This document shows, one piece after another, positions 1 to 64,000 of a stretch of 64,000 bases of DNA (its first letter is position 1; each line of letters begins with the position of its first letter). The translations under genes and the position numbers were made by a program. Under the pieces are notes generated by a model. The model ran no database searches. It was given only the letters and a program-made list of their open reading frames with translations, and was not told the origin of the DNA. This DNA is from Acidimicrobiia bacterium (GTDB taxonomy: Bacteria; Acidobacteriota; Terriglobia; Bryobacterales; Bryobacteraceae), in contig VFZE01000022.1 of assembly GCA_016871315.1 (NCBI GenBank), forward strand, positions 1 to 64,000, given 5' to 3'.

Positions 1-127
1 CGTCCGGTGGTGGTATGGTTTTTGGCCGGTGCTCGGCGGCCTGCGGCCGCCTGCGCTCCGGCTGGTTGGATGGTTTTCAACCCCAGCGACTCTCATTGGA
101 TTTGGTACATACAATGGGGGCAGGTCA

Positions 128-2617
128 ATGAGCCTGCGCATTATTCTCCGTAACCTCTTGAAAACGCCCGTGATCACCTCTGTTGCCGTGCTCAGCTTGG
201 CCCTCGGACTGGGCGCCAACACCGCCATGTTCTCCCTGCTTCACCAGATCGTGCTGAGCGCTCTGCCCGTCGCCGATCCGGACAGGCTTGTGCTGCTATA
301 TGCGCCCGGGCCGCAGCAGGGTAGCATCTCCTCGGATGAAAGCGGCGGCGCCACTTTCTCCATGCCCACCTACCGCGGGATGGCACGGTCGCAAACGCCG
401 TTCACGGGGCTGGCCGCGGGCCGCTACGTCGATGGCGGCGTGGCATACAACAATGCCGCGCTGCGCAAGGGCATCCACCTTGTTTCCGGAAACTACTTCG
501 AGGTGCTGGGCGTCCGCGCTTCGATGGGCCGGCTGCTGGCCGCCTCCGACGACGTAACGCAAGGCAGTCATCCGGTGGCCGTACTCGGCTATCGCTACTG
601 GCAAAATGAGCTGGGCGGCGATCCGGGCGTACTGAACCGCACGGTGGTAGTGAATGGCTATCCGCTCACCATCGTGGGCGTGGCGGCCCACAACTTCCAT
701 AGCGACAAGCCAGGCACGGTGCCGTCCGTTTTCGCCCCGCTGTCGATGCGGGCTCAGATCATGCCCGGCCGCGACACCTCGAATGACCGCAGGGTGCACT
801 GGCTGCCGCTGATCGGGCGGTTGAAGAAGGGCGTAACGCTCGAGGAGGCGCAGAGCGCAATCCAGCCGGCCTACGCGGCGGAGAAGGAAGAAGAGATCCG
901 GGGACTGAAAGGCGCCGACGCGGCGCAGGTGGCGCGGTATCGCGCGAAGAAGATCGAGCTGAAGGAAGGCGCCTTCGGGCGCGGCGGCTTGCATACGGAG
1001 GCGCAAACGCCCGTGCTGCTGCTGCTGGGAATCACCGGCATGGTGCTCCTGATCGCTTGCGCCAACGTGGCGAACCTGTTGATGGCGCGCTCCGCCGCGC
1101 GCGCCCGCGAAATGGCCGTGCGCGTTGCGGTGGGCGCCAGCCGCAGGCAAATCCTCGGCCAGTTGCTGTCGGAAAGCCTCACGTTGTCGGCATTGGCGGG
1201 AGTGGCGGGAGTCGCGGTTGCTTGGGGCACCCTGGCCGTTCTGCAAGCAGCAGTTCCACCTGCGGCGGGGGTGATGATCGCAACCGATCTCGATCCCCTT
1301 GTGCTTGCCTTCTGCGCGGGGCTCACGCTAATTACCGGCGTCGCTTTCGGGTTGTTTCCGGCGCTTCAGGCATCACGGCCCGACCTCGTCAAAGGACTGA
1401 AGGACCAAGCCGGGCAGGCCTCCAGCACCGGAGCAGCGAACCGCATGCGGCAGGTCCTGGTCACGGGGCAAATGGGCGCTTCACTCGCCCTGCTGATCTC
1501 TGCTGGCATGTTCGCCAAAAGCCTCATGAAGCTGACCAGTGTGGATCTCGGCATCCGCACCGATCATCTGCTCACCTTCTCCGTGGACCCACAGATCAAC
1601 AAGTACAGCTCCGACCAAGCAAGGGCGTTCTATGAGCAATTGGAAGCACGGCTGCATGCCATACCCGGGGCACGGCTGGTAACGGCAGGCACCGTGCCGG
1701 CCATCGCCGGCGATAATTGGGGGCAACACATCCAGGTGGAGGGCTACACGCTGGCCGACGACCAGAACCACTCCTTCTACAACGTGGTGGCGCCAAGCTA
1801 CCATCGCACGATGGGAATCCCCCTCGTTGCGGGGCGCGAGATCACCGATCGCGACAACCAAGCCGGTCAGAAGGTTGTGGTGGTGAATGAAACCTTTGTG
1901 CGAAGGTTCTTTCCCCGAGAAACGGGCGGCGCTACCGAGGCGCTCGGCCGCCGCATCGGCTTGGGCGGCAAGCCGGATCATGTCATTGTCGGCGTCGTGA
2001 AAGACAGCAACTATTCCTCCATCAAGGAGGAGCCCCGGCCGGTCTTCTACCTGCCGTACCGGCAACAGGATACTCAGGCCGGCATGTACTTCTACGTGCG
2101 AACCGCGGTGGAGCCGGAGGGGCTGATTGCGCAAGTGAGGCGTGAAGTGGCTTCGATGGATGCCAACCTGCCGATCAGCGAGTTGAAGACGATGCAGGCG
2201 CAGATCAACGAGAACATCTTTGAAGAGCGGCTGATGACCGCCAATCTGGCGGCCTTCGCCGCCCTGGCGACGCTGCTGGCCGCCATCGGGCTGTACGGCG
2301 TTCTGGCATACAGCGTGGCTCGCCGGACTCGCGAGATCGGCATCCGCATGGCGCTGGGCGCCGCGGCGGGCCGCATCCGCAAACTCGTGATGGGCGAGGT
2401 GGCCTGGATGCTCGCCATCGGCGGCGGCGGCGGAGCGGCGGCGGCATGGGGGCTGACGCGGGTAGCGGGACGGCTGCTGTACGGCGTCCAGGGCCCGGAT
2501 CCGGCGGTCTACGGCGGGGCCGCTGCATTGATCGTGCTGGTGGCGCTGGTTGCGGCCTACGTACCGGCGCGGCGGGCCAGCCGCGTGGATCCTCTCCGCG
2601 CCTTGCGCTACGAGTAG
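128..2617 (+). CDS. ADOP-family MacB/FtsX-type ABC transporter permease
   Basis: An 829-aa inner-membrane permease. It has two FtsX-like units, each with a periplasmic MacB-type core domain: an N-terminal membrane helix near residues 13-35, a large soluble region, a central block of helices containing VAVRVAVGASRRQ, a second soluble region, and a C-terminal helical block with REIGIRMALGAAAGR. It ends in the family-typical VDPLRALRYE. Length and the duplicated plan match the acidobacterial ADOP (acidobacterial duplicated orphan permease) family, usually 800-900 aa. These lack an adjacent ATPase gene, and none is present here. The ATG at 128 is chosen because GGGGG at 116-120 sits about 7 nt upstream; a longer frame from 29 would add a non-signal-like extension. 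The substrate is unknown; macrolide or lipoprotein-type export is only a family-level guess. Confidence 0.9.
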   Translation: MSLRIILRNLLKTPVITSVAVLSLALGLGANTAMFSLLHQIVLSALPVADPDRLVLLYAPGPQQGSISSDESGGATFSMPTYRGMARSQTPFTGLAAGRYVDGGVAYNNAALRKGIHLVSGNYFEVLGVRASMGRLLAASDDVTQGSHPVAVLGYRYWQNELGGDPGVLNRTVVVNGYPLTIVGVAAHNFHSDKPGTVPSVFAPLSMRAQIMPGRDTSNDRRVHWLPLIGRLKKGVTLEEAQSAIQPAYAAEKEEEIRGLKGADAAQVARYRAKKIELKEGAFGRGGLHTEAQTPVLLLLGITGMVLLIACANVANLLMARSAARAREMAVRVAVGASRRQILGQLLSESLTLSALAGVAGVAVAWGTLAVLQAAVPPAAGVMIATDLDPLVLAFCAGLTLITGVAFGLFPALQASRPDLVKGLKDQAGQASSTGAANRMRQVLVTGQMGASLALLISAGMFAKSLMKLTSVDLGIRTDHLLTFSVDPQINKYSSDQARAFYEQLEARLHAIPGARLVTAGTVPAIAGDNWGQHIQVEGYTLADDQNHSFYNVVAPSYHRTMGIPLVAGREITDRDNQAGQKVVVVNETFVRRFFPRETGGATEALGRRIGLGGKPDHVIVGVVKDSNYSSIKEEPRPVFYLPYRQQDTQAGMYFYVRTAVEPEGLIAQVRREVASMDANLPISELKTMQAQINENIFEERLMTANLAAFAALATLLAAIGLYGVLAYSVARRTREIGIRMALGAAAGRIRKLVMGEVAWMLAIGGGGGAAAAWGLTRVAGRLLYGVQGPDPAVYGGAAALIVLVALVAAYVPARRASRVDPLRALRYE

Positions 2618-2668
2618 CCGCCGTTTCCACTCTGCAACGGATGTATCGTAAACAGGAGTGTGTCCGTT

Positions 2669-3757
2669 ATGCAGACCAGGAACCGATTAAGGGAATGCCG
2701 CGAGCGGCGCGGCATCAGCGCGGCGGCGCTGGCGCGGGAGGCGGGCGTGAGCCGGCAGACAATTTACGCCATGGAGGCCGGCTCATACGTGCCCAACACC
2801 ACCGTGGCTCTGGAGCTTGCGCGCGCGCTGGAGGCTAGCGTCGAGGAACTGTTCTGGCTGGAAGGGGAGGCTGCGGCGCCCCAGATGGAGCAGGCCCGGC
2901 TGCTTGAGCACGGTCAGGGCAGCGCACCAGGACAGTCCGTGCAGCTATGCCGTGTTGGAAAACAGCTCATCGCCGTTCCGGTGTCGCCGCATCCGGTCTA
3001 CTTGCCTCCGGCCGATGCGGTGCTCGTGAAGGTGCGGGCGGGTTCGGCCCATGTCCGGACGTTTGGAGCCGCCGCCGCGGCGGAGCGGCGCGTATTGGTG
3101 GCCGGATGCGACCCGGGAATCTCCGTGCTTGCCCGCCATCTGTTGGAGACAGGCGGCGTAGAACTGATCGCCGCGCCAGGTTCCAGCCGTCAGGCTCTTC
3201 AGTGGCTCAAGGAAGGCCTGGTGCATGCCGCCGGGACCCATTTGGAAGACAACGACGCCGCCGTGGCGCGGCTGATGCGTGGCTTGGGATACAGCATGGT
3301 GACGCTGGGCAGCTGGGAACAAGGCCTTCTCACGGCGCCCCGCAATCCCAAGAAGATTTACACCATGAAGGATCTCAGAAGGGCCGATGTGCGGCTGATC
3401 AACCGCGAACCGGGGGCCGGAAGCCGCGATCTGCTGGAGCGCCTCTTGAGGGAGGCGAAGCTCTCCCCGGAGAGAGTGCGCGGCTGGAACGATATCGCCT
3501 ATGGCCATCTCCCCGCGGCTTGGAAGGTGGCCCTGGGAGAGGCCGACTGTTGCGTCGCGACCCGTTCGGCCGCTATCGCCTTCGGGCTCCACTTTATGCC
3601 TCTGGCCGTCGAGCGTTACGACCTGGTCATGCGCCGCAAGCAGGAGCGCCATGCCGGAGTCAAGGCCCTACTGGCGAGCCTGGAGGAGGCAAGCCTGCGG
3701 CGGAAGCTGGAGGCGCTGGCCGGATACGATACCCGTGAGACAGGCGCCATGAGATAA
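2669..3757 (+). CDS. HTH (XRE-type) regulator fused to periplasmic-binding-like domain
   Basis: A 362-aa one-component regulator. Residues about 4-65 form an XRE-type helix-turn-helix (REAGVSRQTIYAMEAG is the recognition region). Residues about 135-350 resemble the PBP-like domain of PF12727, with the characteristic NREPGAGSRDLLERLL and EADCCVATRSAA segments. Relatives with this plan are often annotated as molybdate-responsive, but no molybdate transport or cofactor genes are nearby, so the ligand is unknown. The ATG at 2669 has AGGAG (2654-2658) at 10 nt. A GTG at 2660 is in frame but too close to that site. The following receptor gene begins 13 nt after the stop and may be co-transcribed. 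Confidence 0.85.
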   Translation: MQTRNRLRECRERRGISAAALAREAGVSRQTIYAMEAGSYVPNTTVALELARALEASVEELFWLEGEAAAPQMEQARLLEHGQGSAPGQSVQLCRVGKQLIAVPVSPHPVYLPPADAVLVKVRAGSAHVRTFGAAAAAERRVLVAGCDPGISVLARHLLETGGVELIAAPGSSRQALQWLKEGLVHAAGTHLEDNDAAVARLMRGLGYSMVTLGSWEQGLLTAPRNPKKIYTMKDLRRADVRLINREPGAGSRDLLERLLREAKLSPERVRGWNDIAYGHLPAAWKVALGEADCCVATRSAAIAFGLHFMPLAVERYDLVMRRKQERHAGVKALLASLEEASLRRKLEALAGYDTRETGAMR

Positions 3758-3770
3758 TCTCTGCAAGACA

Positions 3771-6700
3771 ATGTCTTGCACACTTGTCATCTGCCTGCAC
3801 CTCGCCGCGGCGCTGCTGCCGGCGCAGGTATCCGGCATCGTCGTGGATCCGGCGGGCCTCGCCGTTTCCGGCGCCTCCGTGGAGCTGCACAATCAGGCTA
3901 CCGGCCTGATCCGCCGCACCCAAACCGGCCCCGGAGGCGAATATCATTTCCTGGCCGTCCCGCCTGGACCGTACTCGTTGCAGGCAGCCATGACGGGCTT
4001 CGCCCCGCTGACGCGCGAAGGGCTGGCCGTCCACTTGGGGCAAGCGGTGCGTGTGGATCTCCGACTGCCGCTCGGTACGCAAGACCACAGCGTAGTCGTG
4101 CACGCCGATGTGCCTCTGCTCGAATCGAGCCGCGGCACGGTAAGCTTTTCCCTTCACCACAGGAAGCTCTCCACGCTGCCGCTTGACGGAAGGAACTTCG
4201 TGCCCCTAGTCGCCCTCTCGCCTGGTGTGAATCTTCCTCCGGGCAGCGCATTTCCCCGCATCAACGGTAGCCGTCCCCGGACCAGCGAACACCTCTACGA
4301 CGGCATCAGTGTGCTGCAGCCGGAGCCTGGCCAGGTTGCTTATTACCCGGTGATCGACGCGATGGAGGAGTTCCGCGTCGAGACCAACAGCTATTCGGCC
4401 GAATACGGCCGGTCAAACGGCGGCATCATCCTGGTCAGCCACAAGTCCGGCGGCAACCAGTGGCGCGGATCGCTGTTCGAGTTTTTCCGCCATGAAACAC
4501 TGAACGCCCGCAATCTCTTCGCACAGCAAGGCAGCAAACCAGTCTTCCGTAGAAACCAGTACGGGGCTGCCGCCGGAGGCCCCATCCGGCGCGATCGGGC
4601 CTTTCTGTTCGGGGAATGGCAGGCAACGCGCCAGCGAACCGGAGTGGTCCGCACTTCCACGGTTCCGCTGCAAGCCGAGCGTGAAGGGCTCTTTGCCGTT
4701 CCCGTATTCGACCCGTCCACGGCGCGCCGGGATCCGTTTCCCGGCAACTGGATTCCCGCCCACCGCGTCGATGCGGCAGCACGCATCGGGCTCGCTCGTT
4801 ACCCCCTTCCGAACCTCCCTGGCGCCGCAAACAATTTCCGCCGCGTGGGCAAGGAGACCGTCGATCAGGATCAGTTCGGGCTGCGCGTCGACCATTACCT
4901 CAGCAGTGCCCAGCGCTTGTTCGCCCGTTGGACCCGATTGCGGGACCAGACGCGTCCCGTCGCACCGCTTCCGGACGGAAGCGGCGAAATCCCCTCCGGT
5001 GTGACGGGCCACACCTGGACCCGGGGAGGTACCATCATGGCCGATCATAGCTGGACTCTTTCTCCATCTTGGGTGAATCAGGTTCGCCTGGGCCAAACTT
5101 GGCGCGGTTTCGACCGGGAATCCCTGCGCACCGGAGGCAGTGCTTCGGAATTGTCCGGTGTGCGCGGCCTGCCTCCCAATGCGTTCGGCGACGTGCTACC
5201 CACCTACGACATCGCCGGGCTGGAGTGGATCGGGCCTCCTCCGAATGCCAATGCACGATTCACTACGCGCGTGACCCAGGTGGTGGAACAGGTGGCCTGG
5301 GTACGCGGCGGCCATAGCCGCAAAGCGGGTGCGGATCTGCGCTGGCAGGGCATGGACGCGCTCCAGCCGGCAAGCCCCACCGGCCTGTTCCGCTTTAGCG
5401 GCACTCTGACGGGCCGCGTATCGGCGGATGGCGCCCCCGTGGCCGGAACCGGAAACAGCCTGGCCTCGTTTCTTCTGGGCCAGGTGGAGGGTTTCCAAAT
5501 CGACCTCCAGGATGAAGTATTGAAACCCCGCGCCTCGGCGGCCGAGTTTTACTTGCAAGACGACTGGCGCGTGAACGCGCGGCTCAGTTTGAACCTGGGC
5601 ATGCGATACACCCTCAATTTCCCTTCCACGGTGGAAGACGCACGATCAGCGGTCTTTGATCTGCACGAGGAGCGTTTGCGCTTCGGTGGCGCCGCCCGTG
5701 CGCTCCGGAAGGATAATCTGGGGCCCCGCGCCGGTCTTGCCTGGACGCCAGCGCCGGGCCTAGCTCTACGCGCCGGTTACGGAGTGACTTGGTTTGAACA
5801 GAGCGGCATTACCACCCCTTTCACCACGCCTTTGTTTCCCTTTGTACGAACCCTTACACAGCTTTCGCTCGATAATTTGACACCGGCCTTCCATCTCTCG
5901 GCGGGGCAGGCCGTGTCACCGGGCTTGCCCGGTCCAGATGCCGGGCTGGGCCAAGGCGTCTTCGCGGTTCAGCGCGAACAGAACAGCGGATACGCCCAAC
6001 AATGGAACCTCTCCATACAAAAGACCCGCGGGAAAAGTTCGCTATGGGAAGCCGGCTACCTCGGCTCAAAGCTCACCAATCTCGGCGTGCCGGACGTGAA
6101 CCTGAATCAACTGCGGGTGGAGCAACTTGCCGGCGGCGTTGGACTCACGCGAGCCGTCCCCAATCCCTATTTCGGGCTGATCCCGGCAGGCTCCTCGCTG
6201 GCCGGCCCAACATGGGCCGCACAGCAGTTGCTTCGTCCATATCCCCGCTTCACCACGGTCGCTCTTTATAGAAACAACGTCGGCCACTCCAGCTATCATT
6301 CTCTCCAGGCTCGCTGGCTGCGGCGCCATTCCAGCGGATTGAGTTTCAGCCTCGCCTATACCTTCTCCAAGCTCATCGACGATGCCGGAGCGGTCTTCGA
6401 TGCGGCGCTGCTGACGGGGCCGGCCGCCACCTTCCAGGCCGCAGACAGCCACAACCGGCGGCTGGAGAAGGATGCCTCCACCGGCGACATGCGGCACGTC
6501 TTCTCCAGCGGATTCGTCTTCGACCTGCCGCCACGGCCGCGTTGGAAGGGCTGGCAAGTGGCCGGACTGGCTCGCGCGCAATCCGGGCGGCCGCTCACCA
6601 TCAGTCAGATACCCCATCTGAACGGTTTCGCCGGCTTCGGCATGCAGCGGCCTGATCGTCTCCGTGATCCTCGGCTTCCTGAAGGCCGCGGCGTGGACCG

Positions 6701-6986
6701 CTGGTTTGACGTGGCCGCTTTCCAACCCGCCGGTTCCTTTAGCCTGGGCTCGAGCTCGCGCAACCCTGTCCGAGGCCCCGGATATGTGGCCATCGACCTC
6801 ATGGTCTCCCGCACCTGGAAGCCCACGGAGCACCTGCGCGCGGAGCTTCGCATGGAGGCCTTCAACCTCTCCAACACACCGCCGCTGGCCAATCCGAACG
6901 CCAGCCTTGGCACTCCGGCTTTCGGCTCCATTCGCGCCGGTCTAGACGGACGGGTCTTCGAGATTGTCGGCAAGCTTCATTTTTGA
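3771..6986 (+). CDS. Oar-like TonB-dependent receptor with carboxypeptidase-regulatory domain
   Basis: A 1071-aa predicted outer-membrane protein. It has a short signal peptide (about residues 1-19) and a carboxypeptidase-regulatory-like beta-sandwich (about 20-100, with GIVVDPAGLAVSGASVEL and GEYHFLAVPPGPYSL). A plug-like region (about 110-220, with LPLDGRNFVPLVALSPGV) precedes a long beta-barrel with aromatic-rich strands, ending in phenylalanine (EIVGKLHF), as barrel proteins do. This is the plan of the Oar-like receptors that are expanded in Acidobacteria. The transported substrate, if any, cannot be read from sequence. No strong ribosome site precedes the ATG, but the frame begins here with a good signal peptide. 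It follows the HTH-PBP regulator by 13 nt, so that regulator could control it. Confidence 0.88.
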   Translation: MSCTLVICLHLAAALLPAQVSGIVVDPAGLAVSGASVELHNQATGLIRRTQTGPGGEYHFLAVPPGPYSLQAAMTGFAPLTREGLAVHLGQAVRVDLRLPLGTQDHSVVVHADVPLLESSRGTVSFSLHHRKLSTLPLDGRNFVPLVALSPGVNLPPGSAFPRINGSRPRTSEHLYDGISVLQPEPGQVAYYPVIDAMEEFRVETNSYSAEYGRSNGGIILVSHKSGGNQWRGSLFEFFRHETLNARNLFAQQGSKPVFRRNQYGAAAGGPIRRDRAFLFGEWQATRQRTGVVRTSTVPLQAEREGLFAVPVFDPSTARRDPFPGNWIPAHRVDAAARIGLARYPLPNLPGAANNFRRVGKETVDQDQFGLRVDHYLSSAQRLFARWTRLRDQTRPVAPLPDGSGEIPSGVTGHTWTRGGTIMADHSWTLSPSWVNQVRLGQTWRGFDRESLRTGGSASELSGVRGLPPNAFGDVLPTYDIAGLEWIGPPPNANARFTTRVTQVVEQVAWVRGGHSRKAGADLRWQGMDALQPASPTGLFRFSGTLTGRVSADGAPVAGTGNSLASFLLGQVEGFQIDLQDEVLKPRASAAEFYLQDDWRVNARLSLNLGMRYTLNFPSTVEDARSAVFDLHEERLRFGGAARALRKDNLGPRAGLAWTPAPGLALRAGYGVTWFEQSGITTPFTTPLFPFVRTLTQLSLDNLTPAFHLSAGQAVSPGLPGPDAGLGQGVFAVQREQNSGYAQQWNLSIQKTRGKSSLWEAGYLGSKLTNLGVPDVNLNQLRVEQLAGGVGLTRAVPNPYFGLIPAGSSLAGPTWAAQQLLRPYPRFTTVALYRNNVGHSSYHSLQARWLRRHSSGLSFSLAYTFSKLIDDAGAVFDAALLTGPAATFQAADSHNRRLEKDASTGDMRHVFSSGFVFDLPPRPRWKGWQVAGLARAQSGRPLTISQIPHLNGFAGFGMQRPDRLRDPRLPEGRGVDRWFDVAAFQPAGSFSLGSSSRNPVRGPGYVAIDLMVSRTWKPTEHLRAELRMEAFNLSNTPPLANPNASLGTPAFGSIRAGLDGRVFEIVGKLHF

Positions 6987-7034
6987 ACCCCCGCTCACCT
7001 TTGCCGCGCTGTCGCGTCGGAATAGAATAGAAGT

Positions 7035-7871
7035 ATGCGCTATTTAGGCTGGGCTTTGTGTGTTTCCTCCTTGGCCGGCCCCGTCTTCGGACAAGGCTTC
7101 AAGCTGTTCGAGAAAGCCCCGCCACATGTGGACAAGGCCCTCCGCGACCGCATCGCGCATTTCTACCAGTCGCACGTCGACGGCAAGTTCCGGCTGGCCG
7201 ATGAGGCAGTCCATGAAGACAGCAAGGACGTTTTCTTCGGCGCCGAGAAGACCAGGTTCAGGAGCTACAAAATCGTCAGCATCCAATACGAAGACAACTT
7301 CACCAAAGCCAAGGTCGTGGTCGAGTGCGACATGGACTTCTTCATGCCCGGCATCGGGACCACCGTTGTGCATCGCCCCATCTCCTCCCTATGGAAGCAG
7401 GAGGAAAGCCAGTGGTGGTGGTACGTAATCCCCTATGATCCAAAGGTGGGCCGGGAAACTCCCTTCGGCCACATGAAGGAGACTGCCGGTGGCTCCGGAC
7501 CGCCCCCTGGTGATTTGATGAGTATGCTCAACGCCGCGCCCAAGGGCCCAGAGCTGCAAAAAAGAGTCTCCGCCGACAAGGAGAGCATCGACTTGAGCAG
7601 CACAGAACCCTCCTCCGGCGAGATCTTAATCACCAACCGCTTCGACGGTCCTGTCAATTTGGAGCTTCACGCGCCGGAATACCTAGGGCTTGAGGTGAAA
7701 CTGGATAAGACCAAGCTGGGAGTAGGAGAGCATGCGAAGCTGACGGCTCGCTACACCCCGCACAACCAGGCCTGGAAACCGGAAATGGACGCCTTGGTCA
7801 GAGTTGAACCCCTTGGCGCCGTCATTCCCGTGAAGATTCGCTTCCAGTTGCCCCCAGCCCCCAAGCCCTAA
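7035..7871 (+). CDS. secreted protein of unknown function
   Basis: A 278-aa protein with a signal peptide (about residues 1-19, ending VFG before QGFK). The first half (about 20-150) has the alternating pattern of a small alpha/beta domain, with a WWWYVIPYDP segment. The second half (about 185-275) looks like an immunoglobulin-like beta-sandwich (SGEILITNRFDGPVNLEL; AKLTARYTPHN). I do not recognise a family with a known activity. It lies 48 nt after the Oar-like receptor and 56 nt before the next gene, on the same strand. Confidence 0.7.
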   Translation: MRYLGWALCVSSLAGPVFGQGFKLFEKAPPHVDKALRDRIAHFYQSHVDGKFRLADEAVHEDSKDVFFGAEKTRFRSYKIVSIQYEDNFTKAKVVVECDMDFFMPGIGTTVVHRPISSLWKQEESQWWWYVIPYDPKVGRETPFGHMKETAGGSGPPPGDLMSMLNAAPKGPELQKRVSADKESIDLSSTEPSSGEILITNRFDGPVNLELHAPEYLGLEVKLDKTKLGVGEHAKLTARYTPHNQAWKPEMDALVRVEPLGAVIPVKIRFQLPPAPKP

Positions 7872-7927
7872 CCCCAACCCAATTGGCTCTCCACTTGCCT
7901 CCATTACAGCAGGAGGCAGTACACAAC

Positions 7928-8596
7928 ATGTTCAGTTTGGCGGATGTGATGCGGGGAACGCACACGAACGGGGCAGCCGGCGGCGGATCAGGCCAAGCCG
8001 CCCGCCCCTCGCAAGCCGTTGATCCTGCATATGGATTCGGCGATCAACTTTCTCAGGCCATTTCGAATTCCCTGGCATCGCTCGGAATTCCAACCGGCCA
8101 ACTCAAAGTCGACGTGAAGGAAGCAGCCGGACAGAATCCTGGCGCCGGCTCCATGATGCGGCAATTTGTCGTCACGGTTAGCCCGTCCACTCCGTCATTG
8201 GATTCCGGTCAATCCTCCGCGCTCGCCAACATCCCGCCCGGACTGTTTGTCGGCGAGAGCGGGAAGCTGAGACCGCACCGTGCATCCGATTTCGCCCCGG
8301 ACACGATTGACCGGCTTCCTGCTATCCCTTCCAACAACCTCTCGGTGAACGATCTGGAGAACCCCGTTCCTGAGCTGGTCTCCATCCTGCAAGGCATGGG
8401 CGTGGACACGTCGCGCATGACGTTCGAGCTATACGACGACATCGTGGATAATCTTGGCGGACGTTACACTAACCACTACATCCGTACCGACCTGGGCAAC
8501 GGCATTCAGCAGGACTATTCCGTCGAGTGGACGCTACGCAACCCCAAGGTGACAGCTGTGGATATCGCCAGCCTCCTCAAACTCAAGCAGACCTGA
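7928..8596 (+). CDS. hypothetical protein, 222 aa
   Basis: The ATG at 7928 is preceded by a clear AGGAGG (7911-7916, 11 nt spacing), which decides it over the in-frame TTG at 7883. There is no signal peptide or membrane segment. The N-terminal third is low-complexity, rich in Gly, Ala, Gln and Ser. The rest contains a compact conserved-looking part (residues about 120-220: NPVPELVSILQGMGVD and GGRYTNHYIRTDLGNGIQQ). The function is unknown. A perfect hairpin at 8605-8630 follows the stop directly. Confidence 0.65.
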   Translation: MFSLADVMRGTHTNGAAGGGSGQAARPSQAVDPAYGFGDQLSQAISNSLASLGIPTGQLKVDVKEAAGQNPGAGSMMRQFVVTVSPSTPSLDSGQSSALANIPPGLFVGESGKLRPHRASDFAPDTIDRLPAIPSNNLSVNDLENPVPELVSILQGMGVDTSRMTFELYDDIVDNLGGRYTNHYIRTDLGNGIQQDYSVEWTLRNPKVTAVDIASLLKLKQT

Positions 8597-8604
8597 AGAA
8601 ATGG

Positions 8605-8630
8605 AGGTGGTCCCGGAATCGGGACCACCT
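8605..8630. terminator. hairpin between convergent genes (putative bidirectional terminator)
   Basis: A perfect 11-bp inverted repeat (AGGTGGTCCCG and its complement) with a 4-nt GAAT loop sits between the stop at 8596 (+) and the stop at 8656 (-). Position and symmetry suit a shared terminator, although neither strand has a long T run after the stem. Confidence 0.6.
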
Positions 8631-8655
8631 CAAGTTGAGCTTGCTGATTGCCGCC

Positions 8656-11600
8656 CTACGGAGCGATGGCAATCACGGGGCTGTTGAAAGTGAAGACCAC
8701 CTGGCCGTTGGGTTGATTCATGAAGAAGCCCAGTGGCCGGGATGCGCCGGTCGTGGTTCCCGTGGGAACCTCGATCGCGATTTCGAAGACTCCCACGTTA
8801 CCCAACATGTAGGTTGCCGATACCAGCCGCACGCCGGCATCGTTGATGCCCGCAGCGGCCGGCGCGATAATGTTCTGGCCCGCCACGCCGGTCACGTTGG
8901 TGAAGGCGCTGGGCGAAACCTGGCCCGCTCCGGTAACGAAGAATCGTATGATCTCCCCGTACCGCGCCGGATTATCCGGAGTCACGAAGCTGCCGTTTGG
9001 CCGAAGCGCGACGGCATAGCGGCGGTTCTGTCCGTCAACGGTTTCAAAGATGCCGGGTTGCAGCCCGATCACCGATACCCCGTTGACGACGGTGGAACCG
9101 GAGCCTACGCGGACGGTAACCGCAACAGGCACTCCCGGCACCAATTCAAAGGGCACCTGCAAGGTGATGCTCTGCCGTCCGCTGATGTTGCAGACGTTGA
9201 TCAGCGGAGCCAGCGTTGCTCCAAACTGCACTTCGACGTTCGACAACCGGGTGGGCAACGGCCCGAGGATGGTGTTGGCGGTAACGCAGCCGCGCAGATC
9301 CTCGGCGATTCCCAGACCGGACAGCACATACAGGCTTCCGGGGACTACTGCTCCACGTTCTCCGGATGCCGCGTTGAAGAAGTCTAGCGGGTTAAGGGTC
9401 GGGCCGGGCAGTTGCGCGGTCAGGTTAAAGGTAAGCCCGGGCAGTCCGGCCACTGCCGCATTGATCACAATGGGACCCGGGTTGGCCCCGGCGCGCACCC
9501 CGACTTGGGCTCGTCCGGTGGAGTCCGTGTTAACCGAAGCCGCTGTTAGCGTTGCACCGCCCGAGGCAACCGTGAACGTGATCGCCTGACCGGGCACGCC
9601 GGCTCCCCGATTATCGAGCACCTGGACTACCAGCGGGTTGCTGAAGTTGGCCCCTGTGAACGTAGTCTGATTGTCCCCGGAAACCTTGTTGAACTGCGCC
9701 AGTGTCGCCACGGCGCGGGCGTCAAAGGTGACGGTTGGCTGGTTTCCACCGAGCGCGGAGACCACCACTTGAACCGCTCCCGGCGTGGAGCCCAGCCGGA
9801 TGGTGTTGCTGGCGCGTCCGTTTCCGTCCGTGGTCGTAAGGTTGTTGCCGAGCAGTGTTGCGGCGCCTTGCGGGACAATCGTCCAGCGCAACTGGGCGCC
9901 TGGCAGCCGGTTGCCGCCGCCGTCATCCAGTTCGACAACCAGCGGCGCCTGCAGCGTATCGCCCGCGCGGGCCTGCTGGTTATTTCCGGAAATGATGGTC
10001 AGGTTCCCCGGCTCTCCGGGCAAAGCATCCAGGAAGATCACCCGGTCGCTAAACCCGCCGATATTCAGCCGGATCACCGCTCCCGTCCCGGCTCTGCCGG
10101 AAATCCGCAGATCGCAGGACACGATACCGGCTTCGTTGCTCAGGGGCACCGGTTTCGGCACGCAGGCGACAACGGGACCGGCCGCCGGATCATTTTCCGT
10201 AGCCGGAAATATGCCGACATTGGGCAACACCGCTCCGAAGTTGATAATCGCGGAAGAGGTGATTTGCAGACGGATCGCATCCGTTATTGTTTGTCCAACC
10301 CGGCCGGTGATCCGCAGCGGCTCACTCGTGGGCGCGAGGAAATTAACGCTCGGATTCGGCGTCTGGAAACCGCTCTGGAACGCCACCATGGTGGTCACGA
10401 AAATGGTGGCCGTGGAATTGGCCGTGCTGGCGCTGATCACGCTCTGTAAAAAGGCTACGCCTAGTGACAGATTGAACGGCGCGATAAATTCATTGCTGGT
10501 AAGCCCGTTGGCGTCGGTCGTCGTGGTCCGGCTGATGGCCCCGTCCACGGAATCGCCCAATCGGAGGTTCCCGCCTCCCTGGGTGATCGTCCATGTCACG
10601 GTCACGTTACCGGCAGGCTTGCCGTCCGCGCCAAGCACCCGAACCACCATCGGGTTCGGGGAGAAATTGCCCTCACGGACTATTTGGCCGTCGCCGGAAA
10701 CCACGGTAATGCCGCCGGCTCCGCCGGGGCCTCCGCCCCCTCCGCCTCCCGGAGCGCCAACCGTGAACGCGAAGGAGCTGCCCAAACCTGAGCCGCCAAC
10801 GGCGACGTTCACGTTAATGTCGCCAGGCGTGGCCGGAGCCACCAAAGTAGCAAAGACCTGTCCAAGGCTATTCGAGTTCGCGCTGCCGGCAGGTTCAAAG
10901 CTGACACCGGCCGTCGGCGAGCTGAAGGTGATCGGCACATTGAAAACCGGCTGGCCCGTTACCCCCACCAGTTGCACGCCGAACGGCAGCGTTCGCCCGC
11001 TGGGAGCAATCGGCTGCTGAGCCGCGTTGAAACGCAAGATTCCGCTTACTGGATTCTCCGACTGCACTCCCGCTGGACCAGCGAAGCCCATAAAAGCCGG
11101 AAGGAAATTCAGGCTCAGCTGCGTAAAGACGTTGGGCGTCGTCTGCGTCAAGTCCGCCACGTAAATCGTGTTCGCCGCATTCGGATTCAGCAGCCGCAGC
11201 GGCGCGGAGATGAAAAGCCGCAGCGAACTCGGAATCTCACCGGAGACATTTACATTGTCGATGATGGGAATGCTGCCGAGGGAACCGAAGAAAGCCTCCG
11301 CGATGCCGGGCACTCCCTGTTGCTCCCCCTGACCGGGAACAGGTGGAATCGCCAACTCATACAGCTTGCGCGGGTTCACCGAGTTTGACGTCGTCGTTAC
11401 GTAAGCACGGTTGTTTCCGGCAACCACGATCTTGTCGAACACAAACCCGGAAAAACCCTCTTGCGTGGTATTGATGCTCGTGACTCCGCCGCCCGACAGA
11501 GTCAGGGTAAAGAAGAAGATCAACTGATTGGATTGAGTTCCAATATTAACCGCCAGCGCGCGCGTCCCATCGGGTGTGAAGTGCAGCTTGCCCACGTTCG

Positions 11601-12303
11601 AGTTTTGAATGGGAAATTGGCGCCGCACGGCGTTGGAGGTAAGCGGAGTGGCTCGTGGATCGATCTCCAGTACCCGGCCCTGAGTGTTTACGTAAATAAA
11701 GCCATTGGGGGAGGCAGCGATGTTGCCTGCGGTAATACCGGGAAGAGGGATCTCGCCATCCGTGCGTAGATCCACCAGATCCACGGCCGTGACGCGTTGC
11801 GCCGTGGGGCTGATTACGAAAGCGCGGCGGCTGTCGGAGCGGAAGGCGATTCCGCTCGGCGTCGGGCCGACATCGACGGCCTGCGTCGCCTGGATCTCGG
11901 TATCTGTATCGGTATTGAAGACCCGGAGGTTGTTGCCGGCGATAACCACAAGCCGCCGTCCATCCGGCGAGATCTCCGCGGCGGTAACCGTCTGGCCCAA
12001 GCTGATGCTTTGGCCGATCGGCTGAAACGTGCTGTTCAGAATCTGAACCGAATTGCTGCCCGTCCGGGAAATCACGTAGTACTTCACGTCGTTCGGGGCG
12101 GCCGTCGGCTTAGCCAGCACGGTGAAGACGTCGGTGGTGGAGGTAAAAGTCCCCGCCTGCACCAAGGGGTTACCCCGCAGCACCGATGCGGAGCCGGTCG
12201 GGGTGTCTACGAAGGTCGGAAAAACGAAAACATTACTGGCCGGAAGGCTGGCGGCGAGCAGCAGAAGCCCGAATGCGCCAAGCGCGGTTTTCCTGGAAAC
12301 CAA
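8656..12303 (-). CDS. large secreted beta-propeller / Big-domain protein with TIGR03437 C-terminus
   Basis: A 1215-aa protein starting at a TTG (12301-12303). It is chosen because a perfect AAAAGGAGG (12310-12318) lies 6 nt upstream; an earlier in-frame TTG at 12327 would place this ribosome site inside the coding region. A signal peptide (about 1-25) is followed by a YVTN/beta-propeller-like region (about 40-370, with AAEISPDGRRLVVIAGNN). Four immunoglobulin-like Big_1-type domains follow (about 400-960, recurring TDANG/TDGNG/TDSTG). They are interrupted by a Gly/Pro linker near residues 519-530. The C-terminal 240 residues match the 'Solibacter uncharacterised C-terminal domain' pattern (NAASGERGAVVPGSLYVLSG; PARYGEIIRFFVTGAGQV). 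A cell-surface or extracellular adhesive role is likely but inferred. Confidence 0.85.
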   Translation of the reverse strand: MVSRKTALGAFGLLLLAASLPASNVFVFPTFVDTPTGSASVLRGNPLVQAGTFTSTTDVFTVLAKPTAAPNDVKYYVISRTGSNSVQILNSTFQPIGQSISLGQTVTAAEISPDGRRLVVIAGNNLRVFNTDTDTEIQATQAVDVGPTPSGIAFRSDSRRAFVISPTAQRVTAVDLVDLRTDGEIPLPGITAGNIAASPNGFIYVNTQGRVLEIDPRATPLTSNAVRRQFPIQNSNVGKLHFTPDGTRALAVNIGTQSNQLIFFFTLTLSGGGVTSINTTQEGFSGFVFDKIVVAGNNRAYVTTTSNSVNPRKLYELAIPPVPGQGEQQGVPGIAEAFFGSLGSIPIIDNVNVSGEIPSSLRLFISAPLRLLNPNAANTIYVADLTQTTPNVFTQLSLNFLPAFMGFAGPAGVQSENPVSGILRFNAAQQPIAPSGRTLPFGVQLVGVTGQPVFNVPITFSSPTAGVSFEPAGSANSNSLGQVFATLVAPATPGDINVNVAVGGSGLGSSFAFTVGAPGGGGGGGPGGAGGITVVSGDGQIVREGNFSPNPMVVRVLGADGKPAGNVTVTWTITQGGGNLRLGDSVDGAISRTTTTDANGLTSNEFIAPFNLSLGVAFLQSVISASTANSTATIFVTTMVAFQSGFQTPNPSVNFLAPTSEPLRITGRVGQTITDAIRLQITSSAIINFGAVLPNVGIFPATENDPAAGPVVACVPKPVPLSNEAGIVSCDLRISGRAGTGAVIRLNIGGFSDRVIFLDALPGEPGNLTIISGNNQQARAGDTLQAPLVVELDDGGGNRLPGAQLRWTIVPQGAATLLGNNLTTTDGNGRASNTIRLGSTPGAVQVVVSALGGNQPTVTFDARAVATLAQFNKVSGDNQTTFTGANFSNPLVVQVLDNRGAGVPGQAITFTVASGGATLTAASVNTDSTGRAQVGVRAGANPGPIVINAAVAGLPGLTFNLTAQLPGPTLNPLDFFNAASGERGAVVPGSLYVLSGLGIAEDLRGCVTANTILGPLPTRLSNVEVQFGATLAPLINVCNISGRQSITLQVPFELVPGVPVAVTVRVGSGSTVVNGVSVIGLQPGIFETVDGQNRRYAVALRPNGSFVTPDNPARYGEIIRFFVTGAGQVSPSAFTNVTGVAGQNIIAPAAAGINDAGVRLVSATYMLGNVGVFEIAIEVPTGTTTGASRPLGFFMNQPNGQVVFTFNSPVIAIAP

Positions 12304-12431
12304 GAGGAACCTCCTTTTGAAAGTCAAGAAGCAAACAGGTGGGACGCGGCTGACGTAATCAATAGTTTAACACGGTGCGCAGGAGCAGGGTACTGAATGG
12401 GTTGGAAAATTTTCTTCATTACGTGAAAAAC

Positions 12432-12459
12432 GGAAGGGAGGGCCGAAGCCCTCCCTTCC
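12432..12459 (-). terminator. intrinsic terminator of the 675-aa secreted protein gene
   Basis: A perfect 12-bp stem (GGAAGGGAGGGC and its complement) with a CGAA tetraloop. On the minus strand it is followed one base later by TTTTT (12426-12430). It lies 24 nt past the stop codon at 12484, a textbook rho-independent terminator. Confidence 0.88.
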
Positions 12460-12483
12460 TTGGTACAACGGTTGGTCCAGTGA

Positions 12484-14511
12484 TTAGTGGCTGAGACCTT
12501 CGCTGATCGAGCCCGTTCTGCTGGGCGCGATCAGGTCGTCCATCACCAGCGCCAGGTAGCCCTGAGCCAGTCTCTGCGCACCCAGGTCGCTGATGAAGGC
12601 ATACCCGTGAGCATACTGGAAGGCGCACTGCGCGATGATGTAGCCCTGGAATCCAGCGGTTGCGGTTACCGCGCCGCCGTTTGCCAGTGACCAGACGAAG
12701 TGTTCACCACCGGTGATCGAGGGCGAGGAGAACGCCAAGGTGACGTTCGAGCCGCCCACGTTGCCGTAGTAGTTGATCGTGCAGGCCCCGGTTTGCAGCG
12801 AGGTCCCGAACGGATCCTTCGACGTGTTCGAGATAGCGAGACCCGTGTCAAAGCCACCCTGATTCGTCACGAACGGGAACAGCAGGTTCGTGCGGCAGGA
12901 GTTCATCGTGACAAAGTTGCGGGTTACGCCGGTGTCGATGAAGCGAGGCAGCGGAGCAGAGTTCGACGCGCCGGAGACCGTGCTGATCGGAGCCAGGTTC
13001 CCATTGAAGGTAGCCGTTCCGAGGCTCGGCAGGTTGTTGGTCGTGTTCGCGCGATAGGCGACGAAGGTGCGGATCTGCACACGCTCGATGCTGTTCGTGT
13101 CGGTGTCCAGGATCTCCCAGACGGCCTGACCGCTACCGCCTACGATGGCAACCTGGGAATACTGAGCCGTTCCCGCACCTAGGACGGTCTGGGAGGCGGC
13201 GGCGTTGAACGCGCCAGCGCCATTGGCGTCAGTGCTTACCAGCCGGGCAACGCCAGTCTGCGTGGCGCCGGCCAACTCTTGCAGAGTGAACACGGCGGGC
13301 TGGGATTCCACCCACAGCTCAATACCGCTTTGCACACCGTTGAACCTGGCGATCAGGCGGGTGCCATGGCCTGCCAAGCCGAGCGTACCGGAGGCGGTGT
13401 CGGCGATGACCGTGCCGTTCTGAGCGGTAGCGGGCCACCAAGTTCCGGTGGTGTGCCTATAGAAGCTGCCGGTTTCCGTGTTGAATGGAGCACCGAGCAC
13501 GCTCTGGCTGATCGGGGTCGGCGGAGTATTACCAGTCGGACCAGGCGACGCCAAGTTGCGGCGGCGGAAGGCCGACGGGAACAACTCCGTGAAGCGGAGC
13601 CGCGCACCGGCCCCACCTTGAGCCGTAAACAGACCGTCGCAACGGGTTAGCGTGCCGGAGGTCCTCAGCGTCGCGCTCTTGTCACCCACGAAGGAGCTAT
13701 TGGCGCTTTCGCACTGGAGACAGCTGCGCGGATCGCTGACCGAGGTCACCATCGAGTTCTGCGCCACCGCAACCTGGGGAGCTGGGTTGGTGATGGGCAG
13801 AGCGATCGGGTTGGTCAAGCTGGCCGCGCTGGTGGAGACCACCAGGGACACGGAAGCCTGGCCACCGGCCGGAACACCCAACTGGGAAGCATTCACGCGC
13901 ACGTTGGTGAGGCGCAGAACGCGGGTTCCCACCGTGCCCGGAGGATCAAACGGCACACCTTGCCAGATTAGCGAGTTGGCCGCCAGCTGCCGCGCCTGGA
14001 AGGCGTTGGGCCGGTAAGTGGCTACACCACCGATCGTGGGCTTGAAGTCGTCCGGATCGTAGGTCAGCGTGGACACCGTGCCGCCCGTGTGTGCGCCGCA
14101 CACACCACCGACGATCGGCTGGCCCGCGGGAGCCGTCACCGGATTCGAGGCCGGGATGGTGGCGCTGCCGCAAAAGGCCTGCTTTGAACCGACCGGCTCG
14201 TCGATGAACAGCAACGCTTCCGAGAAGGAGCCAGTGCCCGGGCCAGAACCGATGTGCAGACGGCTGGTGATGTTGATACTCGGCGAAGTGAACACCTGGA
14301 TGTTCACCTGAGGCAGGTTCGTGCTCAGGCCATTCGGGGTTCCGCCCGAACAGATGATCAGAACGTCGCCCACAGTCTCGGTAACGCCTTCCGCGCGGAT
14401 GGCGGGGTTACCGGCGGCCTGCGCCGTACAGCTAAGGGGCTGGGCAAAGGCCGCGGTTGATGCGATCATCAACACGACCAGCGCCAGAAACAACTTGCGA
14501 AAATCAAGCAT
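12484..14511 (-). CDS. secreted protein of unknown function, 675 aa
   Basis: The ATG at 14511 follows AAGGAGAAGGAA directly upstream; a longer frame from 14613 would put this ribosome site inside the gene. There is a strong signal peptide (about 1-24, ending AFAQP). The body is Ser/Thr/Asn/Gly-rich with few charges and scattered cysteines (for example RSCLQCES near residue 255). The C-terminal 150 residues look best conserved (NLLFPFVTNQGGFDTGLAIS; TAGFQGYIIAQCAFQYAHGY). It lacks the TIGR03437-like tail of its neighbours. It appears to be a monocistronic extracellular or surface protein with its own terminator and a long upstream region. Confidence 0.75.
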   Translation of the reverse strand: MLDFRKLFLALVVLMIASTAAFAQPLSCTAQAAGNPAIRAEGVTETVGDVLIICSGGTPNGLSTNLPQVNIQVFTSPSINITSRLHIGSGPGTGSFSEALLFIDEPVGSKQAFCGSATIPASNPVTAPAGQPIVGGVCGAHTGGTVSTLTYDPDDFKPTIGGVATYRPNAFQARQLAANSLIWQGVPFDPPGTVGTRVLRLTNVRVNASQLGVPAGGQASVSLVVSTSAASLTNPIALPITNPAPQVAVAQNSMVTSVSDPRSCLQCESANSSFVGDKSATLRTSGTLTRCDGLFTAQGGAGARLRFTELFPSAFRRRNLASPGPTGNTPPTPISQSVLGAPFNTETGSFYRHTTGTWWPATAQNGTVIADTASGTLGLAGHGTRLIARFNGVQSGIELWVESQPAVFTLQELAGATQTGVARLVSTDANGAGAFNAAASQTVLGAGTAQYSQVAIVGGSGQAVWEILDTDTNSIERVQIRTFVAYRANTTNNLPSLGTATFNGNLAPISTVSGASNSAPLPRFIDTGVTRNFVTMNSCRTNLLFPFVTNQGGFDTGLAISNTSKDPFGTSLQTGACTINYYGNVGGSNVTLAFSSPSITGGEHFVWSLANGGAVTATAGFQGYIIAQCAFQYAHGYAFISDLGAQRLAQGYLALVMDDLIAPSRTGSISEGLSH

Positions 14512-14710
14512 TTCCTTCTCCTTGTGGAAAATCGAATTTGAATTGATGGAAGTCTCTCTCAACCTGAGCCTCAAAATCCCGCTCGAACAGAAGGTTTCAA
14601 GACTGGGCCGCAAACTCGCAGGAAGGTTCCGGTACGGGTGGGTACCGCGTCCTTCTCCCCGGTCTGTCGTCCGTACAGCAACTGCACTAGCAAGCTCAAC
14701 ACGTTGATAT

Positions 14711-14737
14711 TATCTTCTTGTTCTTCTATCTTCTTGT
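14711..14737. repeat. 11-bp direct repeat pair
   Basis: TATCTTCTTGT occurs at 14711-14721 and again at 14727-14737, 16 bp centre to centre, about 1.5 helical turns. It lies just left of the palindrome at 14747-14764, on the 5' side of the minus-strand gene starting at 14511. Confidence 0.5.
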
Positions 14738-14746
14738 GCTCTCGGG

Positions 14747-14764
14747 ATTCATTCGTGAATGAAT
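14747..14764. promoter_or_regulatory. 18-bp palindrome, operator-like
   Basis: ATTCATTC, a GT spacer, then GAATGAAT: a perfect 8-bp inverted repeat with a 2-bp centre. A loop this small does not favour an RNA hairpin, so a dimeric DNA-binding protein site is the simpler reading. It lies 236 bp upstream of the start at 14511. Confidence 0.4.
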
Positions 14765-14976
14765 GCCTCTTTATTGTTGTACTGCTGTAACAACCGTGGA
14801 CGCGGTCAAATCATTCATAACATTATCGCCGGAGCTCTGTCAAGCCCGGCGTGCCCAATTCTTCAGGCAGATATCGTCAATGGTTGCAAGTCTCCCGGTT
14901 GGGACCTTACACCATGCGCCAGCCTTCGATTTAACCATGTGGCGCCGCCGCCAGTCAACACACAAACCGCTTTTTT

Positions 14977-17900
14977 TCATTGAACGGCAAGGATCACGGG
15001 TCCAGCGTCGAAACCGGCCTGCCGAACGGTCAACCGTAAAGCCAAACCGGGCGGAAGATCGTCGGGAATCCGCAGGTTGATCTGATAGACGCCAGGGAAT
15101 CCAGGGGCCAAGCCCGCAAACAAGGTTTCGAGCGTCCGGTTTTCAATCGATGCCGTGAGCGCCGCCACCGCCGGCCACAGCGCCCCTTGCGTCGACACAG
15201 CCCCCAGCCCGGTGGCGTACACCACAATCACTTCTCCGCGCCGCGCAGGATTGTTCGGCAGGTTCAATGTTCCGTTCTGGTTGAGGATGACGCCGCGCCC
15301 GTCCGCCGTCGTGAATACAGCCGGTGCGACCGCCGAAAACCGGGCGTTCTGCGTTTCCACTCCGAAAGCCGAACGTATCGAGATCTCCTGTTCGCCCGGC
15401 GGGAGATCCAGTGGAGCGACGAGATTCAATTGGAACGATGTTCCGGAGATAACGGTGGCCGGACGCCCGCCGATGGTCACCTCCGTCTGCTGGCCGGTCA
15501 CTGCCATGCCTTGTCCGAACACCGCCAGCAGAGCGCCGGGCGCGAGATTGGCGCTGAAGTCCGCACCATTCAGAACCCCGCGCGAGGAGAAGCTGAGCCG
15601 CTGCAAGGAAGCTTCCCACGTTGGACCCGGACGCTCCAGCCGGAACGCTGCCGGAAGCGTGGCTGTGGTCAGGCTGCGGCCTCCGGTGGAGCTGAGATCC
15701 GACAACAGGAAATCGCGCCGGCCGGTTCCCGCCAAATCCAGCTGATAAGCGGGTTGCAGGCCATCGCAGTAGTGCATCCGGATCAACCCTGTCGACGCCG
15801 CGCCTGCGGGCAATGCCGGCGCATCGGGCCAGGACAGCTCGAATCCGCAGCCACCGGCCGCCGACGAAATACGCGGCTGCGCGGCCCCGGAGATCACAAC
15901 CAGGCCCAGCGGCGATGGCGTGCGCGCCAGCAATTGCGCCGCCGAAGCGACGCTAGCACGGTACGTAGCTCCGCCGGCGGAGAAGCCGCCAAGATACTCC
16001 TCAAGCGTTGTGCGGTTGAGCACCGGACTCGGATCGTGAATCAGGATCGCGCCACCCGCCGCCACACCGATGGCAACCACAAAATGCGACGCCGGCGCTG
16101 CGCTGCCTGATTGTAAGGAAAGCGCCAGCAGTACGGGAATACCCTGCCCCAGCAGATCACGCAGGGAGGTGGCCGCGGCATCAGCTCCCGCGATATCCAG
16201 ATTGCCTCCCGTAAATGCCCCCAGCCGCCAAAGGTTCAGCGTTGGAGCCGCCGCCCCCGGAGCCGTGAAAAAGGCATCGCAGATACGCTCTCCCTGCGAA
16301 TCGAAGACGCAGGAATCGGAAAGGAACAGGTGCAGCAATGCCGGATCGGCAGGGCCGTTGGGAGCGGCCAGCTGCGAAGTGTTTTGCAAGTGGCGCACCA
16401 TCGCCGCAGCGGCGTTTACCAGCGCGTCTCTGGTTTGCGCCGAATCACCTTGCGTGAAACGCGGGAATCCGGGCAGGGAGCCGGCCGCCGCGCGCGCGCT
16501 GAAGGTGACCACCTGCCGGCCCGCCTCCGCCGTCGCCAGCGCAGGCAATTCCTGCGAGGGCAGCCGCAGGAAGGCCTGCGCCTCGCCTCGCTGGTCGGTC
16601 ATCGCGGTGGCGCCTTCAATCTGCGCCCCGGGCGATGGCGTGAATCGCACCGGAACGCCGGTGAGCGGATTGCCGAACTCGTCGCGCACGAGAATGCGCA
16701 GCGGCTGCGGCAGCCGCGCGCCAGGGAAACCGGTTTGCAAATCACCGCGCGTCTTGCTGATCTGCGCAAGCACGGAAGAAGCCGCCTGCACCAGGAAACT
16801 GCCCACAGCCAGCGACGCGCGCGCCGTATCAGCCGCGCGCAGACTCACCAGGCCGGAAGCCGAGCCGGAGGGCACAAAGAATTCCCACGTGAAGGCACCC
16901 GATTCCGCGGTCACCACAAAGTCCGGCTGGCCGCTCACGGAGAAGCGCAGAGTGGCGCCTTGCTGGAAACCTCCCGCCGCGATGCGAACCTTGCCGCCGG
17001 CCGGAACCGTGGAAGGGATGGCGGTAATCGTCGGCCTCCGCTCCCGCTCGGTTGCCGCCACTTCGCTCGAGCCAGGCGTGTACTCCATCGCGCCGCCCTC
17101 GAATTCCTGCCGGCGGCGGCCGCCAGCCGAAGCCTCATCGCCAACCGGCAAACCGAAAGCGCCAATCGACGCGCCTAGTTCGAAATACTTCGCAAGGATG
17201 GCGCCGGAAATCAGGAACGCGCGTCCGGCCAGTTGTCCGCTGATATGACCCGCGATCATCCCGCCCGTGAAAGGCTGCGTGACGCCGATGGTGGCCGCGA
17301 AACTGAGCACGGAGGTAGCGGATCCGGATGGAAGGCCGGCCGCACCGCGCTCAAAGTTCTGCAGCGCCCACCGCGCTAATATTGGGTCGTTCACCATCAC
17401 GACGGGATTGCCGCCCAGTGCGCCGCCCTGAAACAGTTGCCGTCCGCCGGCAGGATCCGCTGTGGGGAATCCCAGCGCACCGGCGGGCCCCTGCTGCGCG
17501 AGATAGCGGTCCAGAATCGCACCGGTGGTTAGGAAAGTAACCGCGGAGGCGTCGGACTTGGCCAGCAGGTAGCGGATGGAGGGATCGTCGGCCGACACCA
17601 GATCCTGCACAAACCCGTTGCCCTGCCTGCGCACGGGCGTCGCCGCGGGCAGCCTCACGTTCAGGCGATTGCGTGTGACGGCATCACGGAACGATTGTTG
17701 CGCCGCTGCTGTCGGCGCTCCTTCCCCGATTTGGCAGCACGGCGCGTTGACAAAAAACGTTAGCCCGCGGCTGGTGCGCCCTTCGCTGATCGCCGTGATC
17801 GTCGCCGAACCGCCCCCCACCGCCCGCGCCGTTACCGTCGAACCGGCCGGCTCAATCGACAGCACGCGGCTGTTGGTGCTCAGCCAGGTAAACACCCGCC

Positions 17901-18849
17901 CATCCAGAATTCCACCGCTGGCAGCAAATGCCGTGGCCTGGAAGCTAATCGTGTCACCGAGATTCAGCCGCTCACTGGAAGCCGAGGAAGAGATCGATAC
18001 CGTCGATACCGGGAGCCGTAACTGTGGAGGCTGTCCAGGCTCAAATTCAATCACGCCCCCTTCAAAGTTTTGCCGCACGCGTCCGTTGGCCTGTGTGACT
18101 TCTTCGCTCGTGGGCAGGCCGAGAAAGCCGGTGTGGCCCAGGTTGTTCTGATACAACTGATGAATCGGCTCCCGCACCGCGAACAGCCGTCCGGTAAAAG
18201 CGCCTGCCGTGATGCTGTAGAGCGAGCCCGTGCGGAACCGCTGCACCACGGCCGTGGAGGGTGTGGTGCCGATCGTCGAGTTGACGGTTTCCTCCGCGCC
18301 GATCGCCGAACCAAGTCCACTGATGCCGCCCAGCGCCTGCCACCGCGTAAAAAAAGGATCGCGCACGCTGAAGGCTGCCCCATGAATGGTGGTCGGAGAA
18401 TAGGCGAACAGAGCGTAATTCCTGTTGAAGGCCTGCCAGGTACATGCGCTCCCGCTCACCGCGGGGCAGGTGAAAGTGTCGCTGAGCGGATAACCGGCGG
18501 TGTTGGGGCCGAGGCCCGACCCGTTGTAGAAGCTGAAAATGCCCGGGAATACTTGGTAAACGCTGTCCACTCCCTCCAGAACCTGGTCGGAGGTGGTCGC
18601 CCGCACCAGCGCGTAGCGCACGCCCGAGGTCTTCTCCGCATCCGGAAACTCCTGGATCAGGCCCGTGGCGCCGTACCGTCGCACATCCCCGGACGGCGGC
18701 AGCGACGTCAGGTTGTTAAAACCATTGCGGAAATAGGCGCGGACAAACTCGTTGCGGACAATGCCGGTGATCGGTCCGGAGCCCACCTCCTGGGCGCGAA
18801 GCGCCGGCAGGCAGGCCAGCAGGCAGATGAGGCGAAGGCTGGGTTTCAT
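14977..18849 (-). CDS. secreted LGFP-repeat protein with Big domains, C39-like domain and TIGR03437 C-terminus
   Basis: A 1290-aa protein with a signal peptide (about 1-19). LGFP-type repeats fill about residues 160-270 and 375-590 (LGLPTSEE, LGFPTADP, FGLPVGDE, each followed by an aromatic-Glu/Gln-Gly-Gly motif). A Big_2-like domain lies between them (about 280-370). A Big_1-like domain follows (about 690-785). A region like Peptidase_C39_2 lies at about 800-960 (GIPVLLALSLQSG; SHFVVAIGV; ILIHDPSP). It has the His and Asp expected for that fold, but I see no Cys at the usual N-terminal position, so catalysis is doubtful. The last 200 residues match TIGR03437 (NNPARRGEVIVVYATGLGAV). It begins 73 nt after gspD on the same strand, so it may be expressed with, and exported by, the type II system. 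Confidence 0.83.
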   Translation of the reverse strand: MKPSLRLICLLACLPALRAQEVGSGPITGIVRNEFVRAYFRNGFNNLTSLPPSGDVRRYGATGLIQEFPDAEKTSGVRYALVRATTSDQVLEGVDSVYQVFPGIFSFYNGSGLGPNTAGYPLSDTFTCPAVSGSACTWQAFNRNYALFAYSPTTIHGAAFSVRDPFFTRWQALGGISGLGSAIGAEETVNSTIGTTPSTAVVQRFRTGSLYSITAGAFTGRLFAVREPIHQLYQNNLGHTGFLGLPTSEEVTQANGRVRQNFEGGVIEFEPGQPPQLRLPVSTVSISSSASSERLNLGDTISFQATAFAASGGILDGRVFTWLSTNSRVLSIEPAGSTVTARAVGGGSATITAISEGRTSRGLTFFVNAPCCQIGEGAPTAAAQQSFRDAVTRNRLNVRLPAATPVRRQGNGFVQDLVSADDPSIRYLLAKSDASAVTFLTTGAILDRYLAQQGPAGALGFPTADPAGGRQLFQGGALGGNPVVMVNDPILARWALQNFERGAAGLPSGSATSVLSFAATIGVTQPFTGGMIAGHISGQLAGRAFLISGAILAKYFELGASIGAFGLPVGDEASAGGRRRQEFEGGAMEYTPGSSEVAATERERRPTITAIPSTVPAGGKVRIAAGGFQQGATLRFSVSGQPDFVVTAESGAFTWEFFVPSGSASGLVSLRAADTARASLAVGSFLVQAASSVLAQISKTRGDLQTGFPGARLPQPLRILVRDEFGNPLTGVPVRFTPSPGAQIEGATAMTDQRGEAQAFLRLPSQELPALATAEAGRQVVTFSARAAAGSLPGFPRFTQGDSAQTRDALVNAAAAMVRHLQNTSQLAAPNGPADPALLHLFLSDSCVFDSQGERICDAFFTAPGAAAPTLNLWRLGAFTGGNLDIAGADAAATSLRDLLGQGIPVLLALSLQSGSAAPASHFVVAIGVAAGGAILIHDPSPVLNRTTLEEYLGGFSAGGATYRASVASAAQLLARTPSPLGLVVISGAAQPRISSAAGGCGFELSWPDAPALPAGAASTGLIRMHYCDGLQPAYQLDLAGTGRRDFLLSDLSSTGGRSLTTATLPAAFRLERPGPTWEASLQRLSFSSRGVLNGADFSANLAPGALLAVFGQGMAVTGQQTEVTIGGRPATVISGTSFQLNLVAPLDLPPGEQEISIRSAFGVETQNARFSAVAPAVFTTADGRGVILNQNGTLNLPNNPARRGEVIVVYATGLGAVSTQGALWPAVAALTASIENRTLETLFAGLAPGFPGVYQINLRIPDDLPPGLALRLTVRQAGFDAGPVILAVQ

Positions 18850-18922
18850 TCTCGGGATAGAAAGGCGGAGGCCGAAAATCTATCATAGATGAAACCCGTC
18901 CCGGACGGCGGGGTTGCGGCTA

Positions 18923-21109
18923 CTATTCCTTGATCATCTTCGTCAGCCGTTTCAGCTTATTGCGAAGCTCCTCGCTCGCGTCGGTGATCTGGTTCGTGTC
19001 GTAAATCACCCGCGGTGTCATAAAGATGATCAACTCGGTCTTATCGCTGCTGTAGGAGCGGCCGCCGAAAGCGGCCCCGAGAATGGGAATCCGATGCAGC
19101 AGCGGGATTCCTGTGCTGGAGGATCCTTCGCTCTCATTGATGATGCCGCCGATGGCGATCGTATCCCCATCCTGCACCGTAACCTGCGTGCTGATCGAGC
19201 GGCGGGAGAAGGATGGCGACTGAATCGACCCGGCCGGCGGCGCCTGGGGTGCGCTCACTTCCTGGTTAATGACCAGCGTGACGATTCCGCTGGGATTCAC
19301 GCGCGCCATCACGCTGAGATTCACGCCGGTGCTGCGGGAAGCGATCGTATTGGCAAACAGCGAATTGCCCCCGCTTTGAATCGGCGTTACCGATTGCGAG
19401 GTAAGAGTCGGCACTTCCACGCCAACACTGATCGACGCCGAGATGCTGTCGGTGGCGATCACGCTGGGCGCCGATATCACCTTCGCCCGCGTCGAGTTTT
19501 CCTGCAACGTCAGAAACGCCAGCAGTTCGCGACTCCTGCCTACCAGCGCCCCCGCGGAAAGCGTGGTCAGCCCGTCCGCGAACTTGCCGACGAAATCGCG
19601 CTGGTTCGCTGGTCCCCGCTGCTGCAGAAATGCCGAAACTCCACTGGCGAAGGCGCCGGTGAGGCTCACCTCGTACACCTTCGCGTCGATCAGCACCTGC
19701 CGCGGCGGAATATCCAGTTCCTTCAACAGCCTTAGGATCTGCTGATAGTCCTGCGGCGTAGCCTGGATGAGCAGCGAGTTGTCGGTTGGGTTGGGAATCA
19801 CGCGAGGGATCCCGTAGCCGAACATACTGCCCATCCCGGTCAGGTAGCTGCCCGTTTGATCTTGTCCGGTACCGGCTGCGCCTGCGCCAGTTCCCGCCGC
19901 CGCCCCTGCGCCACCCGCCGCCCCAGGCATTCCGCCCTGAGGATACTGGGGCGCGAAACCACCCCCTCCGTACGGCATGTACGGCGTCCCAGGATAGCCG
20001 CCGCCCATCCCGCCGTACATTCCACCGCTCAAGTTGCCCGGATAACCGCCGGAGCCGAACATTCCGCCCGTATACCCCGGAATGCCAAACCCTTGCTGCG
20101 CCCCCGGCATCCCCATTCCATAGCCACCCATTCCATAGCCCATGCCCATGCCCATGCCCATTCCCATCCCCATCCCCATTCCAAAACCGCCGTACAACTG
20201 CATGATGCTTCCCGCCAGCGCGTCCGCACGCCCGTACTTCACCCGGTAGACATAGTTGTTGATCGATCCGGCCGTGATCTGGATCTCCGTATCCAGTTTC
20301 TTGATCCAGTTCTCCACCTCTTCAAACGCCCCGGGGTTAGGAGCCACCGCGATGATCGTATTGATGCGGTCAATCGGCATGAACCGCACCAGCGCGTTCT
20401 TCTCGGTCAGCGAAATCGCACGCAGAACCTCTTCCACTTCCTTGGCGATCGCCGTCGGGCTGCCGTTTTTCACCTCGAACAGCCGCACCCGCTGGTTGGC
20501 TAGCGCGTCGGAATCAAACAGCGAAATCAGCTCTATTGTCCGCCGCGTGTTCCGCCGGCTGTCGAGTAGCAGCAGCAGGTTCGCGGGGACATAGGTGAAC
20601 GTCTTGGCCCCCTCGCCGACAAACGGCTCCAGCAACTTCGAAACCTCCCCGACGCTGGCGTACTTCAAGAAAATCAGGCTGAGCATGATCTGCTCATCCG
20701 GCTGTATGTTGCTGATATCGGCCGTCGGCGGAATCGGCATCCGCGCCGCGTCCGCCATCGGAATGATGCGGTACAGCTCGCCCACCTGCACCATCGTGAA
20801 CCCATTGATGCGCAGCACCAGGTCCAGCAGATTGCGCGCGTCGATCTGTTGCGTCTCCCCGTAGGTGTTCAGCGTCACGCTGCCTTTCACCCTCGGGTCC
20901 AGAATGTAGTTGATCTTCAGCGTCCGGCATAGCGCGTCGATCACCTCCGTCAGCGAGGCGTTGCTCAGGTTTAAAGAGCCGGTGGAAACGGTCGGCAGCG
21001 TCTGCGCCGGCTGCGTCTGTTGCGGCGCCGGCTGCGCTTGCGCCTGCGCCCAGGCGCGCGGAACAGGCATCAAAACGAGGGTCAACAACAGTGCGAGAAA
21101 ACGTTTCAT
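18923..21109 (-). CDS. gspD: type II secretion system secretin GspD
   Basis: A 728-aa outer-membrane secretin that forms the export gate of the T2SS. It has a signal peptide (about 1-22) and an STN/N0-like domain (about 45-110, INYILDPRVKGSVTLNTYG). N-type ring domains follow (about 120-310). Then comes an unusual Gly/Met/Pro/Tyr-rich insertion (about 310-420), a further N-domain (about 425-480, PRVIPNPTDNSLLIQATPQD) and the C-terminal secretin domain (about 480-720, with DGDTIAIGGIINE and VPTLTSQSV). It follows the small gene ending at 21113 by 3 nt, at the end of the gsp operon. Confidence 0.95.
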   Translation of the reverse strand: MKRFLALLLTLVLMPVPRAWAQAQAQPAPQQTQPAQTLPTVSTGSLNLSNASLTEVIDALCRTLKINYILDPRVKGSVTLNTYGETQQIDARNLLDLVLRINGFTMVQVGELYRIIPMADAARMPIPPTADISNIQPDEQIMLSLIFLKYASVGEVSKLLEPFVGEGAKTFTYVPANLLLLLDSRRNTRRTIELISLFDSDALANQRVRLFEVKNGSPTAIAKEVEEVLRAISLTEKNALVRFMPIDRINTIIAVAPNPGAFEEVENWIKKLDTEIQITAGSINNYVYRVKYGRADALAGSIMQLYGGFGMGMGMGMGMGMGMGYGMGGYGMGMPGAQQGFGIPGYTGGMFGSGGYPGNLSGGMYGGMGGGYPGTPYMPYGGGGFAPQYPQGGMPGAAGGAGAAAGTGAGAAGTGQDQTGSYLTGMGSMFGYGIPRVIPNPTDNSLLIQATPQDYQQILRLLKELDIPPRQVLIDAKVYEVSLTGAFASGVSAFLQQRGPANQRDFVGKFADGLTTLSAGALVGRSRELLAFLTLQENSTRAKVISAPSVIATDSISASISVGVEVPTLTSQSVTPIQSGGNSLFANTIASRSTGVNLSVMARVNPSGIVTLVINQEVSAPQAPPAGSIQSPSFSRRSISTQVTVQDGDTIAIGGIINESEGSSSTGIPLLHRIPILGAAFGGRSYSSDKTELIIFMTPRVIYDTNQITDASEELRNKLKRLTKMIKE
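20110..20182 (-). repeat. Gly-Met tandem repeat inside gspD
   Basis: Tandem 6-bp units (CCCATG/CCCATT/CCCATC on the plus strand) encode alternating Gly-Met on the minus strand, running into a Gly/Tyr/Pro-rich stretch. It sits between the N-domains of the secretin. The repeat could vary in length by slippage without changing frame. Confidence 0.8.
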
Positions 21110-21112
21110 CCC

Positions 21113-21550
21113 TTACTCCTTGACGGCCTTCGCGGTCTTGGCGGCCAGGCGCTTATAGGCGGTCAGTTCATCGCCGCTCAACTCCGATTTCAGCCGCGTC
21201 CAGCGGCTTACTCCAAACGGTGTGCGCCGCTCAAACCGGACCTTTTCCCCTTCATCAAACGCCGCCAGGTCCGCGGCGCTGTTTTCGGCTTCCGGCTCCG
21301 GTTCGTACTTCGCCATGCCGAACGGTGTCCGCCGGTAGTGCCACACCTTGCCCTTTTCATCGGCGTGCCGCCAGATGCCGGGCTCCACCTGCTCCGCGTC
21401 CTTGGGAATGGTGGTGGAGCCGGGCGCGGGAGTATCGGCTTTGCGCGCCACTTTCGCCGGCCCCTTGCGCGGCTCCTGCTTGGCGGGCTGCGTGGCCAAA
21501 GCGCAGACAGCCGCTAGCATCAAGATCCGGCAAATTCCTGTAACAGTCAT
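21113..21550 (-). CDS. small secreted protein in gsp operon with duplicated TPFG motif
   Basis: A 145-aa protein with a signal peptide (about 1-20). It contains two copies of a short motif: HYRRTPFGMAKYE (near residue 75) and ERRTPFGVSRWTR (near residue 112). A Lys/Pro-rich linker precedes them, and the C-terminus is charged. A related TPFGKNCRW sequence ends the GspC-like protein encoded just upstream. The ATG at 21550 is preferred over GTG at 21553, with AAGGAA about 9 nt upstream. It lies between gspC-like and gspD, so a periplasmic accessory role in secretin assembly is possible, but this is inference. No known family is recognised. Confidence 0.7.
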   Translation of the reverse strand: MTVTGICRILMLAAVCALATQPAKQEPRKGPAKVARKADTPAPGSTTIPKDAEQVEPGIWRHADEKGKVWHYRRTPFGMAKYEPEPEAENSAADLAAFDEGEKVRFERRTPFGVSRWTRLKSELSGDELTAYKRLAAKTAKAVKE

Positions 21551-21576
21551 CACAAAAGATTCCTTTCCATCTCGCT

Positions 21577-22338
21577 CTAGCGCGCAGGCACCCAGCGGCA
21601 GTTCTTTCCAAACGGTGTCGTGGTCACCACCTTGCGGTACCCGCCCATGACAGTCCCCGGCGGGGACTGATCCCCGGGTGCGCAGACCAACTCCGCCCCT
21701 CCCGTATCGATGCCCGGCAGGCTTCCCGTCGGCTTCTGCAATTTTTCAAGATCTTCCTTCGGCGTGAGATCGTTCTCATTGCGTCTTTCGCGAGGCACGA
21801 GATCGGAATTGGTCGGAGAGGAAGATGCCGCCGACGCTTGTTCTTGCGGCGGCTTTTCCTTCACCTTCAGCTCCGCAATCGTCTTGGGAAACTGCTTTCC
21901 TTCCCACTCCAGCACCAGATCCTGGCCGCTGAGCGAGGCCAGCGTAAACGGACCGACCTGATCGCCCTTGCGGTATCCTTTCTGCGGATCGCCGGACTTT
22001 TGGCTCAGAATCACCGTCGGCCCCGCTCCCAAATCCATCACGCCGTGCGCCACCGGAAACGGCGGCACCGGCTTTTCCGGCGCCGCTTCGATGGCGACGT
22101 CGGGATTGCGATCCGGCGCGAACACCAGCTTCTGCGCCACATCGATGTATTCCGACGGCGTGATCGGCGGCGCCGTCTCCTGCTCAGCCAACGGCCGCAG
22201 CGGAGGCGCGGGAGCCTTCTGCGACAGCAACGCCTTGGCTCGCGCATCGGCCTCGACATAACGCTCGCGCGCCTGCCAGCCCAGTGCCAGCAGTCCCGCC
22301 AGCAGTATCAGATTCAAAAAGGCGAGTCTTTTGCTCAA
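21577..22338 (-). CDS. GspC-like inner-membrane protein of the type II secretion system
   Basis: A 253-aa bitopic protein: an N-terminal membrane anchor (about 6-24), a Pro-rich linker, then a small beta domain (about 100-165: VILSQKSGDPQKGYRKGDQV and LEWEGKQF). This domain resembles the homology region of GspC/PilP that contacts the secretin. A poorly conserved tail ends in TTPFGKNCRWVPAR. It starts with a 4-nt overlap with the upstream gspM-like gene (ATGA at 22335-22338). Position and architecture support GspC; the assignment is by plan, not by strong sequence identity. Confidence 0.7.
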   Translation of the reverse strand: MSKRLAFLNLILLAGLLALGWQARERYVEADARAKALLSQKAPAPPLRPLAEQETAPPITPSEYIDVAQKLVFAPDRNPDVAIEAAPEKPVPPFPVAHGVMDLGAGPTVILSQKSGDPQKGYRKGDQVGPFTLASLSGQDLVLEWEGKQFPKTIAELKVKEKPPQEQASAASSSPTNSDLVPRERRNENDLTPKEDLEKLQKPTGSLPGIDTGGAELVCAPGDQSPPGTVMGGYRKVVTTTPFGKNCRWVPAR

Positions 22339-22925
22339 AACATACCTCCCTGGCTGCGTTCCGGCGCCAGCCGGCCCGGCAATACACCCGAGACCGTCAG
22401 CCGCACCGAAAGACTCTTCTTTTTCTGATCCATCGCTCGCACCTGCATGTCGTGCGTCGCGATCAATTCCGGCTGCGCCGAGATATCGGCCAGCAGGTTC
22501 ACCAGCTGCTCGATCGCGCAGGTGAAGGTGACCGATACAAACGCTTCTCCGTAGAAATTGCCTAATCGGCGGATGGGACCAGTCTCTACTTGCCGCAGAT
22601 CAATTGCCGGGGACTGCGCGCGCCCCAGCCGGCCCAATATCTGCACCAACTGCGCCTGCGCCTGAGCCGCTGTTTCCGCCTCCAGCAGTCCTTTCTCTTC
22701 CTCCCCCAGCTGCGCCGAAACCTGTTCCAGCTGCTTGGTCCGTACAGGCACTGTGGCCGCCATCTGCCGCAGTCGCGCCAGCCTCTTTTCGGCCATCGGA
22801 ACCGACCCCATCGCCGGCGACACCGCCTCGGGCGCGGACTCAGGCCAGAACCGGAATGCCAGCGCAACCACCGTGGCTGCGGCCAGCAGCATCAGGGCCC
22901 GGCGGTCCCGTGCCGTCAGCTTCAT
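22335..22925 (-). CDS. GspM/PilO-like component of the type II secretion system
   Basis: A 196-aa protein with a short cytoplasmic N-terminus, one membrane helix (about 11-26), a coiled-coil region (about 42-95) and a ferredoxin-like C-terminal domain (about 95-180). This is the layout of GspM_b/PilO proteins, which bridge the inner-membrane platform. It overlaps its neighbours on both sides by 4 nt (22922-22925 and 22335-22338), pointing to translational coupling with gspL and the GspC-like gene. Confidence 0.75.
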   Translation of the reverse strand: MKLTARDRRALMLLAAATVVALAFRFWPESAPEAVSPAMGSVPMAEKRLARLRQMAATVPVRTKQLEQVSAQLGEEEKGLLEAETAAQAQAQLVQILGRLGRAQSPAIDLRQVETGPIRRLGNFYGEAFVSVTFTCAIEQLVNLLADISAQPELIATHDMQVRAMDQKKKSLSVRLTVSGVLPGRLAPERSQGGMF

Positions 22926-24241
22926 TTCCCACCCTCCGCTTCCCGGCCCGTGCCCAAGCCCTCACGGCCGGCCTGGATGATGAACGATTCCGATCCCGAT
23001 GCCGTCTTCGACATCGGCTGCGAGAATTGCGAATCGCGGAACCGCTCGGAGCCGTCCAGCAGCTTCAGCAGCGGCGCCGCCTGCTCCGTTTCTCCGGTCA
23101 ACTGCACCTGCTCCCGCGTCAGTTGAAAAAACTGCACCCAGCCGGGAGGAGCCACAAGATTGGTCACCTCCAGCAGGGAATCGGCATCGGCGCGCGAACG
23201 GGCTTGGAAGCGGCCCAATAGCCCCAGCCGCTCTTCCTTTTCCTGGATCGCCTTCTCAATGGCCGCAACCTGGCTGGCCTGTTTTTCCACCTTCGCGATC
23301 TCCGCCTCCATTTGCTTCAGCAGCCGCTGTTCCTGATAACCCGGCTGCGCGGAAACCACCGCCAGCGTCACCAGCAGCAGCGCCGCCAACGCCGCGGTCG
23401 GAACGTAGCGGAATCGCGAAATCTGCGCGCGCCGCTCCACCGGCAGCAGATTCGCATCCAGCGACAGCCGCGGGCAGGCGTTGGCAATCGCCGCCGAGGC
23501 CGCCAGGCTCATCTCCGCATCCACACCAAGCCCCAGCAGCCCGTCCACGGGCAGCGCAGGCGCCTCGTCATCCAGCCGCAGCTCGTTCCGAACCAGCGGC
23601 GCGATCTCCTCCGCCGGCCTTTCAAACAATCCCGCAAACACCGGACGCGAGGGACTCTCCCCGTATGCCTCCACCGTTCCGTTGTGCGCGATGAGCGAAA
23701 GGAAGCCCGCCGGCGGCACATTGTGCACACGAAAGGCCCCGTACAGAACAACCGCGGAGAATGTCAACGACGCCACGCGAACTCCGGCCTCGGCGAACAG
23801 GTTCGAGTACCGGTCGATCACCTCCTGCCGCGTGATGCCCGCCAGAACATGCTCGGTGCCTGGCAGTCTCGCCCAACAAAAGGCCGCCTCCCCCTCCGGG
23901 TACGGATGCAGACCTTCCATCTGGTAGCTCAGCGCCGAGGCAAGATCGCTATCCGCGACGCCCGGCATCGAAATCAGCCGGACAATCACCTCTTGCCGTG
24001 GCAGCAGAACCGTAACCGGATAATTGGCAGCCTTGGCCGAGCGCAGTCCGGCGGCCAGTTCCGCGCCCCACTCACTCGCCGGCCGCTCCAGGTAACGCTC
24101 CACGCGGAACGTGGTCAACAGGCGCTTGCCGGAAGGGCGCACGCGAACCACGGCGATTCGCAGATCCTCAGGTCCCGCCTCGATGCCGGCGCCGGTCCCG
24201 ACGGCCAGCCACTTCCGCATTCCCGGCGACGCTACCACCAC
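22922..24241 (-). CDS. gspL: GspL (PilM/PilN-like fusion) of the type II secretion system
   Basis: A 439-aa protein. The N-terminal 260 residues have the PilM/GspL actin-like cytoplasmic fold (LRIAVVRVRPSGKRLL; VTVLLPRQEVIVRLISMPGV). One membrane helix follows (about 278-295), then a PilN-like periplasmic part with a coiled coil (about 300-355) and a C-terminal alpha/beta domain. GspL recruits the ATPase GspE to the membrane. The GTG at 24241 is chosen because GGAGG lies 7 nt upstream; it overlaps the gspK stop by 10 nt. An ATG at 24220 is in frame but has a poor site. Confidence 0.8.
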   Translation of the reverse strand: MVVASPGMRKWLAVGTGAGIEAGPEDLRIAVVRVRPSGKRLLTTFRVERYLERPASEWGAELAAGLRSAKAANYPVTVLLPRQEVIVRLISMPGVADSDLASALSYQMEGLHPYPEGEAAFCWARLPGTEHVLAGITRQEVIDRYSNLFAEAGVRVASLTFSAVVLYGAFRVHNVPPAGFLSLIAHNGTVEAYGESPSRPVFAGLFERPAEEIAPLVRNELRLDDEAPALPVDGLLGLGVDAEMSLAASAAIANACPRLSLDANLLPVERRAQISRFRYVPTAALAALLLVTLAVVSAQPGYQEQRLLKQMEAEIAKVEKQASQVAAIEKAIQEKEERLGLLGRFQARSRADADSLLEVTNLVAPPGWVQFFQLTREQVQLTGETEQAAPLLKLLDGSERFRDSQFSQPMSKTASGSESFIIQAGREGLGTGREAEGGK

Positions 24242-25224
24242 GCGGAAACCTCCGAGACCGCGTTGTCGTTCCAGCGCAGGATGTGGATCCGCTGCGGGCC
24301 CATGTTCTCGTTCAGCTTCACCAGCGCCGATACTGATCGCCGCAGGTCGGAAAACCTCTCCGGCCCCAAACGCAGCCGCGCCGTCGCGCGAATCGTGTAG
24401 ATCGTGTTGCCGCCCACCATCAGCCGGTTTGCCCCAGGCCCGCCTATTTGCCCCAACTCCCCGGCATCCCGGAACGGCCGCAAGCGGCGTGCTTCCATAA
24501 TCCGCCGCACATCGTCCGGCGGAAACCCGAGCCAGGAAAAAATCGCCGGATCAGCGCTATTCGCGTCAAAACGGTGCGCCGTTCCATAGACCGACACGCA
24601 GTCCTTGAACGCGCTTTGCCGCACAAGCCGCCCTTGCGCGTCACGAACATAGGAGCCATGGAAAATCTCCGGAGTCATTCCTTTCACCAGCAGAACTTCT
24701 TCCACCTCCTCAAAAGACGCATGCCGCGCCTGAAAAGTCGGAGTGCGGGAGGCATAAAACTGGTCAAACGCTCCTCCCGGGGAGGGTGTCCGCCAGTGAA
24801 TGATGCCCGCGGCGATCTCCCGTGCCCGCTCCGGCTCCACCCCCAGCGCACGCAATAACCCTTCAAAATCTTCCTGTTTGCCCTCGTTCAGGCTCAGCTT
24901 GGCAGTATCCGGAATCACCTCCACAATCGCCTGGCCGCCCGGCATGTTGAAGCTCATGTAAGGCGTGTTGCGCGACAATGCGGCATCGCGCGGTCCATAG
25001 GCAACATGGACCAGCGCGCGCGCCAGCGCCCCCGTGGCCAGATAGTACGTCCGCACCCCGTCGGCAAGCGTGGAAGCTCGCTCGGTTTCCGCGCGCACCG
25101 TCGAGGCCACGGAAAACGCGATCGCCGCTAGCGCCGCGGAAAGCCACAGCACGGCCAGCAACGCTCCGCCTTTCCGGCGGTACGCTCGTTTAACGCGGTA
25201 TCGGCGGGTCATCCATATCGGCAT
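24232..25224 (-). CDS. gspK: type II secretion minor pseudopilin GspK
   Basis: A 330-aa protein with a prepilin-like N-terminus (RKGGALLAVLWLSAALAAIA) followed by a large soluble domain, as is typical of GspK, the pseudopilus-tip subunit. The family's helix-hairpin-helix-like elements appear twice (ALGVEPERAREIAAGIIHW and LGFPPDDVRRIMEARRLRPF). The frame overlaps the gspJ end by 35 nt if the ATG at 25224 is used, or 23 nt if the ATG at 25212 is used; both are plausible. Confidence 0.88.
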   Translation of the reverse strand: MPIWMTRRYRVKRAYRRKGGALLAVLWLSAALAAIAFSVASTVRAETERASTLADGVRTYYLATGALARALVHVAYGPRDAALSRNTPYMSFNMPGGQAIVEVIPDTAKLSLNEGKQEDFEGLLRALGVEPERAREIAAGIIHWRTPSPGGAFDQFYASRTPTFQARHASFEEVEEVLLVKGMTPEIFHGSYVRDAQGRLVRQSAFKDCVSVYGTAHRFDANSADPAIFSWLGFPPDDVRRIMEARRLRPFRDAGELGQIGGPGANRLMVGGNTIYTIRATARLRLGPERFSDLRRSVSALVKLNENMGPQRIHILRWNDNAVSEVSAWW

Positions 25225-25903
25225 ACTTTTCCCGGAACTGGCGCGTCAGTCGCAGCGGGACGGTCATTGACGCCATTTGCAGTTGCGCCAGATCCGCCTG
25301 CAGCGGACGCATTTCAAAACGCACTGCGATCGGAGCAATTGTGCTGCGGAACAGCGGAACCCATCCAGTAGCCCCCGTTTCTGGATCGCGAACCTGATAG
25401 GACATCCGGCAGGAGGCCAGACGATCCGCCAGCACAAACCATCCCGGCTCCAAACCTGGCCGCCCCAGCGGAGGGGCCGGACCGCAGTACCGCCCAAGCG
25501 CAGACGGCCCTGTGTACAAAGTCTCGCGCGCTACCAGACGCACACCTTGACCAGCTTCGCCCGGGATCACGGCATACTCCAGCAGCCGCGGCGTGCCGCG
25601 CGCGGCCTCCTCCAGCGAATAGCTGCTCACAAATTGCATCGAAACCGGCGTGCCCTGCATGAACAACACCGGGGGCCCGCCGCAACGAATCGCCACCGGC
25701 ATCATCCCCGCCAGCTGCTGATACAGCGCCTTCTGCGCGCCCAGCACGCGGCGGTTCGCCGCAAAGCGCTGGTTCGTTTTCTGCATCGCGTCCAGCCCGA
25801 TGCGCATCGCCAGCAGCATCCCTACCGCCAGCAGACTCACCAGCGTCACCGCGATCAGCAGCTCCAGCAGCGTTACGCCCCGGCGGTTGCGGCGGCCCCT
25901 CAT
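25190..25903 (-). CDS. gspJ: type II secretion minor pseudopilin GspJ
   Basis: A 237-aa protein with a type IV prepilin N-terminus (RRGVTLLELLIAVTLVSLLA), which is cleaved before the methylated hydrophobic helix, followed by a beta-rich globular part. The ATG at 25903 gives a 4-nt overlap with the gspI stop (25900-25903). The longer frame from 25972 would extend far into gspI and separate the prepilin signal from the N-terminus. Confidence 0.85.
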   Translation of the reverse strand: MRGRRNRRGVTLLELLIAVTLVSLLAVGMLLAMRIGLDAMQKTNQRFAANRRVLGAQKALYQQLAGMMPVAIRCGGPPVLFMQGTPVSMQFVSSYSLEEAARGTPRLLEYAVIPGEAGQGVRLVARETLYTGPSALGRYCGPAPPLGRPGLEPGWFVLADRLASCRMSYQVRDPETGATGWVPLFRSTIAPIAVRFEMRPLQADLAQLQMASMTVPLRLTRQFREKYADMDDPPIPR

Positions 25904-26298
25904 CGCGGACCCCGTTCGATATGACGATAGGTCTCCACTTGAAACGCACGGCGCTGCGAACCCTGCATCCACCAGACCTCTAGCACCACGCGCTGCACCT
26001 CGGCCGGCTCCACGCGCTCAAACGGCTCCACCCGCGCACGCCAGCCGCCCTGCAATCCCGTGACCCGCGGATCAAAATTTCCTTGCAACTCGCTGCCCAT
26101 CGGCAGTTGCGGCGCGCTCAGCAGTTCGTCCATTGTGCGCTGCGCCAGTATCGCCGCACGATCGTTGTCGGTAAGCTTGCCCGCGTTCCGCATCGATGTC
26201 GATAGCGCCGCCAGAAGCGTCCCCACGGCCAGGCCCATGATCGTGGTGGCCACCAGCGCCTCCAGCAGCGTAAACCCCCTGCGTCCGCCGCGCCTCAC
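25900..26298 (-). CDS. gspI: type II secretion minor pseudopilin GspI
   Basis: A 132-aa protein beginning with a short basic leader and the prepilin motif GFTLLEALVATTIMGLAVG. The size and the ALAQRTMDEL-type helix region are typical of GspI. It overlaps gspH and gspJ by 4 nt on each side. Confidence 0.85.
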   Translation of the reverse strand: MRRGGRRGFTLLEALVATTIMGLAVGTLLAALSTSMRNAGKLTDNDRAAILAQRTMDELLSAPQLPMGSELQGNFDPRVTGLQGGWRARVEPFERVEPAEVQRVVLEVWWMQGSQRRAFQVETYRHIERGPR

Positions 26299-26792
26299 CG
26301 GCTGCTTCTCTCCATCTGCGGAGCCCCGGAGATCGGGTCCACGCGCACCAGCGTCCGCGCCCCCCGCCGGTTCTCCAGCATCACGCCGATGCGCGGTACG
26401 GTTCCGCCGGGAAACACCAGGAACTGCCTCGGCCCGAACTCCGACGTCGTTTGTTCGGGCAATATCGCCTGAATGCGCACCTGCTCGGGCAGTTCCACCA
26501 GCCGCCGGAACCCAGGTTCGGCCGAGGCCAGCGTGATTGTGTTCCGGCTCGCGTCGATCAGGATCTCCACCGCGCCCTGCCGCCGCTCCGCCCGGTTCAC
26601 CGCCACGTTCAGCGCCGATGCCACCGAATCGGCCGCCGAGCTGAGCCGCAGCGAATCCAGTCCCGAAGTCACCGCCGGAAACGTCAAAGCCACCATCAGG
26701 CTGAGCAGCATCATCACAATCATCATTTCGATGAGCGTGACGCCTCGCCTCGCGCGCCGCTTACCGGCTTTTCCAGCTGACCACATCGGCAT
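26295..26792 (-). CDS. gspH: type II secretion minor pseudopilin GspH
   Basis: A 165-aa protein with a basic leader and prepilin motif (RRGVTLIEMMIVMMLLSLMV), then a beta-rich GspH-type domain (SAADSVASALNVAVNRAERR; ILIDASRNTITLASAEPG). The start is uncertain between ATG at 26792 and ATG at 26786. The first has GGAA 4 nt upstream and is used here. The start lies inside the end of gspG. Confidence 0.83.
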   Translation of the reverse strand: MPMWSAGKAGKRRARRGVTLIEMMIVMMLLSLMVALTFPAVTSGLDSLRLSSAADSVASALNVAVNRAERRQGAVEILIDASRNTITLASAEPGFRRLVELPEQVRIQAILPEQTTSEFGPRQFLVFPGGTVPRIGVMLENRRGARTLVRVDPISGAPQMERSSR

Positions 26793-27204
26793 TGTTTCCG
26801 TCGCCGCCCGGCTGGCCGTCGCCGCCCAGCGACACGATTTCCGGCTCATCGCCCTGTTCGCTCGGATACTTGTAGAGATACGGATTGCCCCACGGGTCCA
26901 TCGGGATCTCCTGCGGCAGATACGGCCCCTGCCACATGTTCACGTTCTGCGGCCGCGTGCGCAACGCGTTGAGACCCATCTCCGTCGTCGGGTATTGACC
27001 CGTGTCCAGCTTGTAGGCGCCCAGCGCCGTCATAAAACCGTTGATCTGCGTCCGCGCCGCCGTCACGCGCGCCGCATCGGCGCGGCCGATCATGCGCGGA
27101 ATCACCAGCGCTGAAAACAGCGCAATGATGGTCACCACCACCATCATCTCGATCAGCGTGATGCCGGCCCGGCGCCGGCCATTTCTGCGGTTCCAATTCT
27201 TCAT
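26761..27204 (-). CDS. gspG: type II secretion major pseudopilin GspG
   Basis: A 147-aa major pseudopilin. It has the leader, the prepilin motif GITLIEMMVVVTIIALFSA, and the GspG signature LDTGQYPTTEMGLNALRTRP followed by DPWGNPYLYKYP and a C-terminal Asp/Gly-rich loop typical of the calcium site. The ATG at 27204 has GGAGGG (27209-27214) 4 nt upstream; the GTG at 27216 would absorb that site into the coding region. Confidence 0.95.
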   Translation of the reverse strand: MKNWNRRNGRRRAGITLIEMMVVVTIIALFSALVIPRMIGRADAARVTAARTQINGFMTALGAYKLDTGQYPTTEMGLNALRTRPQNVNMWQGPYLPQEIPMDPWGNPYLYKYPSEQGDEPEIVSLGGDGQPGGDGNNADVVSWKSR

Positions 27205-27215
27205 CTTTCCCTCCA

Positions 27216-28433
27216 CTACATCGCCACCTCGTTGATGGAGGTGATCGCCAGCAGCATGCTCAATATCAATGTCCCCACCATCAACCCCAGCACCAGAATA
27301 ATCAGCGGCTCAAATAGCGACGTGAACCGCTTGATCGCGTTCTTCGTGTCCGTCTCGTAAATCTCCGCCATCCGCGCGAACATCTGGTCAATCCGCCCTG
27401 TCTCCTCCCCAACGCTCAGCAGATGCGACGCCAGCGGCGGAAACTCGCCCGTCTTCTTCATCGGCCCGGCGATGCCTTCACCCCGCTTTACCCCTTGCGA
27501 TACCGCCTCCAACGATCCGGCGATCTTGCGGTTGTTCAGAATGCCGCGCGAAATGTGAATCGATTGCACCAGCGGCACGCTGTTGGCCACCAGCGTCGAC
27601 ATTGCCCGTGCAAAGCGCGCCGTTTCCGCCTTCCGCAACGCATCGCCCAGGATCGGGATGCGCAGCCGGTAGCCGTCCCACCACAAGCGCCCCGCCGCGG
27701 TCCGGATGTGCGCCTGGAACGCCGCCACCCCCGCCACCGTTGCCAATACGCCGATCCAGGCATACTGGCGCACCAGTGCGCTCATCTCCAGCATGATCTG
27801 CGTCGGCAGCGGCATCTTCAGGTTCGAGCCTTCAAACACGCTCGCAAAACGCGGTACCACGAAATACATCAGCACCAGTATCGAACCAATGCCCACCAGC
27901 GTCAGCAGCGCCGGATATACCATCGAACCGATGATGTAGTTGCGCAGCTCATCGCGCGTCCGCTCAAACTCAGCCAGCCGCTCAAACACCGCCGCCAGCG
28001 ATCCGGACGCCTCGCCCGCGCGCACCATGTTCACATACAGTTCGGAGAAATGATCCGGATGCGTGGCCAAGCTGTCTGCCAGAGACTTGCCGCCCTTCAG
28101 CACGCGCAGCACATCCTGCACCACCAGCCGGAAAGCCACCTGCTCACTCAGCTCGGAAGTGATCGCCAGCGCGCGGTCCAGCGGCACACCACTGTTCAGG
28201 AGCGTCGACATCTCCTGCGTGAAAAACAGCACGCCGCGCCTCTTGCCCCCGCCAAAGGAAGGAAGCTTCAGCTCAAACGCGCCCTTTTTCGGCTCCAGCC
28301 CGACGTAGACCGGCGTCAGTCCTTGCTTGCGCAGCTCCGACGCTACAAAGCGTTCCGTTTCCGCCGCAATCGTGCCCGTGCGCAGCTTGCCGTCGGTGGT
28401 GACGGCGCGGAAATGGAAACTGGTTACCGGCAT
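27216..28433 (-). CDS. gspF: type II secretion inner-membrane platform protein GspF
   Basis: A 405-aa polytopic protein with two repeated T2SSF domains (about 70-195 and 272-397), each with the conserved pattern FTQEMSTLLNSGVPLDRAL / FARAMSTLVANSVPLVQS. Three membrane segments are near residues 170, 220 and 378. It forms the platform that couples the GspE motor to pseudopilus assembly. It starts 3 nt after gspE. Confidence 0.95.
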   Translation of the reverse strand: MPVTSFHFRAVTTDGKLRTGTIAAETERFVASELRKQGLTPVYVGLEPKKGAFELKLPSFGGGKRRGVLFFTQEMSTLLNSGVPLDRALAITSELSEQVAFRLVVQDVLRVLKGGKSLADSLATHPDHFSELYVNMVRAGEASGSLAAVFERLAEFERTRDELRNYIIGSMVYPALLTLVGIGSILVLMYFVVPRFASVFEGSNLKMPLPTQIMLEMSALVRQYAWIGVLATVAGVAAFQAHIRTAAGRLWWDGYRLRIPILGDALRKAETARFARAMSTLVANSVPLVQSIHISRGILNNRKIAGSLEAVSQGVKRGEGIAGPMKKTGEFPPLASHLLSVGEETGRIDQMFARMAEIYETDTKNAIKRFTSLFEPLIILVLGLMVGTLILSMLLAITSINEVAM

Positions 28434-28436
28434 CGG

Positions 28437-30071
28437 TTAGAACTCCTGCGTCACACGCATCACTTCTTCGGCGGTCGTGACGCCGGCCGCGGCCTTCGCC
28501 CAGCCATCCTCGCGCAGCGTCGACATCCCGTTGCGCCGCGCTGCCTCCGTCAGCACGCTGGCATCCTCGTTGCGCATGATCAGCCGGCGCAGTTCCTCGT
28601 TCAGCTGCATCATCTCGAAGATTCCCACCCGGCCGATATAACCCGTGCCCCAGCAATTCTGACAGCCCGCGCCGCGCCACACCGGAACGCTATCCCCGGT
28701 GGGCGTCAGCCGCTCCCCCGCCGGAGCCTTGCAATTGGCGCAGATCACGCGCACCAGCCGCTGCGCCAGCACCGCAACCAGCGAAGAGGTAATCAGGTAG
28801 TTCTCCACGCCCATATCGGTCAGCCGCGTAATGGCGCTCGGAGCGTCATTAGTGTGCAGTGTTGAGAACACCAGGTGCCCGGTAAGCGCCGCGCGAATCG
28901 CGATGTCGGCCGTCTCCCGGTCGCGGATTTCGCCCACCATGATCACGTCCGGGTCCTGACGCACAATGTGCCGCAACCCGGAAGCGAACGTCAGCCCGAT
29001 CTGCGGGTTCACGTGGATCTGGTTGATCCCGTCCATCTGGTATTCCACGGGATCTTCAATCGTGATGATCTTCCGATCCGTCAGATTGATCCGCTTCAGC
29101 GCCGAATAGAGCGTCGTCGATTTGCCGCTCCCCGTCGGCCCGGTCACAAGAAAAATCCCGTGCGGCAGCGCGGTGAAATGCTCCATCATCGCGAGCATTT
29201 GCGGCGTGAAACCGAGGATCTTCAGGTCATAGAAGTCGCCCGCCGAGCGGTCGAGAAGACGCATCACCACGCTCTCCCCGTACAGCGTCGGCAACGTCGA
29301 TACGCGCAGGTCCACTTCCCGCCCCAGCGTGCGGATCTTGATGCGTCCGTCCTGCGGCAACCTCCGCTCGGCGATGTTCAGCTTCGCCATCAGCTTTACG
29401 CGTGAAATAATGGCCGCCTTCAGCTCCCGCGGCGGAGCATCCTGCGGGTGCAGCACGCCATCTATCCGGAAGCGGATGCGGAACTCCTTCTCAAACGGTT
29501 CGATGTGAATATCGCTGGCGCGCTTCTCCACCGCCGCGCCGATCATCGCGTTCACCAGCCGGATCACGGGAGCCTCGCTCGCCATGTCGCGCAGATGCTC
29601 CAGATCCTCGGCCGCCTCCGCCGTCTCCTCGAAGCCCGCCGTATCGGCCTTCTGCAAGCCGTAGTAGCGGTCCACAGCATCCAGAATCTCCTGCTCCGCC
29701 GCCAGCGCCGGCTGCACCTTCAAGCCCGTCACATGGCGCACCGCGGCGATCGTTTCAAAGTCCAGTGGATCGGCCATCGCCAGCATCAGCGTCGAATCGT
29801 CGAACCCGGCCGGAATGCACCGGAACTGCCGCAGAAAACGCGAGCTCAGCCGCTCGGTCTCCGGCGTCACCGCCGGCGGACCCTCCAGCGTCAGCACGCG
29901 CAGCGAAAGCTGATCCGAGAGCGCCGCCAGTACATCCTTCTGCGAAACAAATCCCAAATCGACAAGGATCTTGCCGATCTTGTCCCCGCGCTCCTTTTGA
30001 ATCTCCAGCGCCTGTTCCAGCTCCTCCGGAGCAAGCAGACGCCGCTCCATCAGCATCTCACCCAGCCGCAT
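28437..30071 (-). CDS. gspE: type II secretion assembly ATPase GspE
   Basis: A 544-aa hexameric ATPase that powers pseudopilus assembly. It has an N-terminal MshEN/T2SSE_N domain (about 1-150) and the catalytic domain with Walker A GPTGSGKSTT (about 310-320). Asp-box and Walker B regions follow (DPDVIMVGEIRDRETADIA) with the His box (STLHTND). A four-cysteine zinc motif (CANC ... CQNC, about 445-475) is also present. All catalytic motifs are intact. It starts 2 nt after the preceding gene. Confidence 0.96.
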   Translation of the reverse strand: MRLGEMLMERRLLAPEELEQALEIQKERGDKIGKILVDLGFVSQKDVLAALSDQLSLRVLTLEGPPAVTPETERLSSRFLRQFRCIPAGFDDSTLMLAMADPLDFETIAAVRHVTGLKVQPALAAEQEILDAVDRYYGLQKADTAGFEETAEAAEDLEHLRDMASEAPVIRLVNAMIGAAVEKRASDIHIEPFEKEFRIRFRIDGVLHPQDAPPRELKAAIISRVKLMAKLNIAERRLPQDGRIKIRTLGREVDLRVSTLPTLYGESVVMRLLDRSAGDFYDLKILGFTPQMLAMMEHFTALPHGIFLVTGPTGSGKSTTLYSALKRINLTDRKIITIEDPVEYQMDGINQIHVNPQIGLTFASGLRHIVRQDPDVIMVGEIRDRETADIAIRAALTGHLVFSTLHTNDAPSAITRLTDMGVENYLITSSLVAVLAQRLVRVICANCKAPAGERLTPTGDSVPVWRGAGCQNCWGTGYIGRVGIFEMMQLNEELRRLIMRNEDASVLTEAARRNGMSTLREDGWAKAAAGVTTAEEVMRVTQEF

Positions 30072-30073
30072 CG

Positions 30074-30616
30074 CTAGTAGACCATTTCCTGAATCGAGGC
30101 GTTCAATCCGTTCGCATCCAGCCGCCCCGCTTCGAAATCAATCAGCGCCTTGCGCTTGGCCTGCAGCACCAACTGGCCCGGCAACCCGCTCGAGTTCTCC
30201 CAGGAAAAATAGAACAGTGACACGCCCACGACAATCTGCTGCTCCGGCGGAACCGTCTTCAGCGCCGTCGCCGACGTGACCAACATGTCCCGCATCACCT
30301 GCCGGATCTGCGGCAGCCGCCCCAGCTTCTTCTGCCTCAGCTTTTCGATCTCCACCGGCGTCAGCTTCGGCCGGAACGGCGTGATTGCCGGGCCCGTCAC
30401 CAGGTTCACCTCCGCCGTAAACACCGCGCCGTAATTCTCCAGATACACCCCGCGCGTCGAACCCAGCAGCATGAACGGATCATCCACGTTGAATGCCTCG
30501 ATGCGCTGGTCAAAGCCGCGCTCCAGATGCGCCAGCGTCGAGCGCCCCACCCGCGGCGCCGACGCCAGGCATAGCAGCGCGCCCATCAGCAATGTCGAAA
30601 CCCTTCGCCCGATCAT
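30074..30616 (-). CDS. secreted protein of unknown function between anti-sigma factor and gspE
   Basis: A 180-aa protein with a signal peptide or N-terminal anchor (about 1-20). Residues about 40-160 look like a compact domain (VDDPFMLLGSTRGVYLENYG; VTSATALKTVPPEQQIVVGV). No known family is recognised. It starts within the stop of the anti-sigma gene (4-nt ATGA overlap at 30613-30616) and ends 2 nt before gspE. It is therefore part of the same transcript and is likely envelope-located. Confidence 0.7.
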   Translation of the reverse strand: MIGRRVSTLLMGALLCLASAPRVGRSTLAHLERGFDQRIEAFNVDDPFMLLGSTRGVYLENYGAVFTAEVNLVTGPAITPFRPKLTPVEIEKLRQKKLGRLPQIRQVMRDMLVTSATALKTVPPEQQIVVGVSLFYFSWENSSGLPGQLVLQAKRKALIDFEAGRLDANGLNASIQEMVY

Positions 30617-31206
30617 TGCGCCACTCTCGATTCCGCGCTCGCCACGTACAACACGTTCATCCGCTTGCGCAGCACCTCAAACGTCTCCTGCACCGACAGC
30701 ATCTCCGCCCGATGCTCCAGCCGCAGCCTCTGCTCCGCCGCCGCCACCAGTTCCGCTGCCTTCTTCTGCTGCTCAGCCTCGGTCCGCGCCACCGCCTGCC
30801 GCACCGCCGTGTCCAGACGCTTGGACAACTCGGCGTCCACAATGCTCTCCACCTGCGCCGCGCTCAACCCCGCGCCCGCCGGAGTAACCGGAGCCTCCGT
30901 CCGCACAAAGGCATGCACCAGAATCGCGCAGCTCAAAAGCGCCGCCGACGCGAACCCAAGCCGCGGTCCCGATTGCCAGAAACGCTCGTACCAGCGCGGC
31001 TCAAAGACTTTGTCCGAGACAAAGCCGATCCGCCGCGGCGGCTCTTCCTCGCGCAACGTCAGTAGCGCGGAGCGTGTCAGCCCCAGCCGCTCCGTCTCCC
31101 GGCGGCAGTCGGCGCAGCCCGCCAAGTGGGTTTCTACTTCACGGCGCTCGGCCGAAGCCGCCTCGCCGAGCGAATATGCTTTCAAGTCAAAAGAGGAGCA
31201 ATTCAT
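30613..31206 (-). CDS. zinc-finger anti-sigma factor, membrane anchored
   Basis: A 197-aa protein. The N-terminal anti-sigma zinc domain has the HLAGCADC motif (His-x3-Cys-x2-Cys, near residues 25-35). A membrane helix follows (about 85-105), then a periplasmic region with a long Glu/Gln/Arg-rich coiled coil (about 120-190). It should hold the ECF sigma factor encoded just upstream in check until an envelope signal arrives. The ATG at 31206 forms a 4-nt overlap with the sigma stop. A longer frame from 31296 would lie inside the sigma gene. Confidence 0.87.
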   Translation of the reverse strand: MNCSSFDLKAYSLGEAASAERREVETHLAGCADCRRETERLGLTRSALLTLREEEPPRRIGFVSDKVFEPRWYERFWQSGPRLGFASAALLSCAILVHAFVRTEAPVTPAGAGLSAAQVESIVDAELSKRLDTAVRQAVARTEAEQQKKAAELVAAAEQRLRLEHRAEMLSVQETFEVLRKRMNVLYVASAESRVAQ

Positions 31207-31751
31207 TGGGCACCTCGCAATTGGACCGGAGCGAGTGTATCCTTCAACAAGTCGAGCGCCGTGTACAAGCGCGACTTGATGGTCGATACCGGGCAATCCA
31301 GGATCTCGGCCATCTCATCGAACTTGAACCCCTGGTAGATCTTCAGCACAACCGCCTCCCGCTGCTCCGGGCTGAGCCGCTCCAGCGCCGCCGCCACCGC
31401 AAGCGATGTCTCCACCGGCAACAAATGCGGGCCGGAGGGCGGAGAAGCTGTTTCTTTAAGCTCCTCGCCGTCCGGCCGCTGGCGCCGCAATAAGGAAAAG
31501 GATTCATTGTGCGCAATCCGGAACAGCCAGGGGGCAAACCGGCCCGGGTCGTCCAGCTTGCCGAGGTTCTGGTACGCCTTCAAAAACACCTCCTGGCTCA
31601 GGTCCATCGCGTCTTCCCGGTTGCGAACCAGCCGGAGGATGTAATTGAACACACGACGATCCCATCGCGACACCAAGGTGTTATAGGCGTCCACGTCACC
31701 CCGGCGGGCTTTACCCACCAGGTCCCGGTCCTCGACCTCACGAAAGATCAA
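31203..31751 (-). CDS. ECF-family RNA polymerase sigma factor
   Basis: A 182-aa sigma-70 family ECF factor. Region 2 is about 10-80 (DAMDLSQEVFLKAYQNLG; FAPWLFRIAHN) and region 4 about 120-172 (LSPEQREAVVLKIYQGFK; STIKSRLYTALDLLKD). The start is a TTG at 31751 with GGAG about 8 nt upstream. It heads the transcript that continues into the anti-sigma factor and the gsp operon. It may therefore drive the secretion genes, including its own promoter; the promoter itself could not be identified with confidence. Confidence 0.9.
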   Translation of the reverse strand: MIFREVEDRDLVGKARRGDVDAYNTLVSRWDRRVFNYILRLVRNREDAMDLSQEVFLKAYQNLGKLDDPGRFAPWLFRIAHNESFSLLRRQRPDGEELKETASPPSGPHLLPVETSLAVAAALERLSPEQREAVVLKIYQGFKFDEMAEILDCPVSTIKSRLYTALDLLKDTLAPVQLRGAQ

Positions 31752-31838
31752 GTACCAAACTCCGTTCCAATCCTAGAGACGCCGTCCGTCGAGGAAAAGT
31801 CGAACAAGGTTCTATAAAAGTGTATCGGAAAAGCTCGC

Positions 31839-32437
31839 TCAGCGGATCTCGATGGGCGACACCTGCACCGTAACCGGCTGATAAGAGGAGTTGATCCTCT
31901 CCAGAACCGCCGGATGGGATGACGTCTCCGCCAGTCCCCATGTAAACCGGTTCGGCACCGCGTCCAGGTGTTTTTCGCTGGAACGGTGCTGACGGCCGAA
32001 TCCAAAAACCGTCATCTCCCCGTTCATCTGCCAGAATGGATCCGGCGCCTCGTCGTCCTGATGGTGCACCAGGTACAGCACGCGCCTCAGATCCGCCGTG
32101 CCGAAGTAGATCCATTCCGGCCCAGGCATGTCCCCCGTCCAGCTTTCGGTGATCGGCTTTTGCTCGCCGGATGCGGTAACCAGGTAATCCTTCTCCAGAT
32201 CCAGTCTTCCGCCCGGCACAGCCGCAGCGAGCGTGGGTGGAAGGTCCCTTCCAAACCCGCCGCCCGCAGCATCTCCGTGAAATTCAGACGTACCTCGGCC
32301 GGCTTATCGATGCGCGCATATTGACCGGAATTAAAACTCAGCCGCACACGATATTGCCAGCCCCGCTTCAGCCAACTGTTCTCGGCTTCCGCCGCTGGAA
32401 TGGCCACCACCCAAAGCGCCAACACCACTCTTTTCAT
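31839..32437 (-). pseudogene. secreted protein gene broken by a one-base frameshift
   Basis: Reading from the ATG at 32437 gives a signal peptide (VVLALWVVAIPAAEAENSW) and about 70 residues up to HPRSLRL. The sense then continues in another frame as VPGGRLDLEKDYLVTASGEQ through to the stop at 31839. The switch lies near 32218 and is repaired by adding one G (CTG GTG CCG). The repaired protein would be about 200 aa. The family is unknown. It could be a real lesion or a base-calling error. Confidence 0.65.
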
Positions 32438-32497
32438 AACACCCCGTCGGAAAACTACCAAACAGTATATTTAAAACCGGCCAGAATGCAATCCGCT

Positions 32498-33532
32498 TCA
32501 CCCTTGGGGCAGGATCAGAACCTTCACCGCCTTCCGGTCCATGCACAGATCAAACCCGCGCTTCCACTCTACAAGCGGCAGCCGTGTCGAAATGAGTTCG
32601 TGCAGCCGCACCCGGCCCTGATGAAGAATCCGCATCATCCGCTCATACGTCTGCGCGCTATAGGCAACCGAACCGCGCACCTCCAGCATCTTGTAGAACA
32701 CCGCGTCCAGTTGCACGTTCACCGGCCTGCCGCAGATGCCCACTTGCGTGTACCGCCCCATCGGCCGAAGCATCTCCAGGCAGTTGTTCACAGACCCCGG
32801 ATGCCCCGCGCATTCAAACGCCACATCCACGCCGGCGCCGCCCGTAAGCTCGCGCAGCTTCTCCTTCCAGTCCGCCTCGCTCACATTCAGGACCGCCGCC
32901 GCACCCATCCGCGACGCCGCCTGCAACCGCTCTTCATCTTCCGCCGGGCCGGCAACAACGGTCTCGATCCCCGCAGCCACCAGCAGCTTCAGGCACATCA
33001 GCCCGATCGGACCTGGACCCGACACCAGCGCCACGTCGCCCAGTTGCAACCGTGTCACTTCCGTCACCGCCTGCACCGTGGCCGCGAACGGCTCGCACAG
33101 CGCCGCCTCTTCCAGTGTCCAGCATGGCGGGATCGTGTAGCACTGATCCTCGCGCACCACCACGTAACGCGCGAAAGCGCCGTTAACCCCATGCCCCATC
33201 CCTCGCCGTGACGGACAGAAAATAAAGCTGCCCTGCCTGCACCAGGTGCACTTGCCGCAATGCACCGCCGAGGCCGGCAGCACCGTCACCTGGTCCCCCA
33301 CCTTCCTCGTCGTCACTCCCGCACCCATTTCCACCACCGTGCCCGCGAACTCATGCCCCAGAATCACCGGCGGAAAATTCCGGAACGTGTCATGCATCAC
33401 GTGTAGATCCGTGCCGCAAACCCCGCACGCCGCGATCTCCAGCTTCACCTGCCCCGGCCCGCAGCGTGGTTCCTCCATCTCCCGCAACTCGACGTTGCCT
33501 TCGCCCTTTTGATACTTCACCAGTGCCAGCAT
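32498..33532 (-). CDS. zinc-dependent medium-chain alcohol/polyol dehydrogenase
   Basis: A 344-aa MDR-family dehydrogenase. It has catalytic zinc ligands CGVCGTD (about 36-42) and GHEFAG (about 60-65). The structural-zinc lobe has several cysteines (HCGKCTWCRQGSFIFC, about 89-104). The NAD(P) site is VSGPGPIGLM (about 160-175). The closest functional groups are sorbitol, threonine or L-iditol-type dehydrogenases; the substrate is not resolved. It starts at ATG 33532; the longer frame from 34072 runs through a neighbouring gene in the wrong frame. It stands alone between pseudogenes. Confidence 0.88.
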   Translation of the reverse strand: MLALVKYQKGEGNVELREMEEPRCGPGQVKLEIAACGVCGTDLHVMHDTFRNFPPVILGHEFAGTVVEMGAGVTTRKVGDQVTVLPASAVHCGKCTWCRQGSFIFCPSRRGMGHGVNGAFARYVVVREDQCYTIPPCWTLEEAALCEPFAATVQAVTEVTRLQLGDVALVSGPGPIGLMCLKLLVAAGIETVVAGPAEDEERLQAASRMGAAAVLNVSEADWKEKLRELTGGAGVDVAFECAGHPGSVNNCLEMLRPMGRYTQVGICGRPVNVQLDAVFYKMLEVRGSVAYSAQTYERMMRILHQGRVRLHELISTRLPLVEWKRGFDLCMDRKAVKVLILPQG

Positions 33533-33573
33533 GAGATCCCGTAGAGTACGCCAACGGGCGGGCGGGAGGCAAG

Positions 33574-34145
33574 CTAGAAGGTGAACGCAAGGATCGCGTC
33601 CAGTTGGTTTCGGCGCACATCGTTGGGCGCTGACTGCCCGTACCGCCACTTCGTGGCCCCCCAATGCGAGAAGCGGAATCCAGGCTCTAAGCCGGCTCCT
33701 CTCCAGTTCCGCCGTATACCTGCCCCTGCCGTTAGCCCGCTGGTGCCCAGGGATCCTCCAAGATCCTGCGGTAGCCGGAACGAGGGACCGGCCTCCACGT
33801 AGGGCTGCCATCTCCCCGTTCCGTGCTTGTACCGCAGCAGCAACGGAAACTGCCATAACACGGCACTCTTGTGAGTCCCGGAAACCGTTACCCGCCGAAG
33901 CTCCCCATCCGGCAAAACGAGTTCGTAAAACCCCGCTGACCGAAACCGGAGCGGCCGGTAGCCGGCTTCCACGATCAAGCCGATTTGATCCGAAAGCGTG
34001 AACGCCACTCGCGGTCCCCATACCGGCGTCCTCAGGTACACAGTGGAAAAACTCGAGGGCGCGGTTCCACAAAGCCGTGCCAGCTTTGTTCGCGCACCGG
34101 GCGAATCAGCAGGAAGCCTCCCACTATGCCGGGTTGAACCCGTCC
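33574..34145 (-). pseudogene. outer-membrane barrel protein remnant (paralogue 2)
   Basis: The open part (33574-34041) reads as a beta-barrel C-terminus (LWQFPLLLRYKHGTGRWQPY; EAGPSFRLPQDLGG) ending in FTF, typical of outer-membrane proteins. It has no start or signal peptide. Traces of the missing N-terminus appear upstream in two other frames (VQPGIVGGFLL near 34100-34140 and SSFSTVYLRTPVWG leading into the open frame), so several frameshifts are needed to rebuild it. It is a paralogue of the remnant immediately upstream. Confidence 0.6.
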
Positions 34146-34179
34146 GCCCAGCGGCTGCCGGTCACTCACCCCATCCCTG

Positions 34180-34782
34180 CTGATGGCCACCAGCGCTTCC
34201 AGTTGATCCTGTTTCGATGGGTGCGTCCACCACGGGTCCGCCGCCCATCTCGTGTACCGGAACGTTGGCGCGACTCGAAAGCCCAACTGCTTCCAGTCCA
34301 GCCCGGCCCCTGCCGTCAGACCCGTGTGCGAAGGATTGGTATTGCGATTGCCCGTGGTGCGGAACGATGGACCAGCTTCAAGAAAAGGTCTTGCGCCCCC
34401 TCGACCGGCAAACCGGTACTTTGCCAGCACGGGGAACTGCCATGTGATTTGTTGGGCCCACTCCTTCCACCCGCAGCCGCCGGTAGATCGCATTGGTCTC
34501 GAGTGAAAGCCGGTCGCCGAACTGCCAGGCCAGCGTCGGTCCGCCAATCGCCGATCGAGAATCAGATCGGCGTGTATAGGGAGGAATGATGATTGCGGTT
34601 CGGTCGGGCAACTCGACCCGTGCGCCCGGAATGGCGAACGAAGAGTAATCGGCCGTGATGCCGGTGCCGGCGATCACTCCAAACCGGACATGTTGAGCCT
34701 CAACGCGGCCCACGCACGCCAAGAGAATCCCGCACATCCCCAACGCGGCTGCTCCGCTCGTGCCCGCCCGTGATCCCATCAA
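34180..34782 (-). pseudogene. outer-membrane barrel protein with frameshift (paralogue 1)
   Basis: It begins with a signal peptide (start at 34782; LLACVGRVEAQ) and reads as a barrel N-terminus to AIYRRLRVEGVGP. It then shifts frame near 34450 to ITWQFPVLAKYRF and EAGPSFRTTGNR, continuing to QLEALVAIS. The second half aligns by eye with the next remnant (WQFPLLLRYK; EAGPSFR; GLTAGAG), so the two were tandem duplicates. After QLEALVAIS the frame runs on without a clean stop into the next remnant. Confidence 0.6.
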
Positions 34783-34923
34783 CCCTGCTGACGCGCTCTC
34801 CTCGTTTATGGTTTCTTACGCTCCAGATCCGTGCTGATATTCGTAATCAGCCCCGGGCATTCACGTAATCTAGCGGCGCGGCGCGGCGCAGCGCAGCCGG
34901 CCGCCGCAGCGGTAAACTGAGAC

Positions 34924-37500
34924 TTGTCTCGTAGTTGGTTTTTTCTCACATTCACCCTCTTTGCCGCCGCCGATGCGATGGCGCAATCGGCGCCTCCTGC
35001 GGCCCCGGCCAAGCCGATGGCTGCTCCTCCGCGTCCGCGTATGCAAGCCTCCGCGATGCGCAACGAAAACGTGGTGGTGAACCCGATCGACAACAACGCC
35101 ATCAAGGAAGTGAATGTGCGGCTCGGGGCGACGGTGACGCTGGTGACCGAACTGCGTCCGGAAACGGGATATTTCGCGACAGAGTTCGGCCGGCCGGCCG
35201 GGCAGCTGCTGTTGCTCGGTCCGGCGGTGCGTCCGCCCTCCTGGCACGGAGATTTTTTCTACTGGCACCAGAACAGCGTGATGAACGCGCGCACCTTTTT
35301 TCAAGTGGGCCAGGTGCTGCCGTCGCGGAGGAATCAGCACGGGGGCCGGGTGACGGGCGAGTTGGGGCCTCGCACAGGACTGACGGCGAATTACTCCCAG
35401 CGCGATGTGCGCGGGATGGTCAACGGGAACGTGCTCGTGCCGCTGGAATCCGAGAGAACGCCGCTGACGCGGGATCCGCAGTTGAGGCCGCTGGTGGAGC
35501 GTTTCTTGAGCGCGTATCCGAAGCAGCTGCCGAACCGGCCGGACTTTGACGCACGGGCGCTGAACACGAATGCGCCCCAGCGCATTGACGATCTGGACGG
35601 GAACCTGCGGCTCGATCACGACCTGGGTTCGCGGGGGAAGCTTCACCTGCTCTATGTGAACGGGCGGGCTCGGACGGACGCGTTTCAGCTGGTGGCGGGA
35701 CAGAATCCCGATTCGGCGATCCATAGCCACCGCGCGCAGGCCACGTGGAAGTTCGCAGCATCGCCGGGGACCGATGTGGCGATGGGAGGAAACTTTACCA
35801 GAACGGCATCGAACCTGTTGCCGGAGCCGAACGCAGTGGGCGTGCGTGTGCGGGTCGGTTACCAGATTGAAGAGCTGGGTCCGGAGAGCGAGTTTCCGGT
35901 GATGCGGGCGCAGAACCTGTACCGCTACGGCGCCGATGTAGCGCACCGCGTGGCGGACCGGCATGAGTTCCGGCTGGGCGGCGAGATCACCCGGTTCCAG
36001 CTCAACGGCATCGAGACCAGCAATCTCCGCGGGCAGTTCAACTTCACGAACAACTTTGGGCGCACGGCGATTGAGAATCTGCGGCTGGGAACACCGGCGT
36101 TTTTCGAGGCCACCACGGGAGAGATGGCGCGCGGATTCCGGACGTGGGGAGGAAGCCTGTACGCGGCGGACCGCTGGAGGATCACGACGGCGCTGCAACT
36201 GCACTATGGGGTGCGGTACGGCTTTGCAACAGCGCCGTCGGAGGTGAACGGACTGCACGAGACCCCGTATGCCTGCGACTGCAACAATTTCAGCCCGCGG
36301 CTCTCGCTGGCATGGCAAATGGGCACGGGATGGATACTGCGGACCGGCTACACGGTTTCGTTCGGGGAGATCCAGCCGGTGACGTTCCAGCAGATGCGCT
36401 TCAACCTGCCGCACACGCGGATGGTCCAGGTGCAGAATCCGGACCTGTTGAATCCGCTCAGCGGCGGCGGGAACCTCGACAGGAGCGCGCCGACGATCCT
36501 TTCGCCCGACCTCGTGGCGCCGTACGTGCACCAGTACAACCTCAACGTGGAGCGGAAGTTGAGCGGCGGGATGCTGTTGCGCGTGGCCTATATCGGCGAC
36601 CGCAGCTTGAAGCTGATGAACTCCTTCATCCAGAACCGGGCCGAGCCCGTACCGGGAGTGCCGTTGACGCTCGACACCGTGGACCAGCGGAGACCGGATG
36701 CGCGCTACTTTGATACACGCAGTATTCTGAACGGCGGCATGGGCCACTTCAACGCGGGCCAGGCGACCGTGGATTTGCCCTATTATCGCGGACTGCGTTT
36801 GTCGGCCAGCTACACGTTCAGCAAGGCGATCGACGACGGGTCCGATTACACCTCGACGGCGGCCAACCGTGACCTGATGCGGGCGCGGAGCCAGTGGCAG
36901 TATGAATCGTTTGGGGACAAGCGAAGCCTCTCGGCATTTGATTCGCCGCACTCGCTGCTGACCAGCTTCAGTTACGATTTGCCGGCGCTGGCGGGCCGTT
37001 CGAAGTGGGCGCGGAGACTGGCCGGTGGCTGGCAGCTGGCGGGCGTTACGCTGGTCAAATCGGGGACGCCGCTGACTCTGTTTGTGGGGTCGGATGCGCC
37101 GGGGTTCGGGAACGTCGATGGAGGACCAAGCGACCGGCCGAACATCGTGGACGCGAGTATTCTGGGAGCGACGATCTCCCACCCCGACCTCGCGCCACAG
37201 ATTCTGCGGCGCGACCGGTTTGCCTATATTGTGCCTGGGGAGCGGCGAGGGTCGTTGGGGAGGAACAGTTTCCGCAAGGCACGGATCTCGAATTTCAATG
37301 CCGCCGTTACCAAGCAATGGCAGTGGGCGGCCAGCGGGCGTGAGTGGACGACGCAGCTGCGCGCCGAGACGTACAACCTGACCAACACGCCGCAGTTTGA
37401 TGAGCCGCAGCGCAACCTGAGCTCGCCTGCATTCGGCAAGATCACGAATACCTTAAATGATGGCCGCGTATTTCAGATCGGAGTGAGGTTAACTCTTTGA
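34924..37500 (+). CDS. Oar-like TonB-dependent receptor lacking the regulatory domain
   Basis: An 858-aa predicted outer-membrane protein. It has a signal peptide (about 1-21, ending AMAQ) and an Ala/Pro-rich linker. A short plug-like region follows (about 40-95: NENVVVNPIDNNAIKEVNVR; FGRPAGQLLLLGPAVRP), then a long barrel ending QIGVRLTL. Barrel motifs match the Oar-like receptors (LRLSASYTFSKAIDDG; LRAETYNLTNTPQFDEPQ). It lacks the N-terminal carboxypeptidase-regulatory domain of the receptor at 3771. The start is a TTG at 34924 with no clear ribosome site, so the exact start is uncertain. The substrate is unknown. Confidence 0.82.
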   Translation: MSRSWFFLTFTLFAAADAMAQSAPPAAPAKPMAAPPRPRMQASAMRNENVVVNPIDNNAIKEVNVRLGATVTLVTELRPETGYFATEFGRPAGQLLLLGPAVRPPSWHGDFFYWHQNSVMNARTFFQVGQVLPSRRNQHGGRVTGELGPRTGLTANYSQRDVRGMVNGNVLVPLESERTPLTRDPQLRPLVERFLSAYPKQLPNRPDFDARALNTNAPQRIDDLDGNLRLDHDLGSRGKLHLLYVNGRARTDAFQLVAGQNPDSAIHSHRAQATWKFAASPGTDVAMGGNFTRTASNLLPEPNAVGVRVRVGYQIEELGPESEFPVMRAQNLYRYGADVAHRVADRHEFRLGGEITRFQLNGIETSNLRGQFNFTNNFGRTAIENLRLGTPAFFEATTGEMARGFRTWGGSLYAADRWRITTALQLHYGVRYGFATAPSEVNGLHETPYACDCNNFSPRLSLAWQMGTGWILRTGYTVSFGEIQPVTFQQMRFNLPHTRMVQVQNPDLLNPLSGGGNLDRSAPTILSPDLVAPYVHQYNLNVERKLSGGMLLRVAYIGDRSLKLMNSFIQNRAEPVPGVPLTLDTVDQRRPDARYFDTRSILNGGMGHFNAGQATVDLPYYRGLRLSASYTFSKAIDDGSDYTSTAANRDLMRARSQWQYESFGDKRSLSAFDSPHSLLTSFSYDLPALAGRSKWARRLAGGWQLAGVTLVKSGTPLTLFVGSDAPGFGNVDGGPSDRPNIVDASILGATISHPDLAPQILRRDRFAYIVPGERRGSLGRNSFRKARISNFNAAVTKQWQWAASGREWTTQLRAETYNLTNTPQFDEPQRNLSSPAFGKITNTLNDGRVFQIGVRLTL

Positions 37501-37545
37501 GGGATAGCTGGAGTTTCCACTATATATTCCTTCTAGTTTTCGGTA

Positions 37546-37551
37546 TATAAT
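37546..37551 (+). promoter_or_regulatory. possible -10 box for the PP2C phosphatase gene
   Basis: TATAAT lies 12 bp before the ATG at 37564, in a short AT-rich spacer after the receptor stop. No convincing -35 element is seen, and the leader would be very short. Confidence 0.3.
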
Positions 37552-37563
37552 TCGCTGGAGTCC

Positions 37564-38322
37564 ATGATCGAGGCTGCTGGCAACTCGGACCCAGGTTGCG
37601 TCCGGAAGAATAACGAGGACAAGCTATTTATCAATCAGGCGCTCGGCTTGTACGTCCTGGCTGATGGCATGGGCGGAGCCCAGGCGGGGGAGACGGCGGC
37701 GCAAATTGCCATCGATGCGGTGGTAGATTATGTCCGGGGGACCGAGCAACGTTCCTCGGAAACGCTGGTGCAGGCATTCGAGCTGGCCAACCAGAAGGTG
37801 CGCGAGGAGGCAGCCACCGCGCCGCACTTGAACGGGATGGGGACAACTCTGGTTGCCGTGCTGGAGTGCGGCAATGAACTGGCGATAGCCAGCGTGGGGG
37901 ACAGCCGCGCATACCTGGTGGAAGGCAATGCCATGAAGGCGATCACGCAGGATCAGACGTGGGCCAACGAGGTGGGCAGAAGGCTGGGATTGAACGATCA
38001 GCAGCTGAAGACACATCCGATGCGGCATGTGCTGACGATGGCCATCGGCGTGGATGCGCCCCTGCGGGTGCACTCCTATAAGGTGGCGCCGGGACCCGAC
38101 GTGCAGATCCTGCTGTGCAGCGATGGGCTGCATGGGGTGGTAAACAAGGAGACGATCGGTGAGCAGCTGAACGCCACCGCGAGCTTGGAAGATAAGTGCT
38201 GCGCGCTGATCGAGTTGGCCAGGCAGGCGGGCGGGCCGGATAACATCACTGCGGTACTGCTGCACCACAGCGGCTCCAATAACTCCTATCCGCAGGCGAA
38301 GAATACCTACCCCGGTCAATAA
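37564..38322 (+). CDS. PP2C-family serine/threonine protein phosphatase
   Basis: A 252-aa cytosolic phosphatase with the bacterial Stp/PrpC plan. Metal-binding motifs are in order: NEDKLF (about 17), ADGMGGAQAGE (about 33), GMGTTLVA (about 87), VGDSRAYLV (about 108), LCSDGLHG (about 180) and GGPDNITAV (about 225). All acidic ligands are present. It would dephosphorylate Ser/Thr targets; its usual partner kinase is not adjacent, and the only kinase in the window (53131) is broken. Confidence 0.93.
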   Translation: MIEAAGNSDPGCVRKNNEDKLFINQALGLYVLADGMGGAQAGETAAQIAIDAVVDYVRGTEQRSSETLVQAFELANQKVREEAATAPHLNGMGTTLVAVLECGNELAIASVGDSRAYLVEGNAMKAITQDQTWANEVGRRLGLNDQQLKTHPMRHVLTMAIGVDAPLRVHSYKVAPGPDVQILLCSDGLHGVVNKETIGEQLNATASLEDKCCALIELARQAGGPDNITAVLLHHSGSNNSYPQAKNTYPGQ

Positions 38323-38351
38323 AGGTGGGAGATTTCCCCCCCTCACCGCAC

Positions 38352-38357
38352 TATACT
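38352..38357 (+). promoter_or_regulatory. possible -10 box for the 38388-41112 gene set
   Basis: TATACT lies 30 bp before the ATG at 38388, after a C-rich stretch. No clear -35 element is visible. Confidence 0.25.
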
Positions 38358-38387
38358 CTTCGAGGCTAATGGGGCCCGTCAGTCGGG

Positions 38388-38996
38388 ATGCGCATGAGGC
38401 TGTTAGCAGCGGCGCCGCTGGCACTGGTTGTGTCGGCGCCGGTCGCGAGTGGTGAAATCGCGAGCCTGCAAATCAAGATCATTCAGGGAGAGGATACGGT
38501 GCATAGCGCCGGACGGCGGGGGCGGCGTCCGATCCGCGTAGAAGTACAGGAGCCGACAGGCAAGCCGGTGGAGGGAGCGGTGGTGAGCTTCAGTCTGCCC
38601 GAGGAACACGGCAGCCAGTTCGCGAACGGGATGAAGACGGAGATTGTGACGACGGGCGCCGACGGGCGGGCGTCAGTGTGGGGCATGGAATGGGGCAAGG
38701 AACCCGGACCGGTGCGTATACGGATCACGGCTTCGAAAGGCGAGGCGCGGGCGGGCGGCATCCTGGTCCAGACATTGGCGGAAGAGGCTCCGGCGGTGGA
38801 AGCTGCGGCGGAACGGCCGGTGAAAATCGCTAAGCCCGGCAGCCGCTGGACGCTGATCGCGGTGGTGGCGGCGGGGGCGGCGGCCGGGGCGCTAAGCGCG
38901 GGTCTGACGAAAAAGGGCGCGGCGGCAGCCGGGCCCGCGGCGGCGGCGCCGGCCCTGCAGATCGGCCCTCCGGCGATTTCGGTGACCAGGCCATGA
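38388..38996 (+). CDS. secreted/anchored protein with Big_1-like domain
   Basis: A 202-aa protein with a signal peptide (about 1-22). A single immunoglobulin-like Big_1-type domain spans about 28-125 (GKPVEGAVVSFSLPEEHG; TTGADGRASVWG), and a hydrophobic Ala/Gly-rich segment lies near the C-terminus (about 148-170). The start may be ATG 38388 or ATG 38394. It is first of three genes joined by 4-nt overlaps (38993-38996 and 39760-39763). The function is unknown. Confidence 0.7.
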   Translation: MRMRLLAAAPLALVVSAPVASGEIASLQIKIIQGEDTVHSAGRRGRRPIRVEVQEPTGKPVEGAVVSFSLPEEHGSQFANGMKTEIVTTGADGRASVWGMEWGKEPGPVRIRITASKGEARAGGILVQTLAEEAPAVEAAAERPVKIAKPGSRWTLIAVVAAGAAAGALSAGLTKKGAAAAGPAAAAPALQIGPPAISVTRP

Positions 38997-39763
38997 GGAT
39001 TATGATTCCGGCAAGAGCGGCGATTCTGTTCTTCTGCGCGGCTCATCTGCCGCTGATGGCGCAACGGATGGGCGTGCCCCGGCTGGGGTGCGTGGTGAGC
39101 GCCGGCGGTGCGGTGCGGATGGTCTACGGGCTGCGCGCGAATTTTATCCTGGGCGAAGCGGCACAAATAGAAGCGGTGTCGGCGGCCTGTTCGGAAACCA
39201 ACGCGGTGGTGAAGACAACGGATGCCTTGGTGGTGTTGGATGCCGAGGGCCGCGAACGCCACCGGTTTCTGGCGGAGGCCGGCGCCGCTCTTGTGTCCTT
39301 CCGGGATGACGGTGACGTGGGACATGTCTATCTCACCGCAACGCGCGAGTTGTTGCGGTGGGAGAACGAGGAATGGGTGAAGGCGGATCTTCCGCATGCG
39401 GGAGAGATTCTCTCGATTGGGGAGCGGGACGGCGCCGTCGTGGCGGTGGAGCGCCGGGGCGAGGAGCTGTGGCTGGTGGAGAGCCGCGCGGACGGACGGT
39501 ACCAGGTTCTGTCGCGGTTTGTGTCGGAAGCGTTGTTCGCCGTGCTGCTGCCCGACGGCTCCCTGGTGCTGGCGGCGGGCGAGAAGCTGGTGCATCGAAA
39601 GCCGGATGGGAGCCAAACGGAGATCGAGGTTCCCGCGGCGGTGACACGGCTGTCGGTGATCGGCGGGAAGTGGGTGCAGGTGGAGACCGGAGTGCAGCGC
39701 ATGGCGGTGCGGGTGGAGGGCGGTCAGGCCGAGGCCTACTATCTACCTGGGGAAGCGCGATGA
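38993..39763 (+). CDS. secreted protein of unknown function, 256 aa
   Basis: It has a signal peptide (about 1-23, ending LMAQ) and then mostly beta-strand pattern with repeated short blade-like units (GHVYLTATRELLRWENEEWV; ALFAVLLPDGSLVLAAGEKL), suggesting a small beta-propeller-like or stacked-strand fold. No catalytic motif is recognised. Both ends overlap neighbours by 4 nt (ATGA), so the three genes are translationally coupled. Confidence 0.68.
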   Translation: MRIMIPARAAILFFCAAHLPLMAQRMGVPRLGCVVSAGGAVRMVYGLRANFILGEAAQIEAVSAACSETNAVVKTTDALVVLDAEGRERHRFLAEAGAALVSFRDDGDVGHVYLTATRELLRWENEEWVKADLPHAGEILSIGERDGAVVAVERRGEELWLVESRADGRYQVLSRFVSEALFAVLLPDGSLVLAAGEKLVHRKPDGSQTEIEVPAAVTRLSVIGGKWVQVETGVQRMAVRVEGGQAEAYYLPGEAR

Positions 39764-41112
39764 AGCGTCTTGCGGTACTGGCGCTTTTGTGCGCCGGGTG
39801 CGTGCAGGCGCAGTTTTCCATCGCGACGATCAGCGGGAACGGCGAGGAACGGGCAATCGTGGGGATCGTCGAAACGGAGAAGGTGCAGGCGGGCGGGTTT
39901 CAGGATATCCGCGTGCGGCTGCGTAACACCGGGGAGGCGACGGCGGCACTGTCGCGGCTGCGGATAACCGGGGTGGGGTTTTCTCTATTGGGGCAGCCGC
40001 CGTTGCCGCACTTGGTGGCGCCGGGGCTGAACGTGGATTTCCGCGTCAGGTTCCTGCCGGCGCAGTTTGGGATCTATAGCGGAACGCTCGAGGTGAACGA
40101 AACGGTCGTGCTGTTTCGTGGGGTAAGCCCGCAAGGGATTACCGTGCTGGTGGAGCAAAGGGGGCGTCTGGAGACGGCGACAGAGACGGTGCCTGTGGTG
40201 GCGGGGCGCGTGGAAGTAGGCAAGTCGGCCGGGCTGCGTCTGGTCGTGCGGAATGACGCGGCGGGTCCTCTGGTTGTGGGTGCCCTCACCGTGCAGGGTG
40301 AGGCATTTTCGCTGTATCCCGCTCCGGCGCTTCCATTGCCGGTGGAGCCGGGACGGTCAGCGGAGTTTGAGCTGCGGTTCGCTCCGCTGCGGGTGGGAGT
40401 GGCGCAGGGAACTCTATTGGTGGATACGCTGAGGATCGCGCTGGAAGGCTTCGCGATTGCGCCGCCGTTTCCCGCGGCGATCCTGTCGCTGGAGCCCGCG
40501 CTTGCGAGTGGCCGCCAAGGCCGGATCGCGCTGCGGCTGGACGCGCCGCCGCTGGTATCGGCCGCCGGAACGCTGACTTTGGAGTTCCGGTCAGCAGTCA
40601 CCGTGGGCGGGGACGATCCGGCAATCGTGTTTTTGAACGGAGCGTCGCGAAGCGTCGCCGTGGCGGTGAGGCAAGGCGAGACGAACCTGGGCGAGTGGAT
40701 GTTTCAGACGGGCTCGACGGCGGGAGAGATCCGCTTCCGCTTGCAATTGGGCGACCAGCGATGGGAGGCCGCGGCGGCGATCGCGCCGGCGATGGTGGCC
40801 GTGGATGCGGTGCGGGGAGTAAGAACGGCGACGGGTGTGCAAGTGGATATTACCGGGTTTGATAATTCGCGGACCGCTTCCACACTGGGATTCCGGTTCT
40901 TTGACCGCCAGGGGAATGCGCTGGGCGGAGATGTGTTGCGGGCCGATGCGGCGTCCGGCTTTCAGAGCCACTTCCGGACGGCGAACGTCGGTGGGCTGTT
41001 TCTGTTGCGGGCTGTGTTTCCCGTAGGGGGCGATACGGCCCTGATCGGGGCAGTGGAGGTGGAGATCGATAACGCACAAGGCAGGACAAGGGCGTCGCGG
41101 GCCAGTTTTTAG
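39760..41112 (+). CDS. secreted protein with ASH/choice-of-anchor-like Ig domains
   Basis: A 450-aa protein starting at ATG 39760 (GGGGAAG a few nt upstream; 4-nt overlap with the previous stop). It has a signal peptide (about 1-18) and two immunoglobulin-like repeats of the ASPM-SPD2-Hydin type (about 25-125 and 140-230: PGLNVDFRVRFLPAQFGIYS; PGRSAEFELRFAPLRVGVAQ). The C-terminal beta domain contains FQSHFRTANVGGLFLLRAV. The DNA for that segment (40957-40996) is duplicated exactly at 42279-42318. The longer frame from 39358 is the previous gene in another frame. It is probably an extracellular binding protein. Confidence 0.75.
   Translation: MKRLAVLALLCAGCVQAQFSIATISGNGEERAIVGIVETEKVQAGGFQDIRVRLRNTGEATAALSRLRITGVGFSLLGQPPLPHLVAPGLNVDFRVRFLPAQFGIYSGTLEVNETVVLFRGVSPQGITVLVEQRGRLETATETVPVVAGRVEVGKSAGLRLVVRNDAAGPLVVGALTVQGEAFSLYPAPALPLPVEPGRSAEFELRFAPLRVGVAQGTLLVDTLRIALEGFAIAPPFPAAILSLEPALASGRQGRIALRLDAPPLVSAAGTLTLEFRSAVTVGGDDPAIVFLNGASRSVAVAVRQGETNLGEWMFQTGSTAGEIRFRLQLGDQRWEAAAAIAPAMVAVDAVRGVRTATGVQVDITGFDNSRTASTLGFRFFDRQGNALGGDVLRADAASGFQSHFRTANVGGLFLLRAVFPVGGDTALIGAVEVEIDNAQGRTRASRASF
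40957..40996 (+). repeat. repeat R1, copy 1 (within coding sequence)
   Basis: A 40-bp segment coding for part of FQSHFRTANVGG in the 39760 gene. It is identical base for base to 42279-42318, where it abuts the second half of a TIR domain. Confidence 0.95.
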
Positions 41113-41315
41113 GCGGGTCGCTTGGGAGTTGGACGCGGCAGGCTACACGACGTTCTCGCAAGCATGGGATTTTGAGCCCGGGCAGAATTTCATCCTGAAA
41201 ATGCGGGACGCCGCCGTCGCGGGTGCGGCCTTTCGAGGCGGCGGCCGCCATCTGCAGTGAGCCGGGGAACCTGCCGCTGGTGCTGGAGCATACCGCGCCG
41301 ACGCATCCAATCATG
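41113..41315 (+). pseudogene. TIR-domain N-terminal half joined to an NB-ARC scrap
   Basis: Translation from about 41115 gives VAWELDAAGYTTFSQAWDF and PGQNFILKMRDAAVAG, the middle of the TIR_2-type domain found in bacterial TIR-NB-ARC (STAND) proteins. The first strand and start codon are missing. Within 25 bp the sense changes to another frame and reads AAAAICSEPGNLPLVLEH (41238-41291), a degenerate copy of the GLPL-region motif of the NB-ARC module found intact at 43110-43163. The TIR half ends where the fragment at 42319 begins. Confidence 0.72.
41238..41291 (+). repeat. repeat R2, diverged copy
   Basis: 54 bp matching 43110-43163 at 50 of 54 positions by eye. Both code for the NB-ARC segment ICxExGNLPLxLEH. 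Confidence 0.85.
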
Positions 41316-41358
41316 CGACCCTTCGCCTGTACGCATGGTATAAGTGTTATATACCTCC

Positions 41359-41628
41359 ATGCGCTATTCTTTCGATGAACGAAAGAGCCGTTTGGTTAAA
41401 CGCCTGCATGGAGTCAGTCTCGAGGAGGCTCTCGAGATCTTCGATCAGGTTCACCTGATCGACCGGAAGAATGATGATCCCTTGCCGTTTCGCGCCATCG
41501 GCTGGTGCCGCGGGCAACTCTGTTCGGTGATCTACGAGGTCAGAAGTGATGGGAAGGGGGAACTCCACCATCTGATCACCGCCTGGAAATCGACTACGGA
41601 GCAAATCGCCTATGCCGAAAACACGTAA
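41359..41628 (+). CDS. brnT: BrnT-family toxin of a type II toxin-antitoxin system
   Basis: An 89-aa protein with the BrnT pattern: an N-terminal FDERKSRLVKRLHGVSLEEA, a central strand region (RAIGWCRGQLCSVIYEV) and a C-terminal HHLITAWKSTTEQIAYAE. BrnT is a RelE-fold ribonuclease that blocks translation and is neutralised by BrnA. The ATG at 41359 matches the family N-terminus better than the GTG at 41344. The gene overlaps the antitoxin by 17 nt. It lies between the two TIR halves. Confidence 0.8.
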   Translation: MRYSFDERKSRLVKRLHGVSLEEALEIFDQVHLIDRKNDDPLPFRAIGWCRGQLCSVIYEVRSDGKGELHHLITAWKSTTEQIAYAENT

Positions 41629-41869
41629 GCCCCGCAAAACGCCGGATGAGATCGCAGCCATGGCCAGACGCGGAGAAGACGTGTCGCAATTCTTCTCCAA
41701 TAAGTTCACCGTCGTGCGGCCGATCAGGCGTGTCAATGTTGACCTCACCGAAGGCATGCTGCGGGAACTGGATGCCCGCGCGGCGCGGCTCAACATCAGC
41801 AGGCAGGCTGTCATCAAGACCCTGCTCGCTCAGGCCATCGAGCAATCGTCCGGCAAGAGCGCGAGCTGA
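41612..41869 (+). CDS. brnA: BrnA-family antitoxin (ribbon-helix-helix)
   Basis: An 85-aa protein. The basic N-terminus and the region binding toxin (about 8-35) are followed by a ribbon-helix-helix DNA-binding fold (about 40-78: RRVNVDLTEGMLRELDARAA; LNISRQAVIKTLLAQAIEQ). It should neutralise the BrnT toxin and repress the pair's promoter. It overlaps the toxin gene by 17 nt, as is common for this family. Confidence 0.8.
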   Translation: MPKTRKPRKTPDEIAAMARRGEDVSQFFSNKFTVVRPIRRVNVDLTEGMLRELDARAARLNISRQAVIKTLLAQAIEQSSGKSAS

Positions 41870-41994
41870 GATCCCTGAATACCGCGGATGCCATCAGGGA
41901 TCTGTTCTCCGGCTGGACCCCCACCGAAGAAGCAGACCCCACAACTTCCGGCCTGGTCCAGCAGCAGGCGTGGTTCGCCAAGCTCCGGAAATGA
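41869..41994 (+). pseudogene. short ORF fragment before the AbiEii remnant
   Basis: An open stretch with no start codon reads LNTADAIRDLFSGWTPTEEA and then SGLVQQQAWFAKLRK before the stop at 41992-41994. It immediately precedes the nucleotidyltransferase remnant and may be the tail of its usual small upstream partner. It is not a recognised family. Confidence 0.4.
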
Positions 41995-42235
41995 CCCCAT
42001 CCTCCAGGCCGCGGCGGAGATCCAGCACTTCTTCGATCAACCGCTTTGGAGCCACTGCATCATCGGCGGCGTAGCGCTTCTCTATTGGGGCGAGCCACGC
42101 CTCACCCGTGACGTCGATATTACCCTGCTGGCCGGATACGGAAGAGAAGATGAGTTTATCCTGCCCGTCCTGGATGGGCCTTTTCGTTCCAGGGCGGAAC
42201 GCATCGGCCTCTGTGCCAAATCGAAGAGCAGTTGA
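41995..42235 (+). pseudogene. AbiEii-type nucleotidyltransferase, N-terminal fragment
   Basis: In the frame ending at 42235 the sequence reads DPILQAAAEIQHFFDQPLWS, then CIIGGVALLYWGEPRLTRDV and DITLLAGYG. This is the start of the AbiEii/AbiGii-like nucleotidyltransferase fold (GG-x9 motif and DVDIT). No start codon lies at the expected place, and the remaining two thirds of the domain is absent after about 70 residues. It cannot be a working toxin. Full-length relatives act in type IV toxin-antitoxin or abortive infection systems. Confidence 0.65.
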
Positions 42236-42278
42236 AGCCGCGGAGGCCAAGCAGCAGCCTGAGATCCTTACGGCCGCG

Positions 42279-42318
42279 GGCTTTCAGAGCCACTTCCGGA
42301 CGGCGAACGTCGGTGGGC
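42279..42318 (+). repeat. repeat R1, copy 2
   Basis: 40 bp identical to 40957-40996 in the 39760 gene. Here it is not part of that gene and is joined directly to the TIR second half starting at 42319. Confidence 0.95.
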
Positions 42319-43619
42319 ACGATTGCGGTGATGTCCCCGGATTATCTGGAGTCGCGCTTCGCGGCCGATGAATGGTCGGCGGCGTTCGCGGGCGATACGC
42401 TGCTGCCTGTGCGGGTGCGCCCCTTCAAGGATAAGCTCTTGGGCGTCAGGGTCTATATTGACTTGGTTGATCAGGATGCGGCTGCGGCGCGGGCGGCGTT
42501 GCTGGAAGGAGTAAAGCAAGGCCGGCGGAAGCCCGCGTCGGCCCCGTCGTTTCCGGGCAACAAACGAGCGCAGCCCCCTCAATTTCCCGGTTCGCTACCG
42601 GAGCTCTGGCGCGTTCTTCACAGGCAGGGAAGAGCTGCTAAAGGCGCTCTACCGTTCCTTGCGCAGCGGGCAGCCCGCCGCGGTGACGCAGGCGATTGCG
42701 GGCTTGGGCGGGGTGGGGAAAACGACCCTGGCGGCCGAGTATTGCTACCGTCATGCCGGCGAGTACGGCTGCGTCTGGTGGGTTCGGGCCGAGCAGAGCG
42801 CGACGCTCGTGGAGGATCTGGCGCTGCTGGCCGAGCGGCTGGGCGTGGCGGAAAAGAATGAGCAGGACCGCACGGCCGCGGCGCGCCGCGCGCTCGAATG
42901 GCTGCACGCGAATCGCGAGTGGCTGGTTGTCTTCGACAATGCGGGGCCTCCGGCGGAGTGCGCGGATTGGATGCCACGCTCGGGCTCGGGCCACGTCATT
43001 ATCACATCGCGCGACCCAGGCGGCGGCCCGGACGGTGGAGGTGGCGGTGCTGGAGCCGTTGGAGGCCGTCCGGTTTTTGCAGGAGCGCACGGGGAAACAG
43101 GAGCCGTTGGCGGCCGCCGCCATCTGCAGGGAGCTGGGGAACCTGCCGCTGGCGCTGGAGCATGCGGCGGCCTATGTGTTGGATGCGGTGATTGGACTCG
43201 CCGTCTACCTGGAGCGGCTGCGCACACGCGGGAAAAAGCTCCGCGGGCCGGTGGCCTCGAGCGTGGGGCTGTCGATTGATCGGTTGACCAAGGAGTCGAG
43301 CGGCCTGCTGGAGAGGCTTGCATTTCTGGCGCCGGAAGACATACCGCGCGACGTGTTCGGGGAGGAGGACGATGAAGCCTTCGCCGGGTTGCGGCGGCAT
43401 TCACTCATTAGCACAGGGGCCGATGCGTTCCGCGTTCACCGGTTGGTGCAGGCGGTGGTTCGGGATGGGCTTGCTGAGCGGAGGGCTGGGCAGGCGGAAG
43501 AGGTTGTCAAATGGATGAACCGGGTGTTTCCGTTCGTGCGGGACAAGAATGAGATCGCGGCCATGGCCAACCGCACGGCTTCATCCAGTTCCTCCAGTAG
43601 CGCGTGCCTCTCGCGGTAG
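42319..43619 (+). pseudogene. TIR (C-terminal half) - NB-ARC STAND ATPase, frameshifted and truncated
   Basis: From 42319 the sense reads TIAVMSPDYLESRFAADEW, continuing through LLPVRVRPFKDKLLGVRVYI, the second half of a TIR_2-type domain. Near 42600 the frame changes; the new frame gives an NB-ARC ATPase with FFTGREELLKALYRSL, Walker A GLGGVGKTT (42701-42727) and Walker B-like REWLVVFDN (about 42915-42940), then ITSRDP. Near 43020 it shifts again to VEVAVLEPLEAVRFLQERTG, GNLPLALEHAAAY and the winged-helix part (LAFLAPEDIPRDVF, FRVHRLVQAVVRDGL). The frame stops at 43619 before any TPR repeats, which full-length relatives carry as the sensor. Intact members are NAD-consuming antiphage NLR-like proteins. 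Confidence 0.78.
43110..43163 (+). repeat. repeat R2, parent copy within NB-ARC
   Basis: The segment encoding AAAICRELGNLPLALEH. A copy with four differences lies at 41238-41291. Confidence 0.85.
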
Positions 43620-43876
43620 GCAGAATGGCCGCCTGGCCCATGGCCTCCGCCACGGCCCAGCAACAGCGCACTCTCGCGTTTGTTGATGATGCCTCAGAGG
43701 GCGGCTTCGATCAACTCATGGTAGGGCAGGCAAGCGGGCGTGCTTACCGCCTTTCCCGCCCGTGACGGCGCTGGGTCCAGCCGAACTGGCCCAGCGCGAT
43801 CACTTGTTTTTGCTTTTCTTTGCCCAACACCGCTCACCGGCCAGAGCGTATTGCTCCGCCGAACTTCATCGAGAGA
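43620..43876. other. gap of 257 bp after the NB-ARC pseudogene
   Basis: An open stretch from an ATG at 43625 codes for about 46 residues (LAFVDDASEGGFDQLMVGQA) without a recognisable family. It may be further debris of the defence locus. No terminator or repeat was seen. Confidence 0.3.
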
Positions 43877-44194
43877 TCAATTCTCGAACACCAGCTTCGT
43901 CGCCGTCCCCCCGATCCGGATCTCTCTCACCTTGTACTTGCCGTCTCCGTTCAAATACCGGATCGAGGTCGAGTTGAACTTGGAATCCGCCGTTTCCACC
44001 TTCACCGTCGCTTCCACTTCGTTCTTTCCGTTGCTGATCACAACCTTGTTGTCCTCGACGGTCAGCATGTAATCACCCGCCTTCAACTCCGATCCCGCAA
44101 CCACCGAATCCTGATACAGCTTCAACCGGTGTGACTGGGCGGCAGTGGCGATTGCCAGCGCGGCAAACGCAAATAGAGTAAGCAGTTTTTTCAT
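43877..44194 (-). CDS. small secreted beta-strand protein
   Basis: A 105-aa protein with a signal peptide (about 1-19). The rest is a compact beta-rich domain (LYQDSVVAGSELKAGDYMLT; KNEVEATVKVETADSKF; YKVREIRIGG). AAGGAG lies just upstream of the ATG. Similar small exported proteins are common in Acidobacteria, with no assigned function as far as I know. It is transcribed alone, downstream of miaA. Confidence 0.72.
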   Translation of the reverse strand: MKKLLTLFAFAALAIATAAQSHRLKLYQDSVVAGSELKAGDYMLTVEDNKVVISNGKNEVEATVKVETADSKFNSTSIRYLNGDGKYKVREIRIGGTATKLVFEN

Positions 44195-44251
44195 GGTTTC
44201 TCCTTAACGCTCCTTGGCTTTGTTCGCGCGGCATCGCCAGCTGGCACACGG

Positions 44252-44271
44252 GCCGCCGGTTAGCGGCCCCC
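44252..44271. other. GC-rich hairpin between miaA and the small secreted protein gene
   Basis: A perfect 7-bp stem (GGGCCGC and its complement) with a 6-nt loop. It lies about 80 bp beyond the miaA stop on the minus strand. No T run follows, so it may be a weak terminator or a leader structure of the gene at 44194. Confidence 0.35.
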
Positions 44272-44350
44272 GGAACTCAGTGGCTTGTCACTGCCGCACA
44301 TTTCTATATACGAACCACGCCCCATAATGTTCCGCCGGATTTTGTGAAGT

Positions 44351-45292
44351 TTACTGCTTTACCCCTAAAAAGCGTTCCGCTTTTCCCTCCGCTTTCCGCT
44401 GCACTGCCTCCTCCTCTCCAAATCCCTCCAGCCACTCAAACTCCTCATCCCGCCGGAACCACGTCCATTGCCTCTTCGCGTATCGCCTCGTCTGCTTCGC
44501 CGTTTCCGCAACCGCCTCCTCCACGTTCAGCTCCCCGCGAATCACTCCCATCGCCTGCAGGTATCCCAGCGACTGCAGCGGCTTGCACTCCTCTCCATAT
44601 CCCTTCTCCAGAATCGCCCGCGTCTCCTCCACCAACCCCCGCTCGAACATCCGCGCCGCCCGCTCCTCCAGCCGCAGGTACAGCTTCTCCCGCTCCGGAT
44701 TCAGGCCCAGCTTCAGCACCCGGTATCCGCTCAGTCTCTCACGCCCCTCACGCAGCTGCTCCGTCATCGGCCTCCCTCCCACCAGCGTCACCTCCATCGC
44801 GCGGATCAGCTTCTGCACGTCGTTCGCGTGGATACGCATTGCCGCTTCCGGGTCCAGCCGCCCCAGGATACGGTGCAGCGAGCCCGGCCGCTTCCTCTCC
44901 CTCTCGGCCAGCCTCTCCCGCAGCCCTTCGTCCCTCGCTGGTCCCTCGAACAGCCCCTCCAGCAGCGCACTCAGATAGAATCCCGTGCCCCCTACCACCA
45001 CCGGCAGCCTCCCGCGCCCGCTGATCTCCTCCAGCGCCGCCCGCGCCTGCCTTGCATAGTCGCCCGCCGTGTACTCCTCATCCGGCTCCGCCACGTCCAA
45101 TAGATGATGCCGGACTACTGCTCTCTCCCCCTCGCTCACCTTCGCCGAACCGATATTAAAATACCGGTAAACCTGCACCGAATCGCACCCGATGATCTCC
45201 CCGCCCAGCCGCCGCGCCAGCGCCATCGCCAGCTCGCTTTTGCCCGAACCGGTCGGCCCGGCCACAACCACCACCGGCGCCTCCGGCCTCAT
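44351..45292 (-). CDS. miaA: tRNA dimethylallyltransferase MiaA
   Basis: A 313-aa enzyme that transfers a dimethylallyl group to N6 of A37 in tRNAs reading UNN codons. The P-loop GPTGSGKSE (about 12-20), DSVQVYR (about 36-42), LLDVAEPDEEYTAGDY, VVGGTGFYLSALL (about 98-110) and the C-terminal TRRYAKRQWTWFRRD are all present. Length is normal. It is divergent from the TPR gene at 45419. Confidence 0.96.
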   Translation of the reverse strand: MRPEAPVVVVAGPTGSGKSELAMALARRLGGEIIGCDSVQVYRYFNIGSAKVSEGERAVVRHHLLDVAEPDEEYTAGDYARQARAALEEISGRGRLPVVVGGTGFYLSALLEGLFEGPARDEGLRERLAERERKRPGSLHRILGRLDPEAAMRIHANDVQKLIRAMEVTLVGGRPMTEQLREGRERLSGYRVLKLGLNPEREKLYLRLEERAARMFERGLVEETRAILEKGYGEECKPLQSLGYLQAMGVIRGELNVEEAVAETAKQTRRYAKRQWTWFRRDEEFEWLEGFGEEEAVQRKAEGKAERFLGVKQ

Positions 45293-45354
45293 GCCGCGTC
45301 CGGAAACTGCCGATTATCCAGCAGGTTTCTGCCGGAGTTGCCGGCCATTGACGA

Positions 45355-45360
45355 TATACT
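45355..45360 (+). promoter_or_regulatory. possible -10 box upstream of the TPR gene
   Basis: TATACT in the 126-bp region between the divergent miaA and TPR genes, 59 bp before the ATG at 45419. No -35 element at a normal distance was seen. Confidence 0.25.
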
Positions 45361-45418
45361 GTAGGGGGAGGGGCTTGCCCCGGCAACACCTTTCAGGAAG
45401 GCCGTCGAATTCAGCCAC

Positions 45419-47476
45419 ATGAATCTTAAAGCTATTCTACGCGCGATCGGGGGCGTCGCTTTTGTCCTCCTCCCTGTCTTCGCTCAACAGGCGCCCAAGC
45501 CGAAACCGGCTGTCCCGCCGGCCGTTGACAAAGCCGCCGCCTATTATCACTTTGCCATGGGCCACCTCCATGGCGAGTTGGCCGGCCAGTACGGCGCCCG
45601 CAGCGCTCATGTCAGCCAGGCCATCGATCATTACCGCCAAGCCATGAAGGCCGACCCCGGCGCCACCTTCATCGCTGAGGAACTCGCTGACCTCTACATC
45701 CAGTCCAACCGCCTCCGCGAAGGCGTCAATGACGCCGAAGCCGCGCTCCGCGACAATCCGGACGATCTCAACTCCCGCCGCATCCTCGGCCGCATCTACA
45801 CTCGCCTCATCGGCGATACCGAGCGTGGCCGCGTCAATGAGGAGATGCTTCGCCGCGCCATTGAGCAATTTTCCAAGATCACCGAGAAAATGCCTTCCGA
45901 CGTCAACTCGTGGCTCGTCCTCGGACGCCTCCACCGCGTCGCCCAGCAATCGCCGGAAGCGCAGAAGGCTTTTTCCAAGGCTCTCGAGGTCGAGCCCGAC
46001 AACGAGGAGGCGCTCACCGGCCTCGCCCTCGTCTACTCAGGCCTCGGTGACAACAAAAAGGCCGCCGAGTTGCTCAAGCTCGTCGCCGACAAGAGCCCCA
46101 ATCTGCGCACTCTCATGTCTCTCGCCAGCTCTTATGAGCAGATGCGCGACTATGCCCTCGCCTCGGAAACTCTCCGCCGCGCGCTTTCCATGTCCCCCGA
46201 CAACTCCGACATCAAGCGCGCCCTCGCCCAGAACCTCATGCTCGCGGAAAAGTATGAGGACTCCATCACCCTCTTCAAGGAGCTCGTCGCCGAGGAGCCC
46301 AAGGACGTTCTCTCTCATCTTCGACTCTCCCAGATCTACCGCCAGCTCAATCGCTATGAGGAAGCCCGCCAGGCGAGCGACGAAGCCAAAAAGCTGGAGC
46401 CCACAAGCCTCGAGGTCCTCTACAACGAGGTCGGCCTTCTCGAATCGGATGGTAAAACCTCCGAAGCCATCGCCGCCATGAAGGCGATGCTCGATTCCAC
46501 CTCCAAGCGCAACTACACCGACGCCGAAAAGAACAACCGCGCACTCCTGCTGGAGCGCCTCGGCCTCTTGTACCGCAACAACGAGCAGTTCAAGGAAGCC
46601 GTGGAAATGTTCCAACAGCTTGGCGCTCTTGATTCCGCGCTCGGCGCGCGCTCCGCCGCCCAAATCGTCGATACCCACCGCCAGGCCAAGGCTTTTGCCA
46701 AGGCCGTCGAGGAAGCCGATATCGCCCTCAAGAAATCTCCCGCTGACCGCATGATCCGCATGGTCCGCGCCTCCGCCCTCGCCGAACTCGGGCGTATCGA
46801 TGAAGCTGTCGCCGACATCCGCAAACTCCTGGACGGCAACTCTGACCGTGAAACCTGGCTCACGGTCGCCCAGCTCTACGAAAAGGCCAAGAACTACTCC
46901 GAAATGGCCAAGGCCGTCGACGCCGCGGAAAAGCTCTCCGTCACCGATGAAGACAAGGAAGGCATCTACTTCATGCGCGGCGCCATGTACGAAAAAATGA
47001 AGCGCATCGAGGATTCCGAAAAGGAATTCCGCAAGGTCCTCGCCCTCAATCCCGATTCCGCCTCCGCCCTCAACTATCTCGGCTACATGCTGGCTGACCG
47101 CAATGTCCGCCTCCAGGAAGCACTCGACATGATCAAGAAGGCCGTCGATATGGAGCCCCACAACGGCGCCTACCTCGACAGCCTCGGCTGGGTCTACTTC
47201 CGCCTCGACCGCCTCGAGGAAGCCGAAGACTATCTCCGCCGCGCCCTCAACCGCGCCGGCAAGGACCCCACCATTCACGACCACCTTGGCGACGTCTACA
47301 TGAAGAAGGGCAACCTCAAGGACGCCATCTCGCAATGGGAATCCGCCGTCGCCCTCTGGGGCGCCAGCTCTCCCTCCGAGCACGACCCCAACGAAGTCGC
47401 CAAGATCCGCAAGAAACTCGAATCCGCCCGCGTCCGCCTCGCCAAGGAACAAGCCGCCGGCCAGCGCCAACCCTAA
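45419..47476 (+). CDS. secreted tetratricopeptide-repeat protein
   Basis: A 685-aa protein with a signal peptide (about 1-22). It then contains an almost continuous array of TPR units (about 40-640), for example LVLGRLHRVAQQSPEAQKAF, LGLLYRNNEQFKEAVEMFQQ and LNYLGYMLADRNVRLQEALD. It probably acts as a periplasmic or outer-membrane scaffold for protein-protein contacts. No enzyme domain is visible. It resembles the large TPR proteins common in Acidobacteria and Deltaproteobacteria; the partners are unknown. Confidence 0.87.
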   Translation: MNLKAILRAIGGVAFVLLPVFAQQAPKPKPAVPPAVDKAAAYYHFAMGHLHGELAGQYGARSAHVSQAIDHYRQAMKADPGATFIAEELADLYIQSNRLREGVNDAEAALRDNPDDLNSRRILGRIYTRLIGDTERGRVNEEMLRRAIEQFSKITEKMPSDVNSWLVLGRLHRVAQQSPEAQKAFSKALEVEPDNEEALTGLALVYSGLGDNKKAAELLKLVADKSPNLRTLMSLASSYEQMRDYALASETLRRALSMSPDNSDIKRALAQNLMLAEKYEDSITLFKELVAEEPKDVLSHLRLSQIYRQLNRYEEARQASDEAKKLEPTSLEVLYNEVGLLESDGKTSEAIAAMKAMLDSTSKRNYTDAEKNNRALLLERLGLLYRNNEQFKEAVEMFQQLGALDSALGARSAAQIVDTHRQAKAFAKAVEEADIALKKSPADRMIRMVRASALAELGRIDEAVADIRKLLDGNSDRETWLTVAQLYEKAKNYSEMAKAVDAAEKLSVTDEDKEGIYFMRGAMYEKMKRIEDSEKEFRKVLALNPDSASALNYLGYMLADRNVRLQEALDMIKKAVDMEPHNGAYLDSLGWVYFRLDRLEEAEDYLRRALNRAGKDPTIHDHLGDVYMKKGNLKDAISQWESAVALWGASSPSEHDPNEVAKIRKKLESARVRLAKEQAAGQRQP

Positions 47477-47574
47477 CCTGGCCCCTCTCTCGTAGCGGCG
47501 CCGCCGGGCTGACTTCGGCATGGAGCCGGTCATCGGCTGTGCCAAATCGCAAGGGTCATCCGCTCACCGCACGG

Positions 47575-47580
47575 TATAAT
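47575..47580 (+). promoter_or_regulatory. possible -10 box for the DASS transporter gene
   Basis: TATAAT lies 59 bp upstream of the ATG at 47640 in the gap after the TPR gene. The region at the -35 distance has no clear consensus. Confidence 0.35.
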
Positions 47581-47639
47581 TGCCATTCTTCGTGCCTGCA
47601 CATCTAAGCCCGATAGGCAAACCTCCCCACTCCACTGTC

Positions 47640-49040
47640 ATGGCCCGCATCGCGCGCGGCATGCTGGTGCTCATCGCGATTTATCTGGCCGTCGTCTACC
47701 TCATCCCCAAACCCGACGTGGTGAAGCCGGAGGGGTGGCGGCTGCTCGGTATTTTCGTAGCCACGGTCGCGGGCCTCATCCTCCAGCCGATCGCCGGCGG
47801 CGCCTTGGTTCTGCTCGCGGTGACGTTGGCCGCCGTGATAGGCGGTCTCACGATTCAGCAATCGCTCGGCGGGTTCGGCGATCCCACCGTTTGGCTGGTG
47901 ATGGCCGCCTTCTTCATTTCCCGCGCGCTGATCAACACAGGGCTTGCGCGCCGCATCGCGCTGTTCTTCGTGCGCCATTTCGGCAAGACTTCGCTGGGCG
48001 TCTCTTACTCACTCGCCGCCTCCGACATGGTGCTGGCCTCGATCATTCCTTCCAATGGTGCACGCTCCGGCGGCGTGATCCTGCCCATTCTGCGCTCCAT
48101 CTCCGAACTCTACGGTTCCACGCCCGACAAGGCCCACCTGCTCGGCGGTTATCTCTTCAGCGCCGTCTATCAAGGCATCTGCATCACCGCAGCCATGTTC
48201 TTCACCGGCCAGGCCAGCAATCCTCTCGCCGCCCAGATTGCCACCGAGGCCGGCTACACCATCACCTGGTCAAGCTGGTTTCTGGCGGGTATCGTGCCTG
48301 GTCTCTGCTCGCTCGCCGTCGGGCCGCTGCTGATGATGAAAATGAATCCGCCGGAGATCCGCCGCACACCGGAGGCAAGTGAATTCGCTTCCAGCGAGCT
48401 GCGCAAAATGGGGCCGCTCAGCTTCCAAGAAAAGATCCTCTCCGTGGTCTTCATCAGCGTGTGCGGACTCTGGGTCACCAGCGGCGTGCACGGAATCGAC
48501 ATCACCGTCACCGCGCTACTCGGCAGTGGCGCGTTGCTGCTCACCGGCGTGCTCACATGGGAAGACGTCAAGAGCGAGCGCGCCGCGTGGGACATCTTCA
48601 TCTGGTACGGCGGCCTGCTGCGGCTGGGCCGCGCGTTGAACGACACGGGCGTAACAGCGGAGTTCGCCAAAGGTGTGGCCAACATGTTCGGCGGGGCGAC
48701 GTGGGTGGTGCTGTTCGTGCTCGCGCTGCTGATCTACTTCTACGCGCACTACGGGTTCGCCAGCATCACCGCGCACATCCTCGCCATGTACCCGCCGTTT
48801 CTGGCGGTGTTGGTAGCGTCGGGTGCGCCCATCGGCCTGGTCGCCTTCGCGTTCGCCTGCTTCACGAACCTCGCCGCAGGCCTAACGCATTACGGCACTA
48901 CGCCGTCACCGATGTTCTACGCGCACGACTATCTGCCGATGGCGAAATGGTGGAAGCTCGGCTTTGCCATGTCGCTCGTGAATCTTGCCATCTGGTCCAC
49001 TATCGGATTCGCCTGGTGGAAGCTGATTGGTATCTGGTAG
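47640..49040 (+). CDS. DASS/SLC13-family sodium-coupled anion transporter
   Basis: A 466-aa inner-membrane protein with about 12 hydrophobic segments. The DASS family motifs are visible: FGDPTVWLVMAAFFISRALI in the first half, the re-entrant-loop region LASIIPSNGARSGGVILPIL, and in the second half FASITAHILAMYPPFLAVLV with LTHYGTTPSPMFY. It should take up di- or tricarboxylates such as 2-oxoglutarate, malate or citrate with sodium. The specific substrate is not resolved. ATG 47640 is used; an in-frame TTG at 47580 lies on the -10-like sequence. Confidence 0.88.
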   Translation: MARIARGMLVLIAIYLAVVYLIPKPDVVKPEGWRLLGIFVATVAGLILQPIAGGALVLLAVTLAAVIGGLTIQQSLGGFGDPTVWLVMAAFFISRALINTGLARRIALFFVRHFGKTSLGVSYSLAASDMVLASIIPSNGARSGGVILPILRSISELYGSTPDKAHLLGGYLFSAVYQGICITAAMFFTGQASNPLAAQIATEAGYTITWSSWFLAGIVPGLCSLAVGPLLMMKMNPPEIRRTPEASEFASSELRKMGPLSFQEKILSVVFISVCGLWVTSGVHGIDITVTALLGSGALLLTGVLTWEDVKSERAAWDIFIWYGGLLRLGRALNDTGVTAEFAKGVANMFGGATWVVLFVLALLIYFYAHYGFASITAHILAMYPPFLAVLVASGAPIGLVAFAFACFTNLAAGLTHYGTTPSPMFYAHDYLPMAKWWKLGFAMSLVNLAIWSTIGFAWWKLIGIW

Positions 49041-49047
49041 CACGTGG

Positions 49048-51894
49048 CTACTCGACAACGACAAGCAGCGGGTCGCTGGACTGTTCGCCCGCGGTGAGAA
49101 TCACCTCCGCCGGCCCCACGGCGGCACGGTCCGATACTCGCGCATTGATTTGAAACAGCCCGGCAACCTGACCCGGCGCCGCACCGCCAAAAACGATCTC
49201 GGCCGGGAATCCGCCGATCGTCATCGAGACTGGGAGGACGGGGCTTGGGAGAGGAGCCGTTGCCAGCGCGCCCTCCAAGGAAGCGGGCGTAGTCGCGCCG
49301 AGGCCGGTTGCAAAGAACACCGCAATCGAGCCTCGCGCCAAGGAACCCGGCGTTCCCGCGAACAACGCCGGCGCCGACGCCGACACCGGAATCGCCACTT
49401 CGTTCGTTGATCGCCCGTTGAACTCCATTCGAAGGCGCGCCGTGGAACCAACGGAGAACGGCAGAATCGCCGCCACCATGTCGCTGCGCGTGAACAGTAC
49501 AGGCGCGGGAGTTCCATCCACAAGGACTCGCGTTCCCGCAAGCTCACGCGTCACCGCCGTTTGATCGGCAGTGAGTTGCGCTGTTACCAGTTGCGGTGGG
49601 CCGACTCCTCCAACGAACACAGTCACAATCTGCCCGGGCGATAACGCCCCTCCCAGGAAACTGGCCGCATCCACTACACCAAACGCGCGCAGTGATGGCG
49701 GTTCCGGACGGAAATGCACCACCGGCACGTCGTGATCGGAGAAGCGCTCCGCTCGCGAATCGTCTCCGAACAGATCCACGGGAAAATCGGCGTTGACGTG
49801 CGCCACCTGGAAACGGGTGATGCGGCGGTGCATGGCGTCGCTGACAAGCACGTGATCTAGCGTCTGGGCGTTGCCGTCCTGGAGAAACGTGAATCCCTGA
49901 TCCCGCGGCACGAGCGTGGTGAGGTTTCTCAGCCTGCCGGCGCCAATGATGCCCATCACGTCTACGTAGCCGTCGGGGAAGGGAAAAGCGTTGCAGTCGC
50001 ACAGGACAACCAAAGGCTCCTCGACAGCACCGGCCAGGCGCGCGATCGCTTCCGCCTGCGCCTGCCGCTTCGCCTGCACCTCAGGCGTCTCAATGCCGAT
50101 GAGCGAGCGCGGATGCAGATTCATCGCCGTGAAGCGGAAGCTCCCGATCGAGGCCCGCAGCACCAGCGGCGGACGGTCATGCAGAATCTGCGTCGCGCCG
50201 GAGGGTGTCCGGTACGTCGCGCTCTTTTCTTCCTGCGTCACGGATACGGGCGTGATCCGCGCCGTGTTTACCAGGAACCCGACGTCGATCCCGCCCGGAT
50301 CGTTGCCCTCTTCCAGAAACGCGCGGTAGCTTGGGCCCAGTCTTGCCGCCAGCGCTTGAAGGGTCGGCAGATTCTCCACCTCCTGCACCGCGATCAGATC
50401 GGGCAGCCGCAGCGTGTCGCGAATGGCCAGCGCGATCTTTCGCAGGCGCCGCTCGAATGCTTCCGGTGTCAAAACCGGATCCGCCGTCGAGGGGTCATCC
50501 GCCGTGTCAAACAGCCGGCGCAGATTGATCGATGCCGCGGAGAACTCCTCCGGCTCCGGCGCCAGCACCGCTGCCGCGCGGTTGCCGCCTTCCACTGTCA
50601 TGCCGGCTTCAGCAAGAATGGTGTAGGTTCGGAAGCCGTAGTCCAACGGTCCCCTCACACTGCGTACCCTGGCCCCGGCCTGCACACGCAGACGCAGCCC
50701 GCTTGCATCGATGCGCAGCCGTTCCGGGTTTCCATCGAACCGGATCCCCGGCTCCCGATGCGGCCGCGCGGCGCCCTCCAGCACAGCGAAGAATATGCCG
50801 TTGGTCGAGCCTCTCGCGTTGGCTTCATCGATCGCTCCTCCCGTGGGCGCAATCACGCGCAATACGCCGGCCTCGACGCGCATCCCCTCATACCGCTCCA
50901 GAAGATCAGGGCCGCCTCCTGGGGCCAGATGCTCCGTGGTGAGCAAGATGGGCGGAGGTAGCGCGTGACCAGTCGAAATCAACTCAACCGCGGGAGAGGT
51001 GATCTCGGTCAAGGTGGGTGATTCCGGATCAGCGGCCGGACGGAATCCCGTCACCATCCCCGTCACCCGCACCAGATTCCCGACCTCGGCCTCGGCGGGC
51101 GGCGCAGAACTGGTGAAGATGAGGAGCCCTTCGGAGGTCTCCTGATCTCCATCGTCATCCGCCGGAGCGCTTTGAATGTAGAAGCCGTTACTGCGTCGCG
51201 CCGTCACGATCCCAGTCGTCTCTACACGCTGGCCAACCAGCGGCGAAGTATTGCCGCGGCCCTGAATCCGGCTGATCGTCGTCGGAATGGCCGCCGGCGG
51301 CGCCTCCAAGCAGTTCACCAGCGGACTTGCGCTGTTACGAGGGATTGGCGAGCCGACATCGAAGTCCGCGCCGTTGTTGCTTGTATCGGTGCAGCCGCGG
51401 TTGCGCCGCAAGGCGGCGGTTGTGTTCGTCAGCGCCCTTACGGGAGTACCGCGGAAAAAATCGGCCGTGCCGTAGCCGACCAGGTCGGCAATCGCGGCCG
51501 AGGAGGGCGAGTTGCCTTCCAGCGGCGTAGCGTTGCGCACCAGCGCCACCTTGGCGCTGGTGGCGCTCATCGCGATTTCTCCCGAGGCGTCCGGCGAGGG
51601 CAGATCCTGCGTTCCGCCCGTTCCCGCAGCCTGCCGCACCAGGTAATAGCGGCCCGGGGAGATCACGCCCGATAGTGCCGTCACCTGCCAGTTGCTCCCC
51701 GCAGCCGCGGCATACTGCACGGACCACCCGTTTACATTTACCGAAGCACTGCCCCGATTGAACAGCTCGATGAAATCGTTGCGCAGGGTCGCTCCCGCGT
51801 TCCCTCCTCCGCCGTAGATCTGGCTGATCACCACATCGGAGTTTTGGGGAAACAGGGACGGCGCCAGCAGCAACAGCAGCCCGTGAATCTTCAT
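49048..51894 (-). CDS. secreted LTD-endonuclease/exonuclease/phosphatase-fold protein with TIGR03437 C-terminus
   Basis: A 948-aa protein with a signal peptide (about 1-17). A lamin-tail domain follows (about 20-140: DVVISQIYGGGGNAGATLRN; IELFNRGSASVNVNGWSVQY), then an OB-like region (about 205-330). The endonuclease/exonuclease/phosphatase domain spans about 455-730, with the acidic QEVEN, NLHPRS, DCNAF and FSDHDVP motifs in order. The plan matches large extracellular nucleases of the ExeM type. The C-terminal 200 residues resemble TIGR03437 (GSIAVFFATGLGATTPASLE). It probably degrades extracellular DNA. Its stop lies 7 nt from that of the convergent transporter gene. Confidence 0.85.
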   Translation of the reverse strand: MKIHGLLLLLAPSLFPQNSDVVISQIYGGGGNAGATLRNDFIELFNRGSASVNVNGWSVQYAAAAGSNWQVTALSGVISPGRYYLVRQAAGTGGTQDLPSPDASGEIAMSATSAKVALVRNATPLEGNSPSSAAIADLVGYGTADFFRGTPVRALTNTTAALRRNRGCTDTSNNGADFDVGSPIPRNSASPLVNCLEAPPAAIPTTISRIQGRGNTSPLVGQRVETTGIVTARRSNGFYIQSAPADDDGDQETSEGLLIFTSSAPPAEAEVGNLVRVTGMVTGFRPAADPESPTLTEITSPAVELISTGHALPPPILLTTEHLAPGGGPDLLERYEGMRVEAGVLRVIAPTGGAIDEANARGSTNGIFFAVLEGAARPHREPGIRFDGNPERLRIDASGLRLRVQAGARVRSVRGPLDYGFRTYTILAEAGMTVEGGNRAAAVLAPEPEEFSAASINLRRLFDTADDPSTADPVLTPEAFERRLRKIALAIRDTLRLPDLIAVQEVENLPTLQALAARLGPSYRAFLEEGNDPGGIDVGFLVNTARITPVSVTQEEKSATYRTPSGATQILHDRPPLVLRASIGSFRFTAMNLHPRSLIGIETPEVQAKRQAQAEAIARLAGAVEEPLVVLCDCNAFPFPDGYVDVMGIIGAGRLRNLTTLVPRDQGFTFLQDGNAQTLDHVLVSDAMHRRITRFQVAHVNADFPVDLFGDDSRAERFSDHDVPVVHFRPEPPSLRAFGVVDAASFLGGALSPGQIVTVFVGGVGPPQLVTAQLTADQTAVTRELAGTRVLVDGTPAPVLFTRSDMVAAILPFSVGSTARLRMEFNGRSTNEVAIPVSASAPALFAGTPGSLARGSIAVFFATGLGATTPASLEGALATAPLPSPVLPVSMTIGGFPAEIVFGGAAPGQVAGLFQINARVSDRAAVGPAEVILTAGEQSSDPLLVVVE

Positions 51895-51906
51895 CCAGGA
51901 CTCAGT

Positions 51907-53079
51907 TTAGTCCTTGTACGGGTCGAACTCATCGGCGCCGGCCATGGCCACGCCGATCGGTTTCAGCGTGTGCAGCACCTTCACGGAAGGCGAGTGCTCC
52001 TCCAGCACCTTCGGCAGGCGCTTGTAGCAGTGCGGCGACTCATCGGCGCCCGCGCCGCGCAGCTCCACGCCTTCCCTCCTCACCCAATCGTGCATCATCT
52101 TGATAGTCACCTTGCCTTGCCGCAGCACGCGCCCCTTGCGGTCCAGCTTCCCCTTCGCCTCCATGCGGCCCATCACGCGCCCGGCGCCATGGATCGTCGA
52201 ATACAGCGAGTGGGCCGATTCCTTACTCTCGACACCTTCGAGAATCACCGAGATGTCGCCCATGCTGCCGCCGACGAAACCCTTCTGCCCGGGAAAAGCC
52301 GGCGTCGCGCCTTTGCGCACCACCCACAAGTCACGCCCCTGATGCCGTTCGCGCCAGGCGAAGTTGTGGTGGTTGTGCACTTCTTCGAGAATCCGCGCTC
52401 CCAGGATCTTCGCCACGCGGTTGCAGACCCAATCGCGGCCGCCGTATGCGTACATTCCCGCCAGCTTCATGCACTCCAGATACTCCGCGCCCAAGTTGCT
52501 CTTCACGGGAATCACGCACGGATCCACATCCATGCCGTCTTTGGCTCCGGCGGCGCGTAGGAACCAGGTCGCCGTCTTGTGACCCAGTCCGCGGCTGCCG
52601 AAGTGCACGCCGATCCAGACGCGGTCCTTCTCATCCACGAACAGATCCACATAATGATTGCCTGAGCCCACGGTACCGAGCTGTTCCCGCGCCAGCTTCT
52701 TCAAGTCGCGAACGGCTTCCATCTTCCAGGCATCTTCATAGAACAGCTCGTGGTCGACCTTTTCCTGGTTCTTCATGCCGATGCCGAAACTGATGCTGCT
52801 CCAGACATCGTCCATGATGGTCTTGATCCGCCTCCGCACCTCCCCGGCATCGGCATCGGTCAGCACCGCCTTGTTGCCGCAGGCGATGTCGTAGCCCACG
52901 CCGGACGGACTGATGCAGTCTTCGTAAGCAACCACGCCGCCGATGGGAACGGCGTAGCCTTTGTGATGGTCCGCCATCAAGGCGACCTGGTCGGCGGTTC
53001 GCGCACAGTTGCGGATCTGCCGCAGCGAACTCTCATCGACGGGATCGCCCCAGACGGGTATGCCGTCGATCCACTGCAT
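51907..53079 (-). CDS. rtcB: RNA-splicing ligase RtcB
   Basis: A 390-aa 3'-phosphate RNA ligase using GTP and manganese. Motifs include CGNKAVL (Cys ligand, about 77), VGSGNHYVDLF (about 150), GVHFGSRGLGHK (about 172), GGSMGDISVILEG (about 275) and the nucleotidylated-His region STIHGAGRVMGR (about 303). It starts at ATG 53079 with AAGGA about 8 nt upstream; the longer frame to 53349 runs antisense to the neighbouring kinase gene. No rtcA, rtcR or archease gene is next to it. Confidence 0.94.
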   Translation of the reverse strand: MQWIDGIPVWGDPVDESSLRQIRNCARTADQVALMADHHKGYAVPIGGVVAYEDCISPSGVGYDIACGNKAVLTDADAGEVRRRIKTIMDDVWSSISFGIGMKNQEKVDHELFYEDAWKMEAVRDLKKLAREQLGTVGSGNHYVDLFVDEKDRVWIGVHFGSRGLGHKTATWFLRAAGAKDGMDVDPCVIPVKSNLGAEYLECMKLAGMYAYGGRDWVCNRVAKILGARILEEVHNHHNFAWRERHQGRDLWVVRKGATPAFPGQKGFVGGSMGDISVILEGVESKESAHSLYSTIHGAGRVMGRMEAKGKLDRKGRVLRQGKVTIKMMHDWVRREGVELRGAGADESPHCYKRLPKVLEEHSPSVKVLHTLKPIGVAMAGADEFDPYKD

Positions 53080-53130
53080 GAGGGGTGTCCTTATTTTCAG
53101 GATACCGTTCCCGCGATAAGATAATCCCGT

Positions 53131-54403
53131 TTGCCTACCACCTTCAGCGCGGGACAGACCCTTGGCCCCTACGAAGTCCTTTCCCAGCTTGGCGCGGGAG
53201 GAATGGGTAAAGTCTATAAAGCCCGCGACAAAAGGTTGGACCGTTTTGTCGCCATCAAGATTCTGCCGGAGCATGTCGCCAAGCGGGAAGACCTGCGCCA
53301 GCGCTTTGAGCGCGAAGCTCGCGCCGTGGCCTCCCTGAATCATCCCCACCTCTGCGTGCTCTACGACATTGGCAGCCAGGACGGCACCGAGTACATGGTG
53401 ATGGAATGCCTGGAAGGCGAGACGCTAGCTGCACGCCTCGCCAAGGGCGCCCTCCCGCTGGATCAAGCACTCCGGTTCGCTGTCCAGATCGCCGATGCCC
53501 TCGACTGCGCCCACCGCGCCGGGGTCACCCACCGTGACATCAAGCCCAACAACATCGTGCTGACACGGGACGGGGTAAAGCTGCTCGACTTCGGTTTGGC
53601 CAAGTCCGGGTCGGCCAAGCCCGGCCCCTCCGATGCCACTCTCACGCAGGCGCTCACCGCGGAGGGCACCGTGCTTGGAACACCTCAGTACATGGCGCCG
53701 AGCAATTCGAAGGCAGGGAGGCCGACGCGCGCTGCGACATCTGGGCCTTCGGTGCGGTCCTCTACGAGATCGCCACGGGCCAAAAAGCGTTCCTTTCTAT
53801 CTCACCCAAGGCGGAATCTGCCGAAAACCAGCCGATGGCTCCGGCGAGGAGGAACTGCTCTACAAGGCCAGCGCTTCTACAGATTTTGTTAACACCGTCT
53901 CTCCGGATGGAAAGTTCCTGCTGATTGGATTTAGCGACATCATGATATTGCCGCTGGCCGGAGACCGGAAACCGGAGCCCTATCTGCAAACCAAGTACAC
54001 GGAGATGAAACCGGCATTCTCCCCAGACGGCCGTTGGGTGGCCTATGAGTCCAACGAATCGGGCCGCTACGAGATCTATGTCCAGGGATTTCCGGACAAG
54101 CGTGGCAAATGGCTGATCTCCGCTAGCGGGGGGCGGCAGGCCGCCTGGAGACGGGATGGAAAGGAGTTGTATTGGGTCAGACCGGACGGCACTTTGATGG
54201 CCGCCTCGATGAAATTGCTGAAGGCGGGAGTCAGGGCTGGCCAACCCCAAACCCTCTTCCGGATCAGTAATTGGGATGGCGCTCTTACCGCTTATCAGAC
54301 TGATGGAAACGGCCGCCGCTTCCTTGTTTACGAGCCGGAAGCCGGACAGCGCGAGTTGCCGATGGTGGTTGTGCAGAACTGGGCGGCGCGGCTGGGAAAG
54401 TAA
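53131..54403 (+). pseudogene. serine/threonine protein kinase with frameshift and internal deletion
   Basis: The N-terminal 190 residues read as an intact kinase lobe: GAGGMGKVY, VAIKIL, HRDIKPNN, DFGLAK. At GTPQYMAP (near 53700) one base is missing. The next frame carries on with EQFEGREADARCDIWAFGAV to TGQKAF near 53790. There the kinase C-lobe, the membrane helix and most of the PD40 beta-propeller are absent. The sense resumes in another frame with FYLTQGGICRKPADGSGEEE and the last propeller blades (AFSPDGRWVAYESNESGRYE) to the stop at 54403. Acidobacterial relatives are usually about 850-900 aa; here about 420 codons remain. It starts at TTG 53131. Confidence 0.8.
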
Positions 54404-54406
54404 CGG

Positions 54407-55666
54407 CTACGGCCGGTTCAGATACTTCTTATACAGCTGCGTGTGTTTGTTATCGAGGTTCACCTCGCGGCCCTTGATGAACATCTGTCGGATCTGGGTC
54501 GTTGTCTCGAGCGGATCGCCGTCAGTGAGGATCAAGTCGGCCCATTTGCCTTTTTCGATCGAGCCGAGCTTGTCCTCGACGCCCCAGATGCGTGCGGCGT
54601 TGATGGTCACCGCCTTCAGCGCTTCTTCCCTCGGCAGGCCGAAAGCGACCGCCGATGCCACCTGGTAGGGCAGATTACGGACGGCGGAGGAATCAAAGGT
54701 CCCGAAGGCGAAGGTGATACCTGCTTTGAACAGCTCGCTTGGCAACGTGAACTGACTGTCGTAGGCATCATCCTCTTCGAGCGGTGAGGCATGGGTGCCC
54801 GGCAGGATCACCGGGATAGCCTTCGCCTTGATGTCAGCCAGCGCTTGGCCCGGCTCGCGCACCTGCGCCAGCACGATGCGGATGTTCTCCTTGGCGGCGA
54901 ACTCCACGGCGTCCTTGATGGCGCGCTCGCGAACAGCGGTCATCATCACGGGTGTCTTGCGCTCCAGCACGGGAATCATCGCTTCGAATTTCAGGTCGAT
55001 CTTGAAGCCCTTCGGCGCAGCCGCCTTTGCTTTCTGATAGCGGCGTGACTCCTCCAGAAACTGGCTGAGCTTCTGCACCTGCTCTTCATACCGCCGGCGC
55101 GTCTCGGCAAACGAGGTCTGCTGCCCTTGGCCTCCTCCGAACCGGCGTCCGCCTCCGCCGCTCATCAGCGGAAAACGCAAGTGCAACGCAACGGCCGGCG
55201 AAACCGCCATCTCCTCCCATGTCCAGCCGTCCATGTGAATCAGCGCCATCTGGCCGCCGATTACGCCGCCGCCGGGCTGCGTGATCACGCTGGTGATGCC
55301 GTTGGAGCGCGCCACCGGAATATGTTCGCTGGCCGGATTGATGGCGACGATGGTGCGCAGCTGCGGATTGAAATCGCCAAGCTCGGTGGCATCCTGCGTC
55401 TCGCGGACCGAACTGATCTCGGTCAACCCGACCACGGTCGCCGAATCGATCATGCCGGGATAAAGATGCAGGCCCTTGGCCTCCACCAGCTTGGCCCCCT
55501 TCGGCGCCACAACTTTCGCGCCGATCTCGGCAATCACGCCATCCTTGATCACCACGGAGCCGGTCAGCTGCGGCCCCGTGATGGGATGAATGGTGGCGTT
55601 GCGGATCACCACGTCCTGAGCCAGCAGCCCGCAGGCGGCGATCAGTAAGGAGAGGAAAAGGTTCAT
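54407..55666 (-). CDS. amidohydrolase-family protein lacking the HxH metal motif
   Basis: A 419-aa exported protein (signal peptide about 1-16). It has the amidohydrolase frame: a beta-sandwich start (VVIRNATIHPITGPQLTGSV), a TIM-barrel middle and the closing motif LGSIEKGKWADLILTDGDPL. At the position where active enzymes have HxH after PGxID, it has PGMIDSATVVG, and the barrel lacks the usual histidines. It is probably not a classical metal-dependent hydrolase. It is last of three genes with 4-nt overlaps (55663-55666). Confidence 0.8.
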   Translation of the reverse strand: MNLFLSLLIAACGLLAQDVVIRNATIHPITGPQLTGSVVIKDGVIAEIGAKVVAPKGAKLVEAKGLHLYPGMIDSATVVGLTEISSVRETQDATELGDFNPQLRTIVAINPASEHIPVARSNGITSVITQPGGGVIGGQMALIHMDGWTWEEMAVSPAVALHLRFPLMSGGGGRRFGGGQGQQTSFAETRRRYEEQVQKLSQFLEESRRYQKAKAAAPKGFKIDLKFEAMIPVLERKTPVMMTAVRERAIKDAVEFAAKENIRIVLAQVREPGQALADIKAKAIPVILPGTHASPLEEDDAYDSQFTLPSELFKAGITFAFGTFDSSAVRNLPYQVASAVAFGLPREEALKAVTINAARIWGVEDKLGSIEKGKWADLILTDGDPLETTTQIRQMFIKGREVNLDNKHTQLYKKYLNRP

Positions 55667-56997
55667 GCGGGCCTCCTGGCCGCCGGCTTGGCCGGCGCGG
55701 TTTTCTTCTGCTGCTGGCGCTGCTGCTCGGTCAGCGCCTTGCGCCGCGCCTCTTTTTCCGCGCGGTCACTCAGGTCCTTGTCGCGGTCGAAATACATCGC
55801 GCCGTCGATGAACACCTTTTGCACCTTGGCGTAGTTGGAAAGCGGATGCTTGTCGTAGATTACGAGGTCTGCATCCTTGCCGGCTTCGATTGAGCCGACG
55901 CGATTGTCCACCATTAGCTGTTTGGCCGGATTGATGGTCACCATCGCCAGCGCTTCATCCTCCGACAGTCCGCCATACTTGATCGCCTTCGCTGCTTCCG
56001 TGTTCAGGCGGCGCATCAGCTCCGCCGAATCGGAGTTCAGCGACACCAGCACGCCCTTCTTGTGCATGATGGCGGCGTTGAAGGGAATCGCGTCGTAGGC
56101 TTCCACTTTGTAGGCCCACCAATCGCTGAAGGTCGAGGCCCCGGCGCCATGCGCGGCGATCTCCTTGGCCACCTTGTAGCCTTCCAGCACGTGCTGGAGT
56201 GTGCGGATCTTGAAGCCGTGATCGTCGGCCACACGAAGTAGCATCAGAATCTCATCGGCGCGGTAGCAATGTGCGTGGACCAGGCGTTTGCCCTCCAACA
56301 CCTCCACCAGCGGCTCCAGCTTCAGATCACGGCGCGGCGGAAGCGTATTGCCGCCCTTTGCCCGGTGGTCGTTCCATTCAGCCTGGTAAATCTTCGCATC
56401 GGTGAAGGCTTGCCGGATTACGTCCTCGACGCCCATGCGTGTGGCCGGATAGCGCGGTACCGCGCCCGGCTGCAGATTGTCGGCATCGCCGCGGCGCTTC
56501 GGATTCTCTCCCAGCGCGAACTTGATGCCCGGCTTTGCTCCTTCAAACAACAGCCCGGCAGTGTCCTTGCCCCAGCGCATTTTGATCACGGAGCATTTCC
56601 CGCCGATCGAATTGGCGCTTCCGTGCAGAATGTTGGCTGTCGTGACGCCTCCGGCCAGCGCCCGATAGATCGATACCTCCTCCGAGTTCAGCACATCCTC
56701 AATCCCCACCATCGAGGAGACCGACACGCTGCCTTCGTTAATCGATTCAGCAGCAATGTGCGAATGGCAGTCGACGATGCCGGGAATCACGTATTGTCCG
56801 CCGGCGTCGACAACCTGCACGCCCGGCGGCGCCAGGATCTTCTCGGCGACCTCCACGATCTTGCCGTCGCGAATCAGGATCGAGCCGTCCAGCCGCCCCT
56901 TGGTCACGGTGATGATCTTGCCGTTCTGAATCAGAACATCGGCGCCGAATGCGGCGAGGGGAGCCAGTAGGACCGCCCATCGAAGTGCTTTTTTCAT
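55663..56997 (-). CDS. exported amidohydrolase (imidazolonepropionase-like)
   Basis: A 444-aa protein with a signal peptide (about 1-19). It carries the metal motif PGIVDCHSHIA (about 73-83) and barrel residues LVHAHCYRADE and TLQHVLEGYK. The catalytic Asp region is VSLNSDSAEL, and the closure is VGSIEAGKDADLVIYDKHPL. A Lys/Ala/Pro-rich tail follows. Of the three tandem genes only this one keeps the HxH ligands. It likely hydrolyses a cyclic amide or dipeptide-like substrate in the periplasm; the specificity is unknown. It overlaps both neighbours by 4 nt. Confidence 0.85.
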   Translation of the reverse strand: MKKALRWAVLLAPLAAFGADVLIQNGKIITVTKGRLDGSILIRDGKIVEVAEKILAPPGVQVVDAGGQYVIPGIVDCHSHIAAESINEGSVSVSSMVGIEDVLNSEEVSIYRALAGGVTTANILHGSANSIGGKCSVIKMRWGKDTAGLLFEGAKPGIKFALGENPKRRGDADNLQPGAVPRYPATRMGVEDVIRQAFTDAKIYQAEWNDHRAKGGNTLPPRRDLKLEPLVEVLEGKRLVHAHCYRADEILMLLRVADDHGFKIRTLQHVLEGYKVAKEIAAHGAGASTFSDWWAYKVEAYDAIPFNAAIMHKKGVLVSLNSDSAELMRRLNTEAAKAIKYGGLSEDEALAMVTINPAKQLMVDNRVGSIEAGKDADLVIYDKHPLSNYAKVQKVFIDGAMYFDRDKDLSDRAEKEARRKALTEQQRQQQKKTAPAKPAARRPA

Positions 56998-58376
56998 TGG
57001 ATTGCCTCCGTACGGGAAGAAGTTGGCGGCGTAGATTCCGGCGCCGGATCGTACTTCACACCATCGATCAAGACAAACTTGACCTTCGTGCTTTCATCAA
57101 ACAGACTGCCGCCGGTGATCACCAGGTTGGCGATCTTGCCCGGCTCAATACTCCCGATCCGGTCCCCGACGCCGTAGATCTCCGCGGCGGCGAGCGTCAG
57201 CGCGCGCAGCGCCTGTTCCTCGCTCAGCCCGGCGGTGATCGCTTTCCGCACGGCGGCGCGCACATCGGCGGGCCGCTCCAGCCCGCCGGAGTAGAACGCG
57301 AAGGCTACGCCGGCCTTGGCCAGAGCCGCCGGACTGCCCGGGGCTTTTTCGCGAAGCTCGAGCGTGCGCAGGGAATCGCGACGCTCCGGATCGGACTCAC
57401 GCGGCCGCTCCGGCCAGCGAAGATCGATGAGAATCGGCGTGGATGTCTTCTTCAGCAAATCGGCGGCGCGATAGGATTCATGGCCGCCATAAAGCACCGC
57501 TTTGCGCTTCAGTTCGGCGGCGAAACGGATCATGCGATCGATCTCGACGGCGCGCGTGGCGGGAAGCAGCATTCTCGGCGATTCAAGCACTCCTTCCAGC
57601 GCCCGGTCATAAGCGGGCCGCCGCGAACCGCGCGGGTTGGCCTGATAAGCCTTCAGAGCCGCCTGGTAGTGGTCCGCGTCGAGGTAGACCTGGCGGATGT
57701 AGGCAATCACGCCCATCAGTGAACCGGGAAAGCTGGAAAAACTGCGCACCGTCAGCGAATGATACTGACCCGCCGGCGCGGCTACCACCATCTGCCCGGG
57801 CTTGTCACCCGCCAGATTGATTACGGCTCCTTGCCCCGCGAAAATACCCGAGGCTGGATACGTCACAGAGGTCGTGAAACCGGCGCTGCGTGCGGCGGCA
57901 ATCGAGCGATCGGTGGCGCGAACAAGATCCTGTGCACGCACCCAGCTGGAATTCGAAGGCCGGTCCTCCGGACCGCGTGCGGGCGGCGCCGCGGGAGCTG
58001 GTCCGAGGATCGGCACAGGCCCCGGAGAGGGATCGGCTAGTGGCGACGGCGCATCCAAGGACGGCGTACGTCCGCCGGCGCCGGCGGCGCCGCTTGGCGC
58101 GCCGGGGATGCCCCAGCGGCTCAGCGCGTCGATCAATCCAGGATAAACGGTCAGCGAGTTGCCGTCGATCACCCACGCGTCTGCGGGGATCGCGACATTG
58201 GCTCCGACGGCTTCAATCAGCCCGTCGCGCACCAGGACGGTCCCGCCCTGGATCGGCGGTCCTGTTGCGGTGTGGATCCGCGTGTTCCGGATCGCGATCA
58301 CCCCGGGAACTTCCGCCTGGGAAATGCCGGTAAGGCAGCCCACGGCGGCAAGGTAAAACAGAATAGTGTTTCTCAT
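56994..58376 (-). CDS. amidohydrolase-family protein lacking the HxH metal motif
   Basis: A 460-aa protein, first of the three-gene set, with a signal peptide (about 1-21). It keeps the beta-sandwich (VIAIRNTRIHTATGPPIQGG) and the closing motif GSIEPGKIANLVITGGSLF. At the metal site it reads YPGLIDALSRWG, without histidines. A Pro/Ala/Gly-rich insertion lies at about 95-145. ATG 58376 is used. It diverges from purM with only 34 bp between start codons. Confidence 0.8.
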   Translation of the reverse strand: MRNTILFYLAAVGCLTGISQAEVPGVIAIRNTRIHTATGPPIQGGTVLVRDGLIEAVGANVAIPADAWVIDGNSLTVYPGLIDALSRWGIPGAPSGAAGAGGRTPSLDAPSPLADPSPGPVPILGPAPAAPPARGPEDRPSNSSWVRAQDLVRATDRSIAAARSAGFTTSVTYPASGIFAGQGAVINLAGDKPGQMVVAAPAGQYHSLTVRSFSSFPGSLMGVIAYIRQVYLDADHYQAALKAYQANPRGSRRPAYDRALEGVLESPRMLLPATRAVEIDRMIRFAAELKRKAVLYGGHESYRAADLLKKTSTPILIDLRWPERPRESDPERRDSLRTLELREKAPGSPAALAKAGVAFAFYSGGLERPADVRAAVRKAITAGLSEEQALRALTLAAAEIYGVGDRIGSIEPGKIANLVITGGSLFDESTKVKFVLIDGVKYDPAPESTPPTSSRTEAIQ

Positions 58377-58410
58377 GGCGCACTCGCTATTATAGGTATT
58401 CCAAACCAAA
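58377..58410. promoter_or_regulatory. 34-bp divergent intergenic region (amidohydrolase operon / purM)
   Basis: An AT-rich spacer with CTATTATAGG at its centre between two divergent start codons. Promoters for both genes must overlap each other or lie inside the opposing coding sequences, so at least one transcript is probably leaderless or very short-leadered. Confidence 0.45.
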
Positions 58411-59457
58411 ATGGCAGGTCAGAAGCAGATCCTCTACCGCGACGCGGGAGTCAATATTGATGAAGGCGAACGGGCGGTGGAGCGGATCAAGAAGCTTGCC
58501 CGCGGCACATTCAACCCCAACGTACTGACGGGCATCGGAAGTTTCGGCGCCGCCTATCATCTGAAAGGCTGGAAGCAGCCGGTGCTGATCAGCTCCGCCG
58601 ACGGCGTGGGAACCAAGCTCAAGGTGGCCTTTGCCACTGGCAGGCACGGCACCATCGGCGAAGACCTGGTCAACCACTGCGTCAACGACATCGCCGTGCA
58701 AGGCGCCGAGCCGCTCTTCTTTCTCGATTACTTCGCCACCGGTAAGCTCTCGGCGGGCGTCACCGCGGAAGTGGTCTCCGGACTGGCCCGCGGTTGCCGC
58801 CGCAACGGCTGCGCGCTGATCGGCGGAGAAACCGCGGAGATGCCCGGCCTCTACGCCGACGGCGAGTATGACCTGGCCGGCTTCATCGTCGGCGCCGTGG
58901 AGCGCGGCCAATTGCTGACCGGCCAGCGCATCCGTAGAGGCGACGTGCTGCTAGGGCTGCCGTCGAGCGGTTTGCACACCAACGGCTACTCGCTGGCTCG
59001 CAAGCTGCTCTTCGACGTGGCCGGTTACAAGGTCTCCACCAAGGTCAAAGAACTGCGCTGTACGGTGGGGGAAGAGCTACTGAAGGTGCACCGCAGCTAC
59101 TTGAAGCCGCTGCGCGCGCTGCGCAAGGCTCGCCTGCTCAAAGGCGCCGCGCACATCACCGGAGGCGGCATCTCCGACAACACGCCGCGCATGCTTCCGA
59201 AGGGCCTGGGCGCCGAAATACACAGCATCACGTGGAAGACCCCTCCGGTCTTCCAACTTTTGCGCGAGATCGGGCAGGTGCCGGACGATGACTGGCGCCG
59301 GACATTCAATTTGGGTATCGGCATGATTTTGGCCGTCGGCGAGCAGGACGTAGCCGCCACGGAGCGCATCCTTCGCAAGCTCAAGGAGCGCTGCTGGCGA
59401 ATCGGCCGCGTGGTGCGGCTCGCGAGCGATGCCTCGCCGAGGGTGGCCTACCTGTGA
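58411..59457 (+). CDS. purM: phosphoribosylformylglycinamidine cyclo-ligase (AIR synthase)
   Basis: A 348-aa enzyme for the fifth step of purine synthesis, ATP-dependent ring closure of FGAM to AIR. Signatures include DAGVNIDEGERAVERIK, SSADGVGTKLKVA, LVNHCVNDIAVQGAEPLFFL, IGGETAEMPG and HITGGGISDNTPRMLP. Length is normal. The purN start overlaps its stop by 4 nt, so the two are translated together. Confidence 0.96.
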   Translation: MAGQKQILYRDAGVNIDEGERAVERIKKLARGTFNPNVLTGIGSFGAAYHLKGWKQPVLISSADGVGTKLKVAFATGRHGTIGEDLVNHCVNDIAVQGAEPLFFLDYFATGKLSAGVTAEVVSGLARGCRRNGCALIGGETAEMPGLYADGEYDLAGFIVGAVERGQLLTGQRIRRGDVLLGLPSSGLHTNGYSLARKLLFDVAGYKVSTKVKELRCTVGEELLKVHRSYLKPLRALRKARLLKGAAHITGGGISDNTPRMLPKGLGAEIHSITWKTPPVFQLLREIGQVPDDDWRRTFNLGIGMILAVGEQDVAATERILRKLKERCWRIGRVVRLASDASPRVAYL

Positions 59458-60056
59458 AGCGGCTCGGAATTCTCTTATCCGGCCGCGGCTCCAACTTTGA
59501 GGCGATCGCTCGATCGATTGAGGAGGGAAGGCTGAACGCGGAGATCGCGGTGGTGATCTCGAACCGCGCCGAAGCGCCTGGTATCGAGATTGCCCTGGCG
59601 CGAGGCCTGAAGGCGGTTCACATTTCCTCGAAGGGCCTGGACCGCGAAGCCTATGATGCTCAACTGGTGAAGGAGCTGAAGGAGAATCACGTAGAGCTTG
59701 TCTGCCTCGCCGGATACATGCGGATGCTCAGCGCGTCGTTCGTGCGTGAGTTTCCGATGCGCATCCTCAATATCCACCCTTCACTACTGCCCGCTTTTCC
59801 CGGACTCGATGCGCAGCACCAGGCCTTTGAGTACGGCGTCAAGATCTCCGGCTGCACGGTGCACTTCGTGGATGAACAGCTTGATCACGGGCCCATCGTT
59901 CTTCAGGCACATGTCCCGGTGCTCGCGACCGACGATAGCGATACGTTGGCCGCGCGGATTCTGAAAGAGGAGCACCGCATCTACTCTGAGGCCGTGGCGA
60001 TTGTTCTCAACGGCAGGTATAGAGTGGAAGGGCGTCGCGTCATTGAGGAGGTGTAA
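59454..60056 (+). CDS. purN: phosphoribosylglycinamide formyltransferase
   Basis: A 200-aa enzyme that formylates GAR using 10-formyl-tetrahydrofolate. Motifs: LGILLSGRGSNFEAIARSI at the N-terminus, CLAGYMRMLS, and the catalytic NIHPSLLPAFPG with GCTVHFVDEQLDHGPIVLQ (active-site Asn, His, Asp). It starts at GTG 59454 in a 4-nt overlap with purM. Confidence 0.96.
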   Translation: MKRLGILLSGRGSNFEAIARSIEEGRLNAEIAVVISNRAEAPGIEIALARGLKAVHISSKGLDREAYDAQLVKELKENHVELVCLAGYMRMLSASFVREFPMRILNIHPSLLPAFPGLDAQHQAFEYGVKISGCTVHFVDEQLDHGPIVLQAHVPVLATDDSDTLAARILKEEHRIYSEAVAIVLNGRYRVEGRRVIEEV

Positions 60057-60057
60057 C

Positions 60058-61230
60058 GTGCACCGCCGAGAATTCCTCGTCGCCGCATCGGCGGCATCCG
60101 TGCTGGGAGCCAGCCGAAAGATCCGCGCTGGCATCATCGGCAGCGGCGGCCGCGGCCGTCTGCTCACGGCCGAGTTCAAAGAGATCGGCGTCGACATGGC
60201 GGCCGTCGCCGACGTCTACGAGCCCAATCTCGCCGCCGGGTTGAAGACCGCATCCACCGGCGCGGAAGGCTATTCGAACTACAAGAAGCTGCTCGAAGAC
60301 AAGACGCTGGACGCGGTGATCGTCGCCACGCCCGATCATTGGCATGCGCAGATGACGATCGACGCAGTGGAGGCGGGCAAGGATGTCTACCTCGAAAAGC
60401 CGCTGGCGCACACCATTGCCGACGGCTTCCGCATCATCGAGGCCGTGCGCCGCACGCGCCGCGTGGTGCAAGTGGGCACGCAGCGCCGCAGCTTCGACCT
60501 GTTTCAGGAAGCCAAGCAGGTGATGGATTCCGGACAGGTTGGCGACGTGCGGCTGGTCAACTCCTGGTGGTACAACTACACGGGCTCGGTTCGCACGCGG
60601 CCGCTGGAGGGCAAGCTCGATTGGGAGCAGTGGCTTGGTCCCGCGCCTAAGCGAGCCTTGGATCCGGCGCGGTTCCGCAACTGGTATTGGTATTGGGACT
60701 ATTCAGGCGGTCTGCTGGTGGGACAGGCGGCGCATGTGGTCGACGCCATCCATTGGATGATGAACTCCTCCTATCCGCTGGCGGTGACCTGCACCGGCGG
60801 CCGCGCGAATGTGGAAGGCGTGGAGGTGCCGGAAACGGCCTCGATGAGCATCGAATACCCGGAGAATTACTTGGGCGTCTTCACGCTGGGCTACAAGGCG
60901 ATGCCGTACAACGGCTACAACGATCAGTGTAAGCAGTTCCACGGCTCCAAGGCGCGCTTTGACGTGGGGCGCGAGTGGTGGGCCCTCTATCCGCAGTCGA
61001 ACGACCTCGAGATGAAGCCGAGCTTGGAGAAGAAGCGGCCCGGCAGCTTCGCCTCCGCCACCCGCATGCACATCCGGAACTTTCTGGACTGCATCGAGTC
61101 GCGCAAGGATCCCAACGCCACGGTCGAGATGGGGCAGGCAACCAACATCGTGCTCTGCATGGCGATGGACAGCATGCGCACGGGCAGGCGGCTGAAATGG
61201 AACCAGGCGGCGCGGCGCGTCGAGTCTTGA
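60058..61230 (+). CDS. TAT-exported Gfo/Idh/MocA-family oxidoreductase
   Basis: A 390-aa protein starting at GTG 60058 with AGGAGG (60046-60051) 6 nt upstream, inside the end of purN. A twin-arginine signal (RREFLVAASAASVLGA) indicates folded export. A Rossmann NAD(P) domain follows (about 20-140: IIGSGGRGRLL; YLEKPLAHTIADG with the conserved EKP). The C-terminal domain has family motifs GGLLVGQAAHVVDAIHWMM and NFLDCIESRKDPNATVEMG. The substrate is probably a sugar or related compound; not resolved. It follows purN by 1 nt. Confidence 0.9.
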   Translation: MHRREFLVAASAASVLGASRKIRAGIIGSGGRGRLLTAEFKEIGVDMAAVADVYEPNLAAGLKTASTGAEGYSNYKKLLEDKTLDAVIVATPDHWHAQMTIDAVEAGKDVYLEKPLAHTIADGFRIIEAVRRTRRVVQVGTQRRSFDLFQEAKQVMDSGQVGDVRLVNSWWYNYTGSVRTRPLEGKLDWEQWLGPAPKRALDPARFRNWYWYWDYSGGLLVGQAAHVVDAIHWMMNSSYPLAVTCTGGRANVEGVEVPETASMSIEYPENYLGVFTLGYKAMPYNGYNDQCKQFHGSKARFDVGREWWALYPQSNDLEMKPSLEKKRPGSFASATRMHIRNFLDCIESRKDPNATVEMGQATNIVLCMAMDSMRTGRRLKWNQAARRVES

Positions 61231-61260
61231 ATCTGGGACAATGGGCAGCGGAATTCCTTT

Positions 61261-61560
61261 ATGCAGCAGCCCATCGGACAACCGACCAAGATCCAACTGG
61301 CCCACACCGAAGACTACCGCGAAGCCTACGCCAACAGCGTGCAGGTGCGCGTCAACCTGTGGGATTTTTTTCTGATGTTCGGCATCATCAACCAGACGGC
61401 CCAGGACTCGGTGGAAATCCGCAACTTCCAGGGCGTCTACTTGAGCCCGCAGCAGGCCAAAGCGCTGGCCAATTTGCTGAACCAGAACATCTCGCAGTAT
61501 GAGTCAGCCTTCGGAGAGATCCAGCTGGAGCCGAAGCCGGGAGCGCAGGTGGTTCAATAA
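61261..61560 (+). CDS. DUF3467 family protein
   Basis: A 99-aa protein with the DUF3467 pattern: YANSVQVRVNLWDFFLMFGI, an internal VEIRNFQGVYLSPQQAKALA, and a C-terminal helix ending LNQNISQYESAFG. There is no signal peptide. Its molecular role is unknown to me. It lies between the oxidoreductase and a membrane glycosyltransferase on the same strand. Confidence 0.82.
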   Translation: MQQPIGQPTKIQLAHTEDYREAYANSVQVRVNLWDFFLMFGIINQTAQDSVEIRNFQGVYLSPQQAKALANLLNQNISQYESAFGEIQLEPKPGAQVVQ

Positions 61561-61580
61561 GAGCGCACATCGTTTTCCTG

Positions 61581-63017
61581 GTGGCGTTCGCGTGTTTCGC
61601 CTTCCTGGCGCACGCGCCTTTTCTTAATCTGCCGTTCTTCTGGGACGAGCTTGGTTACTTTGTTCCCGCCGCGCTGGACCTACTGAAGCAGGGCCGGCTG
61701 GTGCCGGTGTCGACGGAGGCCAACGCGCATCCACCGCTGGTGATGATCTACTTGGCGGCGGTTTGGAAGCTGGCCGGCTATTCGATCACAGCCACGCGCG
61801 TGGCGATGCTAACGCTGGCCTCGCTTTCCTTGTTGGCGATCTTCATGCTCGCCATCGAACTATGCAAGCAGGTGAAGGGCTCGCCCGCCTTCCCAGCGAT
61901 CCTGTTCGTGATGGCATCGCCGCTGATCTACACGCAGTCGATGATGGCGCAGCTCGATATGCCCGCGATGGGACTCACCGCCGCGACGCTGCTGCTGTTC
62001 CTGCGTGCGAACTACCGCGCCGCGGCGGCAGCCGCCACGATGCTGGTGCTGACCAAGGAGACCGGAATCGCCGTGCCGATTGCGATGGCACTGTGGCTGA
62101 CAAAGGAGCGTAACCGGGCCGCGTTGTGGTTTCTGTTACCGTGCGCGGTGCTGGCCGGGTGGTTCGCCATCGTCTGGCAGGCCACCGGACATCCTTTCGG
62201 CAGCGCCAAGTTCACCGGATATAACCTCACCTATCCGCTGCATCCTTTCCGGTTGGGCGTGAGCCTGGCAAAAAAGCTGTACACGCTATTCGTGGCTGAC
62301 TTCCACTGGTTGGGTACGGCGGCCATCGTGGCCGCTTGGCGCGGCTTCACGGACCGGGGATGGAAAGTGGCCGCGGCTATCGGCGCCGCGCAGACGCTGT
62401 TGGTTGTCGCGCTGGGCGGGGCCCAGCTGGAACGGTACCTGCTGCCCGTGCTGCCGCTGTTCTATATTGCTGCCGCCACGGCATGGTCGCAGCGCGGATT
62501 CCTGGTGAAGACCGCGGGGGTTACGGTGATGTCATGCGGTTTATTGGCCGGCTTCTGGTGGAACCCGCCCTATCCCTACCCTTACGAAAACAATCTCGCG
62601 ATGACGACTTTCGTCGAGCTGCACCAGGCCGCCGCCGAGTTTCTGGAACGCGACTATCCACGCCAGAAGGTGGTGACCGCGTGGCCGTTGAGCGACGCGC
62701 TGCGCCGGCCCGAGTTCGGTTACGTCAACCGGAAGCGCGATATCGTGGAACTGCCCGATTTTCAGCCCTCCCGTTTCCACGGAATCGAAAACGTCCAGCT
62801 GCTGGTGCTGTACTCGCGCGACTGGCGCCGCGTGCCGCTGCTGGAGAACTGGTGGGCGGACTACTTCAGCTATGCGCCCGCCATCTCGAGCGAGGAATGC
62901 CAGCGAAGATATGGCCTGATACCGGTGGCGCGCTGGGAGGCGCACGGACAGTGGATCGAGATCCTTGCCCGCGAACCCGCTAATCGTTCCCCGCGGCCGC
63001 GGCGGTTTCCAGTTTGA
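61581..63017 (+). CDS. membrane glycosyltransferase-like protein (GT39/ArnT superfamily)
   Basis: A 478-aa protein with about 10 membrane segments. The catalytic-type acidic motif of the GT-C fold sits in the first loop (PFFWDELGYFVPAALDLLKQ), followed by NAHPPLVMIYLAAVWKLAG. A soluble C-terminal part follows. It would move a sugar from a lipid-linked donor on the periplasmic face; acceptor unknown. The start is doubtful: GTG 61581 lies inside the first hydrophobic stretch, and the frame is open upstream (RAHIVFLV) with no standard start codon, so the true start may be altered or unusual. The 3' end overlaps the convergent MFS remnant. Confidence 0.78.
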   Translation: MAFACFAFLAHAPFLNLPFFWDELGYFVPAALDLLKQGRLVPVSTEANAHPPLVMIYLAAVWKLAGYSITATRVAMLTLASLSLLAIFMLAIELCKQVKGSPAFPAILFVMASPLIYTQSMMAQLDMPAMGLTAATLLLFLRANYRAAAAAATMLVLTKETGIAVPIAMALWLTKERNRAALWFLLPCAVLAGWFAIVWQATGHPFGSAKFTGYNLTYPLHPFRLGVSLAKKLYTLFVADFHWLGTAAIVAAWRGFTDRGWKVAAAIGAAQTLLVVALGGAQLERYLLPVLPLFYIAAATAWSQRGFLVKTAGVTVMSCGLLAGFWWNPPYPYPYENNLAMTTFVELHQAAAEFLERDYPRQKVVTAWPLSDALRRPEFGYVNRKRDIVELPDFQPSRFHGIENVQLLVLYSRDWRRVPLLENWWADYFSYAPAISSEECQRRYGLIPVARWEAHGQWIEILAREPANRSPRPRRFPV

Positions 63018-63356
63018 CCGCCTGGTAGCCGCCACGCGACTTGTCGTAGAAGAACAGAATGCCGAAGACCACCGTCAGCACAACAGGCAGAATCGCCACG
63101 TAGCAGAAGGCCGCCGCCGCGCCAAAGGAGTCATACCAGCTGCCCATCACCGGCAGGATAAGAGCCACCGACAGATTGCCCGTGCCGCCAATGATGGCCA
63201 GCCGCAGCGCGCCGCCTTTGAGGAATCGCTCCGCCGTGACGCCCAGCATCAGCGGCCAGAAGTAAGTCTTGCCGGTGCCATCCCGCGGATGGAGGACACC
63301 ATCGAGGTGGTGACGAGTGCAATGCAACTGGCGATGAAAAGTTTGCGAGGGTTCAT
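62980..63356 (-). pseudogene. MFS transporter with most of its middle deleted
   Basis: ATG 63356 opens a typical transporter N-terminus (NPRKLFIASCIALVTTSMVS). After about 25 residues the sense jumps, in another frame, to the last third of an MFS protein (AERFLKGGALRLAIIGGTGN; LSVALILPVMGSWYDSFGAA; YVAILPVVLTVVFGILFFY). The stop is at 62980. More than 250 codons are missing compared with a normal MFS protein, so it cannot transport. The join is near 63280. Confidence 0.75.
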
Positions 63357-63429
63357 GACCGATTCATGCTCCAGATGAAATCGAATCGGACAGTGTATCA
63401 GGACAGGATGTCCCCCTTTAAGGGGCCCG

Positions 63430-64000
63430 TTACCCCTCCTTCGGCAGGATCCCCAGCGACTTCATCTTCCGGTACAGATTGCTCCGCTCCATCCCCAGCA
63501 GCTCGGCGGCGCGCGTGACATTGCCCCGCGTCTCCTCCAGCTTCTTCAGAATGTAGTCCCGCTCGGCCGCCTCGCGAAACTCGTGCAGGCTCGCGAAATG
63601 GTCGATCACCGGCTCCACCGACAACCGCCGCGTCATGGTCAGCGGGATGTGCCGCGCGTCGATCCGCACCTGCGGGTTCATGATCACGATCCGCTCCATC
63701 AGGTTCCGCAACTCGCGCACGTTGCCCGGCCAGGGGTGCTGCTTCAGCAGCTCGTAGGCCCCGTCGGTCAGCTCCTTCTGCTTGCGCCCGTAAGCCCCGG
63801 TGAACTCCGACAGGAAATGATCGGCCAGCAGCGGAATATCCTCGACGCGCTCCCGCAACGGCGGCACGTAGAAGGGAATCACGTTCAGCCGGTAGAACAG
63901 GTCCTCGCGGAAATTACCGCGCTCGATCTCCTCTTCCAGGTTCTTGTTGGTCGCCGCGATGACGCGCACATCCACGCGGATCACCTCGTGCGCCCCCACC
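63430..64000 (-). CDS. sigma-54-dependent response-regulator/activator, C-terminal part
   Basis: A partial gene whose start lies beyond the right edge. It contains the second half of the AAA+ domain (VRVIAATNKNLEEEI, FREDLFYRLNVIPFYVPPLR, HPWPGNVRELRNLMERI with the R-finger region). A Fis-type helix-turn-helix ends the protein (VTRAAELLGMERSNLYRKMK). This is an NtrC-family activator of RNA polymerase with sigma-54. The receiver or sensor domain is not in the window, so the signal is unknown. The frame stays open to the edge. Confidence 0.92.
   Translation of the reverse strand, partial: VGAHEVIRVDVRVIAATNKNLEEEIERGNFREDLFYRLNVIPFYVPPLRERVEDIPLLADHFLSEFTGAYGRKQKELTDGAYELLKQHPWPGNVRELRNLMERIVIMNPQVRIDARHIPLTMTRRLSVEPVIDHFASLHEFREAAERDYILKKLEETRGNVTRAAELLGMERSNLYRKMKSLGILPKEG

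Follow-up and report, generated by a model that had tools for sequence, protein, structure and literature searches.

A decayed TIR-NB-ARC gene interrupted by a BrnT/BrnA-carrying insert with copies of nearby DNA at both ends

In eukaryotes, end joining by polymerase theta produces templated insertions, in which short patches copied from nearby are left at break junctions. The locus described here has similar nearby patches, though that polymerase is eukaryotic and a bacterial counterpart would be a guess. In bacteria, a study of break-repair scars in Streptomyces ambofaciens describes five inserts in all, ranging from 30 bp to 18.8 kb and including two of 42 and 83 bp that originated nearby, with microhomology of 1-6 nt at half of the scars, and similar insertions are also reported in E. 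coli, which is without Ku and LigD (PMC5869714). Our locus resembles the scars of that soil bacterium, which has Ku and ATP-dependent ligases, in combining inserts of tens of bp from near the break with longer captured DNA, and differs in that the laboratory break was nuclease-induced whereas the present locus is natural and has several breaks, an insert that bears a copy at each end, a toxin-antitoxin cargo and a mechanism that we infer (PMC5869714).

Two kinds of defence-related gene also provide a comparison. Like bacterial, NLR-like TIR-NB-ARC-TPR proteins, the locus has pieces that match a TIR_2 domain, a Walker A motif and a DUF7779 region in the order seen in the homologues L015, L016, L018 and L024 (aligned, by eye), the NB part being closest to NCBIfam NF040586 (FxSxx-COOH system TPR protein); unlike them, it is without a start, the TIR N-terminus and the TPR part, its TIR domain is interrupted and there are two frame changes. 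Like BrnT/BrnA type II toxin-antitoxin systems, it has overlapping ORFs for a putative member of a Pfam ribonuclease-toxin family and an RHH antitoxin behind a conserved upstream element; it differs in that BrnT (Pfam) and BrnA (NCBIfam) score below the curated cut-offs and the pair is located inside a broken gene.

The interrupted TIR-NB-ARC gene

The window, i.e. the whole 64,000-nt stretch of DNA that was analysed, contains an open gene (39760-41112, 450 aa; all features are on the plus strand unless otherwise stated), here termed U, for a protein with an ASH/Ig-like stretch (PF15780, E 6.5e-6, 26.7 bits against a cut-off of 27). U is 49% identical to its homologue in the same-genus genome G001, aligned through the last residue, over 433 aligned positions; the G001 contig begins inside its U homologue. 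Three stretches of this sister species gave no TIR, NB-ARC, BrnTA or AbiEii match (E 0.001), in contigs that break near the genes. Directly past the U stop codon lies the first part of a TIR domain, 5'-truncated (41117-41230, 38 aa; PF13676 positions 16-47), which scores slightly below the TIR_2 cut-off of 28 (E 1.5e-5, 25.9 bits) and, among the order's 10 TIR loci, is 51-62% identical to eight and 34% and 46% identical to the remaining two. The second part, with a linker (42319-42606; PF13676 positions 54-120), scores above the cut-off (E 6.4e-9, 36.8 bits) and keeps an E-W pair that is invariant across seven aligned sequences. Among solved structures, TIR chains were recovered with the TIR of homologue L024 as the query (best E 6.3e-7).

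An earlier note on this DNA had proposed that the two pieces are complementary parts of one TIR_2 domain, and the profile positions bear this out. Five residues separate the landmarks flanking the cut in 69 of 72 homologues and four in the other three; the window also has five, so that the pieces abut rather than overlap, which settles the note's own refutation test in its favour, and little or nothing has been lost at the cut. The note's phrase that only a few residues are missing thus holds at the cut itself, within one residue, and does not hold for the domain as a whole, from which the first 15 profile positions, about 20 residues, are absent. With the N-terminus gone, the two halves do not restore a whole domain as had been suggested.

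Downstream, the first NB-ARC frame (42608-43018) carries the Walker A motif GLGGVGKTT and matches PF00931 above the cut-off (E 1.2e-6) and NF040586 with an E value of 2.4e-47 (162 bits, cut-off 300), and a second frame (43017-43548) continues as NB-ARC/DUF7779 (PF25000, E 3.5e-8, above the cut-off), the remainder of the gene being lost. The frame changes lie near 42606 and near 43015, and similarity to homologues stops near 43548 (near DKNE), ahead of the TPR-like part, TPR being judged by eye. The earlier description of a retained Walker A motif, two frame changes and no TPR part is therefore accurate. Between the insert, the two frame changes and the missing start region of the TIR, no single open frame with a start remains, and the TIR-NB-ARC gene is a dead pseudogene. 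Searches of six pieces with the PADLOC defence models gave no convincing match (best E 0.018), and the locus is likely a decayed one that holds no working hybrid. A candidate minus-strand gene at the end of the locus was rejected: 43541-43663 matched one of the 257 genomes of the order, namely the window's own, and 43439-43663 had no Pfam family.

Contents and ends of the insert

The insert between the TIR pieces measures 1,088 bp, in keeping with the roughly 1.1 kb of BrnT/BrnA and truncated AbiEii noted before. Within it, BrnT and BrnA form an open pair that retains its upstream element, and the AbiEii-type pair is broken. The upstream element, promoter/operator-like and an imperfect palindrome (GGTATA...TATACC, 41335-41358), aligned directly upstream of brnT in all four relatives, one of which, L035, conserves it less well. 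The brnT gene (41359-41628) is an open ORF of 89 aa that is 61-66% identical to the four relatives and matches PF04365 below the cut-off of 34.5 (E 3.9e-6, 27.5 bits); there was no NCBIfam match, and among solved structures a single chain was found, 7vd7, labelled merely 'toxin' (E 0.017). It overlaps by 17 nt the open brnA ORF (41612-41869, 85 aa, 69-75% identical to the four relatives), the product of which exceeds the RHH_1 cut-off (24.6 bits against 20.5) and falls below that of the NCBIfam BrnA family NF047399 (52.1 bits against 60). The two genes probably encode an ordinary RNase toxin-antitoxin system that was brought along. Judged from the sequence, BrnTA alone in the locus looks alive, its activity being presumed.

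The AbiEii-type gene in the insert is dead: in place of a full-length nucleotidyltransferase with its antitoxin there is a 68-codon N-terminal part (41990-42193; best identity to relatives 60%; PF08843 E 0.0075, below the cut-off), a short, frame-changed C-terminal scrap (42220-42278, IEEQLKP...EAKQQPEIL, recognised by eye in a comparison with the C-termini of homologues, YIEMQISPLAELKEDPEIM among them) and the C-terminal remnant of the small partner ORF found in front of AbiEii homologues (41863-41994). This partner, whose N-terminus has been lost against the end of brnA, was matched in seven of 11 AbiEii loci, in five of which the frames extend further N-terminally. Of the order's 257 genomes, 45 have an AbiEii match, counting that of the window itself. 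BrnTA was not seen next to AbiEii in the 11 AbiEii and four BrnTA loci examined; as the two are not neighbours in these 15 loci the insert looks composite, and the idea that one defence module had entered another finds no support.

Both ends of the insert carry copies of nearby DNA. At the left end, beginning 6 nt past the first TIR piece, 41237-41297 is a direct copy of the NB-ARC segment 43109-43169 (55/61 identical), and at the right end 42279-42318 is an exact copy (40/40) of 40957-40996 in gene U. The latter fills the interval between the AbiEii scrap and the first codon of the resumed TIR, so that both of its ends fall at homology boundaries. No other exact repeat in the 64 kb is longer than 18 nt, which sets this one beyond chance. 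No clear microhomology could be made out at the joins, as read from the interrupted sequence. Two 26-nt matches at other breaks may also be copies and are weaker than those at the ends: 42194-42219, at the AbiEii internal deletion, matches the reverse complement of 43408-43433 (24/26) and may overlap native AbiEii codons, and 43549-43574, at the NB-ARC 3' break, resembles brnA 41646-41671 (23/26). Against a background of 83 repeats of at least 35 bits and three inverted repeats of at least 39 bits both are weak.

Origin of the insert

The reading that we favour, and regard as probable, is that a TIR-NB-ARC gene in decay took up toxin-antitoxin DNA, together with filler of local origin, during illegitimate repair of double-strand breaks. 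The TIR-NB-ARC(-TPR) gene would have been truncated at both ends, before or after the insertion, and opened within its TIR-coding part, losing little or none of that sequence; the gap would then have been filled by a composite of about 1.09 kb, made up of the downstream NB-ARC copy, BrnTA with its upstream element, pieces of the AbiEii-type pair and the 40-nt U copy. The likeliest maker would be repair of this kind at one or more double-strand breaks, by Ku/LigD end joining or by template-switching synthesis, which would have captured loose DNA and taken nearby DNA as filler; the pathway, as well as the order and number of events, is inferred. Contig 48 of the same genome carries back-to-back genes for Ku (282 aa) and LigD with 36 bp between them, the part of LigD examined encoding the phosphoesterase, the ligase and the start of the polymerase. 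Since such insertions are also reported from E. coli without Ku and LigD, the presence of these genes does not single out NHEJ (PMC5869714).

The chief alternative is a tandem duplication of U-TIR-NB-ARC with BrnTA/AbiEii between the copies and two later deletions, the first copy losing the stretch from the second half of the TIR to the NB-ARC and the second losing the end of U and the first half of the TIR, which would make the 61- and 40-nt repeats remnants of both copies. The observed order, U-TIR5-N'-X-U'-TIR3-N, is the expected residue of such a duplication, which explains both end copies together and needs no filler mechanism, but it demands that both deletions ended at the same TIR codon, within about one residue, it would have its remnants diverge unequally (0/40 and 6/61 changes) and it leaves both 26-nt matches to chance. 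Since the TIR breakpoints abut, insertion is favoured over duplication with two independent deletions, and we consider the duplication unlikely. The earlier suggestion of a single insertion event stands to the extent that the abutting breakpoints argue for insertion; the different apparent ages of the end copies (six changes in 61 positions for the NB-ARC copy, none in 40 for the U copy) fit poorly with one event, as do the further breaks.

It appears highly improbable that BrnTA/AbiEii forms a dedicated mobile cassette targeting defence genes. The four BrnTA relatives have in common only the module from operator to stop, with unrelated DNA on either side, which suggests that the pair moves; but the insert ends are copies of local DNA, with neither a target-site duplication nor terminal inverted repeats clearly present, BrnTA-AbiEii adjacency was found in 0/15 loci, and 72 TIR loci, searched up to 4 kb on each side (less at contig ends), gave no BrnT, BrnA or AbiEii match (E 0.01). 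An assembly artefact, in which pieces from different strains or places were joined via a short repeat, is also very unlikely, even though the assembly comprises 166 contigs and the 40-nt exact repeat sits at the right junction. Of seven overlaps shared between contig ends, six measure 127 or 128 nt and the seventh 52 nt (78 N-free ends used, 64 of 142 dropped; three of the six stem from a single repeat common to three contigs, leaving about four independent), which points to a k=127 graph, the 127-base words of which must cross the 40-nt repeat, making a misjoin there unlikely. The window has no Ns, and the same genome gave no second match to TIR piece 2, AbiEii or BrnT (E 0.001). A programmed switch by recombination between the 40-nt copies was rejected, since U and the second TIR piece read through the copy in different frames and no in-frame fusion would result.

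Under the break-repair reading, the locus is likely a natural, layered example of known local-filler repair scars and not a new working system. If this is right, it is a natural fossil of the behaviour seen in Streptomyces in the laboratory, with break repair closing a gap by pasting in filler from the vicinity and stray genes; it points to a way in which toxin-antitoxin pairs without a transposase spread, and it cautions annotators against calling the locus a TIR/toxin-antitoxin hybrid defence system.

Local repeats in the focus and across the genome

Dispersed local repeats of at least 60 bits numbered 13 in a control of 1.257 Mb from the same genome, occurring in six of 63 stretches, which corresponds to about 0.076 per 7.3 kb compared with two in the focus. 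In the focus, the top four local repeats each have an end no more than 8 nt from a break, a proximity equalled in 0.0065% of 200,000 random placements within 41113-43620, a post hoc figure for which the break at 42219 had been placed at a repeat's edge. A bolder proposal, that this probably acidobacterial lineage heals broken ends by a theta-like, multi-step template-switching end joining that copies patches of 25-60 nt lying up to about 2 kb away, in both orientations, and that this gives transposase-less toxin-antitoxin modules a route to enter and wreck other defence genes, is quite doubtful. The tRNA gene behind a 204-bp control repeat was confirmed. A point against the favoured break-repair reading is that, across the 1.257 Mb control, further repeats with a length of 40 nt or more and 95% identity or higher formed one cluster only, starting inside a tRNA-Thr gene, so that the process, if active in the lineage, leaves few visible traces.

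Division of the TIR domain

The TIR domain is divided into a first piece at 41117-41230 (PF13676 profile positions 16-47) and a second from 42319 (positions 54-120). The residues separating the conserved M..AA stretch from TIAV were counted across 72 TIR loci of the GTDB collection, from many phyla and several of them labelled Acidobacteria or Bryobacteraceae, and came to five in 69 and four in three, two of these three being Acidobacteria. On these labels and its gene content the genome may be acidobacterial, a guess in view of the many phyla represented. The window has the same five-residue spacing (VAGAA) before the insert continues, and hence the halves adjoin each other without loss of TIR sequence, to within one residue. 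The complementarity proposed in the earlier note is thus borne out, and the overlap of the two pieces in homologues, named beforehand as refuting it, was not found. The abutting halves are the strongest argument for an insertion. The further claim, that the halves rebuild one whole domain, does not hold: the first piece begins a few bases behind the stop codon of the upstream gene U (39760-41112, forward strand), so that the N-terminal end of TIR, which in homologues is FFISYNKADRAWAEW-like, is gone and the domain is incomplete. U itself is open with a normal end, its alignment with the same-genus genome reaching the last residue.

Composition of the insert and state of the locus

The 1,088-bp insert between the TIR pieces looks composite. 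It opens with 6 nt, followed by a 61-nt copy of NB-ARC DNA (55/61 identical to 43109-43169), a further 37 nt and, from 41335, the BrnTA module with its upstream element. Then come the C-terminal part of a small partner ORF, of a type that precedes AbiEii homologues, 68 codons of the AbiEii N-terminal part, a 26-nt inverted stretch (matching the reverse complement of 43408-43433 at 24 of 26 positions) and an AbiEii C-terminal scrap recognised by eye against homologues. The right end is an exact 40-nt copy of gene U, which stops where the TIR domain resumes.

The NB-ARC region is broken, as had been noted: Walker A is kept, frame changes lie near 42606 and 43015 with small losses relative to homologues, and the TPR-like part that homologues show on inspection by eye is missing. 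Similarity to homologues stops near 43548, at the start of 26 nt that agree with brnA at 23 positions; no relative of 43530-43880 was found elsewhere in the genome (next best E 0.157). No single reading frame spans what is left of the TIR-NB-ARC gene or of the AbiEii pair, both of which are broken, and no new defence protein arose from the inserted element. At another locus with the same TIR type (L017, genome G231), the C-terminal half has no match to the NB-ARC pieces, which may reflect domain swapping behind this TIR type.

Local repeats and the origin of the insert

No exact repeat within the 64 kb is longer than the 40-nt one (the next is 18 nt), whose only other strong match in the genome lies in gene U itself (next E 0.097). 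As background we used 1.257 Mb of the same genome in 63 stretches, scoring ungapped repeats separated by 20 nt or more and with starts within 5 kb. Repeats of at least 60 bits numbered 13, in 6 of the 63 stretches, or 0.076 per 7.3 kb, against two at the focus; by their sequence the 13 resemble protein-repeat or paralogue pairs, plus three rows forming one cluster that starts inside a tRNA-Thr gene. With three background inverted repeats of at least 39 bits and 83 repeats of either kind of at least 35 bits, the 39-bit inverted and 35-bit direct matches at the focus are not remarkable by score alone; the case for them is their position, one end of each coinciding with a homology break. When placements were drawn at random within 41113-43620, 0.0065% of 200,000 draws put all four repeats within 8 nt of a break, a guide rather than a p-value since the eight breaks were listed after the repeats were seen and that at 42219 was set at a repeat edge.

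The tRNA-Thr locus (L108, contig 26 of this genome) carries a 204-bp repeat, 99% identical, at 10967-11170 and 11916-12119, the first copy starting inside the tRNA gene (10936-11011), and a third, shorter copy (40 nt, 95%) at 12767-12806; these are probably attachment-site repeats of integrated elements.

An assembly chimera is an unlikely source of this arrangement. The genome, 6.25 Mb in size, is assembled into 166 contigs, the window being contig 22; of 142 contig ends retrieved, the 78 N-free ones were used for overlaps and gave seven shared overlaps, six of 127 or 128 nt and one of 52. Three of the six are one repeat at three contigs, leaving about four independent. From these lengths we infer a final graph of k=127, whose 127-base words must cross the 40-nt repeat and both flanks. 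The window also contains no Ns, and the genome holds no second match to TIR piece 2, AbiEii or BrnT at E 0.001. At the contig start (window 1-128), 127-128 nt recur at the beginning of contigs 14 and 28, a branching repeat at this contig edge.

An insertion placed inside TIR codons and bordered on either side by a local copy fits break repair with capture, in which loose DNA would have been taken up at a double-strand break, each broken end being patched from nearby. Ku and LigD are both encoded in the genome, on contig 48, by two divergent ORFs with 36 bp between them, the LigD ORF comprising phosphoesterase, ligase and the beginning of a polymerase domain in the stretch analysed. In Streptomyces ambofaciens, one study (PMC5869714) ties NHEJ repair to such DNA integration and describes five inserts in all, 30 bp to 18.8 kb, two repair scars having inserts of 42 or 83 bp that came from the vicinity of the break; it also mentions reports of insertions at illegitimate joins in E. 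coli, a species with neither Ku nor LigD. The window locus would be a natural instance of an event of this known kind, with more layers than the laboratory cases found. The main rival is a tandem duplication followed by two deletions. It accounts for the two copies as remnants, but the deletions would both have had to end at one and the same TIR codon, a coincidence that we guess, without having computed it, to arise by chance at most about once in a hundred cases. The copies are apparently unequal in age, with 6/61 differences in the NB-ARC copy against 0/40 in the U copy (if 6/61 measures time, the probability of 0/40 is 0.9 to the power 40, roughly 1.5%), and from this we would expect at least two events. 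Of the single insertion event first proposed, the insertion is supported by the abutting halves, and the single event is not.

BrnTA, AbiEii and the flanking block

The BrnTA ORFs are open and overlapping with the upstream element in place, and the pair probably acts as an ordinary RNase toxin-antitoxin, although its Pfam score is under the curated cut-off. The upstream element aligns in all four BrnTA relatives (L032-L035), less well kept in one, while the outer flanks are otherwise unrelated and differ among these loci and the window. This element, directly 5' of brnT, is an imperfect palindrome, GGTATA...TATACC in the window (41335-41358), and is likely the BrnA operator/promoter and module boundary. 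In L035 brnT carries an in-frame stop. AbiEii matches occur in 45 of 257 genomes. No BrnTA-AbiEii adjacency was seen in 11 AbiEii loci (up to about 1.5 kb each side) or in the four BrnTA loci, and none of the 72 TIR loci had BrnT, BrnA or AbiEii matches at E 0.01 within up to 4 kb each side. Upstream of the AbiEii-type gene, five loci (L037, L038, L039, L041 and L042) have an open frame, about 75-80 aa in length but longer in L038, with the motif TTSGLVEQQAWFAKLR or close to it, possibly the antitoxin.

Next to the broken locus, a TonB-receptor-like gene, a PP2C-like gene, the gene at 38388 and U form one block (34924-41112). Compared with locus L030, this block is reversed relative to the neighbouring small gene/miaA/TPR block in genome G012, suggesting an inversion or move adjoining the broken locus.
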